A model generated the notes under the pieces. That model saw nothing but the letters and a program-made list of their open reading frames with translations. It was not told where the DNA came from and made no database searches. This document shows positions 1 to 64,000 of a DNA stretch of 64,000 nt, in pieces. Source of the DNA: Tricholomella constricta. Lineage: Eukaryota; Basidiomycota; Agaricomycetes; Agaricales; Lyophyllaceae. The position numbers and the translations under genes were made by a program. Numbering within the stretch: position 1 is the stretch's first letter; the number at the start of each line of letters is the position of its first letter. The stretch covers positions 554,121-618,120 of the forward strand of contig JAACJP010000028.1 of the NCBI GenBank assembly GCA_013368375.1, in the 5' to 3' direction.

Positions 1-507
1 CTTAATGCTCAGATAAGGAGGCCTTTTTTTTTCTCAAATTTGATTTAGGCCGATATCCAATGCCATATGGTGTTGAGCCCTAGTCAAGATATGGGTCCAT
101 TCATGACACTCTTTAGTGAGACGGTCAGATATTTTGTTGCTCGTTGTCCGAATTGTTGCTCATATATTTAGCGCCGTGCTTGTATAGCTGAGGCTGCAAA
201 ACTTCATCGAAGAGTCGCCATCGTTTCCCATCGATCCTCGACGGGTTCTGTTGCGCTTGTCCGCCAGGTCCAATCTCTATTCGGGTGCAGGCTCAGGTTC
301 GTTGTCGTTATCCTAATGTCTTGGTCTTGTGGACTAAGCGATCGATTGTTTCATAGTTCCCCACACCAATGTACGTAACGATCCGATAGCTGGTCCGTCA
401 TATCCATTATCCCTTAACGCCGAATAATCTAGCCGACTTCTCAACGTGTCCTGCCTCGCCGTAACCACTCCTTTCCTCTGCCCAGTCGCCCCAGCATCGA
501 CGACGAC
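1..507. other. Upstream region, no gene recognised
   Basis: About 500 bases before the first open frame. It is moderately T-rich with no long frame. It may hold the promoter and 5' UTR of the gene starting at 508. I could not identify a TATA element or any other specific site. Confidence 0.4.
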
Positions 508-1596
508 ATGTTAGGCTTGTCACCTCCAAACGACACTGAAAATCCACCGAGCCTGGTCTCGCAGCTCCAGCAGGTTCATGGCCTCACGAAGAAAAAGGTG
601 TACGGCGCAAAGCCAGCGCGCAAGCCGTTCTTCCGTGAGGAAAGAGTTCGGAAAGAGTCTCCTGGGGCCCCTGCGCCATTAATACTCCCTAACTCGAGGA
701 CTTCAGGTTCCCCGCGGTCCAACGGACACGGACGAGCACTCTCGAATTCCAAGGCATCGCGCATCAGCCGGGTGGCCCAGGGCAGTCCGACAGAGTTACA
801 ATCGCGCCGCCCAGGCCTACCTCGAAGGAATTCGCGGATGTCCTCACCCGAAACGGACGGTTATCCGTCGCCAACTTCGTTCTCTGTTCCATCGGATCTC
901 TCACCCGTATCACCTACTACTCATTCGCAGTTATATATTCAGCCTGCCCCCGTTGTGCCCTTACAGCCCGAGACTAGTCTCGATCCATCGTGGGGCACAA
1001 TGCAATATAAACCCCCGCTGAATTCTTCACTGACTCAGACACAATTCCCCTCCTACTCTTCACAAAGTTTTTGGCAGAATAGTGCTACAGAAGTGTCTAG
1101 GCCCAGCTTGCAGAATGTTACGGCACCTTATACCACTGCCGCGCACCGCCCCCTTTCCCTGGATCTTGGCGCAAAAGTCCAAGCGCCGCCCAACGGTGCC
1201 GAAAACACTTCCCCTTACCGATTGCCGCGACGATCCTCCTGCCCAGAGGATGAGGAACCGTTCACGTTTAACGCCGAATACGTCGCAGCGACCGCGGCCT
1301 TATTCAAGAACGAGATCCTGCCATCATATCCCGACCTCCAGCCAGCCTTCGAGGAGCTCGTCTCACCTCGACGCGCTTTCTACATCGCCCAAGATCAAGG
1401 CTCCATGCCGCCCAGCCCGTCGTCGCCGTACGATCCTGGGGAGTTGTATGTCGCTGCCGAACGGGATGAGCTCCGCCAGCAATCCTCATCGCTCTCCCTC
1501 GAATACCCCATGCCCGCTGAAGGCTCACCAGGACTGTCGTACGCCACATCCTACTCCCCGGGCAGCAGCTCTTCCCTTACAGGCTGGGCCGGCTAA
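508..1596 (+). CDS. Hypothetical Ser/Pro-rich protein, 362 aa
   Basis: A single uninterrupted frame of 362 codons that I do not recognise. The N-terminal part is basic (KKK near residue 28, several Arg clusters to about residue 110). The rest is rich in Ser, Pro and Gln, with many SP pairs that could be proline-directed phosphorylation sites. A short stretch around residues 250-285 (ending in a PRRAF sequence) looks more ordered than its surroundings. No signal peptide, membrane segment or catalytic motif is visible. Its 3' end faces the 3' end of the PRP46 gene, so the two are convergent with about 600 bases between them. The ATG at 508 is the first in the frame; an upstream exon cannot be excluded. 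Probably a regulatory or scaffold-type disordered protein, but this is inference from composition only. Confidence 0.6.
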   Translation: MLGLSPPNDTENPPSLVSQLQQVHGLTKKKVYGAKPARKPFFREERVRKESPGAPAPLILPNSRTSGSPRSNGHGRALSNSKASRISRVAQGSPTELQSRRPGLPRRNSRMSSPETDGYPSPTSFSVPSDLSPVSPTTHSQLYIQPAPVVPLQPETSLDPSWGTMQYKPPLNSSLTQTQFPSYSSQSFWQNSATEVSRPSLQNVTAPYTTAAHRPLSLDLGAKVQAPPNGAENTSPYRLPRRSSCPEDEEPFTFNAEYVAATAALFKNEILPSYPDLQPAFEELVSPRRAFYIAQDQGSMPPSPSSPYDPGELYVAAERDELRQQSSSLSLEYPMPAEGSPGLSYATSYSPGSSSSLTGWAG

Positions 1597-2190
1597 GTCT
1601 CCTCGCCGCGTCATCATTATCCCTCGGATCCTCTGGACTCTTTCTCCGTCGTTATCATAAAGTCGCTTCTTTTCTCCCATGTAGGCCGCACTTTCAAGGA
1701 TTTTTTTTTCCTTTTTTCGATCCCATGTCTTTTGGGTTTTGCTGCTTCTTACAGACTGTTTGGGATTTTCATCATCGTTACTCTTCGGGACTTTGGCAGG
1801 TGATAGCCGTGTTCTACATCTTGAATTACCTTGGTGCTGTTTGTTCGTCATATCACCTTCGCGCCATCCACTCACGTATCTGCATGCCATTTCTATAGCC
1901 ATGTTATGTTGCTAAAATAGTGCTCGACTGTAAATTATAACATGCTTTAGGTTCCACGGCCTTGGAGTTAAGCGGCGTTGTCCTTCATTTCCGGAAGTGA
2001 CATTCAAGGACATCAGCAATGAGAAACTCGACCTTCTCCGGTAATTAATTGCTGGAGAAAAGCATGAGGTATTTGAGATTGATTTAACGGAGGCGATAAC
2101 GATACAACCGGGTCATAGGATGTGAAGCAGAGCAGTGACCAAAGAGAGATACAAGATGATACGACAGTGGAGAGAAATTTTGCAGAACTA
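1597..2190. other. Convergent intergenic region
   Basis: Stretch between the stop codons of the plus-strand gene at 508-1596 and the minus-strand splicing-factor gene. It presumably holds both 3' UTRs. T-rich runs occur around 1700-1720. Nothing else recognisable. Confidence 0.5.
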
Positions 2191-3847
2191 TCATTGCATC
2201 TGCTCTGCGTATACCTGTTGTTATAATTGGACAATATGGTTAAGGTCAAGGTCAATCTATATAACCGGGACAGCAGCTGACCTTGATTGTTTTATCAGCA
2301 CCTCCTGTGATCAACCGGGTGCCCGTTTGGTCGAACGTCGAGCAAAAGACCCCGGATTCTGCCTCGAGGGAGCCAGGCTGAGGGACATCTTCCATGTTTT
2401 GGAAGGGCGTGCCGGTGTTGTAATCCCAGAATGTCAACGAACCATTGTCACCTTCAATCCCAACGCTAAATAAAAAAAGACTTTCAAGGGAAAAATGGGT
2501 CTCTCACCGCCAGAAAAGAACACGCCCTCGGCGTTGACGGATAACGTATTGATGATGGCATTGTGGCCGGTGAAGTTAAATACAAACGCGCCTTCTGGGC
2601 ACTTCCACTTCTTGATGTTGTTCCCACCGGCAGACCCAGATGCGAAGGAGTATTCGGTGGGATGTATTGCCAGTGCACGCACTGACTTCTTATGGTGCGT
2701 CAGTGTGACCATGGCCTTGCCAGCTGCAAGATCCCATAACCTGGAAATCGAGATATGTCACTTGTGCGCGAGAATGGAGGCGTACATGTGTACGTACCTC
2801 ACGGTGGAATCCATACTTCCTGTGATCACCTGAGGGTCAGAATCCTGGCATTTGACGTCCGCGACGGTGGCCGTGTGACCCGAAAGGACGTGCACTTGGG
2901 CCTTTGACCGCATGTCCCACACCCTCGCGGATGCGTCACGGCCAGCCGTCACCAGGATGTCAAGAGTAGGGTGAAGGGAGAGAGAATAAACCCCGGAAAG
3001 ATGGCCGTGGTAATGGCGAATCACTTTGTTCGCTTCCAGGTCCCAACATTTCACCATCTAGTTGTGAAAGGTAACTACAGTGGTATGGTAAGTGAACCCA
3101 ACGTGTAACGCACCTTGTCCTCGCCACAAGAGAAGAGGTAGGGGTGACGTGGTGAGACAGCGAGGCCGCGGACCGTCGAGATATGTCCCGTAAGTGATAA
3201 CTTCAACTCGCCCGAGGCCAGGTCCCAAATTTTGATAACACGGTCACCAGCACCTGTAGCAAACCATTTATTGCCCGGCTCTACGGCAACACTCCGCACC
3301 CAGCCAAGGTGACCGGAAATGACACGAACAAGCTTCCAAGGTGCATGGTATGTAGGTTTTATTGTTCGTGTTGTTTTATGGAGGGTAAGAGCTTGAGAGA
3401 GTTTTGATGACGAGCTGAAGGTGGATGGTTGCGGTGCGGGTGTTTTGTCGATGGTAGCTATCATGCGAGAAGTATTGTCGTCTGCAGAAGCTGCATATGA
3501 CCGTCAGACAAGAAAACATCATAGAAAGCGTGTTGCGCACGTCCAGCCGTTATCATCTTTCTGTTGTCCTTCGGCCGCGAAGGACCCACGAGCCCTTGCT
3601 GTGAAACTAAAGATGCAGGTAGCTCCTTGTAGTCGCGGTATTCGTCGTTAATTTTGACAGACAATCGTAACCGCGCACTGGTCAAATTTCATGAATGAAA
3701 AGCCCGGTCGTCAATGAGAGCCCTGTTTACTTACCTCTTTTCATCTTCTTTCAAAGTATCCTCCGGTGCTGAAGCAAAGATAGCCCGTGTGCGCTTGGCG
3801 CTTCGTTGCAACAAAGAGTCCAGCGGAGGAAGCGCAGCCGTTGTCAT
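2191..3847 (-). CDS. PRP46: Pre-mRNA splicing factor PRP46/PLRG1-like WD40 protein
   Basis: Multi-exon gene encoding a seven-bladed WD40 propeller of the PRP46/PLRG1 family, a member of the Prp19-associated (NTC) complex that helps activate the spliceosome in the nucleus. ATG at 3847-3845; the first intron starts GTAAGT at 3734. Blades read in order: [38 protein letters not shown] with [55 protein letters not shown], and a last blade ending [12 protein letters not shown]. The motif pattern and the C-terminal TFWDYNTG segment are typical of the family. The final short exon supplies only a few codons and stops at 2191. No frame break was seen. The N-terminal 130 residues before the propeller are less conserved, as is usual. 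Upstream and head-to-head lies TFIIS, with about 260 bases between the start codons, so they may share a bidirectional promoter. Confidence 0.92.
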
Positions 3848-4106
3848 GTCGTAAAATTTGCTAGGATGCTAGAACAATGCGCTGTTGGGTACAGTAGCCT
3901 CGAATTTACGCAGAATACTGAGAATGGCGTTGCAGACGGGGAGGAGGTTGTTTGGTCTTGTTGATCTTTGCCACTCTCAGCCTTTGACCACCACTATCGC
4001 AAAGGGATTTTGGCACAAAGCGGTTCATTCTGCATAAAGTCGAGGCTACTGTCGTTACGTTGAACCCACTGTAGTAGTACATAGTTGAGGATTGCCAGAA
4101 GAAGTC
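3848..4106. promoter_or_regulatory. Shared divergent promoter region, PRP46 / TFIIS
   Basis: The start codons of the minus-strand PRP46 gene and the plus-strand TFIIS gene face away from each other across 259 bases. Both are constitutive housekeeping functions of the nuclear RNA polymerase II and splicing pathway, so a bidirectional promoter is plausible. No consensus element is clear by eye. Confidence 0.45.
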
Positions 4107-5500
4107 ATGTCGGAAGCAGCAGAGTTGAAGAAACTCGTTAAACAGCTGCAAGGCACGCCAAATCCAGCGGTACGAGTGCTTTCCCTGTGTAATACCCGTC
4201 ATTCACGCTCGTTGATCTAATCCATCATTTCCACAGGATATTGTTGCCCTTTTAAACAAGCTTAAGAGTGACTTTCAAGTCAGTGAAGCCATTTTAAGGG
4301 TGAGTGTTGCACGTCAAATTTTTTTTTAAAAAACTTCCATTCCTTTCCATTTGGGTTTACTAACGCGCAGCCTGTCACATCTAGGAGAGCAAAGCCGGTT
4401 TAGCTGTTGGGAAACTCCGTCAACATGTATCCAAGGACGTCGCAGACCTCGCCAAAGAGATCGTCAAGAAATGGAAGACGCAGGTAGAGAAAGCAAAGCT
4501 GGCGAACGGTAAACTTCAACCAAATGGGAAAGGTGCGTGTCTAGTCGTTGTACACTTGTAGATCGGCTCATTCTACTCAGATCGTAAAGCCTCTGTGGCG
4601 AGCCCAGCCCCCGGAACTCCATTGACTCCTACTGCATCCTCCGTCACTCGCACTGCGAAGCTCGATGGCATCAGGGCTGGGACAGCGGACACCACACGAG
4701 ACAAATGTGTCGAACTTCTCTACGATGGCATGGCACACGATTCTGGTGCACGTAAGTTTGTCGTATCATCAACGCTGAACAATTGACTAAGCAAGCGCCT
4801 ACCAGCTATCGACCTGATTCTCAAAAGAGCTCAAGGCCTCGAGAAAGCTGTCTACCATAATCTCGGAGGCACGACCGGCGAATATAAAAACAGAATCCGC
4901 TCCCTGTTCGTCAATTTGAAGGACAAGAACAATCCAGGGCTCCGGGACAGTTTGATTAGCGGGGAGTTGTCAGTGGAGAAGCTGAGCAAAATGACCAGCC
5001 AGGTGTGTCACGCTGTCGCCGTTGTTCCACCCCTGCCCTCTGATGACTTGAGCTAGGAAATGGCATCTGAGGAGAGAAAGGCTGCAGATCAGAAAATCCG
5101 GGAGGAGAATTTCCATAACTCCCTCGCGGCTGGCGAGCAGCAGGCTGAAACAGATGCGTTCCAATGCAGCAGATGCAAACAAGTGTGTTCATTTCCAACG
5201 TTCTATGCTTGTAAATCTGATCAAATATCTGCAGCGAAAGTGCCATTACCGTCAGGCCCAGACGCGTAGCGCTGATGAACCGATGACCGTAAGCATTTCT
5301 GTTCCTTCCTTGTGATCTTCTACTTACGCGCCCTCATGTAGACTTTCGTGACGTATGTACCATGCCAAAATACTCCTGACCTTTTGCTAACCCACATTGA
5401 CTATCAGATGCACCAACTGTGGCAACAGGTATGTCTCTCTCTATGCTCTTGATGACCAAACTATAATCTTTCTGTCATGTTTAGGTGGAAGTTTTCGTAG
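4107..5500 (+). CDS. DST1: Transcription elongation factor TFIIS
   Basis: Multi-exon TFIIS gene. TFIIS binds arrested RNA polymerase II and stimulates cleavage of the backtracked transcript. Domain order is the canonical one: N-terminal LW-type helical domain (MSEAAELKKLVKQL through LGKLRQHV-like segments), a Ser/Pro/Thr linker (SPAPGTPLTPTAS), the central polymerase-binding domain (KCVELLYDGM, LEKAVYHN, YKNRIRSLFVNLKDKNNP), then the C-terminal zinc ribbon. The ribbon begins FQCSRCK, carries the catalytic acidic pair in RSADEPMT, and ends CTNCGNRWKFS before the TAG at 5498-5500; all four zinc cysteines are present. At least seven short introns interrupt it, several within the zinc ribbon. The last coding exons recur at 55887-56038 in a segmental duplication. 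No break in the gene was seen, so this is the functional copy. Confidence 0.93.
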
Positions 5501-7211
5501 TGCACTAACCTCTCCATGCTCCAATCAGTCGTTCCTTTCTTCTCCATATCTATCCATACGTACGAAATTTTCTTCATACCAAACCCAATACAGCTTTTGC
5601 TCCCTGGGTCGCTGTGGTTTCTACATACATCCAACAAGTAACATTCATTGAGTAATAATGCTATTATCTTTCATTCGCTGCGACAAAGGCTCTCTTGGTC
5701 ATATCCCCAGGACCCCTGAAAACTGGGGGGGAACTTAGGTGAGTCGTCACGGCGAGACGTTGCAGGAAGGCCAATATCATCTTGTTTTCCACCCGCGAGT
5801 AGCAACTGAGCATCCAAAATGTCACAGAAGTCACTAGAAGATAGAAAGACGTGAGCGAAATCTGAGTCGTCGGCATCTTCCTTCAACTGCGCAATTGTCT
5901 CTGCGGCACCACTCATCTTCAAGACCCGAGATATTGCAAGTTGCATGTTGCAGAGAAAAGGAAGCGGTCCTGATCCGAGTTTCGCTGTCTCTTTGCCTTT
6001 TCCGAACACAATCTCATCCCCATCCCGCAACTTACTTGTTCCTGGTCCGACGTGACTAACCGCTGAAGGAACTCTCCTGTATATGTATTTAACCTGAGAG
6101 CACAGGGTAAGTAATGTTGGCATGCATAGCATTCAGTATCCGTACCTTTCCATTATCAACCTGAGCTTCTATGCCCCATTTCAAGTTATCAAATGCAGTG
6201 TGCACGTCCGACTGCAAGTTGAAAACGTTTCCCGGTCCATTCAGATGCTGCTGGACGAGATCTCTGACTTGCTCTCCGGCGAACATGGCAATACACTTCA
6301 TAGTATCAGGCTGTAGGATGGGAATAAGCCACGCAATGATTAACGTCGAAGGATTATCATTAACCTTGCCATGGAATGAGTGAGGGATGAGATGAGCTAA
6401 AATAGGGTCGATGTGCTCGCCGCCGGGGAGCCGGTCAAACTTCATACCGCTTATGGGACATATATCGCCATCACGTCTGAACGCCTATACCGCAATATCA
6501 TGAGAACTTCAGCAAGTTTGAAAGGCTCCAGAACATACCAAATCTTTGAGACTCGCTTGTTTCCGTGTTCCGAATTTCCCCTCTTCCTTGGCCACGCGCA
6601 GAAGCTCGTCCGTCTCCGATGAAACAATAGTACTAACAGAGTGAGGCGTGCCGCTTTCAGATTTCGGCCCATCAGGATTCATAACTATTGTCGCGACGAT
6701 TGTCAGCTTCTGGAGAAAAAACGATAGGAAATGCCGTACATGCGATTGCTAGATGGGTGAAGTACTCTGAGGCCATCTTAAACACCGGTGTAAAATCGAC
6801 TTCAGTCCTGTCTACCCCTTCAAATAACGCCGCAGAGGACTGACTGGGTGCGACTCTGTGCGGGTCGTTCCGAAGGTGGTCAACTGCACAAGTAAGTATG
6901 ACGAACTTTTCGGACAGACTGTATCAACCTACTATTCTCCGCTAACTTTGGATGACACGTCCCGACCTGATCCCAAAATTGATCAAGTACGGAACCGTCG
7001 AGTCCTTGAGATTTGATTATCAAGTGATATAACAGCTTGGGGGTATCGGCTTCGTATTTGCCACGCAGATTACCATCCTTCTGAATGCGTTTCGCGAGCG
7101 GCCACTCCCAAGACTGTGCCTCTTCCAAAACTGCTAAGGCGTGCTTGTCCATCGATGCGTATGTTGAAGCAAAGAAGGGGTTGGGGTTTGAATCAATGAA
7201 TGTCGGAATTT
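5349..7211. repeat. Segmental duplication, copy 1 (intact)
   Basis: About 1.86 kb that recurs in the same orientation at 55887-57754, roughly 50.5 kb away. The match begins at TGACGTATGTACCATGCC, inside the TFIIS 3' part, and runs through nearly all of the HNH gene to about its 20th codon. Differences are scattered single bases plus a 15-base insertion in copy 2. This copy has the complete TFIIS gene and the HNH start codon, so it is probably the ancestral one. Confidence 0.9.
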
Positions 7212-7275
7212 CACCACCACACGTGATCGCTTCACCTACTACATCAGCAAATTTGGGAGATTGCGACCGCGCCAT
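5671..7275 (-). CDS. HNH-nuclease-domain protein (fungal HNH_2 type)
   Basis: Spliced gene of about 450 codons, starting MARSQSPKFADVVG at 7275. The N-terminal half has no recognised fold. The nuclease signature is in the middle: RRDGDICPISG supplies the first conserved cysteine segment, LAHLIPHS is the central His motif, and GNVFNLQSDVHTAFDNL gives the N..N..L..D.H..FD metal-binding helix typical of the HNH_2 proteins that are expanded in mushroom-forming fungi. Exon joins I can follow: exon 1 to NDPHRVAPSQSS, then MNPDGPKSESGTP, then AFRRDGDICPISG, then VKYIYRRVPSAVS, ending CRSE. The family role in fungi is not established; nuclease activity is inferred from the motif. It is tail-to-tail with TFIIS. 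A diverged copy lies at 56224-57706. Confidence 0.8.
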
Positions 7276-8475
7276 ATAATGCCCTTATATGGACTATAAT
7301 CGTCACAGTACTTGCCATAATCTGTTACCTCGACGGTAGAAGTTACAGATATTGCCAATACCCACCGCGATTGCCAATTTCACATTAATTGTCGCGGTCA
7401 ACAAGGCCTTATATTGGCCTTATAATCTCCCCCACACCACTCAGGATATATGATTTAAATCAGATTCTGTCCCCTCATCGATACATCGCGGTAATGAATA
7501 TTTGGATGATATTGCATAAAATACGGATATCTACACAGCACATAGTGATTTTAGACTACCTCAACATCCCTGCACAACAATCAGCCCTTCGTAAATACAG
7601 TCGGACATGTAACAAAGGATGAGCCTGCCGTAATTGAAAGAGATGGAGAAAAAATGCTCAATGGACCAAATCCAACATTGTGACCCCGTCGCGATGGTCA
7701 CCTGTGACGGCCAGCAGACAGGCTCAATTTTTTGTAAGTCAAAGCAACGACAAAATATAGAGAGTTGACATACCTGGCTAGAGACTGGAGACTACCATAA
7801 GAGTTGTCTTGAAGAATGGTACTCGTTGCCCTAAAAAAAGATGTGTCAGTGCGGGGGAAGCAAGTTGTACAGAGGGTGGCATCGCGGTGATGACATGGTG
7901 CTTGTGTCAACAGAGTTGCCCACAGAATGGGTGATCTCAATATGAGACACCACAAGCACCAGGAAGGAGACATGTATCCTCCGCAAATAATGGGGAAAGG
8001 AAGTGGGGACAGACAGCAGGAAGCAACGAGCGACGTGACAACAAAATTGTGGCTAACTGTGGCTTGATGGACATTGAAGCAGAGTTTGATGGGACTTGTT
8101 CATTTTTTTTGTTTTTGTTACATGGAAAGTGATCCATCGAAGTCTATCGACCACTTATGAACCCCTTGCAATGTTGTCACACAATATAATGCAATATGAT
8201 CCATTATGAATAATTATATTGATCCATCAATCACCATAATATTGTAGTAGTAGTAGTAGTAGTAGTAGTAGTATTACCGGCATGGTCCAATTCCTAAACG
8301 CCGGGGGCCGAGATTATCCCGACGTAATTTACAGGCAGGTATCTAATTATTCTACATCTTTGTCTCGGGCCTGTCCTCACTACAATCTGTGAGCTAGGCC
8401 GTAGTTCAGGTTGATCGCAGGAAAGCAGTGGGAAGGGGCATGGGGCAGAGAAATGTCTGATTTTTAGCGGCTGCA
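7276..8475. other. Intergenic, AT-rich; no convincing gene
   Basis: 1.2 kb without a supported gene. Two weak minus-strand frames (about 7698-8137) show no family resemblance. Around 8180-8245 lies an AT-rich imperfect inverted repeat, then a (TAG)9 microsatellite. The first 200 bases probably contain the HNH gene promoter. Confidence 0.5.
8245..8271. repeat. (TAG)9 microsatellite
   Basis: Nine uninterrupted TAG units, directly following the AT-rich inverted repeat. Confidence 0.95.
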
Positions 8476-9041
8476 TCATTCCAGCATGGCAGTAATTGGG
8501 ATGTACAATGGGACGGCCTCATACAGTGTTAGCACTTCATAGGTGTATTTTGCCAGTAAACCAATTGTTTTTCTTTCACTGAGCATTGATTTTAGTAGCT
8601 CAATGGAGGTAACTGTAGGGCGTCGGCATAGGCGCGGTAAATCAGCGTACATTTTGGTCATGAATACATTGCGTAATGCTATCAGTTCATCTGACATGTT
8701 GCATTCAAGTAGTGCATGTTCCGGGCTCTCAACAGTATTTTCACACAGGTGACATAGACGCCATTGACGGCTTATCCGTGGCCTACGGTGCTCTGCCCAC
8801 CTGAGTCGTTCAATTGCCAGTGGGTGGGCAGAGAGTAGTAGCCTTGTCAATGCCTTTCTGTGTTTGCTGTTGGGTACGCTAAGGTAGTGTCTGAAGTGTA
8901 ATGTTTTCTGCTTTGGGGGACCTTCCTTGTTTGGTTCTAATCTGTTTTGCAGGAGGTACAGTTTGGGGGAGAGATCGAGCTCAGTTTGCAGGTGGAATGC
9001 CAGTATGGATTTGAACAGTTTGATAATATCATTTACTTGTA
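8476..9041 (-). pseudogene. 3' fragment of a non-LTR retrotransposon ORF2 (zf-RVT-like end)
   Basis: An open minus-strand frame runs from the edge of the GypA1 LTR to the stop at 8476. It reads LTRLLLSAHPLAIERLRWAEH, then CHLCENTVESPEHALLEC, which matches the C-terminal zinc-binding tail (C-x2-C...H-x4-C) found after the reverse transcriptase and RNase H domains of fungal LINE-type elements. No reverse transcriptase core is present, because the 5' part is cut off where the GypA1 LTR begins at 9042. It is therefore a truncated relic and not a gene. The zinc motif could also be read as a host zinc protein, but the HALLEC block is characteristic of the retroelement family. Confidence 0.65.
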
Positions 9042-9262
9042 TGTAAGGGCGCCTACTATCTTATCTACTAACGATTATCTAATCATATCTTATTGAGACG
9101 ATTACGCTATTGTTTGGCAACACCTTCTGGTGTTGCCTATTTAATTCATTACATTAAATAAGTATAAACAACCTTGTACACCTATACGTAGTAATCGACA
9201 GACTTGTCAAGCTTACGTCTAGCGTGCACAGCAAGGTTCCCAAATTCTGTAACTCCGTTACA
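9042..9262 (+). repeat. GypA1 5' LTR (221 bp)
   Basis: Starts TGTAAGGGCG and ends CCGTTACA. The assignment rests on similarity to the GypA2 LTR (start TGTAACG, ATTGAGACG block, hairpin, end CCGTTACA). The next bases, T-rich then AAGCTACC, are also shared with GypA2. A TATA-like TTAAATAAGTATAAAC sits near 9150. Confidence 0.8.
9116..9137 (+). promoter_or_regulatory. Conserved LTR stem-loop (family A)
   Basis: GGCAACACC-TTCT-GGTGTTGCC, a perfect 9-bp stem with a 4-base loop, just upstream of the TATA-like sequence. The GypA2 LTR has GGCATTACC-TTCT-GGTAATGC at the same place. Stem positions changed on both sides so that pairing is kept, while the loop is unchanged. Confidence 0.75.
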
Positions 9263-9277
9263 TTTTTTTAAGCTACC

Positions 9278-12200
9278 TTGCTTTCTATTGCTGCGTACCC
9301 ACGCAGTCACGCAGACCCAACTTCTATATCGAACAACCATCATCAAAAGAACCCACGAGACCCAGACCCGATGACACCAACACCCACATCCGGAAAGAGC
9401 CGAACTCCGGTCCCCGAGGATGCGCTCACAGTGCATCCCCCATCACAACTTTCACTGCAACCAGTGGAAGCCGGATTAGCAGCTGGTGGACAAAGTCCAC
9501 CAGTGCAGAATACCCTAGGACTGGAAGATGAGGAACTCTGGCCACAAGCCAATGTGCCTGGGAGCTGGGCCGACAAATTGGCCAGGTTACAACGACCTGG
9601 CTCTACTACTACGAGCAGATGGCCAGACAGCCGTCTATCAAACAGAGCATTCGGGGCTTCCGCTCTGAACGTAGTCAAGATGGAGACGGATGAAGACGAC
9701 ATGTCCGACCCCGACACCAACAGAGAGGAATCCAGCGACCGGGAATTGCTTGCGCTACAGGTAAAGCAATTCTGGGACACCACCGATGTCCTTAGCGAGC
9801 ATCGGCGAAGGCGACTGGAGGAACGAGCTGACAGGCTCGTTCTACAATCAACCGGAGGACAAGCAGTTGGAGAAACGGTCGCACAAGTTTATGCCAACTG
9901 ATACTTGGAAGCGCTGTCCGTAGTATTTACTGAATACAGGAAGAAGTACCCTAAGGGAACTTCAAATTCAGCAGTCAGTTCGATCGCTGGGACACCCGTA
10001 ACTAAAAAAGCGCCACTCAACAAAGGAAAAGGTCGTTGGGACGACCTTTTCATGCCTCAAGCAGTGGCCTCGGGATCGAATCAGCCCCTTGATGAGGCGG
10101 CTATGGCAGTATCGGCACTGCATCAAGCGCGGCAGTTAGGAGAATCCGACGACGATTATCGTCGTCGAGCGGCGGCAGCAAAACACGAGAGAATGACTTG
10201 TGAGGAGCATCTTGCGCAACCACAGGGATCCAAATGGGCCCCTGTTAGTGAGTCTACGTTAGACCCACCCACTGAGCGTAAGGATACAATCACGCAACCA
10301 GCTGGCAACGAAAGCGTGCCAGCTATTCAAGTACCTATGGAAGCGAAGGATGGTCGTGTTCCATTAGCGAAAGATTGGAACAACCGAGTCGCATACCAGC
10401 GTTTGAGAAACACTGATTTATCACGGAGCAAGTTCACGAATTATGACGATCAAGGAGTCGTCTTTGAAGGACATATGCCTGTGGATGAGATGGCGAGGCA
10501 ATGGGCCTCGTAAACTCAAGGTTCGGATGGTGGACTGGGAACTGGGGCCATCGGAAAACATCATACGACAGCGACGGCTAACGGCCGTCAAGATATGCGG
10601 GTTCGTATAAGTGAACCCACTGCCTATGTTCAGCCTCAATCTCAAAGTCGAGGCTATTCAATGGCTGATCCGATTCGCAGGAGTCAATCAATTGCGGACG
10701 GAATACATGCTGCCGGAGAGCAGCATAAAACTAAGATGCATGAACGGTTGCATCAACTGATACACGAGCGACTGGCTGTACGACTATCGCTTCCTGACGG
10801 TATGAAATCTCGTCGTGCGGACTCAAAATCCATAGGCACTTATAGTGGAAGTGCCAAGTTCGGCGAATTGGAAGAATGGCTATCGAGCCTTGTCGTTATG
10901 CTGGCCATGAGCCAGTTTGGAGGAGCAGAACGCGACCAAGAGCGCGTTCTAATAACATCCGAGTTTCTTGATGGTGAAGCTCGGAAGTGGTACAATCGCC
11001 ACGTTATTCATGTGAACCGCGAGAAGCAGTCCTGGACATTTGAAGACGTCATCCTAGGGCTGTACGACCGGTTCGTGTTGCCCTCAACCATGCAGGACGC
11101 TCGTAATGACTTTAACGCTGTTACCTATTTGGCGAGCAAAGGCATACAAGGTCTGTATGACGACCTTGTGGATCACGCCATGAACATGGCAGCGAGAACG
11201 GACGATTGGACATTCTTGGAGAAATTCCTCAAGACACTTCCGCGTGAAATGTGGAAGTCGCTATTCGATGACGGGTTATCACCCGAAACTAACACGGCAC
11301 AGGAGTTCTTGGCTCTGGGCTTAGCATATCAAGCAGCCCAGAAAACAGCTGATTATTTTGAGAGGAATATATCCGCTCAATGACCTCACTCAAGTCAGCC
11401 AAGGAAACAAGATGTGGGGTGAGGAAACGCCCCACAATACAATTACAACAAGTTCCAATGCCCATATGGTACAGCTAATGAGAAGCTGTATACCAAGCCC
11501 GAGGCTCAGGAACAACCAGGACGTGGAGATCACAAGCCCCACGCCGATAAACCAGCGGTGAGGACTGGAGATCGTCCCCACCATGATCACACGAAGAACC
11601 TCGACCACCACAATCACCCACCTGGCGAGGTGTGTTTCAATTGTGGAGGAAAAGGGCACTTTGCAAAAGATTGCAAGAAGTCCAAGAAAATACGAGCGTT
11701 TATAAGGGCCGCTTGTATGGCGGCACCTGATGCAGCGAGCGAGGCGGACGACGAAGATACGTCTCTTGAGGACCTGGATGGACGAGACAATGGACGCCCT
11801 GATTCAGAGGCGGACAAAGAAGACGAAGACGATGATTTCGTAGACATGGAAGTCTACGACAATGAATACTATGCTCAGGATGATGAGACCGAGCATATGT
11901 TTGCGATGATGGAGGTAATTGCATCAGAAGAACGCAATGAGATTCGCAAAGTGAAAGTGCGGACCGGCAGGGACAAGATTGCTCGCCCCGTAGTGTAAGG
12001 GGACGTCCGGATGGGCAGAGGCGAGCAAAGAGCACAAGCCGCTGCGAGCCTAGATAGTCCTAAATACGATCAAGTCAATAATAAGAGCGCGAAGCGTGAT
12101 GAGGGCGACAAGAGAGTAAGCCTGAGAGTCGATCAATGTGTAAACCCGAAGATACTGTTATTGTTCAGGTTGGAGATATCCTATCTCCAACCCTAGGCTT

Positions 12201-12898
12201 ATATACTACATCGCCGAGCCAGTGACTAAGGCAGTATGTAAGAGCGCTGACTACTGATGAGTAAACAACTGTCCAGCTGACTGATAGGGATCTAAGTAGT
12301 GGTGTCGGTGTGGGATAATAACTACGAAAGGGGCGTAAGAACAGTGGAGCGGTCAGCAAGCATGTCTAAGACGGGGGCCATGGGGGCCGATGACAGGAAG
12401 CAAGAGACTAAGCAACAGATAGGAGTGGGCACACGGTGCATCCCCTTACACGTAGTGCCAATAAAGGACAAGGAGTGTCTTGTCACCTACATTAATGTAG
12501 GTGGCCACAAAGCGTGGACCCTATGGGATTCCGGGAGCACAACTACTGGACTTACTCCGTTGTTCGCTCAAGTGGCCGACATTCGAGTGTACCTGTTGGA
12601 GGACCCATTGATCTTACAGCTCGGAACGAAAGGAAGTCGGGCCACAGTGAACTTTGGCACAACGGTGGAAACTGTCATGCCAGGGTTTAAGGGCAAGGTC
12701 TATATGGATCTTGCTAATTTTGATCGATACGACGTGATTATAGGCACGCCGTTCATGCGCGTGAATAAAGTCGTGCTCGACTTCAGTCGTGACGAAGTTA
12801 TCGTCAATGGAGTCGCAACGCCAGCGACCAAAGTCAAGTTGGAGGATACCGATGGCCGCATTAGACGCCATCGATCATTGGAGAAACGAAAAGAATGA
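9278..12898 (+). pseudogene. GypA1 gag-protease ORF, broken by stops
   Basis: One reading frame from the gag N-terminus (MTPTPTSGKSRTPVPEDA at about 9371) to the TGA at 12896. It contains a capsid-like domain (FLDGEARKWYNRHVIHVNR, about 10970-11330), a CCHC nucleocapsid knuckle (CFNCGGKGHFAKDC, about 11636) and an aspartic protease (TLWDSGSTTTG near 12519, then IIGTPFM). In-frame stops at about 9899, 10511, 11381, 11420 and 11996 all look like single transitions (CGA to TGA, CAA to TAA, TGG to TGA). The piece 12000-12440 has no counterpart in GypA2. The terminal TGA at 12896 is shared with GypA2 and is probably not a mutation. Gag packages the element RNA, and the protease processes the polyproteins. 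Confidence 0.85.
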
Positions 12899-15800
12899 CT
12901 CAAAGTTACAGTGGAAGATGACGATGAGCCTGACAATGAGGGTAGGCTGATAAACAGCCTACCAAAGGATCATCCAGCCTTATTACTGTCTGATGAAGAG
13001 TTCCAAGAAACTCTAAAGGAGGGGGATAAGCCACCTCCGAAGACAAAGAAACCCCAATGAAGACAACAGAAGGCACCGAATGAGCCGTCAAAAGAACAAG
13101 AACAGGCGAAGAAGCCACGCGAAGAACGTCAGCGCGACACTGAAGCGTTAAAGACGAACGACGCCGACAGGGATACGGGATCAGAATTGTATTCTGATAC
13201 AAGCAGCCGATCATTCTGGGACCAGCCTGACCCACATCCACAGTATGAGTAGATGTTCGACCCAAGGATGCCACAAGGATGGAATGCAGTAATAGCGTCC
13301 ATGCGGGCTCACGAAGGACGTAACGTAGGTACGCTAGGAAAAGCGTACTGAAATGCCCGTCCTGAGGAAGTGTCGGAACCAACGGAAATGAACTTTCCGG
13401 TGAATACGCGATGGGCAAAACGACCGTTATATCAGTTACCAGTGGAGGATGAGAGCGACTTTGCTCTCCTGAAACTACAAGCTAGGTTTGATAATAAACC
13501 TAGTGAGGAAGAGGCAGCGTATATATGCGCTGCAAGGTCAACCAAAGGAAAGGAAAAGGCACCCAAAGGAAGCCTTACCCCGGAAAACTATCCAAGACTC
13601 GTCGATAATGAGAAGCAATATCAGTATCACGCTCCGAGGTGCCCAATGTCACTTCATGAAGAATTTTACGCGAAGGTCAACCAGTATACGGACGCCAACT
13701 GGTGAGAGCCTCGTTCAATGAAACAAGCAGCACCGCTGCTATGTATCCCGAAAAAGGATGGCTCCCTAAGAACACCTTTGGACGCACAGCAACATAACGA
13801 CAATACAATAAAAGACGTTACACCCTTGCCGGACCAGGAAGTCATCCACGAGGATGTCGCTAGGGGAAAAATACGTTCAAAAATTGACTTAACGGATGCG
13901 TATGAACCAGTACGCATCCTTGAAAAAGACGTACATAAAACCGCCTTCGCAACGATAGCGGGAACATACATCAGTATTATCATGCAAATTGGGGACTGTA
14001 ATGCCCCCGCGACATTTCAACGATTAATGACGTCCATCTTTCGGGACGTCATTGGGAAGTTCATGCATGTATACTTGGACGATATATTCATATTCTCGAA
14101 CTCTATTGAGGAACATGAAGACCACTTACGAGTTGTGTTCGAACGATTACGTGAGCAATCACTCTACCTTAAATGGAAGAAATGCGAATTGTATTCGGAC
14201 CGCGTTGATTGCCTTAGTCACATTATTGATGACCAAGGAATTCACCCCAACACTGATAAACTGGCGCGGATCCGTGACTGGAGACGGAATTACAACAATA
14301 TCCAACGATTTGTTGGACTTGTTAATTATCTGGGACAATTTCTCCCACATATATCTGCGTACACTGGGCCACTAATGGCAATGACCGAGAATGGGTCGCC
14401 ATTTTATTGGAGACCAATTCATCAACGATGCTTTGAAATCATAAAGCATATATGTTGCACAATGCCAATTATTCGGCCTATTCAACCGAAGACAGGCGAA
14501 CCAATTTGGATTATATGTGACGCCTCCAAGTCAGGCATCGGTGCGATGTATGGGCAAGGACCTACATGGATCCAAGCTCAGCCGGCTGGATTCATGTCCA
14601 AGAAGTTTACTAATGCGCAGCAGAATTACGCTATGCATGAACTCGAGACCTTAGCTATTCTCGAAGCGTCACTTAAGTGGGAGGATAAACTTGTGGGCTA
14701 TAAAATCCACATCATTACCGACCACAAAGCCCTCGAATTCTTTAAGACCCAGGTGAATTTATCACCTAGGCAGCTTCGATGGATGGAATACATGTCGCGA
14801 TTTAATTTCGACATTACCTATGTGAAAGGCGAACTGAATAAAGTCGCTGACTGTCTATCGCGATACTTCGAGAGCGATACCCATCAAGATCGTTATGACG
14901 TCCACGACTTCGTAGTTGCTGATGCTAGAATCGATCCTACTGGTGAAGATCTACCAGTACCACAATACCATGAAATCGTGAAAAAAGTGGTCGAGATTCG
15001 AGCGATGAAAGACGTAGAAATACATCGAAGCAAGTGTCTTCAAGAACGCCAGGAGGATCGAGATATCGAAGCTCAGATAATGGAGGCTGTGGCACCAAGT
15101 GTCGCAGCAGGGCCATCATCACACTCTCAGGGAAGTCTGAGTCCAACCGAACGTGAACGTACGGTCGGAGATATTGTATTAGGGAGGGACACAGTCGCTC
15201 CTCCCCCAGATAAGACGGATGCGAAGATCCGTCGAGAAGTTATTCTAGGATACCCAAAAGATAAACTGTTTTCGGTTATTCTCGAGAACCCCAAGGAATT
15301 TCGTGCATTTACCACGAAAGACAAACTTATTTGGACCACGAACACAATCAATGACACTGTTCTATGCATCCCTCGAGAACCGGAGCTTATCACCTCAATT
15401 CTCGAGCAAGCCCATCAAACTATGGGCCACTTCGGTGCTGAACGAACAACGGAATATACCCGACAATAGTACTGGTGACCATCACTAGCCACTACCGTTC
15501 ACACATTCTGCAAGATGTGCAAGTACTGCCAGCAAATCAAGACTTCGAACCAGAAACCGTCAGGAAAGCTCCACTCCCTGCCAATACCAACGAAGCCTTG
15601 GGACTCCATCGGAATGGACTTTATTGGTCCATTCCCAGAATCTAACAGACATAACTATCTATGGGTAGTTATCTGTCGTATGACAAGTATGGTGCACATG
15701 ATACCCATACATACGACTATGACAGCCGCCCAATTATCATGGGTATATCTACGGGAAATTGTCAGGCTACATGGCCTGCCAAGCTCGATCGTAAGCGATC

Positions 15801-16665
15801 GAGACTCGAAGTTTACTTCGCGCTGGTGGCGTGAACTACATAAGATATTAGGAGCTAAGCTCCTAATGTCGACATCTTTTTATCCTCAAACGGATGGACA
15901 GACGGAGCGGGCCAAATCGTAGTATTGGCCAGATATTTCGCGCCATCGTGAGGCATGACCAGAAGGATTGGGTAGACCGTGTACCCATGGCCGAGTTCGC
16001 AATAAATGCGAACGTATCGGCTACCACCAAGTTCGCTCTATTCGAGCTTAATGGTGGTTACATGCCGTCCATGTTGAAAGAGATACGATCAGACAGCGTA
16101 CTACTGAAGGGAATTCGAGAGTACGCTGAACGCGCATTGCAGAACATAGCGGAGGCACATGACGCTATAATCGAAGTGCACTTATTTCAAACGCGCGAGG
16201 CAAACAGGCATCGATCCGCTGGTCCAGAAATAAAGGGGGGTGACTTGGTGTATTTATCCACCAGGAACTTGAACCTCCCCAAGGGACGCCCGTAAATTGT
16301 GCCCGAAATTCGTAGGGCCCTACAAAGTACTGAAGGCCATGCCAGACACGTCAAACTATACGTTGGAATTACCGACGGCGCTCATGGAACGTAGGATACA
16401 CCCAACATTTTACATATCGCTGTTGCGGCCATACTACGCAACGAATGATGTGATGTTCCCTAATAGAACTCATTCAGAGCCCTACGATTTTGGGGCGCCG
16501 GATAATCACGAATTGTTCGTAGAAGAGATTTTGGGCCATAGATGGACCCAAAATAATACTGTGGAATATCAGGTCAGGTGGAGCCTGGGAGACACCACCT
16601 GGGAACCGCACACCAATTGTAACAAGTTAGCGGCACTTGACCACTACTTGGAATTGCAAGGGTGA
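12899..16665 (+). pseudogene. GypA1 pol: RT-RNase H-integrase-chromodomain, broken
   Basis: Continues in frame after the TGA at 12896. Reverse transcriptase with the YLDDIFIF catalytic box (about 14070), RNase H (ICDASKSGIGAMYGQG; ITDHKALEFF), zinc-binding integrase N-terminus, integrase core (GMDFIGPFPES, VSDRDSKFTS, PQTDGQTERA supply D, D and E) and a C-terminal chromodomain (FVEEILGHRW, QVRWSLGDTTWEPH). Stops at 13057, 13250, 13349, 13703, 15467 and 15476 replace Trp or Arg found in GypA2. One extra base near 15908 and one near 16293 shift the frame. The chromodomain is expected to guide integration to chromatin marks. Not functional as it stands. Confidence 0.88.
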
Positions 16666-16772
16666 AGAGCGCGTTGAGATTACCGCGACGAACCTAGAAT
16701 GTGGTGTGATCATGTGACAACGGCGATCAGGAAAATTACATAACCATCAAAAGTTATGACAGAAGGTTAAAT

Positions 16773-19162
16773 ATGTTTGGCGCTAGACGCGCAAGCGATT
16801 TTCAACCCTCTCAACAAACCGCCATGTACCCCAGCCAAGCGACAACTTCAAGCAATGATGCGTCTCCGGGCGGCGACAGCCACACCAACCAGCAAAATGC
16901 GAACTCGGGGCCGAGTTCAAGTGGGGAGGGAGTGCAGGGGCGCGTTTTCCACGCGCCCCCACCCCCAACTTACATGGGCTCGCAGCCCCAATTATACCCA
17001 TACCCTCCAGTTGGCCACATGAGCCAACCGCCCCACCAGGGGCAACAACCATTCCCGATGGTTGGCCATATCAGCCAACCGCACCACCAAGGGCAACAAC
17101 CACCTATGGGTGGTTTTTACCCGCCAGGACTGGCATTCCAACAGATGCCATCAATGGCGGGCTTCATGGGGTACCCGCAACCGACGTGGTACCCCCAAAT
17201 GTCCATGCAGCCTGTACCGCACAATACGCGGTACAACGAGTCGGAGAAGATGGAGGTAGACGACCAAAGTCGTCTGCAAGCAAATGTCACGCCAGCGCAA
17301 GTGGTGCGCGGTGAACCGTCGCGGCACCACGTCGCGCTGAACGCAGACGACAGAGCGTCGTCTGCGTCGAGTTCGCGGAGGATGGCAGACGATCGCAGAG
17401 TATCGCCTGCTTCAAGTTCGAGGAGACCATTTGCAGACGATGGTCTCCTTTCTTCTCTCTTGGACCAATTGGAAGATGCGGGTATTCACCACGAATTTTG
17501 TGATTTCTTGGACGATGGAATGGCGCAGCTGGTCATAACCCAGCTGCTTGGTGCATACAATGGAGCTCGCGCGGACTTGAGACGCGTGAAAGCAAGAGAA
17601 GCGGCCATGGCTGAGCAACTCAGCCTGGCAAGAAAATGGCCGGCAGTAGCGTCGCCGGATCGCGGGGAGGGACCATCGTCCTGACCCATAAAAAGGCAGC
17701 AAACGGAGGTGCGTCGAGAAGAATGCACCTCTTACGAGCCGCGACGACAAGAGAGGAGTGAGCCCAGGCATCCGGAACGACGCCTGGAACAGGAGAATCG
17801 GCGGTACAACCGCCACCCCGACCAGGAAGTGTGGCGTGATGAACGCCCACTTAATTATGGTTCTCAACGGGAAGAGCGCTGTGAGGATCAGGGGGCGCAC
17901 TTCATGCGCCCCTTACCTGCTCGAGAAATCGAGCGCACGGCGTCGACATCGTCGACGTCAGCAGAAACAAAGCTGCAAAACTTATCCGGAGCGTTATCGC
18001 CCCCGGGAGAAAGCCGGGTGCGGAACCCAGAACGAGGTTCTCAGAAGAAGGAACCTGTTGGCAAATATACGCTGCCAGCGCCAGCCCCTGCACCACCTAG
18101 TACGATGGTGCAGCCCCCAACGCCGCCATCCAAAGGCAAACAGAAGGCCTCAGATCCATATGCTGAGGCTATGGATGAATCAGACTGGGGCGAGTCATCC
18201 GACGACGACAAGCCTGTCAGCAAGAAGAAGGCTGCCGGGCAAAAGCAGCATCGCGAGAATATGGCTCGCAAAGCTGAGAAGGAGATGCCGGGGCAGATCC
18301 CTGACGAGCTCGGGGTGGTCTTCATCAACGACCGCCATGAGAGGGACAACCGCTTTTGGGATATGTTAGTGCAGACCATATATGTATCATCCGCCCAGAA
18401 TCGTGCCTATGCACTAGGCACCGCAGCTCGAGTATCCGAAAGCGAGTTGGGGACAGGACACAATTCTCGTCCCCCATTGGGACGGCTATATGCCGTCGCA
18501 CCATGCGGGTTCCCAATGAACCCTTGTGAAGTTGATCAGTTGTATGCGCTGATCAACGATCGGCACCCCGGCATGACTGATGAAGAGTGGGCAGAGGCCT
18601 TTATGCTCTTTAGGGAGTTCCGTCGAGTCTCCCTTTCGGTAGTGCCCCATTTGCGCGACCGATCCATGGCTTGAGCTGCCATGGATGAGTTTCGAAGCAT
18701 CAACCGACCGTTCGATACACGGTCACCCATTTGGCAGGCTGCGTCAATTAGGCGGCCTGGGAGGGCCTTCGAATATAGGCCGGACAATCCTACACGAGGC
18801 GCTGGCCTTCCTCAGCCAGGCCCCGACCATGCCCTCGATGTCGAGCACTGGTGCCGACATATGATTCACCATGGGCATATTGGTTCAAAGAACCAATACG
18901 GAGGAATTGTCATGGATTACCGGTTCCGCATACATAGGCGCGGAACTTGGGAATACTTGTTGGCAAATGTACTTACGCCAACTACCCACAGCATGCGGTC
19001 ATGGTTCATGCGACTATTCGCGACCATTACTGCGCGGCCATACCTCTACTCAGAGGCTGTGGCTGCCCATAACGAGGCCAATCCAGATCGGCCTTTCACA
19101 CCGATCGTAGGCCCTGAGGTTACCATACCTTGCATCCAAGTGATCCCTCCGGAGGTGCGGAT
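16773..19162 (+). pseudogene. GypA1 third ORF after pol (ORF3), first part
   Basis: Open frame on the same strand as pol, starting 108 bases after its stop, with its own ATG (MFGARRASDFQPSQQT). The first 170 residues are Pro/Gln/His-rich. Then comes a helical block (LLDQLEDAGIHHEFCDFLDD and GMAQLVITQLL) and a conserved C-terminal block (PDELGVVFIND; CGFPMNP; HMIHHGHIGSKNQYGG; SWFMRLFATI). GypA2 encodes an 882-residue homologue at the same position. Two in-frame TGA codons (17682, 18672) look like CGA changes. There is no signal peptide or membrane helix, so it is not an envelope-like gene. It resumes after the Cop1 insertion at 44645. Function unknown. Confidence 0.8.
16930..19160 (+). repeat. 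Hairpin-saturated segment of GypA1
   Basis: Perfect short inverted repeats follow one another. Examples: 16937-16959 (9-bp arms), 17341-17367 (11 bp), 17421-17449 (10 bp), 18531-18557 (9 bp), 18878-18898 (9 bp, loop AAA). The same pattern extends over the whole element from 9.5 to 16.6 kb, 44.65-44.76 kb and 55.3-55.86 kb. Confidence 0.8.
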
Positions 19163-19484
19163 TGTTACGATCCGGTGATCTACAGTACACCGTAAGCGCG
19201 TTTTCCCCCTTTCCTTCCTTTGTTACTTTTCTCTTTGCTTTATCTCTACCTACACAAAGGAACCATTACCTATATATATAGCTACAGCACGATATCGGAT
19301 ACCCTTAGTTCTTCTACACGGACTAAGGGTAAGCATTCTTATACTTATATTGACGGACACTTTACTTACTGTACCATAGTTTATTCTGTGTCTTTCTAGG
19401 TACGATACACAGAATACAGTTCTTCTACACGGACTAAGGTTTATTCTGTGTCTTTCTAGTTAACCTATAGATCGGATTCTAACA
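19163..19484 (+). repeat. Cop1 5' LTR (322 bp)
   Basis: TGTTACGATCC to GATTCTAACA. It contains a TATATATATAG box and an internal direct repeat (TTCTTCTACACGGACTAAGG twice; TTTATTCTGTGTCTTTCTAG twice). Confidence 0.95.
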
Positions 19485-19494
19485 GGTTATGGGC
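19485..19494 (+). promoter_or_regulatory. Cop1 primer-binding site (initiator tRNA-Met type)
   Basis: GGTTATGGGC directly after the LTR. This resembles the half-tRNA iMet primer site used by classical copia elements. Confidence 0.7.
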
Positions 19495-19677
19495 ATCTAA
19501 GCCGCACACTCAAGTGGCGAGCTTTTTTTTGAATCCGAACTCTATCTGGGTCACCGGGCCGACTGCCCCTTTTGATCGAGATCTTATCCCCGGACCGACT
19601 GTCCCAATCTAATCAGCGCCTGTCGAAACATGCGCCTCATCATAAATCCTTTGTCTACAATTCCCCCAGTTTAAACC

Positions 19678-20751
19678 ATGACTAGCCCTCCCATCGACGC
19701 CGTCACAGCGGCTGAAATGCGCCGAATCGACAACTCCGGCGCGTGCGCAATTTCCCCTGTAAAGATCGCTCTCGGCTACAAAGGTCACCTCCTTACTAAA
19801 GACGACGGTACATACACTACCTGGGCTCGAGACTTCGAGAATGAACTCGTCATGAACGGCCTCTGGGAATACGCATTTGACCCGCCTTTGCGCCCCCACG
19901 AAATCCACGAACCACGCGCTTTCCGCAACTGGGCTCACAACGATCGCCTCACTTGCGCTTTCATTGCCACTGGAGTCGCGAGCTCCGAACGGCAATTTAT
20001 TCCGAAGGAGGGCGCGAAGAGCTGTTGGCTCCAGATCCGGAGCCGACACGAGGGGTCAGGACCAGTCCAACAGGTACGACTGCTTCAAGAAGCGCTATCT
20101 ACCAAATGCTTGCTGGAGCACCCCCTCACCAAGACCATCGACTCCATCTTCGAGAAGATCGACCGCGCGTTCGCGGTTGGTGAAGTTTCCTCCGACACCC
20201 TCAAGTGTATTGCGTGCCTCGGGTCCCTCTCTGATAAGGCGTTCGCCCACGCTAGATCCAACATATCTCGCGACATCGCCGCGTCCACCAAAGCAAACCC
20301 CTACAAATCCACGGATATCTGCCGCTACCTTGAAAATGAACAAACGCTCATCAACGGCGACAAGACCGACGCGTCCAGCGCTACCGCTTTTGCTGCGAAA
20401 CCGCAGAACAACCGTCGCATGGAGCTCCTTTGTACCCTCTGCCTGGAGCGCGGACGTCCCTGTAAGGGTCATACGAAGGAATGGTGTATCTTGGAAGGAG
20501 GAGGACAGGAGGGGAAGACTCTGGACGAATCCCGCGCCGCGCGCCACGCGCACTATAACGCTCGCAGGGCCAAGAATGCCAAAACCACCTCCACTACGTC
20601 GAAAATCACTATAACACCTACCGGAGGAAAGGCCTACAGTATTGAAGGCGACGCCGCGTCGATCGCCGCCTACGTCGCTGCCCAGAACACCAGCAAACCG
20701 GAGTTTGCGGGACTAGCCTCGGACGACACTCCGGAGACCGTCCTCGCCACA
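19678..20751 (+). CDS. Cop1 gag (5' part of gag-pol, interrupted)
   Basis: N-terminal part of the Cop1 polyprotein, starting MTSPPIDAVTAAEMRR. Residues 30-250 form a copia-type gag domain (TWARDFENELVMNGLWEYA; KTIDSIFEKIDRAF). A zinc-knuckle-like CTLCLERGRPCKGH followed by EWC lies at about residues 258-276, with spacing wider than the usual CCHC. The frame is cut after codon ACA (20749-20751) by the GypA2 LTR; the rest of the ORF continues in the same phase at 40759. The frame runs a few codons into the LTR (to 20808) but that tail is not native. The protein would assemble the virus-like particle. Confidence 0.9.
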
Positions 20752-20985
20752 TGTAACGGTTGTACGGGGTTGGGGGATCCTTGCGAGACACCAGACACGT
20801 TAAGCTAGACCAATCTGTGGGATTCTGCTAAGTACGTGTACAGGGTGAAGGTGCAAAGGATTATCTAAGCATAAACTGTACAGGACATTTATATACACAT
20901 AACAAAGATGGTCGTGCATTACCAGAAGGTAATGCCAAACAGGTCGCGTCTCAATATAGACGTATTGTAACGCGCCGTCGTTACA
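20752..20985 (-). repeat. GypA2 3' LTR (234 bp)
   Basis: On the plus strand it runs TGTAACGGTTG to CGTCGTTACA. It carries the family A stem-loop at 20916-20935 and, in element sense, a TATATAAATG box. The adjoining inner bases (minus strand AAAGGGGGGTG) are the polypurine tract. Confidence 0.95.
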
Positions 20986-21139
20986 CACCCCCCTTTGAGA
21001 TCAATGTATGATCTCAGCAGATGGATGTGCATGGTTATTATTATAAGTACAAAGCGTGAGTATACAACTCCCGCTCAATTAGTGATCGCGTATGTATTTC
21101 GACGACTACCATGACTGTGGCGTACACTCGACGTTGTCG

Positions 21140-23788
21140 TTAAGCCTTCTCGACTACATCCATCGCATGGTCATCAGAAGCGTTAGCCTCTGGTAGAAGG
21201 ACCAGTGGTGCGGATGAACTAGATGGAGCAGAGGGTGCTGGCGACGTAGTGGACTCGATAGTTGGGAGCGGAGGACCTTCCACCATAGGTGGTGGCGCAG
21301 GCGGGTCAGTGGTATCGTTAAACACCAGATCGCCGTCGTAGAGTACAGTAGCTTCGCGGTCACGTCCGGTGATGAATTTCATCGACGTGATGTCGTATCC
21401 TACAGGGTGTAGGCCGCGAGCGTGCGCAGTGTCCAGTCCTCGCTCTTTCTCGCAGTCGAGTAGTACGTGGAGTCTAGCGATATCATCGCGGGTCGGCTGT
21501 CGCCATCCATCCCATTGAGGAATGGCTGGGGGTATCCCATAACGACATAGCCGAACAAGTCGGTCGTCATCCACATTGTCGTATAGTGTACGATCAATTG
21601 TGGTTCCCGTATAATGCGCATCCAAGTAGTGGAGGCCGTAGGGATAGGCGTGATCAATCCAAGCGACGGGTAGTCGATTGGCTAAAAGCGTACGGATTAC
21701 GTCCGTTTCGGTTAAGTTGGCGGCATGCTCCTCAGGAAGAGCTAAGCGACCAAGGCTTGCCGTAGAAGGTAAGTGGTCGGGGATGCGATCCAATGGGTGA
21801 ATGGCATTCCACGAGTCCACCGCTTCTCGATAGAGGTTCGGTCGAGCAATGATCATGGCGTATAGGCGCATGAATGCGACACGAGATGCGGCTCGGGTAG
21901 GGCTTATGGCGCGACCAAGGGCGTACCCGACCACAGTGCGGAAGTGGATCGAGAAGTTGTAGTCGATCACTAGACCGCTGTATACGTTGTCTAGGCCTGG
22001 CCTTCCGTGGTGTACAATATATTGTCCCCACACGTTGAAGTCCAGGGCTTGCGATACCGATGGTATGGGTAAACCCGCACCTCGGGTTCGAGGGTTGCGC
22101 GCTGAAGTGGACAATACTCCAGCGGGCGGTGGTAACACAGGTCGTGTCCACGCAGCGTCATCGCGTATCGATGGTTTATGAGCCGGATCGAAGTATTCTC
22201 GTTGAAGGATAAACTTCATAGTCCGGTCTCTGTGGGGTTCGGCGTATCGTGAAGCGATACGATAGAAGTCCCAGAGTAGGTAGTGGGCTTCCACACAGTC
22301 GGTATCCATGTTGAAGTTATCGTCACGGAACTGAACCAGATTGCGGATGTCTCGAGGGGACATAGGGAACCCACGAGGTGCACACTTGTACAAAGGTGAG
22401 CTTGTCGCATTGAATGCGGTTTTGTGTTCACGTTCATATTCTAGAGCGCGACTAGCGCTCTGAGAGGCAAACACCGTATTACTGTACGGTGACCAGTACA
22501 GGCGTCGGTGAAGTAGTCCACCAAACGCGTTGTGGCGTTCGGGAGTACCATTGATGTGTAGTACGCCAATAGTATCTGGAATGCGTCCGACGAATGTCTC
22601 GAAGTTATACTTCAAGCGTTCGTTGGCTTCTCGGTCTGCAGCAAGGCGGTCGCGGCGGACTGAGGTGTTGTGCTTCATTCGTAAGCTACGCTCGTCGGCG
22701 GTTTCGCTTGCTGGTTCCTCCTTCAGCGTACCGATGGTAGACGGCTCTACAGTCTCTTGCATCGGTTCATCGGCAGGCGAGCTAGCGTCGACCAATCGTA
22801 CATCGTCGACGGGCATCTGCTCGGGCACCGCAAAGGCCTGACGTATCGTAAGTACAATACGTCCAGCATCAATGTGCGGAGGTACGCCAAGAGGAAAGGG
22901 TACCTCAATAGTGGGGATCACTAGAGGTACTTTGGCGGCGCTGGTGGGCGCAGATCCTATTTCTTGCGCTGGCGCCATGGACTGCACCGATGTGGGTGCG
23001 GTCTGAGGACCCTGCGTCCGACTACGCTTGTCGGTATAAGGCATCGCGTTCGGCGATGCGGGGCGCTTACGTAGCGCGCGTTGTAGCTCCTCGGTGATGT
23101 GGCGTTTAGCCATAGTTTGCTGGTCAACTTCTCGTTGAAGGCGGTCAATGGTGTCGAGTAGTTGTCCTATCACGACCCTTGCCATTCCATCATGGATAAA
23201 GTCGACTACAAAGTCGGGTGCTACTCCGACGGTCTCGAGGCGGTTGAATATACCGTCTGGGTTCGTTCCCATATTAGCATGTGGTGCGTTGCGTGGCGCA
23301 GCATGCGTACCTCGAGTATTTCCGTGAGAGTTCGAGGGATTTCCTTCCTTCTCTTCGACGGCTCGTTCACCCCCCTTTGGGCGGTGTGGTTTGTTACCAC
23401 CACGCTGTTGTGAGGGGCGTCCCATCTCGACGCTTCTGTTCTTAGCATCAGGCAGCTGTCCAGGCTCGAGTTGCCCTGCTCCATGTCCATCGACATCCAT
23501 TGGAGCGTGCAGGCGCTCAACGGCGGGTCCAGGAGCAGGCGTCTCGCCTGTGTTGGAAGGATTCTGTCCTTCGAACGGCTGATAGCTCGGTACCATTGTT
23601 GGCTGGTATGCTATCGATCCAAACGACAGTGGAGACTGTGCTTGGTTTTGCGGTTGTGTAGTTTGTTGCGCATGTTGTACGCGAGGTGAATTACTCGTAG
23701 CGCTGCGGTTATTGCGACCGCGGCGTCCACGCGTTCCTCCCCCTCTTGAGTTTCCTCGAAAACTCATTGATTCTTGTCCAGACGACAT
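21140..23788 (-). CDS. GypA2 ORF3, 882-aa protein of unknown function
   Basis: Intact third ORF downstream of pol, same strand, own ATG, 141 bases after the pol stop. Residues 1-35 are Arg/Gly-rich (RGGGTRGRRGRNNR), an RGG-like nucleic-acid-binding composition. Residues 36-180 are Gln/Pro-rich. About 185-260 is helical and probably coiled coil (DFIHDGMARVVIGQLLDTI; LQREVDQQTMAKRHITEEL). About 395-800 is a folded region shared with GypA1 ORF3 (PDTIGVLHINGTPERHN; RGFPMSPRDI; YIVHHGRPGLDNVYSG; IPQWDGW). The acidic, Ser/Pro-rich tail is disordered. No signal peptide, membrane helix or enzyme motif. Possible roles are RNA or capsid binding or chromatin association; none is proven. An envelope function is unlikely. 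Confidence 0.85.
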   Translation of the reverse strand: MSSGQESMSFRGNSRGGGTRGRRGRNNRSATSNSPRVQHAQQTTQPQNQAQSPLSFGSIAYQPTMVPSYQPFEGQNPSNTGETPAPGPAVERLHAPMDVDGHGAGQLEPGQLPDAKNRSVEMGRPSQQRGGNKPHRPKGGERAVEEKEGNPSNSHGNTRGTHAAPRNAPHANMGTNPDGIFNRLETVGVAPDFVVDFIHDGMARVVIGQLLDTIDRLQREVDQQTMAKRHITEELQRALRKRPASPNAMPYTDKRSRTQGPQTAPTSVQSMAPAQEIGSAPTSAAKVPLVIPTIEVPFPLGVPPHIDAGRIVLTIRQAFAVPEQMPVDDVRLVDASSPADEPMQETVEPSTIGTLKEEPASETADERSLRMKHNTSVRRDRLAADREANERLKYNFETFVGRIPDTIGVLHINGTPERHNAFGGLLHRRLYWSPYSNTVFASQSASRALEYEREHKTAFNATSSPLYKCAPRGFPMSPRDIRNLVQFRDDNFNMDTDCVEAHYLLWDFYRIASRYAEPHRDRTMKFILQREYFDPAHKPSIRDDAAWTRPVLPPPAGVLSTSARNPRTRGAGLPIPSVSQALDFNVWGQYIVHHGRPGLDNVYSGLVIDYNFSIHFRTVVGYALGRAISPTRAASRVAFMRLYAMIIARPNLYREAVDSWNAIHPLDRIPDHLPSTASLGRLALPEEHAANLTETDVIRTLLANRLPVAWIDHAYPYGLHYLDAHYTGTTIDRTLYDNVDDDRLVRLCRYGIPPAIPQWDGWRQPTRDDIARLHVLLDCEKERGLDTAHARGLHPVGYDITSMKFITGRDREATVLYDGDLVFNDTTDPPAPPPMVEGPPLPTIESTTSPAPSAPSSSSAPLVLLPEANASDDHAMDVVEKA

Positions 23789-23932
23789 TAGGTGCGATTT
23801 TTAGTGATAGTGGTAGTGCACAAGGGGGCAGAGAGAAAATTTTTCGCTCCCCCGATCGGAGCTCCACTCGATCGAAGTGATCGAGTCCAGCCACGCTGTG
23901 GCTGTGTGGCGCACATTGCATGCCACACCTCA
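23789..23932 (-). promoter_or_regulatory. Hairpin cluster between pol and ORF3 of GypA2
   Basis: Reading the minus strand after the pol TGA, four stem-loops follow in series: GTGTGGC/GCCACAC (7 bp), AGCCAC-AGC-GTGGCT (6 bp), ACTCGATC-ACTTC-GATCGAGT (8 bp), GCTCC/GGAGC (5 bp). Then comes an A/T-rich spacer and the ORF3 ATG. It could serve reinitiation, internal entry or a separate transcript; this is inference. Confidence 0.6.
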
Positions 23933-26900
23933 GCGCAGCTTTGCGAGCTGCGATATACGCTTCACCCCCTGGAGCTCGAGGTATCTATCGAGAGCTGCCA
24001 GGGATTCGCAGTGCTCACGCGGCTCCCACGTAGTGTCCCCCAGGGACCATCGAACTTGAAATTCAATGGCGCCCTCGGACCACCTATGTCCCAGAATCTC
24101 CTCGACGAACCACTCGTGGTCGTCTGGTGCACCAAAGTCGTAAGGCTCTGGGTGCGCTCGATTCGGGAACAGTGCGTCCTCCGTAGCGTAGTACGGTCTC
24201 AGCACGGAAACATGGAATTTCGCATGCAGGCGTCGCTGCTGAAGCGCGGAGGGCAGTTCCAACGTATAATTGGATGTCTCTGGCTCCGCCTTCAATACAC
24301 GATATGGCCCCACGAACTTGGGGCACAACTTGCGTGCTCTACCCTTTGGAAGATTTAAATTCTTCGTAGAAAGGTAAACTAAATCGCCAGTGCTAATCTT
24401 AGGATCATCACTCCGGCGTTTATTCGCATTCAGCGCTTGGAACACGCGGGCCTCGATAATAGCATCGTGGGCTTCCGCGAGATTCGAAAGGGCTTGTTCT
24501 GCGAACTGGCGAATACCCCGAGGAATCACATTATCACTGCGAATTTCCTTGATCATGGAGGGCATGTATCCGCTGTTGAGTTCGAATGGCGCGTATTTGG
24601 TTGTCTCCGATATACTCGCATTAAGTGCGAACTCGGTCATATCTACGCGATCGACCCAGTCTTTCTGGTCATGGCGCACCACAGTACGGAATATTTGTCC
24701 GATACTGCGGTTTGCACGCTCAGTCTGTCCATCTGTTTGAGGATGAAACGATGTGGACATGAGCAGTTTCGATCCAAGGATCTTGTGAAGTTCTCGCCAC
24801 CATTTGGAGGTGAACTTCGAGTCCCTATCGCTCACGATGGAACTAGGAAGACCATGCAGACGAACAATCTCGCGCATGTATATCCAGGACAATTCTGACG
24901 CGGTCATGCGCGTATGTACTGGAATTAAATGCACCATGCTCGTCATGCGGCACATAATAACCCACAGGTAATTATAGCCTTTTGATTCAGGGAACGGGCC
25001 TATAAAGTCCGTTCCAATGGAGTCCCATGGTTTAATGGGCACTGGTAGCGAATGTATTTTGCCAGCAGGTTTTTGATTCAAACCCTTGGCTCGCTGACAT
25101 GACTCACAAGTTAGACAGAACTTGCGAACTTCTGCGGTAATGGTGGGCCACCAGTACCAGCGTCGGAGGTATTCCGTGGTACGCTGGGCTCCAAAGTGTC
25201 CAACGGACGTATGTGCTTGTTCTATGAGTTGAGTGATCAATTTACGATCACGAGGAACACATAGAACTTCTACGCCGGCTGGATTCGTTGTCCAAATTAA
25301 CGCATCTCGGTGTGTAAAATGCGTGAATTCACCGGGCTTGTCCATTATTACCGTGAACAATTTATCGGTTTTGTAACCTTTCCGTACTACTTCCAAGAAT
25401 GAAGCATCGCCATTCCGTGGGTGTAGGTCTGGACGCAGCGCAGGTGCGGGCTGTTGAAACAATGCCTCGCCCAACGTTTGTTCGCGTTCTGAAGGAGCCC
25501 CATCCGGTTGTTGACCGGTCGAGGATTCAGACTGTACGGTAGGTTGCTGAAACTCTTCCAGGATGGCGGCTTCGATTTCTCGATCCTCACGCCGTTCCTG
25601 GAGGCGGCGACTACGCCTCACTTCCACGTCCTGCATGGCTCGAATTTCAATAACTCGTTCAGCCACTTCTTGCAGTCGTGAAGGTGGGAGATCCTCTCCG
25701 TCTGGATCTATTCGCGCATCAGCGCGTACATAGTCGTTGACGCTCTGCACCTCATTAGGTGCGTCTCCTTCAAAGTAGCGGGATAAGCAATCAGCTACTT
25801 TGTTCAGTTCTCCTTTTACATATGTAATGTCAAAGGTGAACCGAGACATATAATCGTTCCAGCGTCGTTGACGCGGTGACAGATTTACTTGAGTTTTGAA
25901 GAACTCTAGCGCTTTATGGTCTGTGATTACATGGATATTGTAACCAACCAATTTATCTTCCCATTTTAATAGGGCTTCTAGAATCGCAAGAGTTTCGAGC
26001 TCGTGTACAGCATAATTTTGCTGAGCGCTCGTGAACTTCTTCGACATGAACCCAGCGGGCCGACATGTCTGCCAAGTGGGTCCTTGGCCGTACATGGCTC
26101 CGACGCCGGTCTTCGAGGCATCGCATATAAGCCATATAGGGTCTTTATTCTTAACGTCTATAGGCTGTATGACTGGTGTCCTACAACATATTTGTTTTAT
26201 CATTTGAAAACACCGATCATGGATCGGTCTCCAATGAAACGGCAACCCGTTTTGCGTCATGGACATGAGGGGTCCCGTATACGCAGTAATATCAGGTAGG
26301 AAGTTACCCAAGTAATTTACTAGTCCGACGAACCGCTGAATATCATTATATGATCGTGGTGTTCGCCATTCGCGTATGCGGCTTAGTTTATCGACATCAG
26401 GGTGTATACCGCGATCGTCGATAATGTGTCCAAGGCAATCAACGCGTTCAGCGTATAATTCGCATTTCTTCCATTTCAGATACAAAGAAGCAGCTCTGAG
26501 TCTCTCGAATACTATTCGTAGGTGTTTCTCATGCTCTTCTATCGATTCTGAAAAGATAAAGATATCATCCAGGTAGACATGCATGAATCTACCAATCAAG
26601 TCTCGAAAGGTTGACGTCATGAGTCTCTGGAATGTGGCAGGTGCGTTGCAGTCACCTATCTGCATTATATTGCTGACATAGGTGCCGGCGATAGTCGCAA
26701 AGGCTGTTTTATGTACATCCTCTGGTCGTATACGCACTTGCTCATAGGCGTCGGTTAGATCAATTTTTGATCTAATCTTTGCCCGTGCCACATCTTCCCG
26801 AATAATTTCTTGATCGGGTAGTGGTGTCACGTCTTTCACGGTGTTATCGTTTCGTTGACGTGCGTCGAGTGCAGTTCGTAGCGAACCATCTTTCTTCGGT

Positions 26901-27796
26901 ATGCACAGTAGTGGGGCTGCTTGGCTGACGGACCGTGGCTCCCACCACTTAGCATCCACATAGCGGTTTATCTTCGCGTGGAATTCTTCTCTCAGCGAAT
27001 TTGGGCACCGCGGTAAGTGATAGTGATACCGTGCATTCTCATCAATTAAATGAATCTCATGGTTAACTTCCCTCCACGGTGGTAACGTGTTAGGAGTTCC
27101 GTTCACCATATCTTGAAACTCATCATGCCATTGCTGACGTAGGCGGGGATAATCTTCAGTAGTGAGTTTACTCTTGATTTTTGTATTCCCATCCTTTCGT
27201 CGCTTCCCTTCCGCGGTTGGTTTCTCATACCTATCGCGGAGGGCTTGTATCCGTTCTTCCGTCTCATCTGGTACTTCCAGTCGTACTTGCCGTGACTGTG
27301 GCGTACTTCCTGTAGTACTACCAGCTATTGTCCCGACGTATACTGACGGTTCGGATATCTCGTCTGGGCGCGCATTGCGATATACCTCGCCTTGAGGCGC
27401 TTGGACTCGCGTATATGCACGCATGGACGCAATTACCTCGTTCCATTCAAATGGCATTCGAGGATCGTACGCCCAATCGACATGCGGATGTGGTACAGGT
27501 CGATCCCAAAATGTTCGCTTGGGTTTCTCCTGCGTCACTTGTGGTGACACTTGTGGTTCCGGTAATTTTACCTTCTCCTCAGTGCTATCCAAATTATCGA
27601 TTTGCGAAGATTTGGGTTCTTTGTGCTGCATTTTGTGCGTTTTGGCTTTCTTTTCATACTCGGTTGACCCTTTCTCCCCCTGAAGAGTATCTATATACTC
27701 TTCCTCGCTCATCAGTAGACATGGCGCGTCCGATGGAAGACTATGCATTTTGTGCACCTCTTCCTCCGGAACGTCTTCTACTGTGACTCGTGGGAG
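23930..27796 (-). CDS. GypA2 pol: RT, RNase H, integrase, chromodomain
   Basis: Open frame of about 1,290 codons following the in-frame TGA at 27797-27799. The first internal Met is at 27757. Domains: N-terminal linker (to about residue 290), RT with LCIPKKDGSLRTALDARQRN and the catalytic YLDDIFIFS box, RNase H (LICDASKTGVGAMYG, VITDHKALEFF), zinc-binding integrase N-terminus (HTSVGHFG...CESCQRAK), integrase core (GTDFIGPFPES, VSDRDSKFTSKWW, PQTDGQTERAN with D-D-E), and a C-terminal chromodomain (FVEEILGHRWSEG, FQVRWSLGDTTWEPREH). It copies the element RNA and integrates the cDNA. No stop or shift inside. It probably depends on read-through of the upstream UGA for synthesis. Confidence 0.93.
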   Translation of the reverse strand, partial: LPRVTVEDVPEEEVHKMHSLPSDAPCLLMSEEEYIDTLQGEKGSTEYEKKAKTHKMQHKEPKSSQIDNLDSTEEKVKLPEPQVSPQVTQEKPKRTFWDRPVPHPHVDWAYDPRMPFEWNEVIASMRAYTRVQAPQGEVYRNARPDEISEPSVYVGTIAGSTTGSTPQSRQVRLEVPDETEERIQALRDRYEKPTAEGKRRKDGNTKIKSKLTTEDYPRLRQQWHDEFQDMVNGTPNTLPPWREVNHEIHLIDENARYHYHLPRCPNSLREEFHAKINRYVDAKWWEPRSVSQAAPLLCIPKKDGSLRTALDARQRNDNTVKDVTPLPDQEIIREDVARAKIRSKIDLTDAYEQVRIRPEDVHKTAFATIAGTYVSNIMQIGDCNAPATFQRLMTSTFRDLIGRFMHVYLDDIFIFSESIEEHEKHLRIVFERLRAASLYLKWKKCELYAERVDCLGHIIDDRGIHPDVDKLSRIREWRTPRSYNDIQRFVGLVNYLGNFLPDITAYTGPLMSMTQNGLPFHWRPIHDRCFQMIKQICCRTPVIQPIDVKNKDPIWLICDASKTGVGAMYGQGPTWQTCRPAGFMSKKFTSAQQNYAVHELETLAILEALLKWEDKLVGYNIHVITDHKALEFFKTQVNLSPRQRRWNDYMSRFTFDITYVKGELNKVADCLSRYFEGDAPNEVQSVNDYVRADARIDPDGEDLPPSRLQEVAERVIEIRAMQDVEVRRSRRLQERREDREIEAAILEEFQQPTVQSESSTGQQPDGAPSEREQTLGEALFQQPAPALRPDLHPRNGDASFLEVVRKGYKTDKLFTVIMDKPGEFTHFTHRDALIWTTNPAGVEVLCVPRDRKLITQLIEQAHTSVGHFGAQRTTEYLRRWYWWPTITAEVRKFCLTCESCQRAKGLNQKPAGKIHSLPVPIKPWDSIGTDFIGPFPESKGYNYLWVIMCRMTSMVHLIPVHTRMTASELSWIYMREIVRLHGLPSSIVSDRDSKFTSKWWRELHKILGSKLLMSTSFHPQTDGQTERANRSIGQIFRTVVRHDQKDWVDRVDMTEFALNASISETTKYAPFELNSGYMPSMIKEIRSDNVIPRGIRQFAEQALSNLAEAHDAIIEARVFQALNANKRRSDDPKISTGDLVYLSTKNLNLPKGRARKLCPKFVGPYRVLKAEPETSNYTLELPSALQQRRLHAKFHVSVLRPYYATEDALFPNRAHPEPYDFGAPDDHEWFVEEILGHRWSEGAIEFQVRWSLGDTTWEPREHCESLAALDRYLELQGVKRISQLAKLR

Positions 27797-27799
27797 TCA
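27795..27799 (-). promoter_or_regulatory. In-frame UGA-CUC at gag-pro/pol boundary
   Basis: The stop (minus strand TGA then CTC) separates protease from pol with no change of frame. GypA1 has TGA-CTC at the homologous codon (12896). A cytosine directly after UGA is a known leaky context. Read-through is inferred. Confidence 0.55.
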
Positions 27800-29572
27800 A
27801 TCCCGGGGTTTATCCGTGGTACGATAGCGGCACAGCCGTCCATCAGTATCCCGGAGGTCTACCTTCGTGGCTTCGGTTGATACACCGTTGACCACAACTG
27901 TATTCGTCGCGAAATCAAGTATAACTCCATGCTTTCGCATAAACGGTGTACCGATAATCATATCATATCGGTCAAAGTTTGCTATATCGACATACAGCAG
28001 TTCTTCAGATCCGTGTGTTTTAACTAACGCATCAGACCCAAAGTTCACTGTCGAGCGACTTCCAATCGTTCCCAATTGCAGCGTTATCGGTGCATCCAAC
28101 GGATACACGCGCAGTCCCGCTACCTGGGAGAATGCCGGGGTTACGCCCGTAGTTGTACTACCCGAGTCCCATAGCGTCCACGCGTCGTGTCCGCCTACAT
28201 TGACATATGTGGCCAAACACTCCTTGTCGTCGCGCTTATGCACTGGGCGAGCCTTAGCTACTTTCGATGCGCGAAGATGTACTTTGCGCATCTTTATCTG
28301 GCGAGTTTCATCCAACGGTAATTCCGTTATCGCCCTCAGGACTTCAGTCTCGCTGTCTCGGGAGTAGTAGTCATTATCATAGACTTCGACCTCAATGAGT
28401 TCATCGCTGTCGCTGTCTACCAACGACTCAGGTGGATTATCCGCTTCATTAGCAGAGGTATGTCCACTCTCGTCATCAGCCTCATGCTCCGGATCCATGT
28501 CCGAATCATCGTCCTCTTCATCAACTGCGGTCCGAGCTGCTCGTATCTGAGCACGCACGGGGTACGGTTTCTGTTTACATTCTCTCGAGTAATGACCTTT
28601 CTTTCCGCATTTGTAGCAGCTGACATCTGCCGCTGGTGACGGATTCGGTGTCGGAGATGAATGCAGTTGGGGGCGTTCCAACTGTCTATTGGGTGGCGCA
28701 CCCGAGTTCGGGTCGGGGCGTGCTTGCACTCCCACCTTTCCTCCTCGTCCACGCAGTGGCGTAGCCACCACTCTCGCGTGTAGTCCTCCTGCTAAGGCGG
28801 ACTTGCGAATGAAAGTGGTACCGATTCGCCCACCTCCGCGGGGCCTCGAAGATGTTACTTCGGGATTCCGGCGCGAACGATGGCGTGAGTTTCGAGCAAG
28901 GTAGTGCGCAGCTGTCTTAGAGGCAGACTCATACGCCTTCGCCTCGGAGACAAACTCATCGACTGTATTTATCTCAGGTGACAATCCACCTTCCTTAATT
29001 AGGGCGACAAGCATATCTTTGGGTATACCTTCCAGGAAGGTATCACGCACGGTGTATTCGTCTGGGAACACAGCCATATTTTGTGCGTGGTCCATGAGCT
29101 CGTCATAAAACCCTTGAACTCCGATGCTCTCATTATAAGTAGCATTGTAGAAGTCCTCTCGTGCATCCTGCATTGTTGACGGCTGTACAAAGCGATCATA
29201 CAATCCAAGAATGACGTCTTCAAACGTCCAATGGCGTTGACGACGGTTTACATGAACGACGTGGCGCTGGTACCATGTCTTAGCTTCTCCTCTGAGAAAC
29301 TCTGGTACAACGAGCACGCGTTCACGGTCGCGTTCGTCACCACCATACTGGCATGCGGCTAAATGAACGCACACGTCCGTTAGCCACCTTTCAAGGTCGC
29401 TAAACTTGGTTCCTCCAGCGTATGGAGTTATAGTTTTGGACGCGTCTGATCGCCTCAATTTACTACCCTCGGGAAGTTGCAGGCGTGTACCGAGTTGTTC
29501 TTCTAGCAGCGCTTTCAAGCGTACATGCATAGAATCTCGGTGTTGTTCCACAGCTTCAGCGACTCCGGGGTT
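27797..29572 (-). CDS. GypA2 gag C-terminal part and protease
   Basis: Same frame as the upstream gag piece, separated from it only by a TGA at 29573-29575. Contains the capsid-like domain (VVPEFLRGEAKTWYQRHVVHV; ILGLYDRFVQPSTMQDARED), an Arg/Gly-rich linker, a CCHC knuckle (CYKCGKKGHYSREC, about 28590-28630), an acidic stretch, and a retropepsin (TLWDSGSTTTG, then DMIIGTPFMRKHG). It ends at the UGA-CUC at 27797, which GypA1 shares. Gag forms the particle and binds RNA. The protease sits before the UGA, so it would be made along with Gag. Confidence 0.88.
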   Translation of the reverse strand, partial: NPGVAEAVEQHRDSMHVRLKALLEEQLGTRLQLPEGSKLRRSDASKTITPYAGGTKFSDLERWLTDVCVHLAACQYGGDERDRERVLVVPEFLRGEAKTWYQRHVVHVNRRQRHWTFEDVILGLYDRFVQPSTMQDAREDFYNATYNESIGVQGFYDELMDHAQNMAVFPDEYTVRDTFLEGIPKDMLVALIKEGGLSPEINTVDEFVSEAKAYESASKTAAHYLARNSRHRSRRNPEVTSSRPRGGGRIGTTFIRKSALAGGLHARVVATPLRGRGGKVGVQARPDPNSGAPPNRQLERPQLHSSPTPNPSPAADVSCYKCGKKGHYSRECKQKPYPVRAQIRAARTAVDEEDDDSDMDPEHEADDESGHTSANEADNPPESLVDSDSDELIEVEVYDNDYYSRDSETEVLRAITELPLDETRQIKMRKVHLRASKVAKARPVHKRDDKECLATYVNVGGHDAWTLWDSGSTTTGVTPAFSQVAGLRVYPLDAPITLQLGTIGSRSTVNFGSDALVKTHGSEELLYVDIANFDRYDMIIGTPFMRKHGVILDFATNTVVVNGVSTEATKVDLRDTDGRLCRYRTTDKPRD

Positions 29573-30420
29573 TCAGGAAGTCGACCGCACTTGCGGAGGC
29601 ATCGAGAACCCACGCCCAGGGGTTTCACTTGATCTACCTGGGTTTCGTGATATAGGGTTCACGACGCTCATTCCCCTACCGCGTCCACGAGCATTGATAG
29701 AATGCGTACGAACTACGGGAGTCTCATGAGGAGGTCGATCTCTAGCAAATATTTGCTGTTGATCACGTCCCTGCAGGTGCTCATCGTAGGGGGCACTCTG
29801 AACATTATTATCCTGTTCGTGAGGTTGTCCAATCGACTCGAAATAAATGCTCTTCATTTGGTCGACGGGCTGACGTCCGATAAAGATCACTCCCTGGTCA
29901 TCGTAAACCGAATGACCCTGTTGCTGCAAGTCTCGATCCCGCTCGCGCTGGAGGGCGACTCTGTCTGCCCACGAGTCTGCCATTGGGTATCGACGGGATG
30001 CATTCCCAGGGACTTGTATCACAGGCGGTGATGTCTCAGTCGTGAACCGTAGTGTTTGAGCAGGCGCAGGCCTTTCCTCAATCGGTTTGACGCCGTCGTG
30101 TGTTTCATCCACACGATCCTCGATTTTTACAGGCGTGGTGAGCACAGGGCCGATGCTGTCGGCTGCTTGTGTTGTTCCTACTGTTGCTTGCGGGGCTTTC
30201 GGTGTCGAAGACCTCGATGCTTCCAAGACAGTGGCCATAGAATAGTTATCTATTTCGAAGCGAATGCCTTCGATAACTAGCTTTACAAATTCGATACTGT
30301 TCGTATCAGGCTCCGTGTCCATGATCGCACAGTGTACGTAGGCGGAGCCTAGCGCGTTCTCATTCATCTGAGTACGTCGACTAGCGTCTGGGACCATCGA
30401 CTGGTATTCTGACCAGTAGA
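29573..30420 (-). CDS. GypA2 gag, middle part
   Basis: Continues the gag frame after the GypB1 insertion. One TSD copy (GTAGA) overlaps the junction, and the frame joins smoothly to the N-terminal piece at 39886-40405. The sequence is mostly disordered and shares the block SWADRVALQRERD and DDQGVIFIGRQPVDQM with GypA1 (NRVAYQRLRNTD; DDQGVVFEGHMPVDEM). It stops at TGA 29573-29575. The homologous position in GypA1 is not a stop, so this one is probably a CGA-to-TGA mutation and would truncate Gag before the capsid domain. Confidence 0.8.
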
Positions 30421-30778
30421 TGTCACGACCGTCCCTAATCGACCACCCCTAAACTCCCACCTTCTACGCTTTCCCACGCACGTCCGCGGTACATATATGA
30501 CACCACTTTCTTCTTTGACACTTTACCTCGATATTGCTTATTGTTACGACTAGTCTCTGTTCTCGGTTTCTTTTCCACTCTCAATCTATTCTGTTTCTTT
30601 CACTCGTATCTCTTGAGCTCCACACGTTCTCGTAAACGCTCTCGTGAACGCCTTCGTCGACGCTCACGACCTCCGGATATCCTATTCGAAGGCCGTCTTC
30701 CTCAACGAACGTCAGGCCTGTCCGCTTCGGTGGTTCCAGAACACTTCTGTAACCGGCGTGCTACACAGAGTCCTAACA
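30421..30778 (+). repeat. GypB1 5' LTR (358 bp)
   Basis: TGTCACGACCG to GTCCTAACA. TATA-like ACATATATGA at 30491-30500. ACCTCGATATT at 30525-30535, about 32 bases downstream, is the expected RNA start and is complementary to the primer site after the LTR. Confidence 0.95.
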
Positions 30779-30790
30779 TAATATCGAGGT
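30779..30790 (+). promoter_or_regulatory. GypB1 primer-binding site, complementary to its own LTR
   Basis: TAATATCGAGGT adjoins the LTR. Its last 11 bases are the reverse complement of ACCTCGATATT at 30525-30535. It does not start with the TGG expected for a tRNA 3' end. This is the arrangement of self-priming Tf1/sushi-type elements. Confidence 0.7.
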
Positions 30791-30807
30791 CCTCCCACCC
30801 ACCGGAC

Positions 30808-33699
30808 ATGTCCTCGACGATAGTGGAGCCCAACACAACCATCCGCTATCAAAACTTCGAAGGTCCTTCCTTCACTCAAAGGAGACCTTCACCACCACCT
30901 TTCGAAACTTCCCCTGCCTCAACAGGACCTCCGATGCAAGGGACTTTCGGACCCAACAGGTCCAGGCTGGAACAACAGATCTTCCAACCCGGTCAACATG
31001 AGGGGGACTTTTCCTCTGTCAGTCAAGACCCTCGACGACCCCTACCCCGAACCCCCTCAAACGTTTTCAACCCGTCCTATCAACTCGCTACCCCCAACTA
31101 TCCCCCCTTACCACCATCAACAACGACCTCCGGACCTCCGCCATCGAGTAACCAGACTCCCGGGTCATACTACGACAGACTGAGGAACCCGGAGATGTTC
31201 CAAAGGAGGGATAGGGCGCGGGAGGAGGCACAGGGACAATTCGCTCGACAACAAAACCCCTTCCTGCACGGCTCAGACCACGAGCGGATACTATACGAGC
31301 TCCGCATGTCGCGAGAGGAGTTTTCACGTCAAGCGCACGAGCTCCTGGTCGAAACCATGGGGATGGACCACCAACCCAGGACACCAGAACAATGGGCCAA
31401 TCTCGTGTTGTCGACCGTACAACTGCACGAAGCCCATCGACTGCCCCCACAACTGACGGTGTTGCTACAAATGGGGGGAAACGAACGAAGGTTGCGCGCT
31501 CTGGCTGGGGAAATCCAGACATCCAACGACGAAAGAAGATTCTCCGACCCCCAAAGCGCGGGACGTTCTTTCCACATGCCAATTCAGGAACCAATTCCCT
31601 CCAGAATCGAAATGAGATTCGAGGAACCTCCACGAGCGACGAGCACCGTCAATACGCAGTCGGCCTCTGCTCTACTTCGGAGGATGAACCAAGGAAACGC
31701 AACTCCTAGTCAAGAAAGGTTCGAACCCACCATCACGCTGGGGGCGGACACTCGAAGAGCTCCGACGTTCGGGTTCTGGGGAGCCCACAATTTGCAAAGG
31801 ATCCCCGAAGAGAATCCCTCTTTCGAAGGACCGTTTTCCAGGCCAAACTCGGGTTTTCAAGGCCTACAAAAGACCTCCGCAAGACAAGAAGGAGCTCCTC
31901 AGAGGGAACCCGAGAATATTCCCCTACCTCCGTCGGAACAAGGAGTCCCAACGCCGTTATCGTACACTCATAGCTACAAATTACGCGAAGAAAACCGGGA
32001 AGAAGGAGGAGCACCCCCAAGGACACGAGAAGACTGGCGCCAAACACCACCTCACCTGGCGACTCAGAACAGGAGGTCACCGCAAGGCCCACGCCCCATC
32101 TCCCCAAGAGAACGACGGGGACTCGGAGCGGACCCCAGCCCCGGTCAAAATGTGAACATCCTCGAAGGAAGGCAAGGGACCCAACAACAGTTCCCCCAGT
32201 TCGAACAATACAGAACTGACTACAACCGCGGACCAGCCCCACCAATACCCGGCGGACGACCAATCCCTCAGTACAACGGACCACCTCCACAGCCCCAACC
32301 ACCTCCGGGATCTTCGGGACCACCTACCCCGAGAGGATCTCAACGGGGAAACGGTCCCGGAGGACCAGGAGGGGGAGGAGGAGGTTACGGAGGAGGAGGG
32401 GGAGGCCCCGGTGGAGGCGGGGGAGGTCCCGGAGGAGGAGGAGGTCACGGAGGATACGGACCACCACAAGGACCAGGAGGCCCTGGAGGCCCCGGAGGTC
32501 CGGGATGGGGAGGAGGAGGCCCAGGATGGGGAGGGGGAGGTCACGGAGGAGGAGGAGGAGGAGGCCCGCCCGGAAACCAAGGGGGAGGCCACTTCGCAAA
32601 CCCCCAACGACCCCCACCTCCACCGCAACAATTCTTAGGCCCAAATCAAAACTTGACCCCGGAACAGTATCGGCACCTCCTAAACCTGGAATCGAAGATC
32701 GACATCAGGAAACCGGACCCCTTCACGGGAAAAGAACCGAGGAGATGGAAGACCTTCGTCACGGAATGCCTAGTAACGTTTCAAGCCAAGGCGATCACCT
32801 ACGAACAGGATCACCTGAAGGTGTCATTCACGAGCTCCTACTTAAAGGACGGAGCTATGGACTACTTTCGACTGCAACTCACGTACAACCCCCAACACCC
32901 AATGTTCACGAATTGGGAAGGATTCGTACACGAACTAGGATCACGCTTCGGAATACCGAACTCGAGAGTGGAAGCCGAGAACAACATTTCGCGACTGAAA
33001 ATGAAGGACTGGGAAAAGTTCACAGCATTCATCGTCAAGTTCGAACAAGAAGCGTACGAAACAGGTTGGAACTGGGTAGCGCTGCAGTTCACACTCCGGA
33101 AAGCGCTCCCCCCGCGAATCCTCAACGTCCTGGCCATCGCACCAAGCCCCGAAACCTACGAAGGTTACCGAGATCTGGTCACTCAAATCGATCGGAGGTA
33201 CTGGGAACATCGCATAGAAAATCCAGAGTCCTACAAACCCCTCTGGGCGAATAACGCGAACGCCCCCAACACCTCCGCACGACCTCCGATGGGACCTTCG
33301 GCCGGACCCGCAAGCCGCACGACGCCGCAAACGGCTCAAGGGAACAGGAACGCACGCTTGAACGCCGAAAGTCATGATCAGGACCCGGACTCAGGTAGGG
33401 AAGGTAAGGCGCAAGACCAGGAAATCGCATGGGACGACGAGGAGGCCCTACAAGCCAACAACTTCGGGTTCAAGAAGTCAACACGCCCCTGGGTGAAGAT
33501 CGACGAAGACGTAAAGCAACAACGAATTCGAGACAAGGCCTGCATCCTATGCGGTGACCTGGAACACTGGATGCGCGACTGCCCAACAGCAAACGCCATG
33601 GGCAGAGCCACCTACCTCATCGGCGACGACATCTTCGAATTCCATCACAAGACAGAAGAGGGAAACGCGGGGGCGATTCAGGACTTGCCCGGGCTCTGA
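30808..33699 (+). CDS. GypB1 gag, 963 aa, with long low-complexity region
   Basis: Starts [19 protein letters not shown] just after the primer site. Residues 1-510 are Pro/Gln/Arg-rich and disordered. About 510-595 is a glycine run ([12 protein letters not shown] pattern, 32341-32590). The structured Gag follows ([53 protein letters not shown]), then one CCHC knuckle ([14 protein letters not shown]). At over 960 residues it is long for a Ty3-type Gag. The stop (33697-33699) lies inside the stem of the frameshift signal. The frame is also open upstream through the LTR, but this is not conserved in GypB2, so I use the internal ATG. Confidence 0.9.
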
Positions 33700-33704
33700 A
33701 TCGC
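33660..33704 (+). promoter_or_regulatory. -1 ribosomal frameshift signal, GypB1 gag/pol
   Basis: Slippery heptamer G-GGA-AAC (33660-33666) in gag phase, a 6-base spacer, then a perfect 9-bp stem GCGATTCAG (33673-33681) with CTGAATCGC (33696-33704). The pol frame is -1 relative to gag and is open through this point. The gag TGA lies in the 3' arm. Identical in GypB2. Confidence 0.85.
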
Positions 33705-36700
33705 GAAGACCTAAAACCGGACCTTAACACTAAACTACGCGCAACGGCATTATCGACAACGGACACCCGCACAGTAACCCTCTCCTCCCATTCGTCACTG
33801 GCATTCCTAATACACCTCACGCCAAACGGAGGAGGAGAAGATCCCGAAAACACGCTCATCGACAGCGGAGCTACCGACAACTTCATGGACTCCGTCATGG
33901 CGACATCACGTGGGCTCCACCTTGAGGAGCTCAACCCCCCAATAAACCTCTGCCTATTCGACGGAGAACTCTCCGCATCAGGCAAAATCACACACTATAC
34001 CACCAACGACGTCGAATTCAGCGACGGCACCACTCAGAGGATAAGATTCCTCATAACGAAACTCCACGAGACAGCGACGATAGTACTGGGACTATCATGG
34101 CTGAAGGAGGTCAACCCCCGCATAAATTGGAAAGACCTCTGCATCACGCTACGACGGGGGTCAAACGGCAAAATCGAAGGATCACTACCGGACCTCCGAA
34201 GAAAAAAGGAAGTCGCTCCAACAACAACAGGTACAGGAGCTCAACGCTTACCCTCGCGGTCGGCTCGCTCCTTCACGATCGAAGTACAGTTGGAGGGATC
34301 TGCAACGCGTCTACGGGCACTTATTGATAGTGGGGCGGCGGGCAACTTCATAACAAAATCCTCGTGTACGAAGCCGGAACCTCTCGCCAACCCCATGACC
34401 CTACAACTGTTCGACGGAAACCCCAGCGGAGGCGGAGCCATTTCACACCATAGTCCCGAAACGATCAAACTCGAGAACGGACTAGAGTATAAGGTCGACC
34501 TCCTCATAACACAGTTACATCCAGCCACACCAGTAGTGCTTGGATTACCTTGGTTACGGGAAGCAAATCCGGACATCGACTGGCGGGAAATGTCCATGAC
34601 CATGGAACAAGGGGCAGGACTAGCCGCGATATCGCTTTCCCAGAAGACGCAATGGGGAACCGTGACCCTTGAGGAGGAGGAAGACGTCGAAGCTCCGAAA
34701 CCAGCCAACCCCCTTTCGGAAAAACAACCCCTCCTCAGGGACATCCTGGACAACGATAACGACCAGAAAGACACCTCCAACGACATCAAGAAGGAGGAAG
34801 ACACCCGCCCAAACACCAACAAACCCCAAGAGGAAGTACCAACACCGACAACCGAGTCGCCAGAGGAGGTAACGGGACGGAAACGCACCCGAAAACCACC
34901 CCCACCGAACTACTTCCCTCCAAACGTTCCGAGGTCCAAATTCAAACCTCACCCCAAACGAAAATCCGCAACGTCCCCAACGACAGAAACACAGGAAGAA
35001 GAGGAAACCAACCCGGAAACGGAGGTCGAAGATGAAACCGGAGAGGGAGAAGAGGATGTCGAAACACAAAACATCCGCCTGATCGGAGCGGCGCCATTCG
35101 CGAACCTCATCAGGGACGGAGCCACAGCGTTCCAACTACACATCTCCCCCACCGAAAAGGAAGAACACCTCCATGCCAATAACACCTCCGACGACGAACC
35201 CAAACAACCAAAGACAGAAAAGGAAATCTTTGAGGAAGTCGTACCTCCGGAGTACAGGGACTTCGAAGACGTATTCTCAGCGGGCGAAGCGAAAACCATC
35301 CCCCCACACCGACCTTACGATCACACAGTGGAACTCGACGAAAACACTACCCCTCCCTTCGGAAAGATATACAACATGTCCGAACTGGAGTTGAAAGCAT
35401 TGAAGGATTACATCGACGAGATGCTCGGTAAAGGGTTCATCCGACCTTCGAGTTCATCAGCGGGAGCTCCGGTACTGTTCGCAAAGAAGAAGGACGGATC
35501 ACTCCGGTTATGCGTGGACTATAGAGGATTAAATCGGATCACCAAGAAGAACCGTTACCCTCTACCTCTGATCGGAGACCTCATAGACCGACTTCAAAAA
35601 GCAAAAGTATACTCGAAGATCGACCTCCGAGTGGGCTACAACAACGTCCGCATAGCTCCGGGACACGAATGGAAGACAGCCTTCCGCACTCGCTATGGAC
35701 TTTTCGAATACCTGGTAATGCCCTTCGGCATGACAAACTCACCCGCGACGTTCCAACACTTCATGAACGACATCTTTCACGACATGAACGACGTGTTCGT
35801 AGTGATCTATCTCGACGACATTCTGGTTTTCTCGGAGACCTTAGAGGAACATCACGGACACGTTCGGAAGGTCCTCGAGAGGCTCCGGAAACACAACCTT
35901 CATGCGAAACCGGAGAAATGCACGTTTCACACTACGGAGATCGAGTATCTAGGCGTCATTGTATCCCCTGGCGGAGTAAAGATGGATCCAGGAAAAGTCG
36001 ACGCGATCCGGAAGTGGCCTAGACCGACGAAGGTCAAGGAACTCCAATCTTTCCTAGGTTTTGCAAACTTCTATCGGCGGTTTATCGACAATTACTCGGG
36101 CATAACGAAGAGGCTAAACAAACTCACGCAAAAGGACACAATCTGGAAATGGGATTCCGAATGCGAAGGAGTTTTCGAGCTATTGAAGAAAGCATTCTCC
36201 TCCGCACCCATCCTACGACACTTCGATCCTCAACTACCGGTGATACTAGAGTGCGATGCTTCCGACTTTGCCATAGCAGGAATCATCTCCCAATTCGACG
36301 AGACATCGCAAGACCTACGTCCCGTCGCCTTCTATGCGAGAACCATGATAGACGCGGAGCTCAACTATGACATCTACGATAAGGAGCTCCTAGCGATCGT
36401 TGAAGCGTTTAAACAATGGAGAGCCTACCTCGAGGGATCCCCCCACCGCATTCAAGTGTACTCCGACCACAACAACCTACAGTACTTCTCCACGACCAAG
36501 CAACTCAGTCGCAGACAAGCACGATGGTCGGAATGCCTGGCGAACTTCGACTTCCAAATAAACTACAGACCGGGAAGACTAGGAGCGAAGCCAGATGCCC
36601 TCACACGACGAGCGGACGTATATCCTAAGAAGGGTTTCGAACAGGATCATAATTCGTTCAATAACCGCATCATCATACCCCCCGAACGGTTGAACGCATC

Positions 36701-38522
36701 CCTAATTCTAAACGAACAACTCCTGTTGAACAACGTTCGTAATGCACCCCGAGATGACTTCTTCGAGAAATACGCACCCAAACCTGGAGACAAGTCCTCC
36801 GCGTTCTCACTATCCGACGACCACAAGCTACTCCTTCGCGACGGAAGAATCTACGTACCGAACCATTCCAGATTACGCCTCGACATCCTGCAGCAACATC
36901 ACGATCACAAACTACGTGGACATCCAGGAATCAGAAAGACCACACAACTCATCATGAGGACTTATTTCTGGCCCGGATTACGGAAGGAGGTCACCCGATA
37001 CGTCCGAAGTTGCCACACTTGCAAAAGAGCGAAGGTCCCGCGCCACAGCCCATATGGATTGCTGAAACCGCTTCAGATCGGACGACGGGCGTGGGCCTCC
37101 ATATCTATGGACCACATCGTGGAATTACCGGAATCGGATGGGTACGACGCCATCTTGGTCGTAGTATGCCGCCTCACAAAACAAGGCATCTTCATACCCT
37201 GTCACACAACGGACACAGCGAAGGAGCTCGCACAACTGTTCCTAGAACACGTCTTCTCCAAGCACGGATTACCCGATGACATCATCTCCGACAGAGGCAC
37301 TCTCTTCGTCTCCCGTTTTTGGAGCTCGCTGTGCAAAGCCCTGGACATCAAATCGAACCTTTCGACCGCGTATCACCCGGAGACCGACGGCCAGATGGAA
37401 CGAGTAAATCAGACACTGGAACAGTACCTCCGGATGTACGTGAACTACCTCCAGACCAACTGGCGAACACAGCTCCCACTGGCGGAATTCACGTATAACA
37501 ATACGACCCATTCAACCACGGGAGTCTCTCCTTTCTTTGCGAACAAAGGCTATCACCCCCGCCTGACAATCTCTATAAAAGACATACCGGCAAGGGAAGC
37601 CCAGGAGGTAGCCGTCGACCTCCGGACCCTCCAGGACTACCTCCGCCAAGAGATAGAGATCGCAAACGAAGCCTACAAACGATTCGCGGACAAGAAACGG
37701 GACCCTACACCAGACTGGGCCGTAGGAACGGAGGTATGGCTTGACTGCCGGAATATCAAAACGAAACGCCCCTCCAAAAAGCTGGACCACCGGAGACTGG
37801 GCCCCTTCAAAATCCTACAGAAGATCTCCAGCCACGCGTACCGTCTGGAACTACCTCCGGCATTGAAGGGAATTCACAATGTTTTCCACGTCAAATTACT
37901 CGAAGAACACAAACACGAGAACTTCCCAGGAAGGTCAAAGCCACCTCCGCAGACGATCGAAGTCGAGGGCGAAGAGCACTATGAAGTAGGACAAATCCTA
38001 GACTCCAGGACACGAGGGAGGCGCGTCTTTTACTTGGTACGATGGGAAGGGTACGGCCCCGAAGACGACACATGGGAACCAGCAGAGAATACAGAAGGAG
38101 CAGGGGTAGCGAGGGGGGACGACAACAACATGGAGGGAGGGCAAGACTGTAGAGCTGGAAGAGCTGGCGTTGGAAAATTCGAAACAGACGAGCCCTTTAA
38201 AAAGAGAGGCTCGACAGGGGGAGTATCGGGGGACACCGCGCGCGTAGCGCCCGACAAAGGAGGGGCCAAAAGAGGAGAAGTCGGCGCCGCGGGAGAAAGG
38301 GAAGGGGAACGAGACACGGACGAAGGCCGCCTCCCCAGCCCCTGCAGACCAGATCGCCCACCCCCACGACTAACAGACACTAATTTTCGACCCTGCCCTC
38401 GAGTACCTCGAAAAATGGCGCGTGGAGGCGAAACACGGCTAACGCTCATGGCGGCCTCATCACCAGAAGACGAAGTCAGGGAAAGGACCTCCGCAGAGGG
38501 CACGGAGACAAGGGAGTTTTGA
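33667..38522 (+). CDS. GypB1 pol: two proteases, RT, RNase H, integrase, chromodomain, aberrant tail
   Basis: Reached by a -1 shift. Two retropepsin-like domains stand in tandem: [10 protein letters not shown] at about 33855 and [10 protein letters not shown] at about 34320, each followed by a VLGLSWL or VLGLPWL segment. Then an acidic linker, RT ([28 protein letters not shown]), RNase H ([22 protein letters not shown]), integrase ([43 protein letters not shown]) and a chromodomain ([23 protein letters not shown]). After [10 protein letters not shown] the frame enters antisense-gene DNA through a deletion at 38097-38102, so the last 140 residues are not native. The enzyme domains themselves look complete. 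Confidence 0.92.
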
Positions 38523-39301
38523 AAAGAAGGCGGCGCCACACGCAAGACGCGACGGATGGCGACGAAGGACATCGCGACACCAGTACGAGAAAAAGTGAAC
38601 CCTTCGACACGGGATTGAAGCCACGCCAAGGGGATGCCCAACTGCCTAGCCGCCACTTCTAGGCCATGATCGAGCGAAAGCGAGCACAAGGAGTGCGCCG
38701 CACGACAATCAACACAAGGCAGGGTCCCGCGAAGACGGACCTCCTGAAATTGACAAGGCTGCTGACGCCCCCGACAACGATCGCACTAACGAAGAACCCA
38801 AAACGGAATCAGCTAAAGCGATCGACTCGATCACAGAAGGAGGGCGACACTTACCGGCGCATGCGCCTCACACCATGCCAAGGAGGGAGGAACCCGCACA
38901 GCGGTACGCAACACCTCCGCCAAAATCGCATCCGTCAACAACGACCCCCAGGATAAGGAGGTGGCCGCCGGACGCGATACAGGATCACTAGCCAGTTCAA
39001 ACTCGGCCTCAGGAGTGACGGAACGAGGACGCCGGATTTGTCGAGATCGGTTAGGAAGACGGATGGTGAGACGAGGGACGGGGGGCGTAGAGGGAGCAGG
39101 GGAAGAGTCAGGGATCGTCGAAACGCCCCCATCGATAAGAGTGACGATCTCAGGCAGAGAGGAGGTGGGAGAAGCAGGTTGGGGCACGCCCAAGAACGCG
39201 ACGCGCGCTCGATCTTCAGCGGACAAGCGCGCCAATTCCTCATCGTGTAAAATTCGGGCAGCGGAGGCAGAGGACGCGGAATCTTGGTGGGACCTCGACA
39301 T
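38030..39301 (-). pseudogene. GypB1 antisense gene, 5' part only
   Basis: Opposite strand to the element, between pol and the 3' LTR. Exon 1 39301-38855 (447 nt, MSRSHQDSASSASAARI...), intron 38854-38744 (GTAAGT...CAG), exon 2 from 38743. The protein has the same blocks as the intact copy in GypB2: SDPVSRPAATSLSWG, AILAEVLRTAVRVPPSLAWC, and the Cys/His cluster GTLPCVDCRAAHSLC. At 38097-38102 a deletion joins exon 2 to pol; the frame then stops at 38030. The coiled coil and the third exon are lost. Exon 1 length and intron position agree with GypB2 although the N-terminal half has diverged strongly. Confidence 0.8.
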
Positions 39302-39499
39302 GAAGAGAAGTGAGGATTGGAAGAGGAAAAAACAACTGGAATTTTCTCTATTCGGTCTCCGAGATCCTCAAAACACCCACAAGGACCCACAAACAATCTA
39401 GACCGCACGTGCCCCTCACGTGACCGCGCACACGCGAGAACAAAAACACAAAAAACTTTACTCTCCTTGCATTCGAAAAGCTGCCCCGCGTCTCAGTGG

Positions 39500-39522
39500 C
39501 TCGACGCTTGAGGAGGGGGTAA
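39500..39522 (+). other. GypB1 polypurine tract
   Basis: GAGGAGGGGGTAA directly before the 3' LTR, the usual plus-strand primer position. Confidence 0.8.
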
Positions 39523-39880
39523 TGTCACGACCGTCCCTAATCGACCACCCCTAAACTCCCACCTTCTATGCTTTCCCACGCACGTCCGCGGTACATATAT
39601 GACACCACTTTCTTCTTTGACACCTTACCTCGATATTGCTTATTGTTACGACTAGTCTCTGTTCTCGGTTTCTTTTCCACTCTCAATCTATTCTGTTTCT
39701 TTCACTCGTATCTCTTGAGCTCCACACGTTCTCGTAAACGCTCTCGTGAACGCCTTCGTCGACGCTCACGACCTCCGGATATCCTATTCGAAGGCCGTCT
39801 TCCTCAACGAACGTCAGGCCTGTCCGCTTCGGTGGTTCCAGAACACTTCTGTAACCGGCGTGCTACACAGAGTCCTAACA
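39523..39880 (+). repeat. GypB1 3' LTR (358 bp)
   Basis: Matches the 5' LTR with two differences seen (C/T at the CTACGC/CTATGC site and T/C in ACTTTACC/ACCTTACC). Followed by TSD GTAGA. Confidence 0.95.
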
Positions 39881-39885
39881 GTAGA

Positions 39886-40405
39886 GGTGCACCTGACGCT
39901 TGAGGAGGGGCGAGAACCTGAAGATGTTCAGGGTCCCGTTGTCCGATTCTGCCGTCGAGCTGACAGGCGATAACGCCCGTCGTCGAAGGTACGCACTCGT
40001 AACCGACTGGTTATCCGTGTTGGTGTGTACCGGGGCTTGTACCGAAGACTGTGGCACAGCAGTGGGGGCCGGGGAGGCGGCGTACGCGGCGTACGCTTGT
40101 TGCAGAGCCAATCGTACGGGGCCATCGTCCGATGCATGTCTAAGACTCGCATCTGCAGCAGTTTCGACCCCCAGAGTGCCTAACCTTGCGGCTGGGCGCT
40201 CTGTGGCGTGCATTGATAGTAGCTCCAGGCTACTTACCGCTGTTGGTCCCTCTGCTGCTGCTACACCTTGCCCGACTTCGTCCGAACGACGTTGAGGCGG
40301 CACATAGGCTATAGGAGGTCGCGGTACTGGCGGATCGACGATAGATTGTATCGTTGGTGTGTTTTCAGAGCTGGTAGCGCTCGGTGGCGCTCGGTTTGGA
40401 TCCAT
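39886..40405 (-). CDS. GypA2 gag, N-terminal part
   Basis: Begins MDPNRAPPSATSSENTP at 40405 and runs to the GypB1 insertion point. Removing GypB1 and one GTAGA copy joins it in frame to the piece at 29573-30420. Ala/Pro/Ser-rich and apparently disordered (QQAYAAYAASPAPTAVPQ). The few residues after the TSD come from the LTR and are not native. The ATG is about 115 bases inside the 5' LTR, a normal leader length. Confidence 0.75.
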
Positions 40406-40519
40406 CGCAGATAGACCTTCGTTTCAGGGTTGTGGTGATGGTGATGGCGCTGATAAGCGAGTCGACGTCGACGATAGAGAGCAGTTAAGCAGATAGCAAA
40501 GCTGGGTAGCTTAAAAAAG

Positions 40520-40753
40520 TGTAACGGTTGTACGGGGTTGGGGGATCCTTGCGAGACACCAGACACGTTAAGCTAGACCAATCTGTGGGATTCTGCTAAG
40601 TACGTGTACAGGGTGAAGGTGCAAAGGATTATCTAAGCATAAACTGTACAGGACATTTATATACACATAACAAAGATGGTCGTGCATTACCAGAAGGTAA
40701 TGCCAAACAGGTCGCGTCTCAATATAGACGTATTGTAACGCGCCGTCGTTACA
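40520..40753 (-). repeat. GypA2 5' LTR (234 bp)
   Basis: Appears identical to the copy at 20752-20985. On the minus strand it is followed by CTTTTTTAAGCTACC, the same T-run plus AAGCTACC seen after the GypA1 LTR. This is not a canonical TGG-type tRNA primer site. Confidence 0.95.
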
Positions 40754-40758
40754 CCACA

Positions 40759-43700
40759 GCAGAAACACTCGAGGTCGACATGTGGCTTGCCGTTGGGGAG
40801 GAGCCCAAGACCAGCATCGACTGGATCACACATACCAACGCCAACGCCCCCGACATCGCTCTCTCGAGCATTACTCCCCTGCAACAGACGCAACGCACGC
40901 CACTTGTATCCCTCGACGAACATCCATTCTACCTAGATACTGGTGCGACGGTACATATTTCCCCCGACGCGTCCGACTTCTACTCCCTTCGACCCATCCC
41001 AGCGAGGCCCATCCGAGGCGTCAGCGGCTCCTCAATTGCCGCAGTCAGAATAGGGAAGATCCGCCTCCGAGTCGCCAGAGGCGCGTACATCATCCTGGAC
41101 GACGCTCTCTATGTCCCCAAGTCCACCGTTCGCCTCCTCTCCGTCGGTTCCATGTCCGATCACTCCGAGACCGTCACCTCCTTCGATACCACTGGTGCAA
41201 AAATCTACAATAAGTCGACGGGAGCCCACATTGCCAACGCCACTCGTCTCCAAGCCTCTGGCAAACGTCTATACGCGCTCAACCTACACTCCGCCCAAGC
41301 CGAACATACCCTTGCGGCGCAACATGCTCCTGATCTCGAGACCTGGCATCGCCGGCTCGGCCACGCCAACTACCAATCCATCATGGAAATGGCGAAGGCA
41401 GGAATGATCAAAGGTATGCCCTCTTCCTTTCCCTCCAAACCGCCCAAATGTGAACACTGTATCCTCGGAAAGCAGTCCAGGAAACCGGTTCCAAAGGCGA
41501 GGGAGGAGGGAGCGGGGCATAGAGCGAAGCGGAAGCTCGGAATTGTATGGATAGATCTTACCGGCGAATCGGCTGTACCTTCACGCTCTGGACACATATG
41601 CATGATGAATTTAGTGGATGACTACACCAATAAGCCCTGGTCGGTCCCCCTCAAACGCAAAAGCGAGGCGTTCCCAGAACTCAAAGCATGGATCCTCGCA
41701 CGCGAGGCCGAAACAGGACTCAAAGTCGGTATCATCCGCACTGGGCACGATGGCGAATTAAAGAGCAAAGAAGCGGAGGCATGGTTCAAGGAACGCGGTA
41801 TCGCGCAACAATTTGGCGCCCCATATACTTCCGCGCACATGGGACGAGTCGAGCGCATGCACCGCACGCTCATGGGGAAGGCACGCACGATGCGCATCGC
41901 AGCCGGTTGTCCCCCGTTTCTCTGGGACGAGTTCTACCTTACCGCTACTCATCTCACCGGGAAAACCAAGACGTCATCACTTAAAAACGCGACACCAGAT
42001 GAACTCTGGTACGATAAGAAACCGGACTACTCGTACATGCGCGAAATCGGATGCCGCGCCTTCGTGCTGATCCTCAACAAACATAACCCAAAAATATACG
42101 AACGATCAATTGAGTGCATCTTAATTGGCTATGATCGCGCAGCTAAAACGTACAGGTGTTACGATAAAGCGACAAAGAAGGTGTACAGCACCTATCACGT
42201 CCGTTTCCTGGAAAGCCACGACGGCCATCCACCAGCTCCCATTCCAGCCAATACCAAACCTCAACCAGATGACTTCCCTTCCCTCAGCGACATCGTAGAC
42301 AGTGCCACTGAAGAGCCCCCGGTCGTCCTTCATGATGAACACCCACTACCAGAACCTCTTGATCCCATCCAACCACAGCCCACTGAACCGATTCCCGAAG
42401 ACGATCCACCTAACGAGCGCCGATCTAAGCGAACCACGATCCCCACTGCCAAAGCTAACCCCGACAATCCTATCGAGACTCGGACAGAGAAGGCGATACG
42501 GGAATCCAGAGAAGCAGGAGAGCGCCTGAAGGATGCACGAGCGGAACGGAAGCAGGCACTTGAGGATCTCCGACGCGCAGCAGAAGCCAGACCGCCGGAT
42601 CAGGACCCTGACGTACGTGCCGCCGATCGAGAATTCGATCAAATCCTGGCTGCCCTGATGTCGATCGACGGAGCACCTGACATTGATCCGACGGCCCTGG
42701 ACTCCGACGAACCGAAAACATGGGAGGAGGCGCAAAGTTCACCTGACGCTAAACTCTGGGAAGCAGGCTATCGCGAGGAACTCAAATCATTGAAGGACAT
42801 GGGCGTCTACAAGTTAGTCCCTCGGGACGAGGTCCCCGAGGGACACAAGATCCACAAGGGGAAGCCGGTCTTCACGCTCAAGCGAGACGAAACCGGGAAG
42901 ATCACCCGCCACAAAGTTCGTGTTGTACTGAAAGGTTTCAATCAGGTATACGGACAGGATTATACGAAGACTACCTCACCTACAGCACGTATGGAATCAT
43001 GGCGGATCCTCCTCCACCTGGCAGCCTCATTCGGTTGGGACGCGATTCAAATCGATGTCAAGACCGCTTTCCTATACGGTATTCTACCTCCGGAGGAGAC
43101 GATATACATGGCCCAGCCTAGAGGCTTCGAGGAGCCAGGAAAGGAAAACTGGGTATGGAAACTGGAGAGGGGGCTCTACGGGATGAAACAGGCGGGACGG
43201 ATATGGAATAAGACGCTCAACGAGAACATGATCAAATGGGGATTCACTCGCCTAGCATGCGAATCGTGCGTCTACTACCGAAAGACTGACACTGGCACGA
43301 TCATTACAGCAGTTCACGTCGACGATTTCTTGTCTATCGCAAGCTCGAAAGATGAAAACGAACGCTTCAAAACCCAACTCAGCGAAGCTTGGACTATATC
43401 TGACCTCGGTACTCCACGCCACATCGTCGGGATAGCCGTCGAATGGGACCGCCCCAACCGATCCGTCCACCTATCGCAAACGCCGCTTATTGACAAAATC
43501 ATCTCCCAGTTCGGCCAAAAAGACGCTACCCCACTCTCGCTACCAATGGAGCCCGGACTTAAACTACGTCGCGTCGATCGGAAGACACTACCCCAGGAGG
43601 AGCAAAATTCCATTGACAAAATCCCCTATCGATCCCTCGTTGGCTGCTTACTATACCTCGCCATCTCTACCCGTCCAGATATCCAGTACGCCGTTCAACA

Positions 43701-44184
43701 GTTGACTCAATATCTTGATTGTTATTCCTACTTACACTGGAATGCCGGGATCCGACTCGTGCGATACCTGAAAGGAACTCGGGACTTAAAGCTCACGCTC
43801 GGTGGCGCAGGAACTATCGGACTTGTAGGCTTCACCAACTCGGACTGGGCTAACTGTTTAGACACCCGCCGAAGTATCGGGGGCTACGCATGGTCGCTGG
43901 GCTCGGGACTAGTATCCTGGGCATCACGAAAACAAAAGACGGTCGCCGCGTCGTCTTGCGAAGCTGAATACATGGCAGCTTTCGACTCAGCCCAGGAATG
44001 CATATGGCTCCGCGCCCTACTCCACGCCATCGGCCGCACCATCCATGGTCCCACCACCGTCCTCTGCGATAATAACGCTGCTATCAATTTATCCGAAGAT
44101 CCCTTGCTCCATTCCCGCGTCAAACACGTCGACATTAAATATCACTTCCTCCGCGAGCGCGTCGCATCTCAATCGCTACATTAA
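40759..44184 (+). CDS. Cop1 pol (3' part of gag-pol): protease, integrase, RT, RNase H
   Basis: Same phase as the gag part ending at 20751. Domain order is protease (FYLDTGATVHIS), GAG-pre-integrase (LETWHRRLGHANYQS...CEHCILGKQSRKP), integrase core (IDLTG; RTGHDGELKS; ERMHRTL), RT (VRVVLKGFNQVYGQDY; DVKTAFLYG; catalytic VHVDDFLSI with HVDD in place of the common YVDD), and RNase H (SSCEAEYMAAFDSAQE; DNNAAINLSED). This order, integrase before RT, defines copia elements. The stop at 44182 follows a one-base phase change near 44165; the expected ending (YINTKDNIADLFTKALP...) is in the next frame up to 44281. The loss affects only the last 35 or so residues. Confidence 0.92.
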   Translation, partial: AETLEVDMWLAVGEEPKTSIDWITHTNANAPDIALSSITPLQQTQRTPLVSLDEHPFYLDTGATVHISPDASDFYSLRPIPARPIRGVSGSSIAAVRIGKIRLRVARGAYIILDDALYVPKSTVRLLSVGSMSDHSETVTSFDTTGAKIYNKSTGAHIANATRLQASGKRLYALNLHSAQAEHTLAAQHAPDLETWHRRLGHANYQSIMEMAKAGMIKGMPSSFPSKPPKCEHCILGKQSRKPVPKAREEGAGHRAKRKLGIVWIDLTGESAVPSRSGHICMMNLVDDYTNKPWSVPLKRKSEAFPELKAWILAREAETGLKVGIIRTGHDGELKSKEAEAWFKERGIAQQFGAPYTSAHMGRVERMHRTLMGKARTMRIAAGCPPFLWDEFYLTATHLTGKTKTSSLKNATPDELWYDKKPDYSYMREIGCRAFVLILNKHNPKIYERSIECILIGYDRAAKTYRCYDKATKKVYSTYHVRFLESHDGHPPAPIPANTKPQPDDFPSLSDIVDSATEEPPVVLHDEHPLPEPLDPIQPQPTEPIPEDDPPNERRSKRTTIPTAKANPDNPIETRTEKAIRESREAGERLKDARAERKQALEDLRRAAEARPPDQDPDVRAADREFDQILAALMSIDGAPDIDPTALDSDEPKTWEEAQSSPDAKLWEAGYREELKSLKDMGVYKLVPRDEVPEGHKIHKGKPVFTLKRDETGKITRHKVRVVLKGFNQVYGQDYTKTTSPTARMESWRILLHLAASFGWDAIQIDVKTAFLYGILPPEETIYMAQPRGFEEPGKENWVWKLERGLYGMKQAGRIWNKTLNENMIKWGFTRLACESCVYYRKTDTGTIITAVHVDDFLSIASSKDENERFKTQLSEAWTISDLGTPRHIVGIAVEWDRPNRSVHLSQTPLIDKIISQFGQKDATPLSLPMEPGLKLRRVDRKTLPQEEQNSIDKIPYRSLVGCLLYLAISTRPDIQYAVQQLTQYLDCYSYLHWNAGIRLVRYLKGTRDLKLTLGGAGTIGLVGFTNSDWANCLDTRRSIGGYAWSLGSGLVSWASRKQKTVAASSCEAEYMAAFDSAQECIWLRALLHAIGRTIHGPTTVLCDNNAAINLSEDPLLHSRVKHVDIKYHFLRERVASQSLH

Positions 44185-44281
44185 TACCAAAGACAACATA
44201 GCCGACCTATTCACGAAAGCCCTACCACTCCCACAATTCTCTCGTCTTCGCCACATGCTCGGTCTACGCCACATACCATGA
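44185..44281 (+). pseudogene. Out-of-frame C-terminus of Cop1 pol
   Basis: The frame +1 to pol encodes the conserved copia ending NTKDNIADLFTKALPLPQF and a stop at 44281. It shows that the native ORF ran to 44281 before a single-base indel. Confidence 0.8.
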
Positions 44282-44317
44282 TTCCACACGAGGAGGAGCA
44301 CTTACGGTGAGGAGGAG

Positions 44318-44639
44318 TGTTACGATCCGGTGATCTACAGTACACCGTAAGCGCGTTTTCCCCCTTTCCTTCCTTTGTTACTTTTCTCTTTGCTTTATCT
44401 CTACCTACACAAAGGAACCATTACCTATATATATAGCTACAGCACGATATCGGATACCCTTAGTTCTTCTACACGGACTAAGGGTAAGCATTCTTATACT
44501 TATATTGACGGACACTTTACTTACTGTACCATAGTTTATTCTGTGTCTTTCTAGGTACGATACACAGAATACAGTTCTTCTACACGGACTAAGGTTTATT
44601 CTGTGTCTTTCTAGGTAACCTATAGATCGGATTCTAACA
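44318..44639 (+). repeat. Cop1 3' LTR (322 bp)
   Basis: One difference from the 5' LTR (CTAGGTAACC against CTAGTTAACC). Preceded by the purine tract GAGGAGGAG region and followed by TSD CGGAT. Confidence 0.95.
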
Positions 44640-44644
44640 CGGAT

Positions 44645-44758
44645 CACTGAACAAGGTGTCTTGCAACACCTTATCAACATTGGTATTCCAGTAAAGCTGG
44701 ATACATCACAGCTACACTTATGGTCTACATTATATAGACCATAACTACTCTAACTCAG
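44645..44758 (+). pseudogene. GypA1 ORF3, middle fragment
   Basis: Resumes in phase after Cop1 (ITEQGVLQHLINIGIPVKLDT), equivalent to the TETDVIRTLLANRLPVAW region of GypA2 ORF3. Two in-frame TAA codons follow. It contains a 10-bp perfect hairpin (44718-44744). GypB2 interrupts it at CTCAG. Confidence 0.75.
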
Positions 44759-45116
44759 TGTTAGGACCTGTGTAGCACGCCGGTTACAGAGTTATTCTGG
44801 AACCACCGAAGCGGACAGGCCTGACGTCCGTCAAGGAAGACGGCCTACAAAGGAGTATTCGGAGGTCGTGAGCGTTGACGGAGGTGTTCACCGGGGCTAA
44901 TTCGAACGAACGAGCTCAAGTGATACGGGTGCGAAGCCAAATAGATTGAGAGAGAGAGAGAGAAACGAGAACGAGAATCGAGAACTAGTCTTAACAATAG
45001 GTAATATCGAGGTAAGGTGTCCGAAAAGAAAGTGGTGTCATATATGTACGGCGGACGTGCGTGGGAAAGCGTAGTGGGTGTGACTTTAGGGGTGGTCGTT
45101 AGGGACGTTCGTGACA
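44759..45116 (-). repeat. GypB2 3' LTR (358 bp)
   Basis: Plus-strand limits TGTTAGGACC and GTTCGTGACA. Contains a (GA)n run and the TATATATG box. The following TTACCCCCTCCTC is the polypurine tract on the minus strand. Confidence 0.96.
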
Positions 45117-45335
45117 TTACCCCCTCCTCAAGCGTCGAGCCACTGAGACGCGGAAAAATGTTCGGATACGGGGAGTGTGGCGTTTGTTTTTCCTTTTTGG
45201 TGCGCGCGCGCGGTCACGTGAGGGGCACGTGAGGGCCTCGGTTGTGGGTCCTTGTGGGTGTTTTGAGGATCTCGGAGATCGAAAAAGAGAAAAACTTGGT
45301 CGTTTTTCTTCTTCTGTTTCCATTCTGTCGACCTC

Positions 45336-47332
45336 ATGTCGCCTGCTATGCCCCGTGTCGCGTCTCCTCCTCCTAATGCCCCCGCTTTGCGAGATCCGGA
45401 CGTGGCGCCTTTGATCGACGAAGATCGGTCGCGCGTCGCGTCCTTAGACGCGCCTCAACCCGTTTCCCCGGCGCCCTCTCTCCCTGGGATTGCCACCCTT
45501 CTCGATGGGAGTGACGGGGCGGTCCCCGAGTCGTCCCCCGTTCTTCTCCCACCTCCTGTCCCTCGTCTGATCATCCGCCTGCCCATTCGATCCCAACAGA
45601 TCCGTCGCCCTCGTTCCACCACTCCCGAGGCCGATTTCGAGTTTGCTAGTGACCCTGTGTCGCGTCCGGCGGCGACTTCGTTGTCGTGGGGGCCCCTCTT
45701 CACTGATGCGATTTTGGCGGAGGTGTTGCGTACCGCTGTGCGGGTTCCTCCCTCCTTGGCGTGGTGTGAGGCGCATGAGCCGGTATGTCGCCCTTCTTCT
45801 GCGATCGAGTCCAGCGTTTCAGCTGATTCCTTTTTGGGGTCTTCGTTAGTGTGATCGGTGTCGGACGCGTCGGCTGTCTTGTCGATTTCAGGAGGTTCGT
45901 CTTCGCGGGACCCTGCCCTGTGTTGAGTGTCGTGCGGCGCATTCCCTGTGCTCGCTTTCGTTGGACCATGGCCTAGAGGTGGCAGCTAGGCAGTTGGGAA
46001 TTCCGTTGGAGTGGCTTCGCTCTCGCGCCGAGGGTTTTACTTTCTCCCGCACTGGCGTTGCGATGTCTTTTACCAGCATCCGTCGCGCCCTGCGTTTGCC
46101 AATCCCGCCTCCTCTTCCCGCCGCCTCTTCGTCCGTTGTAGGGACTGGTGCCGTTTCACTTCCTCCTGCTCCCCCTCCTCGTGCTATTTTCCGTGGTACG
46201 CGAGGTCAGGGACGAAGGTCTGTGCCTGTCGGTCGTGGGGGTGCGCGCTTGTCTGTTCCGGAGGCGCGCCCTTCGCCTATGCCTGGTTATTCTCCTCCCC
46301 CCTCCGATAGCTCGGTTTCCCCTTTCCCTGTTCGTCGTCTTGGGGCCGCCATGCGTGCCGCTTCTCCGGATTCTCCCATCGTCGGGCCCTCGGAGCCTCT
46401 CTTTTTAAAGAGTTCGTCTGAATCGGTCTCTCCCTCACCGGTTCTGCACCAGGCTTCCCCTCCTGCTATGTTGATGTCGTCCCCCCCCGCTGCTCCTGCC
46501 CCTCTTGCTCCTTCGCCTGAGGAGCACCTCCGTCTTCGGCGCCTCTATGACCAGGAGGTCGCGCGTGCGCAGGCTTTGTCCCTCCAGGTAGAGCGTCTCC
46601 AGGCCGAGGGCGAACGCAACAAGGGTCGTTTTCGTGGAGTCCTAGCCGAACTCGCCGACGAGCGTGAACGTTTCCTTCATCTGCAGGCGCAGACATCGAG
46701 TGCCGTGGAGGTCGTCGACGTCGATCGTGACGCCGAGGTCGAGGATCTGCGGATGGAGGTTGCGGGTCTTGAGGATGAGGTTGCGGGTCTGAAGGGGCAC
46801 GTCGTCCATCTCCAGGGGGTTCGGGACTATTGGCGTGGTCATGCCTTGGACCTTCGCGTTCGCACCGATGGTGAGTCTTTCTTTTGTCTTCTTTTGTTCT
46901 CTTTTTTCACCTCCGGAATTTGTTGTAGCTCTTGAGCTTGCGCGTGTTGCTTTCGCATCCGATATGTTTGTTGCGGATGGCGCTCTGCGTCGCGCCCTCG
47001 TCGAGATGGAGGCGTCGCCGGTCCGGGGTATCGTCGACGCCGCTCACCAGATTCTTGAGCAGCATTCTCTCCGCGAGCTTTTTCGCCCTCCCGTCGATCC
47101 CGAGTCCCCTTTTCCCGCCTTCGAGCATTTCCTTGCTCTTCATCGTCCATCTCTCACTCGTGAAGACGCCCTTGCGGGGTTCGTGTCTCAGTCTCAATTG
47201 ATCGCCGACGACGAGCAGGATATCGCGTCGATGCTTCCTCTGGAGGTAGGGGTGGTTGGGGAGGTGGGGGTTGGGCGCGAGGACGGTTCCTCTGCCAGTG
47301 CAGGTCCCTCCAAGCGTCGTCGCATCGAGTAG
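45336..47332 (+). CDS. Spliced antisense gene inside GypB2, 609 aa, unknown function
   Basis: Three exons on the strand opposite to the element: 45336-45782, 45892-46870, 46929-47332; introns 45783-45891 (GTATGT...CAG) and 46871-46928 (GTGAGT...TAG). Phases agree at both joins and the total is 1,830 nt. Residues 1-105 are Pro/Ser-rich. About 100-150 is conserved with GypB1 (SDPVSRPAATSLSWG; AVRVPPSLAWCEAH). The exon 1/2 join gives GTLPCVECRAAHSLC, a Cys/His cluster that may bind zinc. Then a Pro-rich stretch, a coiled coil at about 345-440 (LRLRRLYDQEVARAQALSLQ; LRMEVAGLEDEVAGLKGHV), a helical acidic part, and a C-terminal SKRRRIE that could be a nuclear signal. It starts about 220 bases inside the 3' LTR, so that LTR may act as an antisense promoter. 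No known family recognised. Confidence 0.8.
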
Positions 47333-47551
47333 ACGGTCTTTTTCGCGGTGTCTTGGACTTCCTTCATTTCCTTTTGCCAAATATTTACACCTGAAGTTCG
47401 TTTATTTTTATTTTATTTTTTTTCTTCTTGGTATCGTTTCTCTTTCGTAATGTTGTTGTCCAGGAGGTACGAATACATATAACACAGTTTGTCTTCTTGA
47501 AATGGATTTGCATAATTTTTCGTGATGTGCATGAGTGTTCGTCGAGTCGTT
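47333..47551. other. Spacer between the convergent antisense gene and pol of GypB2
   Basis: T-rich on the plus strand (TTTTATTTTATTTTTTTTC around 47405), which probably serves as the 3' end region of the antisense gene. No frame of note. Confidence 0.5.
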
Positions 47552-50500
47552 TTAAATCGTGGGGTCCCGTGGCTTTCTTGGGAAAAGTCGGTGGAATTCG
47601 AGGGCCATGTCTTTTGCTCCCTCCATATTCTCCGCTGGTTCCCAGGTATCGTCTTCGGGGCCGTACCCTTCCCATCGTACCAAGTAGAGGACGTGTTTCC
47701 CTCGTGTTCGGGAATCTAGGATTTGTCCCACTTCGTAGTGTTCTTCGCCCTCGACTTTGATCGTCTGCGGAGGTGGTTTTGATCGTCCAGGGAAATTCTC
47801 GTGTTCGTGCTTCTCGAGTAACTTGACGTGGAATACGTTGTGAATCCCTTTCAGTGTCGGAGGTAGTTCCAGTCGATACGCATGGCTGGAAATCTTCTGC
47901 AGGATTTTGAAGGGGCCCAGTCTCCGGTGGTCTAGCTTTTTGGAGGGGCGTTTCGTTTTGATGTTCCGGCAGTCGAGCCATACCTCCGTTCCTACAGCCC
48001 AGTCTGGTGTAGGGTCCCGCTTCTTGTCCGCGAATCGTTTGTAGGCTTCGTTTGCGATCTCTATTTCTTTGCGGAGGTAGTCCTGGAGGGTCCGGAGGTC
48101 TACGGCTACCTCCTGGGCTTCTTTCGCCGGTATATCTTTTATAGAGATTGTCAAGCGGGGGTGATAACCCTTGTTCGCAAAGAAAGGGGAAACTCCCGTG
48201 GTCGAATGGGTCGTATTGTTATACGTGAATTCCGCCAGAGGGAGCTGTGTTCGCCAGTTGGTCTGGAGATAGTTCACGTACATCCGGAGGTATTGTTCCA
48301 GTGTCTGATTTACTCGTTCCGTCTGGCCGTCGGTCTCCGGGTGATACGCGGTCGAAAGGTTCGATTTGATGTCCAGGGCTTTACATAGCGAGCTCCAGAA
48401 ACGGGAGACGAAGAGGGTGCCTCTGTCGGAGATGATGTCATCGGGCAGTCCGTGCTTGGAGAAGACATGTTCCAAGAATAGCTGAGCAAGTTCCTTTGCT
48501 GTGTCCGTTGTGTGACAGGGTATGAAGATGCCTTGCTTGGTGAGGCGGCATACTACGACCAGTATGGCGTCGTACCCATCCGATTCCGGTAATTCTACGA
48601 TGTGGTCCATGGATATGGAGGCCCACGCCCTTCGCCCAATCTGGAGTGGTTTCAATAATCTGTATGGGCTATGGCGTGGGACCTTCGCTCTTTTACAGGT
48701 ATGACAGCTTCGGACGTATCGAGTGACCTCCTTCCGTAATCCGGGCCAGAAATAAGTCCTCATGATGAGTTGTGTGGTCTTTCTGATCCCTGGATGTCCG
48801 CGCAGTTTGTGATCGTGGTGTTGCTGTAGGATGTCGAGTCGTAATCTGGAATGGTCTGGTACATAGATTCTTCCGTCGCGAAGGAGTAGTTTGTGATCAT
48901 CGGATAGGGAGAATGCGGAGGTCTCTTCTCCGGGTTTGGGTGCATGCCTTTCGAAGAAATCGTCTCGGGGTGCGTTCCGGACATTGTTTAGTAGGAGCTC
49001 CTCGTTCAGTATTAGGGCCGCGTTCAATCGTTCGGGGGGTATGATGATGCGGTTGTTGAACGAATTATGATCCTGCTCGAAACCCTTCTTTGGATACACG
49101 TCCGCTCTTCGCGTAAGGGCATCTGGCTTCGCTCCCAGTCTTCCGGGTCGATAGTTTATCTGGAAGTCGAAGTTCGCCAGGCATTCCGACCATCGTGCTT
49201 GTCTGCGACTGAGTTGTTTGGTCGTGGAGAAGTACTGTAGGTTGTTGTGGTCGGAGTACACTTGAATGCGGTGGGGAGATCCCTCTAGGTAGGCCCTCCA
49301 TTGTTTAAACGCTTCCACGATTGCTAGGAGCTCCTTGTCATAGATGTCGTAGTTGAGCTCCGCGTCTATCATAGTTCTCGCGTAGAAGGCGACCGGACGT
49401 AAGTCTTGTGATGTCTCGTCAAATTGGGAGATGATCCCCGCTATGGCGAAGTCGGAGGCATTGCACTCTAGTATCACCGGTAGTTGAGGATCGAAGTGTC
49501 GTAGGATGGGTGCGGAGGAGAATGCTTTCTTCAATAGCTCGAAGACTCCTTCGCATTCGGAATCCCATTTCCAGATTGTGTCCTTTTGCGTGAGTTTATT
49601 TAACCTCTTCGTTATGCCCGAGTAATTGTCGATAAACCGCCGATAGAAGTTTGCAAAGCCTAGGAAGGATTGGAGTTCTTTGACCTTCGTCGGTCTAGGC
49701 CACTTCCGGATCGCGTCGACTTTTCCTGGATCCATCTTTACTCCGCCGGGGGATACGATGACGCCTAGATATTCGATCTCCGTAGTGTGAAACGTACATT
49801 TCTCCGGTTTCGCATGAAGGTTGTGTTTCCGGAGCCTCTCGAGGACCTTCCGAACGTGTCCGTGATGTTCCTCTAAGGTCTCCGAGAAAACCAGAATGTC
49901 GTCGAGATAGATCACTACGAACACGTCGTTCATGTCGTGAAAGATGTCGTTCATGAAGTGTTGGAACGTCGCGGGTGAGTTTGTCATGCCGAAGGGCATT
50001 ACCAGGTATTCGAAAAGTCCATAGCGAGTGCGGAAGGCTGTCTTCCATTCGTGTCCCGGAGCTATGCGGACGTTGTTGTAGCCCACTCGGAGGTCGATCT
50101 TCGAGTATACTTTTGCTTTTTGAAGTCGGTCTATGAGGTCTCCGATCAGGGGTAGAGGGTAACGGTTCTTCTTGGTGATCCGATTTAGTCCTCTATAGTC
50201 CACGCATAGCCGGAGTGATCCGTCCTTCTTCTTTGCGAACAGTACCGGAGCTCCCGCTGATGAACTCGAAGGTCGGATGAACCCTTTACCGAGCATCTCG
50301 TCGATGTAATCCTTCAATGCTTTCAACTCCAGTTCGGACATGTTGTATATCTTTCCGAAAGGAGGGGTAGTGTTTTCGTCGAGTTCCACTGTGTGATCGT
50401 AAGGTCGGTGTGGGGGGATGGTTTTCGCTTCGCCCGCTGAGAATACGTCTTCGAAGTCCCTGTACTCCGGAGGTACGACTTCCTCAAAGATTTCCTTTTC

Positions 50501-52050
50501 TGTCTTTGGTTGCTTGGGTTCGTCGTCGGAGGTGTTATTGGCATGGAGGTGTTCTTCCTGTTCGGTGGGGGAGATGTGTAGTTGGAACGCTGTGGCTCCG
50601 TCCCTGATGAGGTTCGCGAATGGCGCCGCTCCGATCAGGCGGATGCTTTGTGTTTCGACATCCTCTTCTCTCTCTCCGGTTTCGTCTTCGACCTCCGTTT
50701 CCGGGTTGGTTTCCTCTTCTTCCTGTGTTTCTGTCGTTGGGGACGTTGCGGGTTTCCGTTTGGGGTGGGGTTTGAATTTGGACCTCGGAACGTTTGGAGG
50801 GAAGTAGTTGGGTGGAGGTGGTTTTCGGGTGTGTTTCCGTCCCATTACCTCCTCTGGCGACTCAGTTGTCGGTGTTGGTACTTCCTCTTGGGGTTCGTTG
50901 GTGTTTGGGCGGGTGTCTTCCTCCTTCATGTTGTCGCTGGAGGTGTCGTTCTGATCGTTGTCGTCGTCCAGGAGGTCCCTGAGGAGGGGTTGTTTTTCCG
51001 AAAGGGGGTTGGCTGGTTTCGGAGCTTCGACGTCTTCCTCCTCCTCAAAGGTCACGGTTCCCCATTGCGTCTTCTGGGAAAGCGATATCGCGGCTAGTCC
51101 TGCTCCTTGTTCCATGGTCATGGACATTTCCCGCCAGTCGATGTCCGGATTTGCTTCCCGTAACCAAGGTAATCCGAGCACTAATGGTGTGGCTGGATGT
51201 AACTGTGTTATGAGGAGGTCGACCTTATACTCTAGTCCGTTCTCGAGTTTGATCGTTTCGGGACTATGGTGTGAAATGGCTCCGCCTCCGCTGGGGTTTC
51301 CGTCGAACAGTTGTAGGGTCATGGGGTTGGCGAGAGGTTCCGGCTTCGTACACGAGGATTTTGTTATGAAGTTGCCTGCCGCCCCACTATCAATAAGTGC
51401 CCGTAGACGCGTTGCAGATCCCTCCAACTGTACTTCGATCGTGAAGGAGCGAGCCGACCGCGAGGGTAAGCGTTGAGCTCCTGTGTCTGTTGTTGTTGGA
51501 GCGACTTCCTTTTTCCTTCGGAGGTCCGGTAGTGATCCTTCGATTTTGCCGTTTGACCCCCGTCGTAGCGTGATGCAGAGGTCTTTCCAATTTATGTGGG
51601 GATTGACCTCCTTCAGCCATGATAGTCCCAGTACTATCGTCGCTGTCTCGTGGAGTTTCGTTATGAGGAATCTTATCCTCTGAGTGGTGCCGTCACTGAA
51701 TTTGACGTCGTTGGTGGTATAGTGTGTGATTTTGCCTGATGCGGAGAGTTCTCCGTCGAATAGGCAGAGGTTTATTGGGGGGTTGAGCTCCTCAAGGTGG
51801 AGCCCACGTGATGTCGCCATGACGGAGTCCATGAAGTTGTCGGTAGCTCCGCTGTCGATGAGCGTGTTTTCGGGATCTTCTCCTCCTCCGTTTGGCGTGA
51901 GGTGTATTAGGAATGCCAGTGACGAATGGGAGGAGAGGGTTACTGTGCGGGTGTCCGTTGTCGATAATGCCGTTGCGCGTAGTTTAGTGTTAAGGTCCGG
52001 TTTTAGGTCTTCGCGATTCAGAGCCCGGGCAAGTCCTGAATCGCCCCCGC
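47552..52050 (-). CDS. GypB2 pol: two proteases, RT, RNase H, integrase, chromodomain
   Basis: Nearly identical to the pol of GypB1 but with its native C-terminus (chromodomain [20 protein letters not shown], then LEFHRLFPRKPRDPTI and stop at 47552). It is entered by a -1 shift at 52051-52057. Both DSGA protease motifs are present (about 51850 and 51390). The RT box is YLDDILVFS. The RNase H carries CNASD where GypB1 has CDASD, which would change a catalytic Asp to Asn. Integrase D-D-E residues are kept ([33 protein letters not shown]). Otherwise this is the best reference for the family. Confidence 0.93.
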
Positions 52051-52057
52051 GTTTCCC
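52013..52057 (-). promoter_or_regulatory. -1 ribosomal frameshift signal, GypB2 gag/pol
   Basis: Same as in GypB1: GGGAAAC on the minus strand at 52057-52051, 6-base spacer, 9-bp stem 52044-52036 with 52021-52013. Full conservation of heptamer, spacing and stem. Confidence 0.85.
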
Positions 52058-54879
52058 TCTTCTGTCTTGTGATGGAATTCGAAGATGTCGTCGCCGATGA
52101 GGTAGGTGGCTCTGCCCATGGCGTTTGCTGTTGGGCAGTCGCGCATCCAGTGTTCCAGGTCACCGCATAGGATGCAGGCCTTGTCTCGAATTCGTTGTTG
52201 CTTTACGTCTTCGTCAATCTTCACCCAGGGGCGTGTTGACTTCTTGAAACCGAAGTTGTTGGCTTGTAGGGCCTCCTCGTCGTCCCATGCGATTTTCTGG
52301 TCTTGCGCCTTACCTTCCCTACCTGAGTCCGGGTCCTGATCATGACTTTCGGCGTTCAAGCGTGCGTTCCTGTTCCCTTGAGCCGTTTGCGGCGTCGTGC
52401 GGCTTGCGGGTCCGGCCGAAGGTCCCATCGGAGGTCGTGCGGAGGTGTTGGGGGCGTTCGCGTTATTCGCCCAGAGGGGTTTGTAGGACTCTGGATTTTC
52501 TATGCGATGTTCCCAGTACCTCTGATCGATTTGAGTGACCAGATCTCGGTAACCTTCGTAGGTTTCGGGGCTTGGTGCGATGGCCAGGACGTTAAGGATT
52601 CGCTGGGGGAGCGCTTTCCGGAGTGTGAACTGTAGTGCTACCCAGTTCCAGCCTGTTTCGTACGCTTCTTGTTCGAACTTGATGATGAATGCTGTGAACT
52701 TTTCCCATTCCTTCATTTTCAGTCGCGAAATGTTGTTCTCGGCTTCCACTCTCGAGTTCGGTATTCCGAAGCGTGATCCTAATTCGTGTACGAATCCTTC
52801 CCAATTCGTGAACATCGGGTGTTGGGGGTTGTACGTGAGTTGCAGCCGAAAGTAGTCCATAGCTCCGTCCTTTAAGTAGGAGCTCGCGAATGACACCTTC
52901 AGGTGATCCTGTTCGTAGGTGATCGCCTTGGCTTGAAACGTTACTAGGCATTCCGTGACGAAGGTTTTCCATCTCCTCGGTTCTTTTCCAGTGAAGGGGT
53001 CCGGTTTCCTGATGTCGATTTTCGATTCCAGGTTTAGGAGGTGTCGGTACTGTTCCGGGGTCAGGTTTTGGTTTGGGCCTAAGAGCTGTTGCGGTGGAGG
53101 TGGGGGTCGTTGAGGGTTTGCGAATTGGCCTCCTCCCGGATTTCCGGGTGGGCCTCCTCCTCCTCCTCCTCCGTGGCCTCCTCCTCCCCCTCCGGGACCT
53201 CCGTGGCCTCCCGGGCCTCCTGGTCCTTGTGGTGGTCCGTATCCTCCGTGACCTCCCCCTCCTCCAGGACCTCCTGTTCCTCCGGGGCCGTTTCCCCAAT
53301 AACCTCCTCCTCCCCCTCCTGGTCCTCCGGGGCCGTTTCCCCATTGAGTTCCTCTCGGGGTAGGTGGTCCCGAGGATCTCGGAGGTGGTTGGGGCTGTGG
53401 AGGGGGTCCGTTGTACTGGGGGTTCGGTCGTCCGCCGGGTATGGGTGGGGCTGGTCCGGGGTTGTAGCCAGTTCTGTATTGTTCGAACTGGGGGAATTGT
53501 TGTTGGGTCCCTTGCCTTCCGTCGAGGATGGTTACGTTTTGACCGGGGCCGGGGTCCGCTCCGATTCCACGGCGTTCTCTTGGGGAGATTGGGCGTGGGC
53601 CTTGCGGTGACCTCCTGTTCTGGTTCGCCAGGTGAGGTGGTGTTTGGCGCCAGTCTTCTCGTGTCCTTGGGGGTGCTCCTCTTTCTTCTCGGTTTTCTTC
53701 GCGTAATTCGTAGCTATGAGCGTACGACAGCGGCGTTGGGATTCCTTGTTCCGACGGAGGTAGGGGAATATTCTCGGGTTCCCTCTGAGGAGCTCCTTCT
53801 TCCCTTGCGGAGGTCCTTTGTGGGCCTTGAAAACCCGAGTTTGGCCTGGAGAATGGTCCTTCGAAAGAGGGGTTCTCTTCGGGGATCCTTTGCAAATTTT
53901 GGGCTCCCCAGAATCCGAACGTCGGAGCTCTTCGAGCGTCTGTCCCTGGTGTGACGGTGGGTTCGAACCCTTCTTGGCTGGGGGGTGCGTTCCCTTGGTT
54001 CATCCTCCTGAGTAGAGCCGAAGCTGTCTGCGTATTGACAGTGCTTGTCGCTCGTGGAGGTTCTTCGAATCTAGTTTCAATTCTGGAGGGAATGGGCTCC
54101 TGAATTGGCATGTGGAAGGAACGTCCCGCGCTTTGGTGGTTGGAGAATCTTCTTCCCTCGTTGGACGTCTGGATTTCTCCAGCCAGGGCGCGTAACCTTT
54201 TTTCGTTTCCCCCCATTTGTAGCAACACCGTCAGTTGTGGGGGTAATCGATGGGCTTCGTGCAGTTGTATGGTCGACAACACGAGGTTGGCCCATTGTTC
54301 CGGTGTTCGGGGTTGATGATCCATCCCCATGGTTTCGACTAGGAGCTCGTGCGCTTGTCGCGAAAACTCTTCCCGCGTCATGCGGAGCTCGTAGAGTATC
54401 CTTTCGTGGTCTGAACCGTGTAGGAAGGGGTTTTGTTGACGAGCGAAGTGTCCCTGTCCCTCCTCCCGAGCCCTATCCCTCCTCTGGAACATCTCCGGGT
54501 GCCTCAACCTTTCGTAGTATGACCCGGGAGTCTGGTTACTTGAAGGCGGAGGTCCGGAGGCCGTTGCGGATGGTGGTAAGGGGGGATAGTTGGGGGTGGC
54601 GAGTTGGTAGGACGGGTTGAATACGTTTGAGGGGGTCCGGGGTAGGGGTCGTCGAGGGTCCTGACTGGCTGAGGAAAAGTCCCCCTCGTGTTGGCCTGGT
54701 TGGAAAATGTTGTGTTCCAGCCTGGACCTGTTGGTTCCGAAGGTCCCTTGCATCATGTGTCCTGTTGAGGCAGGGGAGGTTTCGAAAGGTGGTGGTGAAG
54801 GTCTTCTTTGTGTGAAAGAGGGACCTTCGAAGTTTTGATAGCGGACTGTGGTGTTGGGCTCCACTATCGTCGAGGACAT
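52018..54879 (-). CDS. GypB2 gag, 953 aa
   Basis: Homologue of the GypB1 gag starting [19 protein letters not shown]. It has the same plan: disordered Pro/Gln/Arg-rich half, glycine-rich tract (about 53115-53350, different length from GypB1), structured Gag domain ([18 protein letters not shown] through LRKALPQRILNVLA), and CCHC knuckle [14 protein letters not shown]. The N-terminal third differs from GypB1 more than the Gag domain does, and the glycine tract differs by insertions. The stop at 52018 falls in the frameshift stem. Forms the particle shell and binds RNA. Confidence 0.92.
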   Translation of the reverse strand: MSSTIVEPNTTVRYQNFEGPSFTQRRPSPPPFETSPASTGHMMQGTFGTNRSRLEHNIFQPGQHEGDFSSASQDPRRPLPRTPSNVFNPSYQLATPNYPPLPPSATASGPPPSSNQTPGSYYERLRHPEMFQRRDRAREEGQGHFARQQNPFLHGSDHERILYELRMTREEFSRQAHELLVETMGMDHQPRTPEQWANLVLSTIQLHEAHRLPPQLTVLLQMGGNEKRLRALAGEIQTSNEGRRFSNHQSAGRSFHMPIQEPIPSRIETRFEEPPRATSTVNTQTASALLRRMNQGNAPPSQEGFEPTVTPGTDARRAPTFGFWGAQNLQRIPEENPSFEGPFSRPNSGFQGPQRTSAREEGAPQREPENIPLPPSEQGIPTPLSYAHSYELREENREERGAPPRTREDWRQTPPHLANQNRRSPQGPRPISPRERRGIGADPGPGQNVTILDGRQGTQQQFPQFEQYRTGYNPGPAPPIPGGRPNPQYNGPPPQPQPPPRSSGPPTPRGTQWGNGPGGPGGGGGGYWGNGPGGTGGPGGGGGHGGYGPPQGPGGPGGHGGPGGGGGGHGGGGGGGPPGNPGGGQFANPQRPPPPPQQLLGPNQNLTPEQYRHLLNLESKIDIRKPDPFTGKEPRRWKTFVTECLVTFQAKAITYEQDHLKVSFASSYLKDGAMDYFRLQLTYNPQHPMFTNWEGFVHELGSRFGIPNSRVEAENNISRLKMKEWEKFTAFIIKFEQEAYETGWNWVALQFTLRKALPQRILNVLAIAPSPETYEGYRDLVTQIDQRYWEHRIENPESYKPLWANNANAPNTSARPPMGPSAGPASRTTPQTAQGNRNARLNAESHDQDPDSGREGKAQDQKIAWDDEEALQANNFGFKKSTRPWVKIDEDVKQQRIRDKACILCGDLEHWMRDCPTANAMGRATYLIGDDIFEFHHKTEEGNAGAIQDLPGL

Positions 54880-54896
54880 GTCCGGTGGGTGGGAGG

Positions 54897-54908
54897 ACCT
54901 CGATATTA
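54897..54908 (-). promoter_or_regulatory. GypB2 primer-binding site, complementary to its own LTR
   Basis: Minus strand TAATATCGAGGT adjoining the 5' LTR. It is the exact reverse complement (12 of 12) of ACCTCGATATTA inside the LTR (55163-55152 on the minus strand). Confidence 0.72.
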
Positions 54909-55266
54909 TGTTAGGACCTGTGTAGCACGCCGGTTACAGAGTTATTCTGGAACCACCGAAGCGGACAGGCCTGACGTCCGTCAAGGAAGACGGCCTACAA
55001 AGGAGTATTCGGAGGTCGTGAGCGTTGACGGAGGTGTTCACCGGGGCTAATTCGAACGAACGAGCTCAAGTGATACGGGTGCGAAGCCAAATAGATTGAG
55101 AGAGAGAGAGAGAAACGAGAACGAGAATCGAGAACTAGTCTTAACAATAGGTAATATCGAGGTAAGGTGTCCGAAAAGAAAGTGGTGTCATATATGTACG
55201 GCGGACGTGCGTGGGAAAGCGTAGTGGGTGTGACTTTAGGGGTGGTCGTTAGGGACGTTCGTGACA
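54909..55266 (-). repeat. GypB2 5' LTR (358 bp)
   Basis: Appears identical to the 3' LTR. It is only about 80% similar to the GypB1 LTR by eye, although the pol genes are almost the same. Confidence 0.96.
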
Positions 55267-55271
55267 CTCAG

Positions 55272-55761
55272 GTCCCTATAAGGACCTGTTCCGCAATGTT
55301 GACGACGATCTAGATCAAATGGGTGTTCCGCCTGCCATTCCTGAGTGGGATGGATGGTACCATCTACCACCGACGACATCATGCGCATCCAAACGCTGAT
55401 ACACGTGGAATTCCAGACTGAATCACTAGACTGTCTAGTGAGTTCAGAATGGATGTTTGTGGGTGAAGACCCACACTTCCGAGGACTCTGTGTTCAGGTG
55501 GGGGAATATCTCCCCCCAGGCCTGCATCACCCAGCTTCATTGGGATCGACGTCCACCAACGTCGAAATGGCGGACCCGACGGCAGCTATACCTGCCCCCG
55601 CGACACCTTCCACAGTCGTGGCAGCTCCAACTGGAGCTACCGAAACCCAAGTGGACCCCGTGTCGGCCCTTATAGGGCCTTTATCACTGGCGGTGATTAC
55701 CACCAGCCAGGGTCCGGTGGACAACAACACCACCGACCCCGATACAGTGATGGAGTCATAG
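55272..55761 (+). pseudogene. GypA1 ORF3, C-terminal fragment
   Basis: After GypB2 the ORF3 remnant continues in shifted frames (DLFRNVDDDLDQMGVPPAIP and EWDGW, matching GypA2 YDNVDDDRLVRL and PPAIPQWDGW) and ends with a Pro/Ala/Thr-rich acidic tail to the stop at 55761 (DPDTVMES). Several stops and a frame change precede the tail. The same hairpin density is seen, for example 55839-55859 (8-bp arms). Confidence 0.7.
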
Positions 55762-55886
55762 GTCGGGGAGACAACCTAATCCCCCCGTCAACGAACCGAC
55801 CTCGACACGTAGGGCGTACCGTCGGGGCGACCGCCATTGTCAGGTGCAGACCACCTGACTCCCGAGGAGCACTCCGCAGGTTGCGT
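55762..55886 (+). other. GypA1 3' leader before the break
   Basis: Untranslated tail of GypA1. No polypurine tract or 3' LTR follows; host-duplication sequence begins at 55887. Confidence 0.6.
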
Positions 55887-56038
55887 TGACGTATGTACCA
55901 TGCCAAAACACTCCTGACCTTTTGCTAACCCACATTGACTATCAGATGCACCAACTGTGGCAACAGGTATGTCTCTCTCTATGCTCTTGATGACCAAACT
56001 ATAATCTTTCTGTCATGTTTAGGTGGAAGTTTTCGTAG
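55887..56038 (+). pseudogene. TFIIS 3' fragment
   Basis: Contains the exon CACCAACTGTGGCAACAG and the terminal exon ending TTTTCGTAG with the intron between them, as at 5349-5500. The rest of the gene is absent, so it cannot encode TFIIS. Confidence 0.93.
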
Positions 56039-56223
56039 TGCACTAACCTCTCCATGCTCCAATCAGTCGTTCCTTTGTTCTCCATATCCAGCCATACGTA
56101 CGAAATTTTCTTCATATCAAACCCAATACAGCTTTTGCTCCCTGGGTCACTGTACTCTTGGTCGCTGTGGTTTCTACATACATCCAACAAGTAACATTCA
56201 TTGAGTAATAATGCTATTATCTT

Positions 56224-57706
56224 TCATTCGCTGCGACAAAGGCTCTCTTGGTCATATCCCCAGGACCCCTGAAAACTGGGGGGGAGCCTAGGTGAGTCGT
56301 CACGGCGACACGTTGCAGGAAGGCCAATATCATCTTGTTTTCCACCCGCGAGTAGCAACTGAGCATCCAAAATGTCACAGAAGTCACTAGAAGATAGAAA
56401 GACGTGAGCGAAATCTGAGTCGTCGGCATCTTCCTTCAATTGCGCAATTGTCTGTGCGGCACCACTCATCTTCAAGACCCGAGATATTGCAAGGTGCATG
56501 TTGCAGAAAAAGGGAAGCGGTCCTGATCCGAGTTTCGCTGCCTCTTTGCCTTTTCCGAACACGATTTCATCCCCATCCCGCAACTTACTTGTTCCTGGTC
56601 CGGGGTGACTAACTGCTGAAGGAACTCTCCTGTATATGTATTTAACCTGAGAGCACAGGGTAAGTAATATTGGCATGCATAGCATTTCAGTATCCGTACC
56701 TTTCCATTATCAACCTGAGCTTCTATGCCCCATTTCAAGTTATCAAATGCAGTGTGCACGTTGGACTCCAAGTTGAAAACGTTTCCCGGTCCATTCAAAT
56801 GCTGCTGGACGAGATCTCTGACTTGCTCTCCGGCGAACATGGCAATACACTTCATAGTATCAGGCTGTAGGATGGGAATAAGCCACGCAATGATTAGCGT
56901 CGAAGGATTATCATTAACCTTGCCATGGACTGAGTGAGGGATGAGATGAGCTAAAATAGGGTCGATGTGCTCGCCGCCGGGGAGCCGGTCAAACCTCATA
57001 CCGCTTATGGGACATATATCGCCATCACGTCTGAACGCCTAGACCGCAATATCATGAGAAATTCAGCAAGTTTGAAAGGCTCCAGAACATACCAAATCTT
57101 TGAGACTCGCTTGTTTCCGCGTTCCGAATTTCCCCTCTTCCTTGGCCACGCGCAGAAGCTCGTCCGTCTCCGATGAAACAATAGTACTAACAGAGTGAGG
57201 CGTGCCGCTTTCAGATTTTGGCCCATCAGGATTCATAACTATTGTCGCGACGATTGTCAGCTTCTGGAGAAAAAACGATAGGAAATGCCGTACATGCGAT
57301 TGCTAGATGGGTGAAGTACTCTGAGGCCATCTTAAACACCGGTGTAAAATCGACTTCAGTCCTGTCTACCCCTTCAAATAACGCCGCCGAGGACTGACTG
57401 GGTGCGACTATGTGCGGGTCGTTCCGAAGGTGGTCAACTGCACAAGTAAGTATGACGAACTTTTCGGACAGACTGTATCAACCTACTATTCTCCGCTAAC
57501 TTTGGATGACACGTCCCAACCTGATCCCAAAATTGATCAAGTACGGAACCGTCGAGTTCTTGAGACTTGATTATCAAATGATATAACAGCTTGGGGGTAT
57601 CGGCTTCGTATTTGCCACGCATATTATCATCCTTCTGAATGCGTTTCGCGAGCGGCCACTCCCAAGACTGTGCCTCTTCCAAAACTGCTAAGGCGTGCTT
57701 GTCCAT
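56224..57706 (-). pseudogene. 5'-truncated copy of the HNH-nuclease-domain gene
   Basis: All downstream exons and splice sites of the copy at 5671-7275 seem to be kept, and the frames are open, but the first codons and promoter are gone: the match stops about 50 bases upstream of the internal Met (MDKHALAVLEEAQSWEW), with a two-base loss and an in-frame TAG further upstream. Within the HNH helix the Asp of SDVHTAFDNL is Asn (SNVHTAFDNL). It could still be expressed from the internal Met if the new upstream DNA acts as a promoter, since the next gene starts divergently at 57955. More likely a decaying duplicate. Confidence 0.75.
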
Positions 57707-57754
57707 CGATGCATATGTTGAAAAAGAAGGGGTTGCGGTTTGAATCTCGGAATT

Positions 57755-57954
57755 TACATAACCAAGCTAGTTTCGTTTTATGTAACGTAGTCAGTTATAA
57801 TTAAATCCAATTCCAATGCTGTTCCCACGACCCTGATCTTGATCGGCTGCGAGTTGGCTATTCCCCGCGTCCAGCTCGAACTCTCATCATCATCTGTAAC
57901 GACCACGACAGAACCCAACCAACTATCCAGGCCATCCCTCACGTTCACGTTTTC
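57755..57954. promoter_or_regulatory. Divergent intergenic region after the duplication edge
   Basis: 200 bases between the truncated HNH copy and the ATG at 57955. Presumably the promoter of the plus-strand gene. No element recognised. Confidence 0.4.
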
Positions 57955-60338
57955 ATGAATTCCGATTCTTCAGCATCCACGACTCCGATGGTTCTTACTC
58001 CAGATTCCACTGGGACGGGCAGTTCGCCTGACTCCATAGCTGCAGCGAAGAAGACGCGCCGACAGACTGCATTTTATCCTAATGTCAACTCCTCCAACAA
58101 GCCTCAGAAGCCGTTCAGTCGGAGTGCCGCGAAACGCGAAAGTGTCATGGCCCTAGGGAGTATTGAACACCTACAGCACTACTTTACGAAGACTGGGATT
58201 GCAGCAAAGAAAAAGTGAGTTTTCTCTAACTTAATACGCCTTATATGCGACTCCATTGGTTGGAAGGATGTGAATGGTGAAGATCAGCAGTTAATGTCGC
58301 ATTGGGACACCGCTTATTGAAGGTCATTGCCATGCTCGCAGGTTGCTGATACATATCCTCCGATAGCCCTCTCAACAAGCCACATCATGGTCTTGTCCCA
58401 GCAATTGGTGGGTTAACTCACATCCGGACAAGCCCCTCCATCGGATCTCATTTCGAGCTACCACCGTCTCCAGCAATTCCGCCCCCACAGCTGGTAGCGT
58501 TTCCTCCCCACGTCAAGGCTTACGATATCGATCCAGACTCACTTCTACCCGGAGTAGTCAATGATCTGGCCGCAGTGGCTCAGGCATGGCAAATTGATAC
58601 CGCCACTCAGCCTCCTGCAGACCCCAGAGCAAGCCTAGGTGTAACTTCGACGCATACTTCAAGCGGCTCTTTCGATGTCCTCGGGGTCCTTAAGATCACG
58701 ACACGCACCGTCAGATCCATACGAAACTACCTACTTTCACTCCCGGACGAATCCGCCGGGACGATACGTGCCCACTTCCGGCCGAAGCTTCTCGGGCCTG
58801 GAAAGTCCCAAACAGCCACTGCCCCGTCATCGTCGACGGTGCCCGACCCGCTCACCTTGATAAGGAAGTCGGCGTTGGAGGTTCTGACGGTTCTGCGCGA
58901 GTTAGAGGAGCGCTACCGCCTCCCCCTGAGTGATGATGCATACGATGCACAGAGCGACGGCGGGGGGTCGCGTGGCGGAGGCCCCCATTCGCGCGTGGCG
59001 AGCCCGAGCGGCAATTCAGAGGAGCCGCCGACCGATGAGGTTGAGCTGGAGATGCCTGGGTACCCGCTGGAAGCCGACTCGTCCATCACCTTCTCTGTTA
59101 TGCAGGTCCAGGGGCGACTTCAGACTGTTCCGGTGTGGGAAGACGAAGAGGATGAATTTGAGCAGGAGGAAGAGAAGGAAAAGCGGGAGCACTGGGATGA
59201 GCGGCTTGTCATTGGGAGCGGATGGTTGTATCGGCAGGACGTGAAGTTGAGCGAGCTGGAGAAGGAAAGGAAAGTTGTTTCAGCGTATCTGGATGTGGTT
59301 GATGAGGTGCTTTTTGAATGGAAGAGAGATGAGCAGATAAAAGAGAGGGGTTGGGAGAGGGAGCGGCGAAAGGCAATGGAAAAGGGCGATAGAGGGGTAT
59401 CAAGAGCAAAGGCTAGAAGGGTGAGCGCTATAGATGGTGCAGGACCAAGGGGCATGGGGATGCTGTTGACCACTGGGGAGTCTGGAAGGAGGCGAGTGTC
59501 GACAGGGATGTTGGATTCGATGAGCAGCATGACACTGAGCGAAGAACCGGAGAGCATAGAAGACATAAATGAGGATGATGAGGCTGAGGCAAGCGTTGAC
59601 GATGAGGAGCTGCCACTGTGGGCTCAACGGAGCTCATTTGTTGATGACGACCTCGGTAACGAGTCTTTCTCTGCCTCCCTGCTTCATTCATTCAACTTAC
59701 GTTTCTTGCACCAGGTCGGGCTTACGCCTTCCTGTCAGCATTTCTACCGGCTCATCTTCTCTCAGCACTTGATCCACCAACTTCCCGCAGGGATTTCCTT
59801 GCCAGTCTTTCCTCGGGTCAGCTTCTCTGCGTAGCCTACAATGCATGTGTCCGAAAATCGAAGCACCCATGGGGCTACGTAAGCAGGGACGGCATCCATG
59901 ACATTCTTGCCCTCGAGAAGGCCGAGAGAGATGCAGGGAAGGACGACAAGGCGCCCGAAGGTGGAAAGAAAGGGTGGACTTTCAGGCGTACCGATAACCT
60001 CAGGTTGTGGGCTGGGTGAGTCTGCTCTGCTTCATCTCCTTGCCCGCGCGATTGGAGCTCACTCTCATCTCATTTTCAGTGCCCTCAAACTGCGGTACAT
60101 GCTCCCAATTTATGTCCCCTCGCAATCCCTCGCGCAGGCCTCGGGGATCGGAACGCCTGCCAATGCTGGCACGCCATTAGGCTCGCCGATCCGCGCCACG
60201 CATCGGACTGCAGAACCCCCTGTCGTCTTCGATGCAAAGGTGGTGGCAAAGAAGGACGACGGATGGGAAGATATGCTGGAAACTGTGCTTCTGAAGTGGG
60301 TCCGGAAAACTGTAGAGGAAAAGCGCAACGCCCATTGA
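57955..60338 (+). CDS. Conserved fungal protein of unknown function, about 700 aa
   Basis: Four exons: 57955-58214, 58367-59655, 59715-60015, 60080-60338, with consistent phases at all joins (KKN-PLNKPHHG; DDL-GRAYAFLSAFLP; WAG-ALKLRYMLP). Unrecognised, but codon phase is preserved across three introns, so it is a real gene. Residues 1-65 are Ser/Thr-rich and basic. The N-terminal half has a folded-looking block (SLLPGVVNDLAAVAQAWQID; TRTVRSIRNYLLSLPD; LEVLTVLRELEERYRLPL). A long charged coiled-coil-like stretch follows (EDEFEQEEEKEKREHWDERL; RKVVSAYLDVVDEVLFEWKR), then Ser-rich linkers and a C-terminal block (LLCVAYNACVRKSKHPWG; FDAKVVAKKDDGWEDMLETV). No membrane or enzyme motif. Its role is not known to me. 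Confidence 0.8.
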
Positions 60339-61165
60339 GTTCCCCATGCATGCCTTTTTTCCAATTGTTAATTGTACTATCGTGAACGTTCGCTGTTGAA
60401 TTCTTGTTTCAGCCAGTCGCTGCTTGTTTCTTTGTTTCTTTGTTCCGATGTTTGTGTTCAAAAGGATGGAAGATTGATTGATGATATACATACTACAGAT
60501 ACCCATGGGACGATTATGCTTATGACCATTATAATAATTACTATGGAGGCTTGGGCGCATCTCCCCTCAGTACATGTAGCTTTCCCCCTGATAGCTTCTC
60601 TCGCAACTCCGAGATCTCTTGCCATTGAACACTCCTTGAAAATTGGACTGAGGAAGACTTCTGCAGGCTCCATCTTGCCTCGTTCAGTGAGCGACAGTAT
60701 CATCAGTCCAAATACATCGCAAACAACTCTCGCGCCTGCCTCGGCCCACCATTGTCTCAAAATTCAAAATCTGTACCGCAGAACCACGGCCACGGCACAT
60801 CGGAAATCCCTCGCCTCTTTCACCAGCAACAGCTCACACATGGACTCGGACGGGCGCATCCGGACGGCAACACCATACAAAAAGCATCGATCTGAGTGCA
60901 AGTACTAAACGACTTGAACTCTTCACATATTTTTTATGCCAGGTTAACTCTGGCGACACGCGATGTCCGTGATACTTCCTCGACACCCACGCGCCGCTTG
61001 CTTTCCATTCAAGTCCTGGACCATGTGCATGCATGAAACGGCGGGATCATCGGGTTGCATAAGGAATCAAAAGACCATCAGTCGACCATCAAACTTGGTA
61101 AACGGTGACTATCCCCTCGTTTGCCCACACCCAAACGTAGCCTCAGCTTCTCCTCCAGGATCATA
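60339..61165. other. Intergenic, no convincing gene
   Basis: 830 bases. A plus-strand frame (60372-60908) and a minus-strand frame (60458-60760) are open but show no family resemblance and overlap each other. It contains the 3' UTR of the previous gene and the promoter of the next. Confidence 0.45.
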
Positions 61166-62847
61166 ATGCTTACTTCTCTACCTTCCGACATCGTGTTCTA
61201 CATATACCGCCAGCTGCAACTTTCCCTTAGGCCTGAGGACGAACAGAACAAACCAAAGCATGCTGAGCTGATTGCTTTGTCGTCTACTTGTTCGTATCTA
61301 AGAACCATCGTCCTTCCCATCTTGTTCAAAGAAACATATAATTGGAGCGTTGGGATGTGTCCCACAGACGCTGAACGAGATAAGCATTACCGTGCAATAG
61401 GTCAGAGAGGAGAAATGCAATTACCGTCCGAGCTGTGGCCTCCTACAGTGTGGCCATATATTCAGTAAGGCCCTTCACATCGCCTTTACAATAACTGACT
61501 TTCAAATTTTGACAAGGAAACTGCATGTTCAGAACTACTTACGTGGGGAATTGCGAGCTGATTTCATGGCTGTCCAGCCTGTGCTGCCACATCTAGTCAA
61601 TCTCAATCACCTTCGCCTCCTGCTCTTCTACCCACCTCCGGAAGCGCTGCTGCTTTCTGCATCGACTCTATCTCAGCTGAAGACTCTGGAGCTCGTGTGT
61701 TGCCGCCTTGACGGACCAAGCTTGTTGCATGCCTTTTCGCGGTTATCTCACCTGTCTTCCCTCACCTTCACCGTATATGACCAGAGACCATCGAATATCA
61801 ACGTCGTAGAGGAGCACAAAAATGTTGCCGATATCCTTCGAAGTTTAGGGCCAATTCTTAGCCACTTAACGATCGCTGGAGATCTCATCGATTTCGAGAC
61901 GCTGGCGACGATCAATTGGCCGCAGCTACACACCCTTCGGTTGGTCAACCACGTACCCGAAGGAAAGACCATACCACTTCCTATCGTCGTGTCGCGAATG
62001 CCATTGCTGCGCACTCTTGGATACGATTTCTGTGCAGGCGAAGAGCCCCGTGATCCTACCCTATATTGTCATGATGGCCAAGGGAACCTCCCGTTTCCGC
62101 GTTTGTCATCTGTCCTTCCAGGCCTGACATCACTCTCGATATCGAACGTCCAAACTGAGGATAAGATTGTCGAGCAGCTTCCTGGTAGTTTGCAAGTCTT
62201 GCGAGTGGTGGCACGTCGCGACCCTTTCTATTTCTGTGACCCATGGGACGACTTTCGTTATAACTACTCTTCGCTCAACGAACGCAATACTTTTCGCTGG
62301 ATTGACGCTGCAGCCAAGCTGACATGCCTCATGGAGCTGGCGTTGACTCTGGAGAATGCGCCATCGCCCAGCGTTCTTGCTGCGATAGCATCGGCGTGTC
62401 CGCGACTCCGGATCCTCGAACTCGAACAAGCCAGCTTTGAGACCAATTCAGAAGAATCACCGTATACCACCGTACGTCATGCCTACTGGTGTGATTGTTT
62501 CGCTGCTAATACTCTCAATTCTCTCAAAGGAATCCCTTATCGAACCTCTCATCCAGCTCCATGACCTTCGCGATCTTCGCATCACCATGGAAATCGGTGT
62601 ACACAATCCGGCTAGCAAATATCACCCCTTATACGAGTCGGTGCTCGTTGCCAAACGTTCCCTATTACAGGAAAATGGGTTGTTGTTCGCCGAGAGACTT
62701 TGTAGCCTCGAGTCCATCAGTTTTCTTTACCATAACGTGAAACTCTCGCTTTATAGCCTCAATCGACATTCCGTGTGGTACAAGATGGATGTAGTGCGCG
62801 GAAAAACCGGACAGCCGCCCTTTGTCCAGTTCTCGATGTATGTGTAA
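61166..62847 (+). CDS. F-box/LRR-like protein
   Basis: Three exons: 61166-61464, 61517-62471, 62530-62847, phases consistent. It starts MLTSLPSDIVFYIYRQLQ, an F-box-like LPxDIxxxIxxxL opening followed by LIALSSTCSYLRTIVLPILF. Leucine-rich repeats follow (VNLNHLRLLLFYPPPEALLL; LSQLKTLELVCCRLDGPSLL; WPQLHTLRLVNHVPEG; LPGLTSLSISNVQTEDKI; CPRLRILELEQASF; LHDLRDLRITMEIG). Mushroom-forming fungi have large families of such proteins, generally thought to be SCF ubiquitin-ligase substrate receptors. The F-box is weak and lacks some consensus residues, so it could be an F-box-like protein with another role. Length about 520 residues, typical. No break seen. Confidence 0.8.
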
Positions 62848-63715
62848 ACCGTAGCACTCCACCATCCGGTATCAGCACACCCATATAGTACAAGGAAACG
62901 ATTTGTATAAGGATCAGTGATCTGGAAAAATCTATACACGTTGAAGCAATCGGTTCATGATGCCCTTAATGATGTGATGCGGCAGCCTTCGCCTGTGAAA
63001 AGATAGTTCTGGGCAGGTATGATGTTCGAATGGCGATAGACATGCAGGATCTAGAGGTCTGGAAGCAGGGCGGGGAAGACGAGGGGAGTCCTGTGTGGCG
63101 CGCGTGCGCGGAGGGTCTGTAAAATGATCCGACCTGTCTCTTTGGGGTCTCTTGCGAGCGCAAGGTGAATCTCTCAAACAGCTTTGGTTTTGGAGGTGTC
63201 TGTAAATGGATACATAGCGCGTGATACGGGCATGATGTCGGAGCCATCGGGTGTGTAAACATATTCCGCTTGCCAGAAAATCGCAAGTACGGCAAGAAAA
63301 TCAGGTATTTCGGCCATGAGATCCATCATACCCTCATCGTGTGCCAGCAGGGTAATGGTGCTACAACTCGCACTGCGCTAACGGAGGCGACTTCCGGCGT
63401 GGACTCTGTGTGGCGATTCTTTTGGGAAGAGCACTCGACTTTAATTTGTTTCAGAAATGCAGGCGGACTTGCGAGGGTTTCTGGAGAACCGTCGGTGGCA
63501 AGGTCCTAGAGCATCACGGAATAGCGGGATAGCCGGAGATCATATCTTTCTATAGCTAGTTTTCATGGCGGTGAAAACAAGTCTCCGTGACGAGATCACA
63601 CAACACGTGCTGTGACGAGCCCTTATCTTATCAGTCACGTCATGGGGCTTCGACGCGTCTGGCGCCAAGCGTCTACAGGTCTCAGAGTTACTGCGACAAC
63701 GCTGCACCGTTCGCT
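62848..63715. other. Intergenic, nothing recognised
   Basis: 870 bases with only short overlapping frames on both strands. None resembles a known family and none shows consistent splice joins. Probably the 3' UTR of the F-box-like gene and the promoter of the next gene. Confidence 0.5.
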
Positions 63716-64000
63716 ATGCAGAACCCCCAGCACGACATCAAAAATGTCCTCCATCGCCTCTTGACTGCAGAATCTCCAAACGTCCAGAAGGACACCCTGA
63801 ACAAGTACTTTACTGAGGACGTTGCCTTTCGCAGCCCGTTCTTCCATATCGCTCCCAGGCACCTCTCCAGGGAGGACGTACTGGGCGTTTATCAGTGCGT
63901 AGGGAGACTTTTATTGCCTGAACTCAATCTTACGTGAGGTATGAAATGTAGGTGGTACCGTGTAATGTCCCCCAAAAATCAGGTCGACGTGACCAACATC
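63716..64000 (+). CDS. SigF-like NTF2-fold domain protein, partial
   Basis: 5' end of a gene cut by the window edge. Exon 1 63716-63894 (MQNPQHDIKNVLHRLLTAES, then TLNKYFTEDVAFRSPFFHIA), intron 63895-63951 (GTGCGT...TAG), exon 2 from 63952 (WYRVMSPKNQVDVTNI). The opening, the YF(T)xDxxFxxPFF segment and the YxWYRxMSPK block match the conserved fungal protein family annotated as having a SigF-like NTF2-like domain. These are small cone-shaped folds, mostly of unknown role. The start at 63716 gives the usual N-terminus. The rest lies beyond 64000. Confidence 0.75.

Follow-up and report, generated by a model that had tools for sequence, protein, structure and literature searches.

The window analysed here, a stretch of 64,000 nt from Tricholomella constricta, contains two Ty3/gypsy elements, GypB1 (30420-39880) and GypB2 (44759-55266). 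GypB2 has the make-up of a chromovirus, namely gag, a pol with the order RT-RNase H-integrase followed by a C-terminal chromodomain, and two LTRs (Table 1). In pol, the Pfam models RVT_1, RNase H, H2C2 and Chromo (49.4 bits) all score above their cut-offs, and the matches for protease, rve and gag stay below them. Since both LTRs are identical over 358 nt, the insertion is young. Opposite to gag and pol, and located between pol and the 3′ LTR, we found the intron-bearing antisense gene that the initial annotation had placed there (45336-47332, +): it is open, consists of three exons and two introns, and is separated from the pol end by 219 nt. The same gene was also correctly recognised in GypB1, where exon 1 likewise has 447 nt and a deletion near 38090 cuts the gene. 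This deletion joins the chromodomain to the middle of the antisense gene and creates a longer pol frame of 1545 aa. Besides, the neighbourhood includes a Ty1/copia pol ORF of 1134 aa (40780-44184, +) between GypB1 and GypB2, and another gypsy element (21140-29551, -) with gag (27797-29551), pol (23930-27757) and a weak chromodomain match. After its pol, the latter element carries a third gene in sense orientation, an ORF of 882 aa without a Pfam match and without a strong hydrophobic segment, which has 53 genomic matches with 93-100% identity, some representing fragments of one and the same copy.

Table 1. Features of the GypB2 element and of the antisense gene in GypB2 and GypB1 (positions within the window).
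Feature	Position	Strand	Remarks
GypB2 3′ LTR	44759..45116	-	358 nt, identical to 5′ LTR
Candidate antisense promoter element	45212..45231	+	GGTCACGTGAGGGGCACGTG; two CACGTG palindromes at -121 and -110 from ATG
Antisense gene, exon 1	45336..45782	+	447 nt, residues 1-149; open; ATG at homologous place in other subfamilies
Intron 1	45783..45849	+	67 nt, GTATGT...TTAG; branch-like CTGAT 27 nt before end
Exon 2	45850..46870	+	1021 nt, residues 150-489 and first base of codon 490
Zn(2)Cys(6)-like cluster	45850..45951	+	C-x2-C-x6-C-x12-C-x2-C-x6-C, residues 150-183
Long helical, coiled-coil-like region (AlphaFold2)	46516..46957	+	residues 372-499, spans intron 2
Intron 2	46871..46928	+	58 nt, GTGAGT...GTAG; splice sites kept between copies
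Exon 3 with stop	46929..47332	+	conserved helical C-terminal part; dN/dS 0.11-0.24, residues 491-623
Nuclear-localisation-like basic run KRRR	47312..47323	+	residues 618-621
GypB2 pol	47552..51832	-	protease, RT, RNase H, integrase, chromodomain (Pfam)
GypB2 gag	52018..54879	-	CCHC knuckle; open frame; weak Pfam matches below cut-offs
GypB2 5′ LTR	54909..55266	-	358 nt, identical to 3′ LTR
GypB1 antisense gene, exon 2	38090..38785	-	cut by deletion fusing exon 2 to pol chromodomain end; lower end approximate
GypB1 intron 1	38786..38854	-	69 nt
GypB1 antisense gene, exon 1	38855..39301	-	447 nt, ATG at 39301

For the structure of the gene, two details had to be revised. The initial annotation gave intron 1 a length of 109 bp in GypB2 and 111 bp in GypB1 and a product of 609 aa; our best reading is 67 and 69 bp, respectively, and 623 aa. 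The longer intron ends at a CAG acceptor (45891) that maintains the frame, yet it removes 14 codons together with three of the six conserved cysteines. We rejected it in view of the 42 nt that separate the acceptors, which show codon-like evolution: the three cysteine codons are retained and the other bases vary among copies. The public model P0001, which is 97% identical to the GypB2 product, reads on from the TTAG acceptor (45849), also has 623 aa and agrees with our model across both exon junctions. The earlier acceptor is therefore probably the right one, with use of both acceptors as a possibility. Splice sites occur at the same places in 14 aligned copies for intron 1 and in 13 for intron 2. 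All six tested copies contain a CTRAY-like branch site 27-33 nt from the 3′ end of intron 1, compared with two of six for intron 2. Intron 1 ends, in the 14 aligned copies, with a TAG that is in frame and directly precedes exon 2, so that splicing is needed to join exon 2 to exon 1. A second public model, P0002 (D9615_009035), in which the antisense gene is joined to part of a Ty1/copia RT, is probably an annotation artefact.

The survival of introns through retrotransposition, as originally claimed, is borne out by standard donor and acceptor sites of intron 1 at 38 of the 39 gene-bearing loci (the exception, L044, has GTGGGT), although these copies are dispersed. Such introns survive because reverse transcription uses the RNA of the other strand, which lacks these splice sites. 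Furthermore, none of the listed genomic matches runs uninterrupted through a 129-residue query that bridges exons 1 and 2; the lack of an intronless copy among them indicates that the copies moved as sense RNA.

Several lines of evidence argue for selection on the encoded protein. Among copies, intron 1 has 58, 67, 69, 70, 72 or 75 nt and intron 2 has 52-60 nt, so that both vary in all phases irrespective of multiples of three. Exon 2 of intact copies measures 1012, 1021, 1042, 1048 or 1057 nt and thus changes in steps of three, a result that is partly circular, since "intact" was defined by the open frame; this circularity does not apply to the introns. Using ten intact copies, chosen such that copies with stops were left out, dN/dS between subfamilies was 0.19-0.32 at dS 0.43-0.85 (Nei-Gojobori), which substantiates the selection proposed by the initial annotation. 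Constraint is strongest in residues 101-185 (0.11-0.13) and 561-600 (0.11) and weakest in the Pro/Ser-rich linker of residues 236-330 (0.64). The same alignment read in four other frames yielded dN/dS values of 1.29, 1.70, 1.15 and 1.69. Constraint on the sense strand or a GC-rich composition could also leave an open frame as a side effect, and the mirror frame, with a dN/dS of 0.38 likewise below 1, as well as the many shorter chance ORFs in the region would be in line with this. However, stops are found in every other frame, with 7-27 in each of the sense-strand frames of five representatives, and the intron lengths change in all phases. We therefore consider this explanation largely refuted and highly improbable.

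The constraint is also visible among young copies. Fifteen intact recent copies carry 32 synonymous and 40 nonsynonymous variants (pN/pS 0.46); measured against an expectation from transitions only, it is weaker, the ratio of nonsynonymous to synonymous variants being 1.25 compared to 1.92 expected. Frame breaks or a dN/dS near 1 in most copies, named in the initial annotation as evidence against the gene, were looked for and did not appear. In the window subfamily, 16 of 21 genes are intact (the window copy and L009-L028), a proportion that leans upward because the best DNA matches supplied these 21 copies; of the 18 other copies (L029-L044, L046 and GypB1), 9 are intact and half are broken. 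L019 and L044 belong to the broken copies. Relative to L031, the old copy L033 (G000:C30:487926-490459) differs by numerous C-to-T and G-to-A changes; CpG sites account for about half of these (40 of 91 and 45 of 75, respectively), as expected from cytosine methylation.

The gene is by no means restricted to the two copies initially counted. In the searched genome (44.1 Mb, 118 contigs), we obtained 46 DNA matches and at least 110 matches to the start of exon 2, which makes the former count a large underestimate. The following numbers refer to the matches listed, a few of which are pieces of one copy. For 98 of the 110 exon-2 starts, a pol end of the same lineage is found no more than 3.5 kb away on the other strand; conversely, 102 of 112 pol ends (≥72% identity) are accompanied by the antisense gene, six of the remaining ten adjoining a truncated or interrupted gene copy. 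Pol ends of 41-44% identity represent a second gypsy family and were dropped from the counts; in the one copy examined, L045, the gene is absent over about 2.6 kb after pol, which implies that it is not generally needed. Within T. constricta, every examined subfamily of the chromodomain Ty3/gypsy group contains the gene. What the sequences thus establish is a protein-coding gene with introns that is conserved in antisense to a chromovirus and present in about a hundred copies. Could it be a host gene that was captured in antisense and travels as a passenger? Two spliceosomal introns are typical of host genes, the cysteine array resembles that of fungal host factors, and at 12 of the 110 listed exon-2 starts a pol end is missing nearby, which leaves room for a cellular copy. 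On the other hand, the subfamilies are far diverged at synonymous sites and yet under purifying selection, and the large majority of the listed copies sit beside a pol end of the same lineage, so that we give little credence to a passenger.

The antisense gene is more diverged than the adjacent coding regions. Between GypB1 and GypB2, identity amounts to 94.6-99.6% across most of pol and the final portion of gag, drops to 89-92% at the pol end and in the initial portion of gag, and falls further to 82% for the 3′ LTR block, with the antisense gene lowest at 66-76%; both elements look like mosaics. For L035, L036 and L039, the synonymous distance from the window copy is 0.60-0.74 in the antisense gene versus 0.23-0.33 at the pol end. 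Template-switching recombination between element lineages would explain these patterns, a possible alternative being a 3′ part that mutates faster. We also considered whether LTR and antisense gene evolve strictly together, which is unsupported, as exons are about 98-99% identical and LTRs only 86-92% in the same copies.

The most prominent feature of the predicted protein is a cysteine array. Fungal Zn(2)Cys(6) clusters follow the spacing C-x2-C-x6-C-x(5-16)-C-x2-C-x(6-8)-C, into which the array fits. All six cysteines occur in 36 of 37 fetched loci, with only the frameshifted L021 deviating, their spacing is common to five subfamilies, and dN/dS of the cluster (residues 150-185) is 0.11. Not one of 200,000 shuffles of the window protein reproduced this spacing. 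Together with a seventh conserved cysteine at position 144, these are the sole cysteines among the 623 residues of the window copy. While the UniRef name of P0001 is "Zn(2)-C6 fungal-type domain", PF00172 (Zn_clus) reaches 15.5 bits versus a cut-off of 21 and covers residues 144-164 only; for this reason, we call the cluster Zn(2)Cys(6)-like and do not treat the protein as a member. The mushroom protein shares the six-cysteine spacing with the PF00172 proteins of fungi but differs from them in the score below cut-off, in the additional conserved cysteine and in being encoded by an element. No Pfam domain exceeded its cut-off, Pfam scans gave no bZIP match, and an NCBIfam scan nothing meaningful. 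AlphaFold2 predicts helices at residues 372-431 and 442-499 (block means of pLDDT 57-77); the models of the whole protein and of the cysteine region, based on two rows each, are poor (mean pLDDT 44.5 and 53.0). Most intact copies possess SKRRR near the C-terminus (altered in L026, L028, L036 and L043), and we take the SKRRRIE end to resemble a putative nuclear localisation signal. Protein searches returned only two proteins, both from T. constricta, and no relative outside this species, partly scored on just 7,991 candidates, namely those sharing most words with the query, a limit that probably stems from the Pro/Ser-rich parts. Viral contigs (48 pattern matches) and PDB sequences contained no relative either.

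Upstream of the gene, a 20-nt block with two CACGTG motifs between the 3′ LTR and the ATG is unchanged in seven aligned upstream regions. Allowing up to one mismatch, it has 112 matches in the genome and the reversed pattern none; among the 100 listed, 94 stand 0.3-1.4 kb upstream of an exon-2 match on the same strand. The other six (G000:C11:111579, C20:365093, C1:990387, C3:1007053, C7:90922 and C14:194212) perhaps belong to truncated elements. CACGTG is the usual site of bHLH factors, and the block is a candidate control element that may serve the antisense or the sense transcript.

Taken together, these features suggest a mechanism in which a promoter in the 3′ LTR and the adjacent 219 nt, including the two CACGTG sites, would drive an antisense pre-mRNA, from which the nuclear spliceosome would excise the two short introns. 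The protein would then enter the nucleus, dimerise via its long helices, bind DNA through the Zn(2)Cys(6)-like cluster and control either transcription of the element or the site and frequency of its integration. We infer each of these steps, from transcription, splicing and nuclear import to dimerisation, DNA binding and regulation, from sequence features. On balance, we slightly favour the reading that the spliced antisense gene encodes such a nuclear DNA-binding regulator of element transcription or integration.

Two other roles have to be weighed against this regulator. The protein might act as a nuclear adaptor together with the integrase, assisting import of the pre-integration complex or choice of the site alongside the chromodomain of pol. 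This would agree with the occurrence of the gene throughout the chromodomain lineage (102 of the 112 listed pol ends) and with the conserved C-terminal helices, which could bind a partner; nevertheless, the Zn(2)Cys(6) spacing of the cysteines suggests DNA as the primary target, and the one examined copy of the second gypsy family lacks the gene. An adaptor is thus rather unlikely, albeit worth keeping in mind. Alternatively, the antisense RNA and not the protein could matter, by pairing with the sense transcript and feeding RNA silencing or by blocking elongation. Convergent transcription is built into the layout, and such a role has been raised for plant elements in the accessible part of PMC7264820. 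However, an RNA function alone predicts neither selection on codons (dN/dS about 0.26) nor introns that are free in length, so we judge it improbable.

Antisense accessory genes of LTR elements are already known from plants and from Boty, and the mushroom gene is a variant of that kind. The novelty that the initial annotation assumed was overstated with regard to fungi: the title of an article by Zhao et al. from 2011, cited in PMC8365987, reports the antisense gene brtn in Boty of Botrytis cinerea (Ascomycota), which like the mushroom gene would be an extra antisense gene of a fungal LTR element. Boty is also named in the available portion of PMC7264820. According to the same portion, the plant aORF-3R class (gene23 of Grande, RIRE2, Retand, PvRetro13) is defined by an antisense position between pol and the 3′ LTR and by retention in most copies, both of which we find for the mushroom gene, and gene23 is transcribed from a promoter of its own and its product is nuclear (PMC7264820). 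For antisense transcription from an own promoter, a further trait of the class, the mushroom element shows the conserved upstream sites as candidates. The antisense ORFs of Retand, a non-chromovirus lineage, are predicted to bind DNA, and most of those with a known domain carry Transposase 28, as far as the accessible text goes (PMC11963269). In contrast, the mushroom gene lacks a Pfam domain above cut-off, resides in a fungal chromodomain element and has two conserved introns, a word that does not occur in the accessible text on Retand (PMC11963269). The open-access literature on antisense genes of LTR elements, as far as its text was available (PMC7264820, PMC8365987, PMC11963269, PMC5408684, PMC2864245, PMC10186651), yielded only brtn of Boty, plant and retroviral cases and none from a mushroom, nor an antisense Zn2Cys6 ORF of a fungal LTR retrotransposon; the accessible text of a survey of chromoviruses (PMC2864245) contains neither "antisense" nor "additional ORF".

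A resemblance to retroviral antisense genes had been noticed from the start, and as far as the arrangement is concerned it is supported by the part of PMC10186651 at hand. There, hbz of HTLV-1 is described as antisense, spliced and driven from the 3′ LTR, HBZ as a nuclear bZIP regulator, and the antisense RNAs of another retrovirus are stated to be under the control of a 3′ LTR E-box (PMC10186651). Both hbz and the mushroom gene are antisense, with splicing and a 3′ LTR promoter being predicted in the mushroom element; HBZ, however, is a bZIP protein of an exogenous retrovirus, and the mushroom protein has a cysteine array and belongs to a retrotransposon. We use the likeness to HBZ and the deltaretroviral antisense genes as a working analogy that implies no homology; the closest known counterparts are brtn of Boty and the accessory genes that plant elements carry in antisense. 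More tentatively, and as a possibility that we hold with some reserve, a spliced antisense zinc-cluster transcription factor may regulate the fungal chromovirus in trans as a convergent counterpart of HBZ, which would be old (dS 0.43-0.85 within one genome) and whose protein would still be under selection.

There is no consensus on what antisense accessory genes do for LTR elements. In this mushroom, the combination of about a hundred copies in several diverged subfamilies, a clear signature of selection and a DNA-binding-like motif makes the role of such an antisense protein testable. Repeat masking may hide genes of this type, as only two annotated proteins of the family were found for T. 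constricta. Finally, the arrangement illustrates a route by which a retroelement can own a spliced gene: splice sites in antisense are invisible in the genomic RNA, and the introns are not lost.
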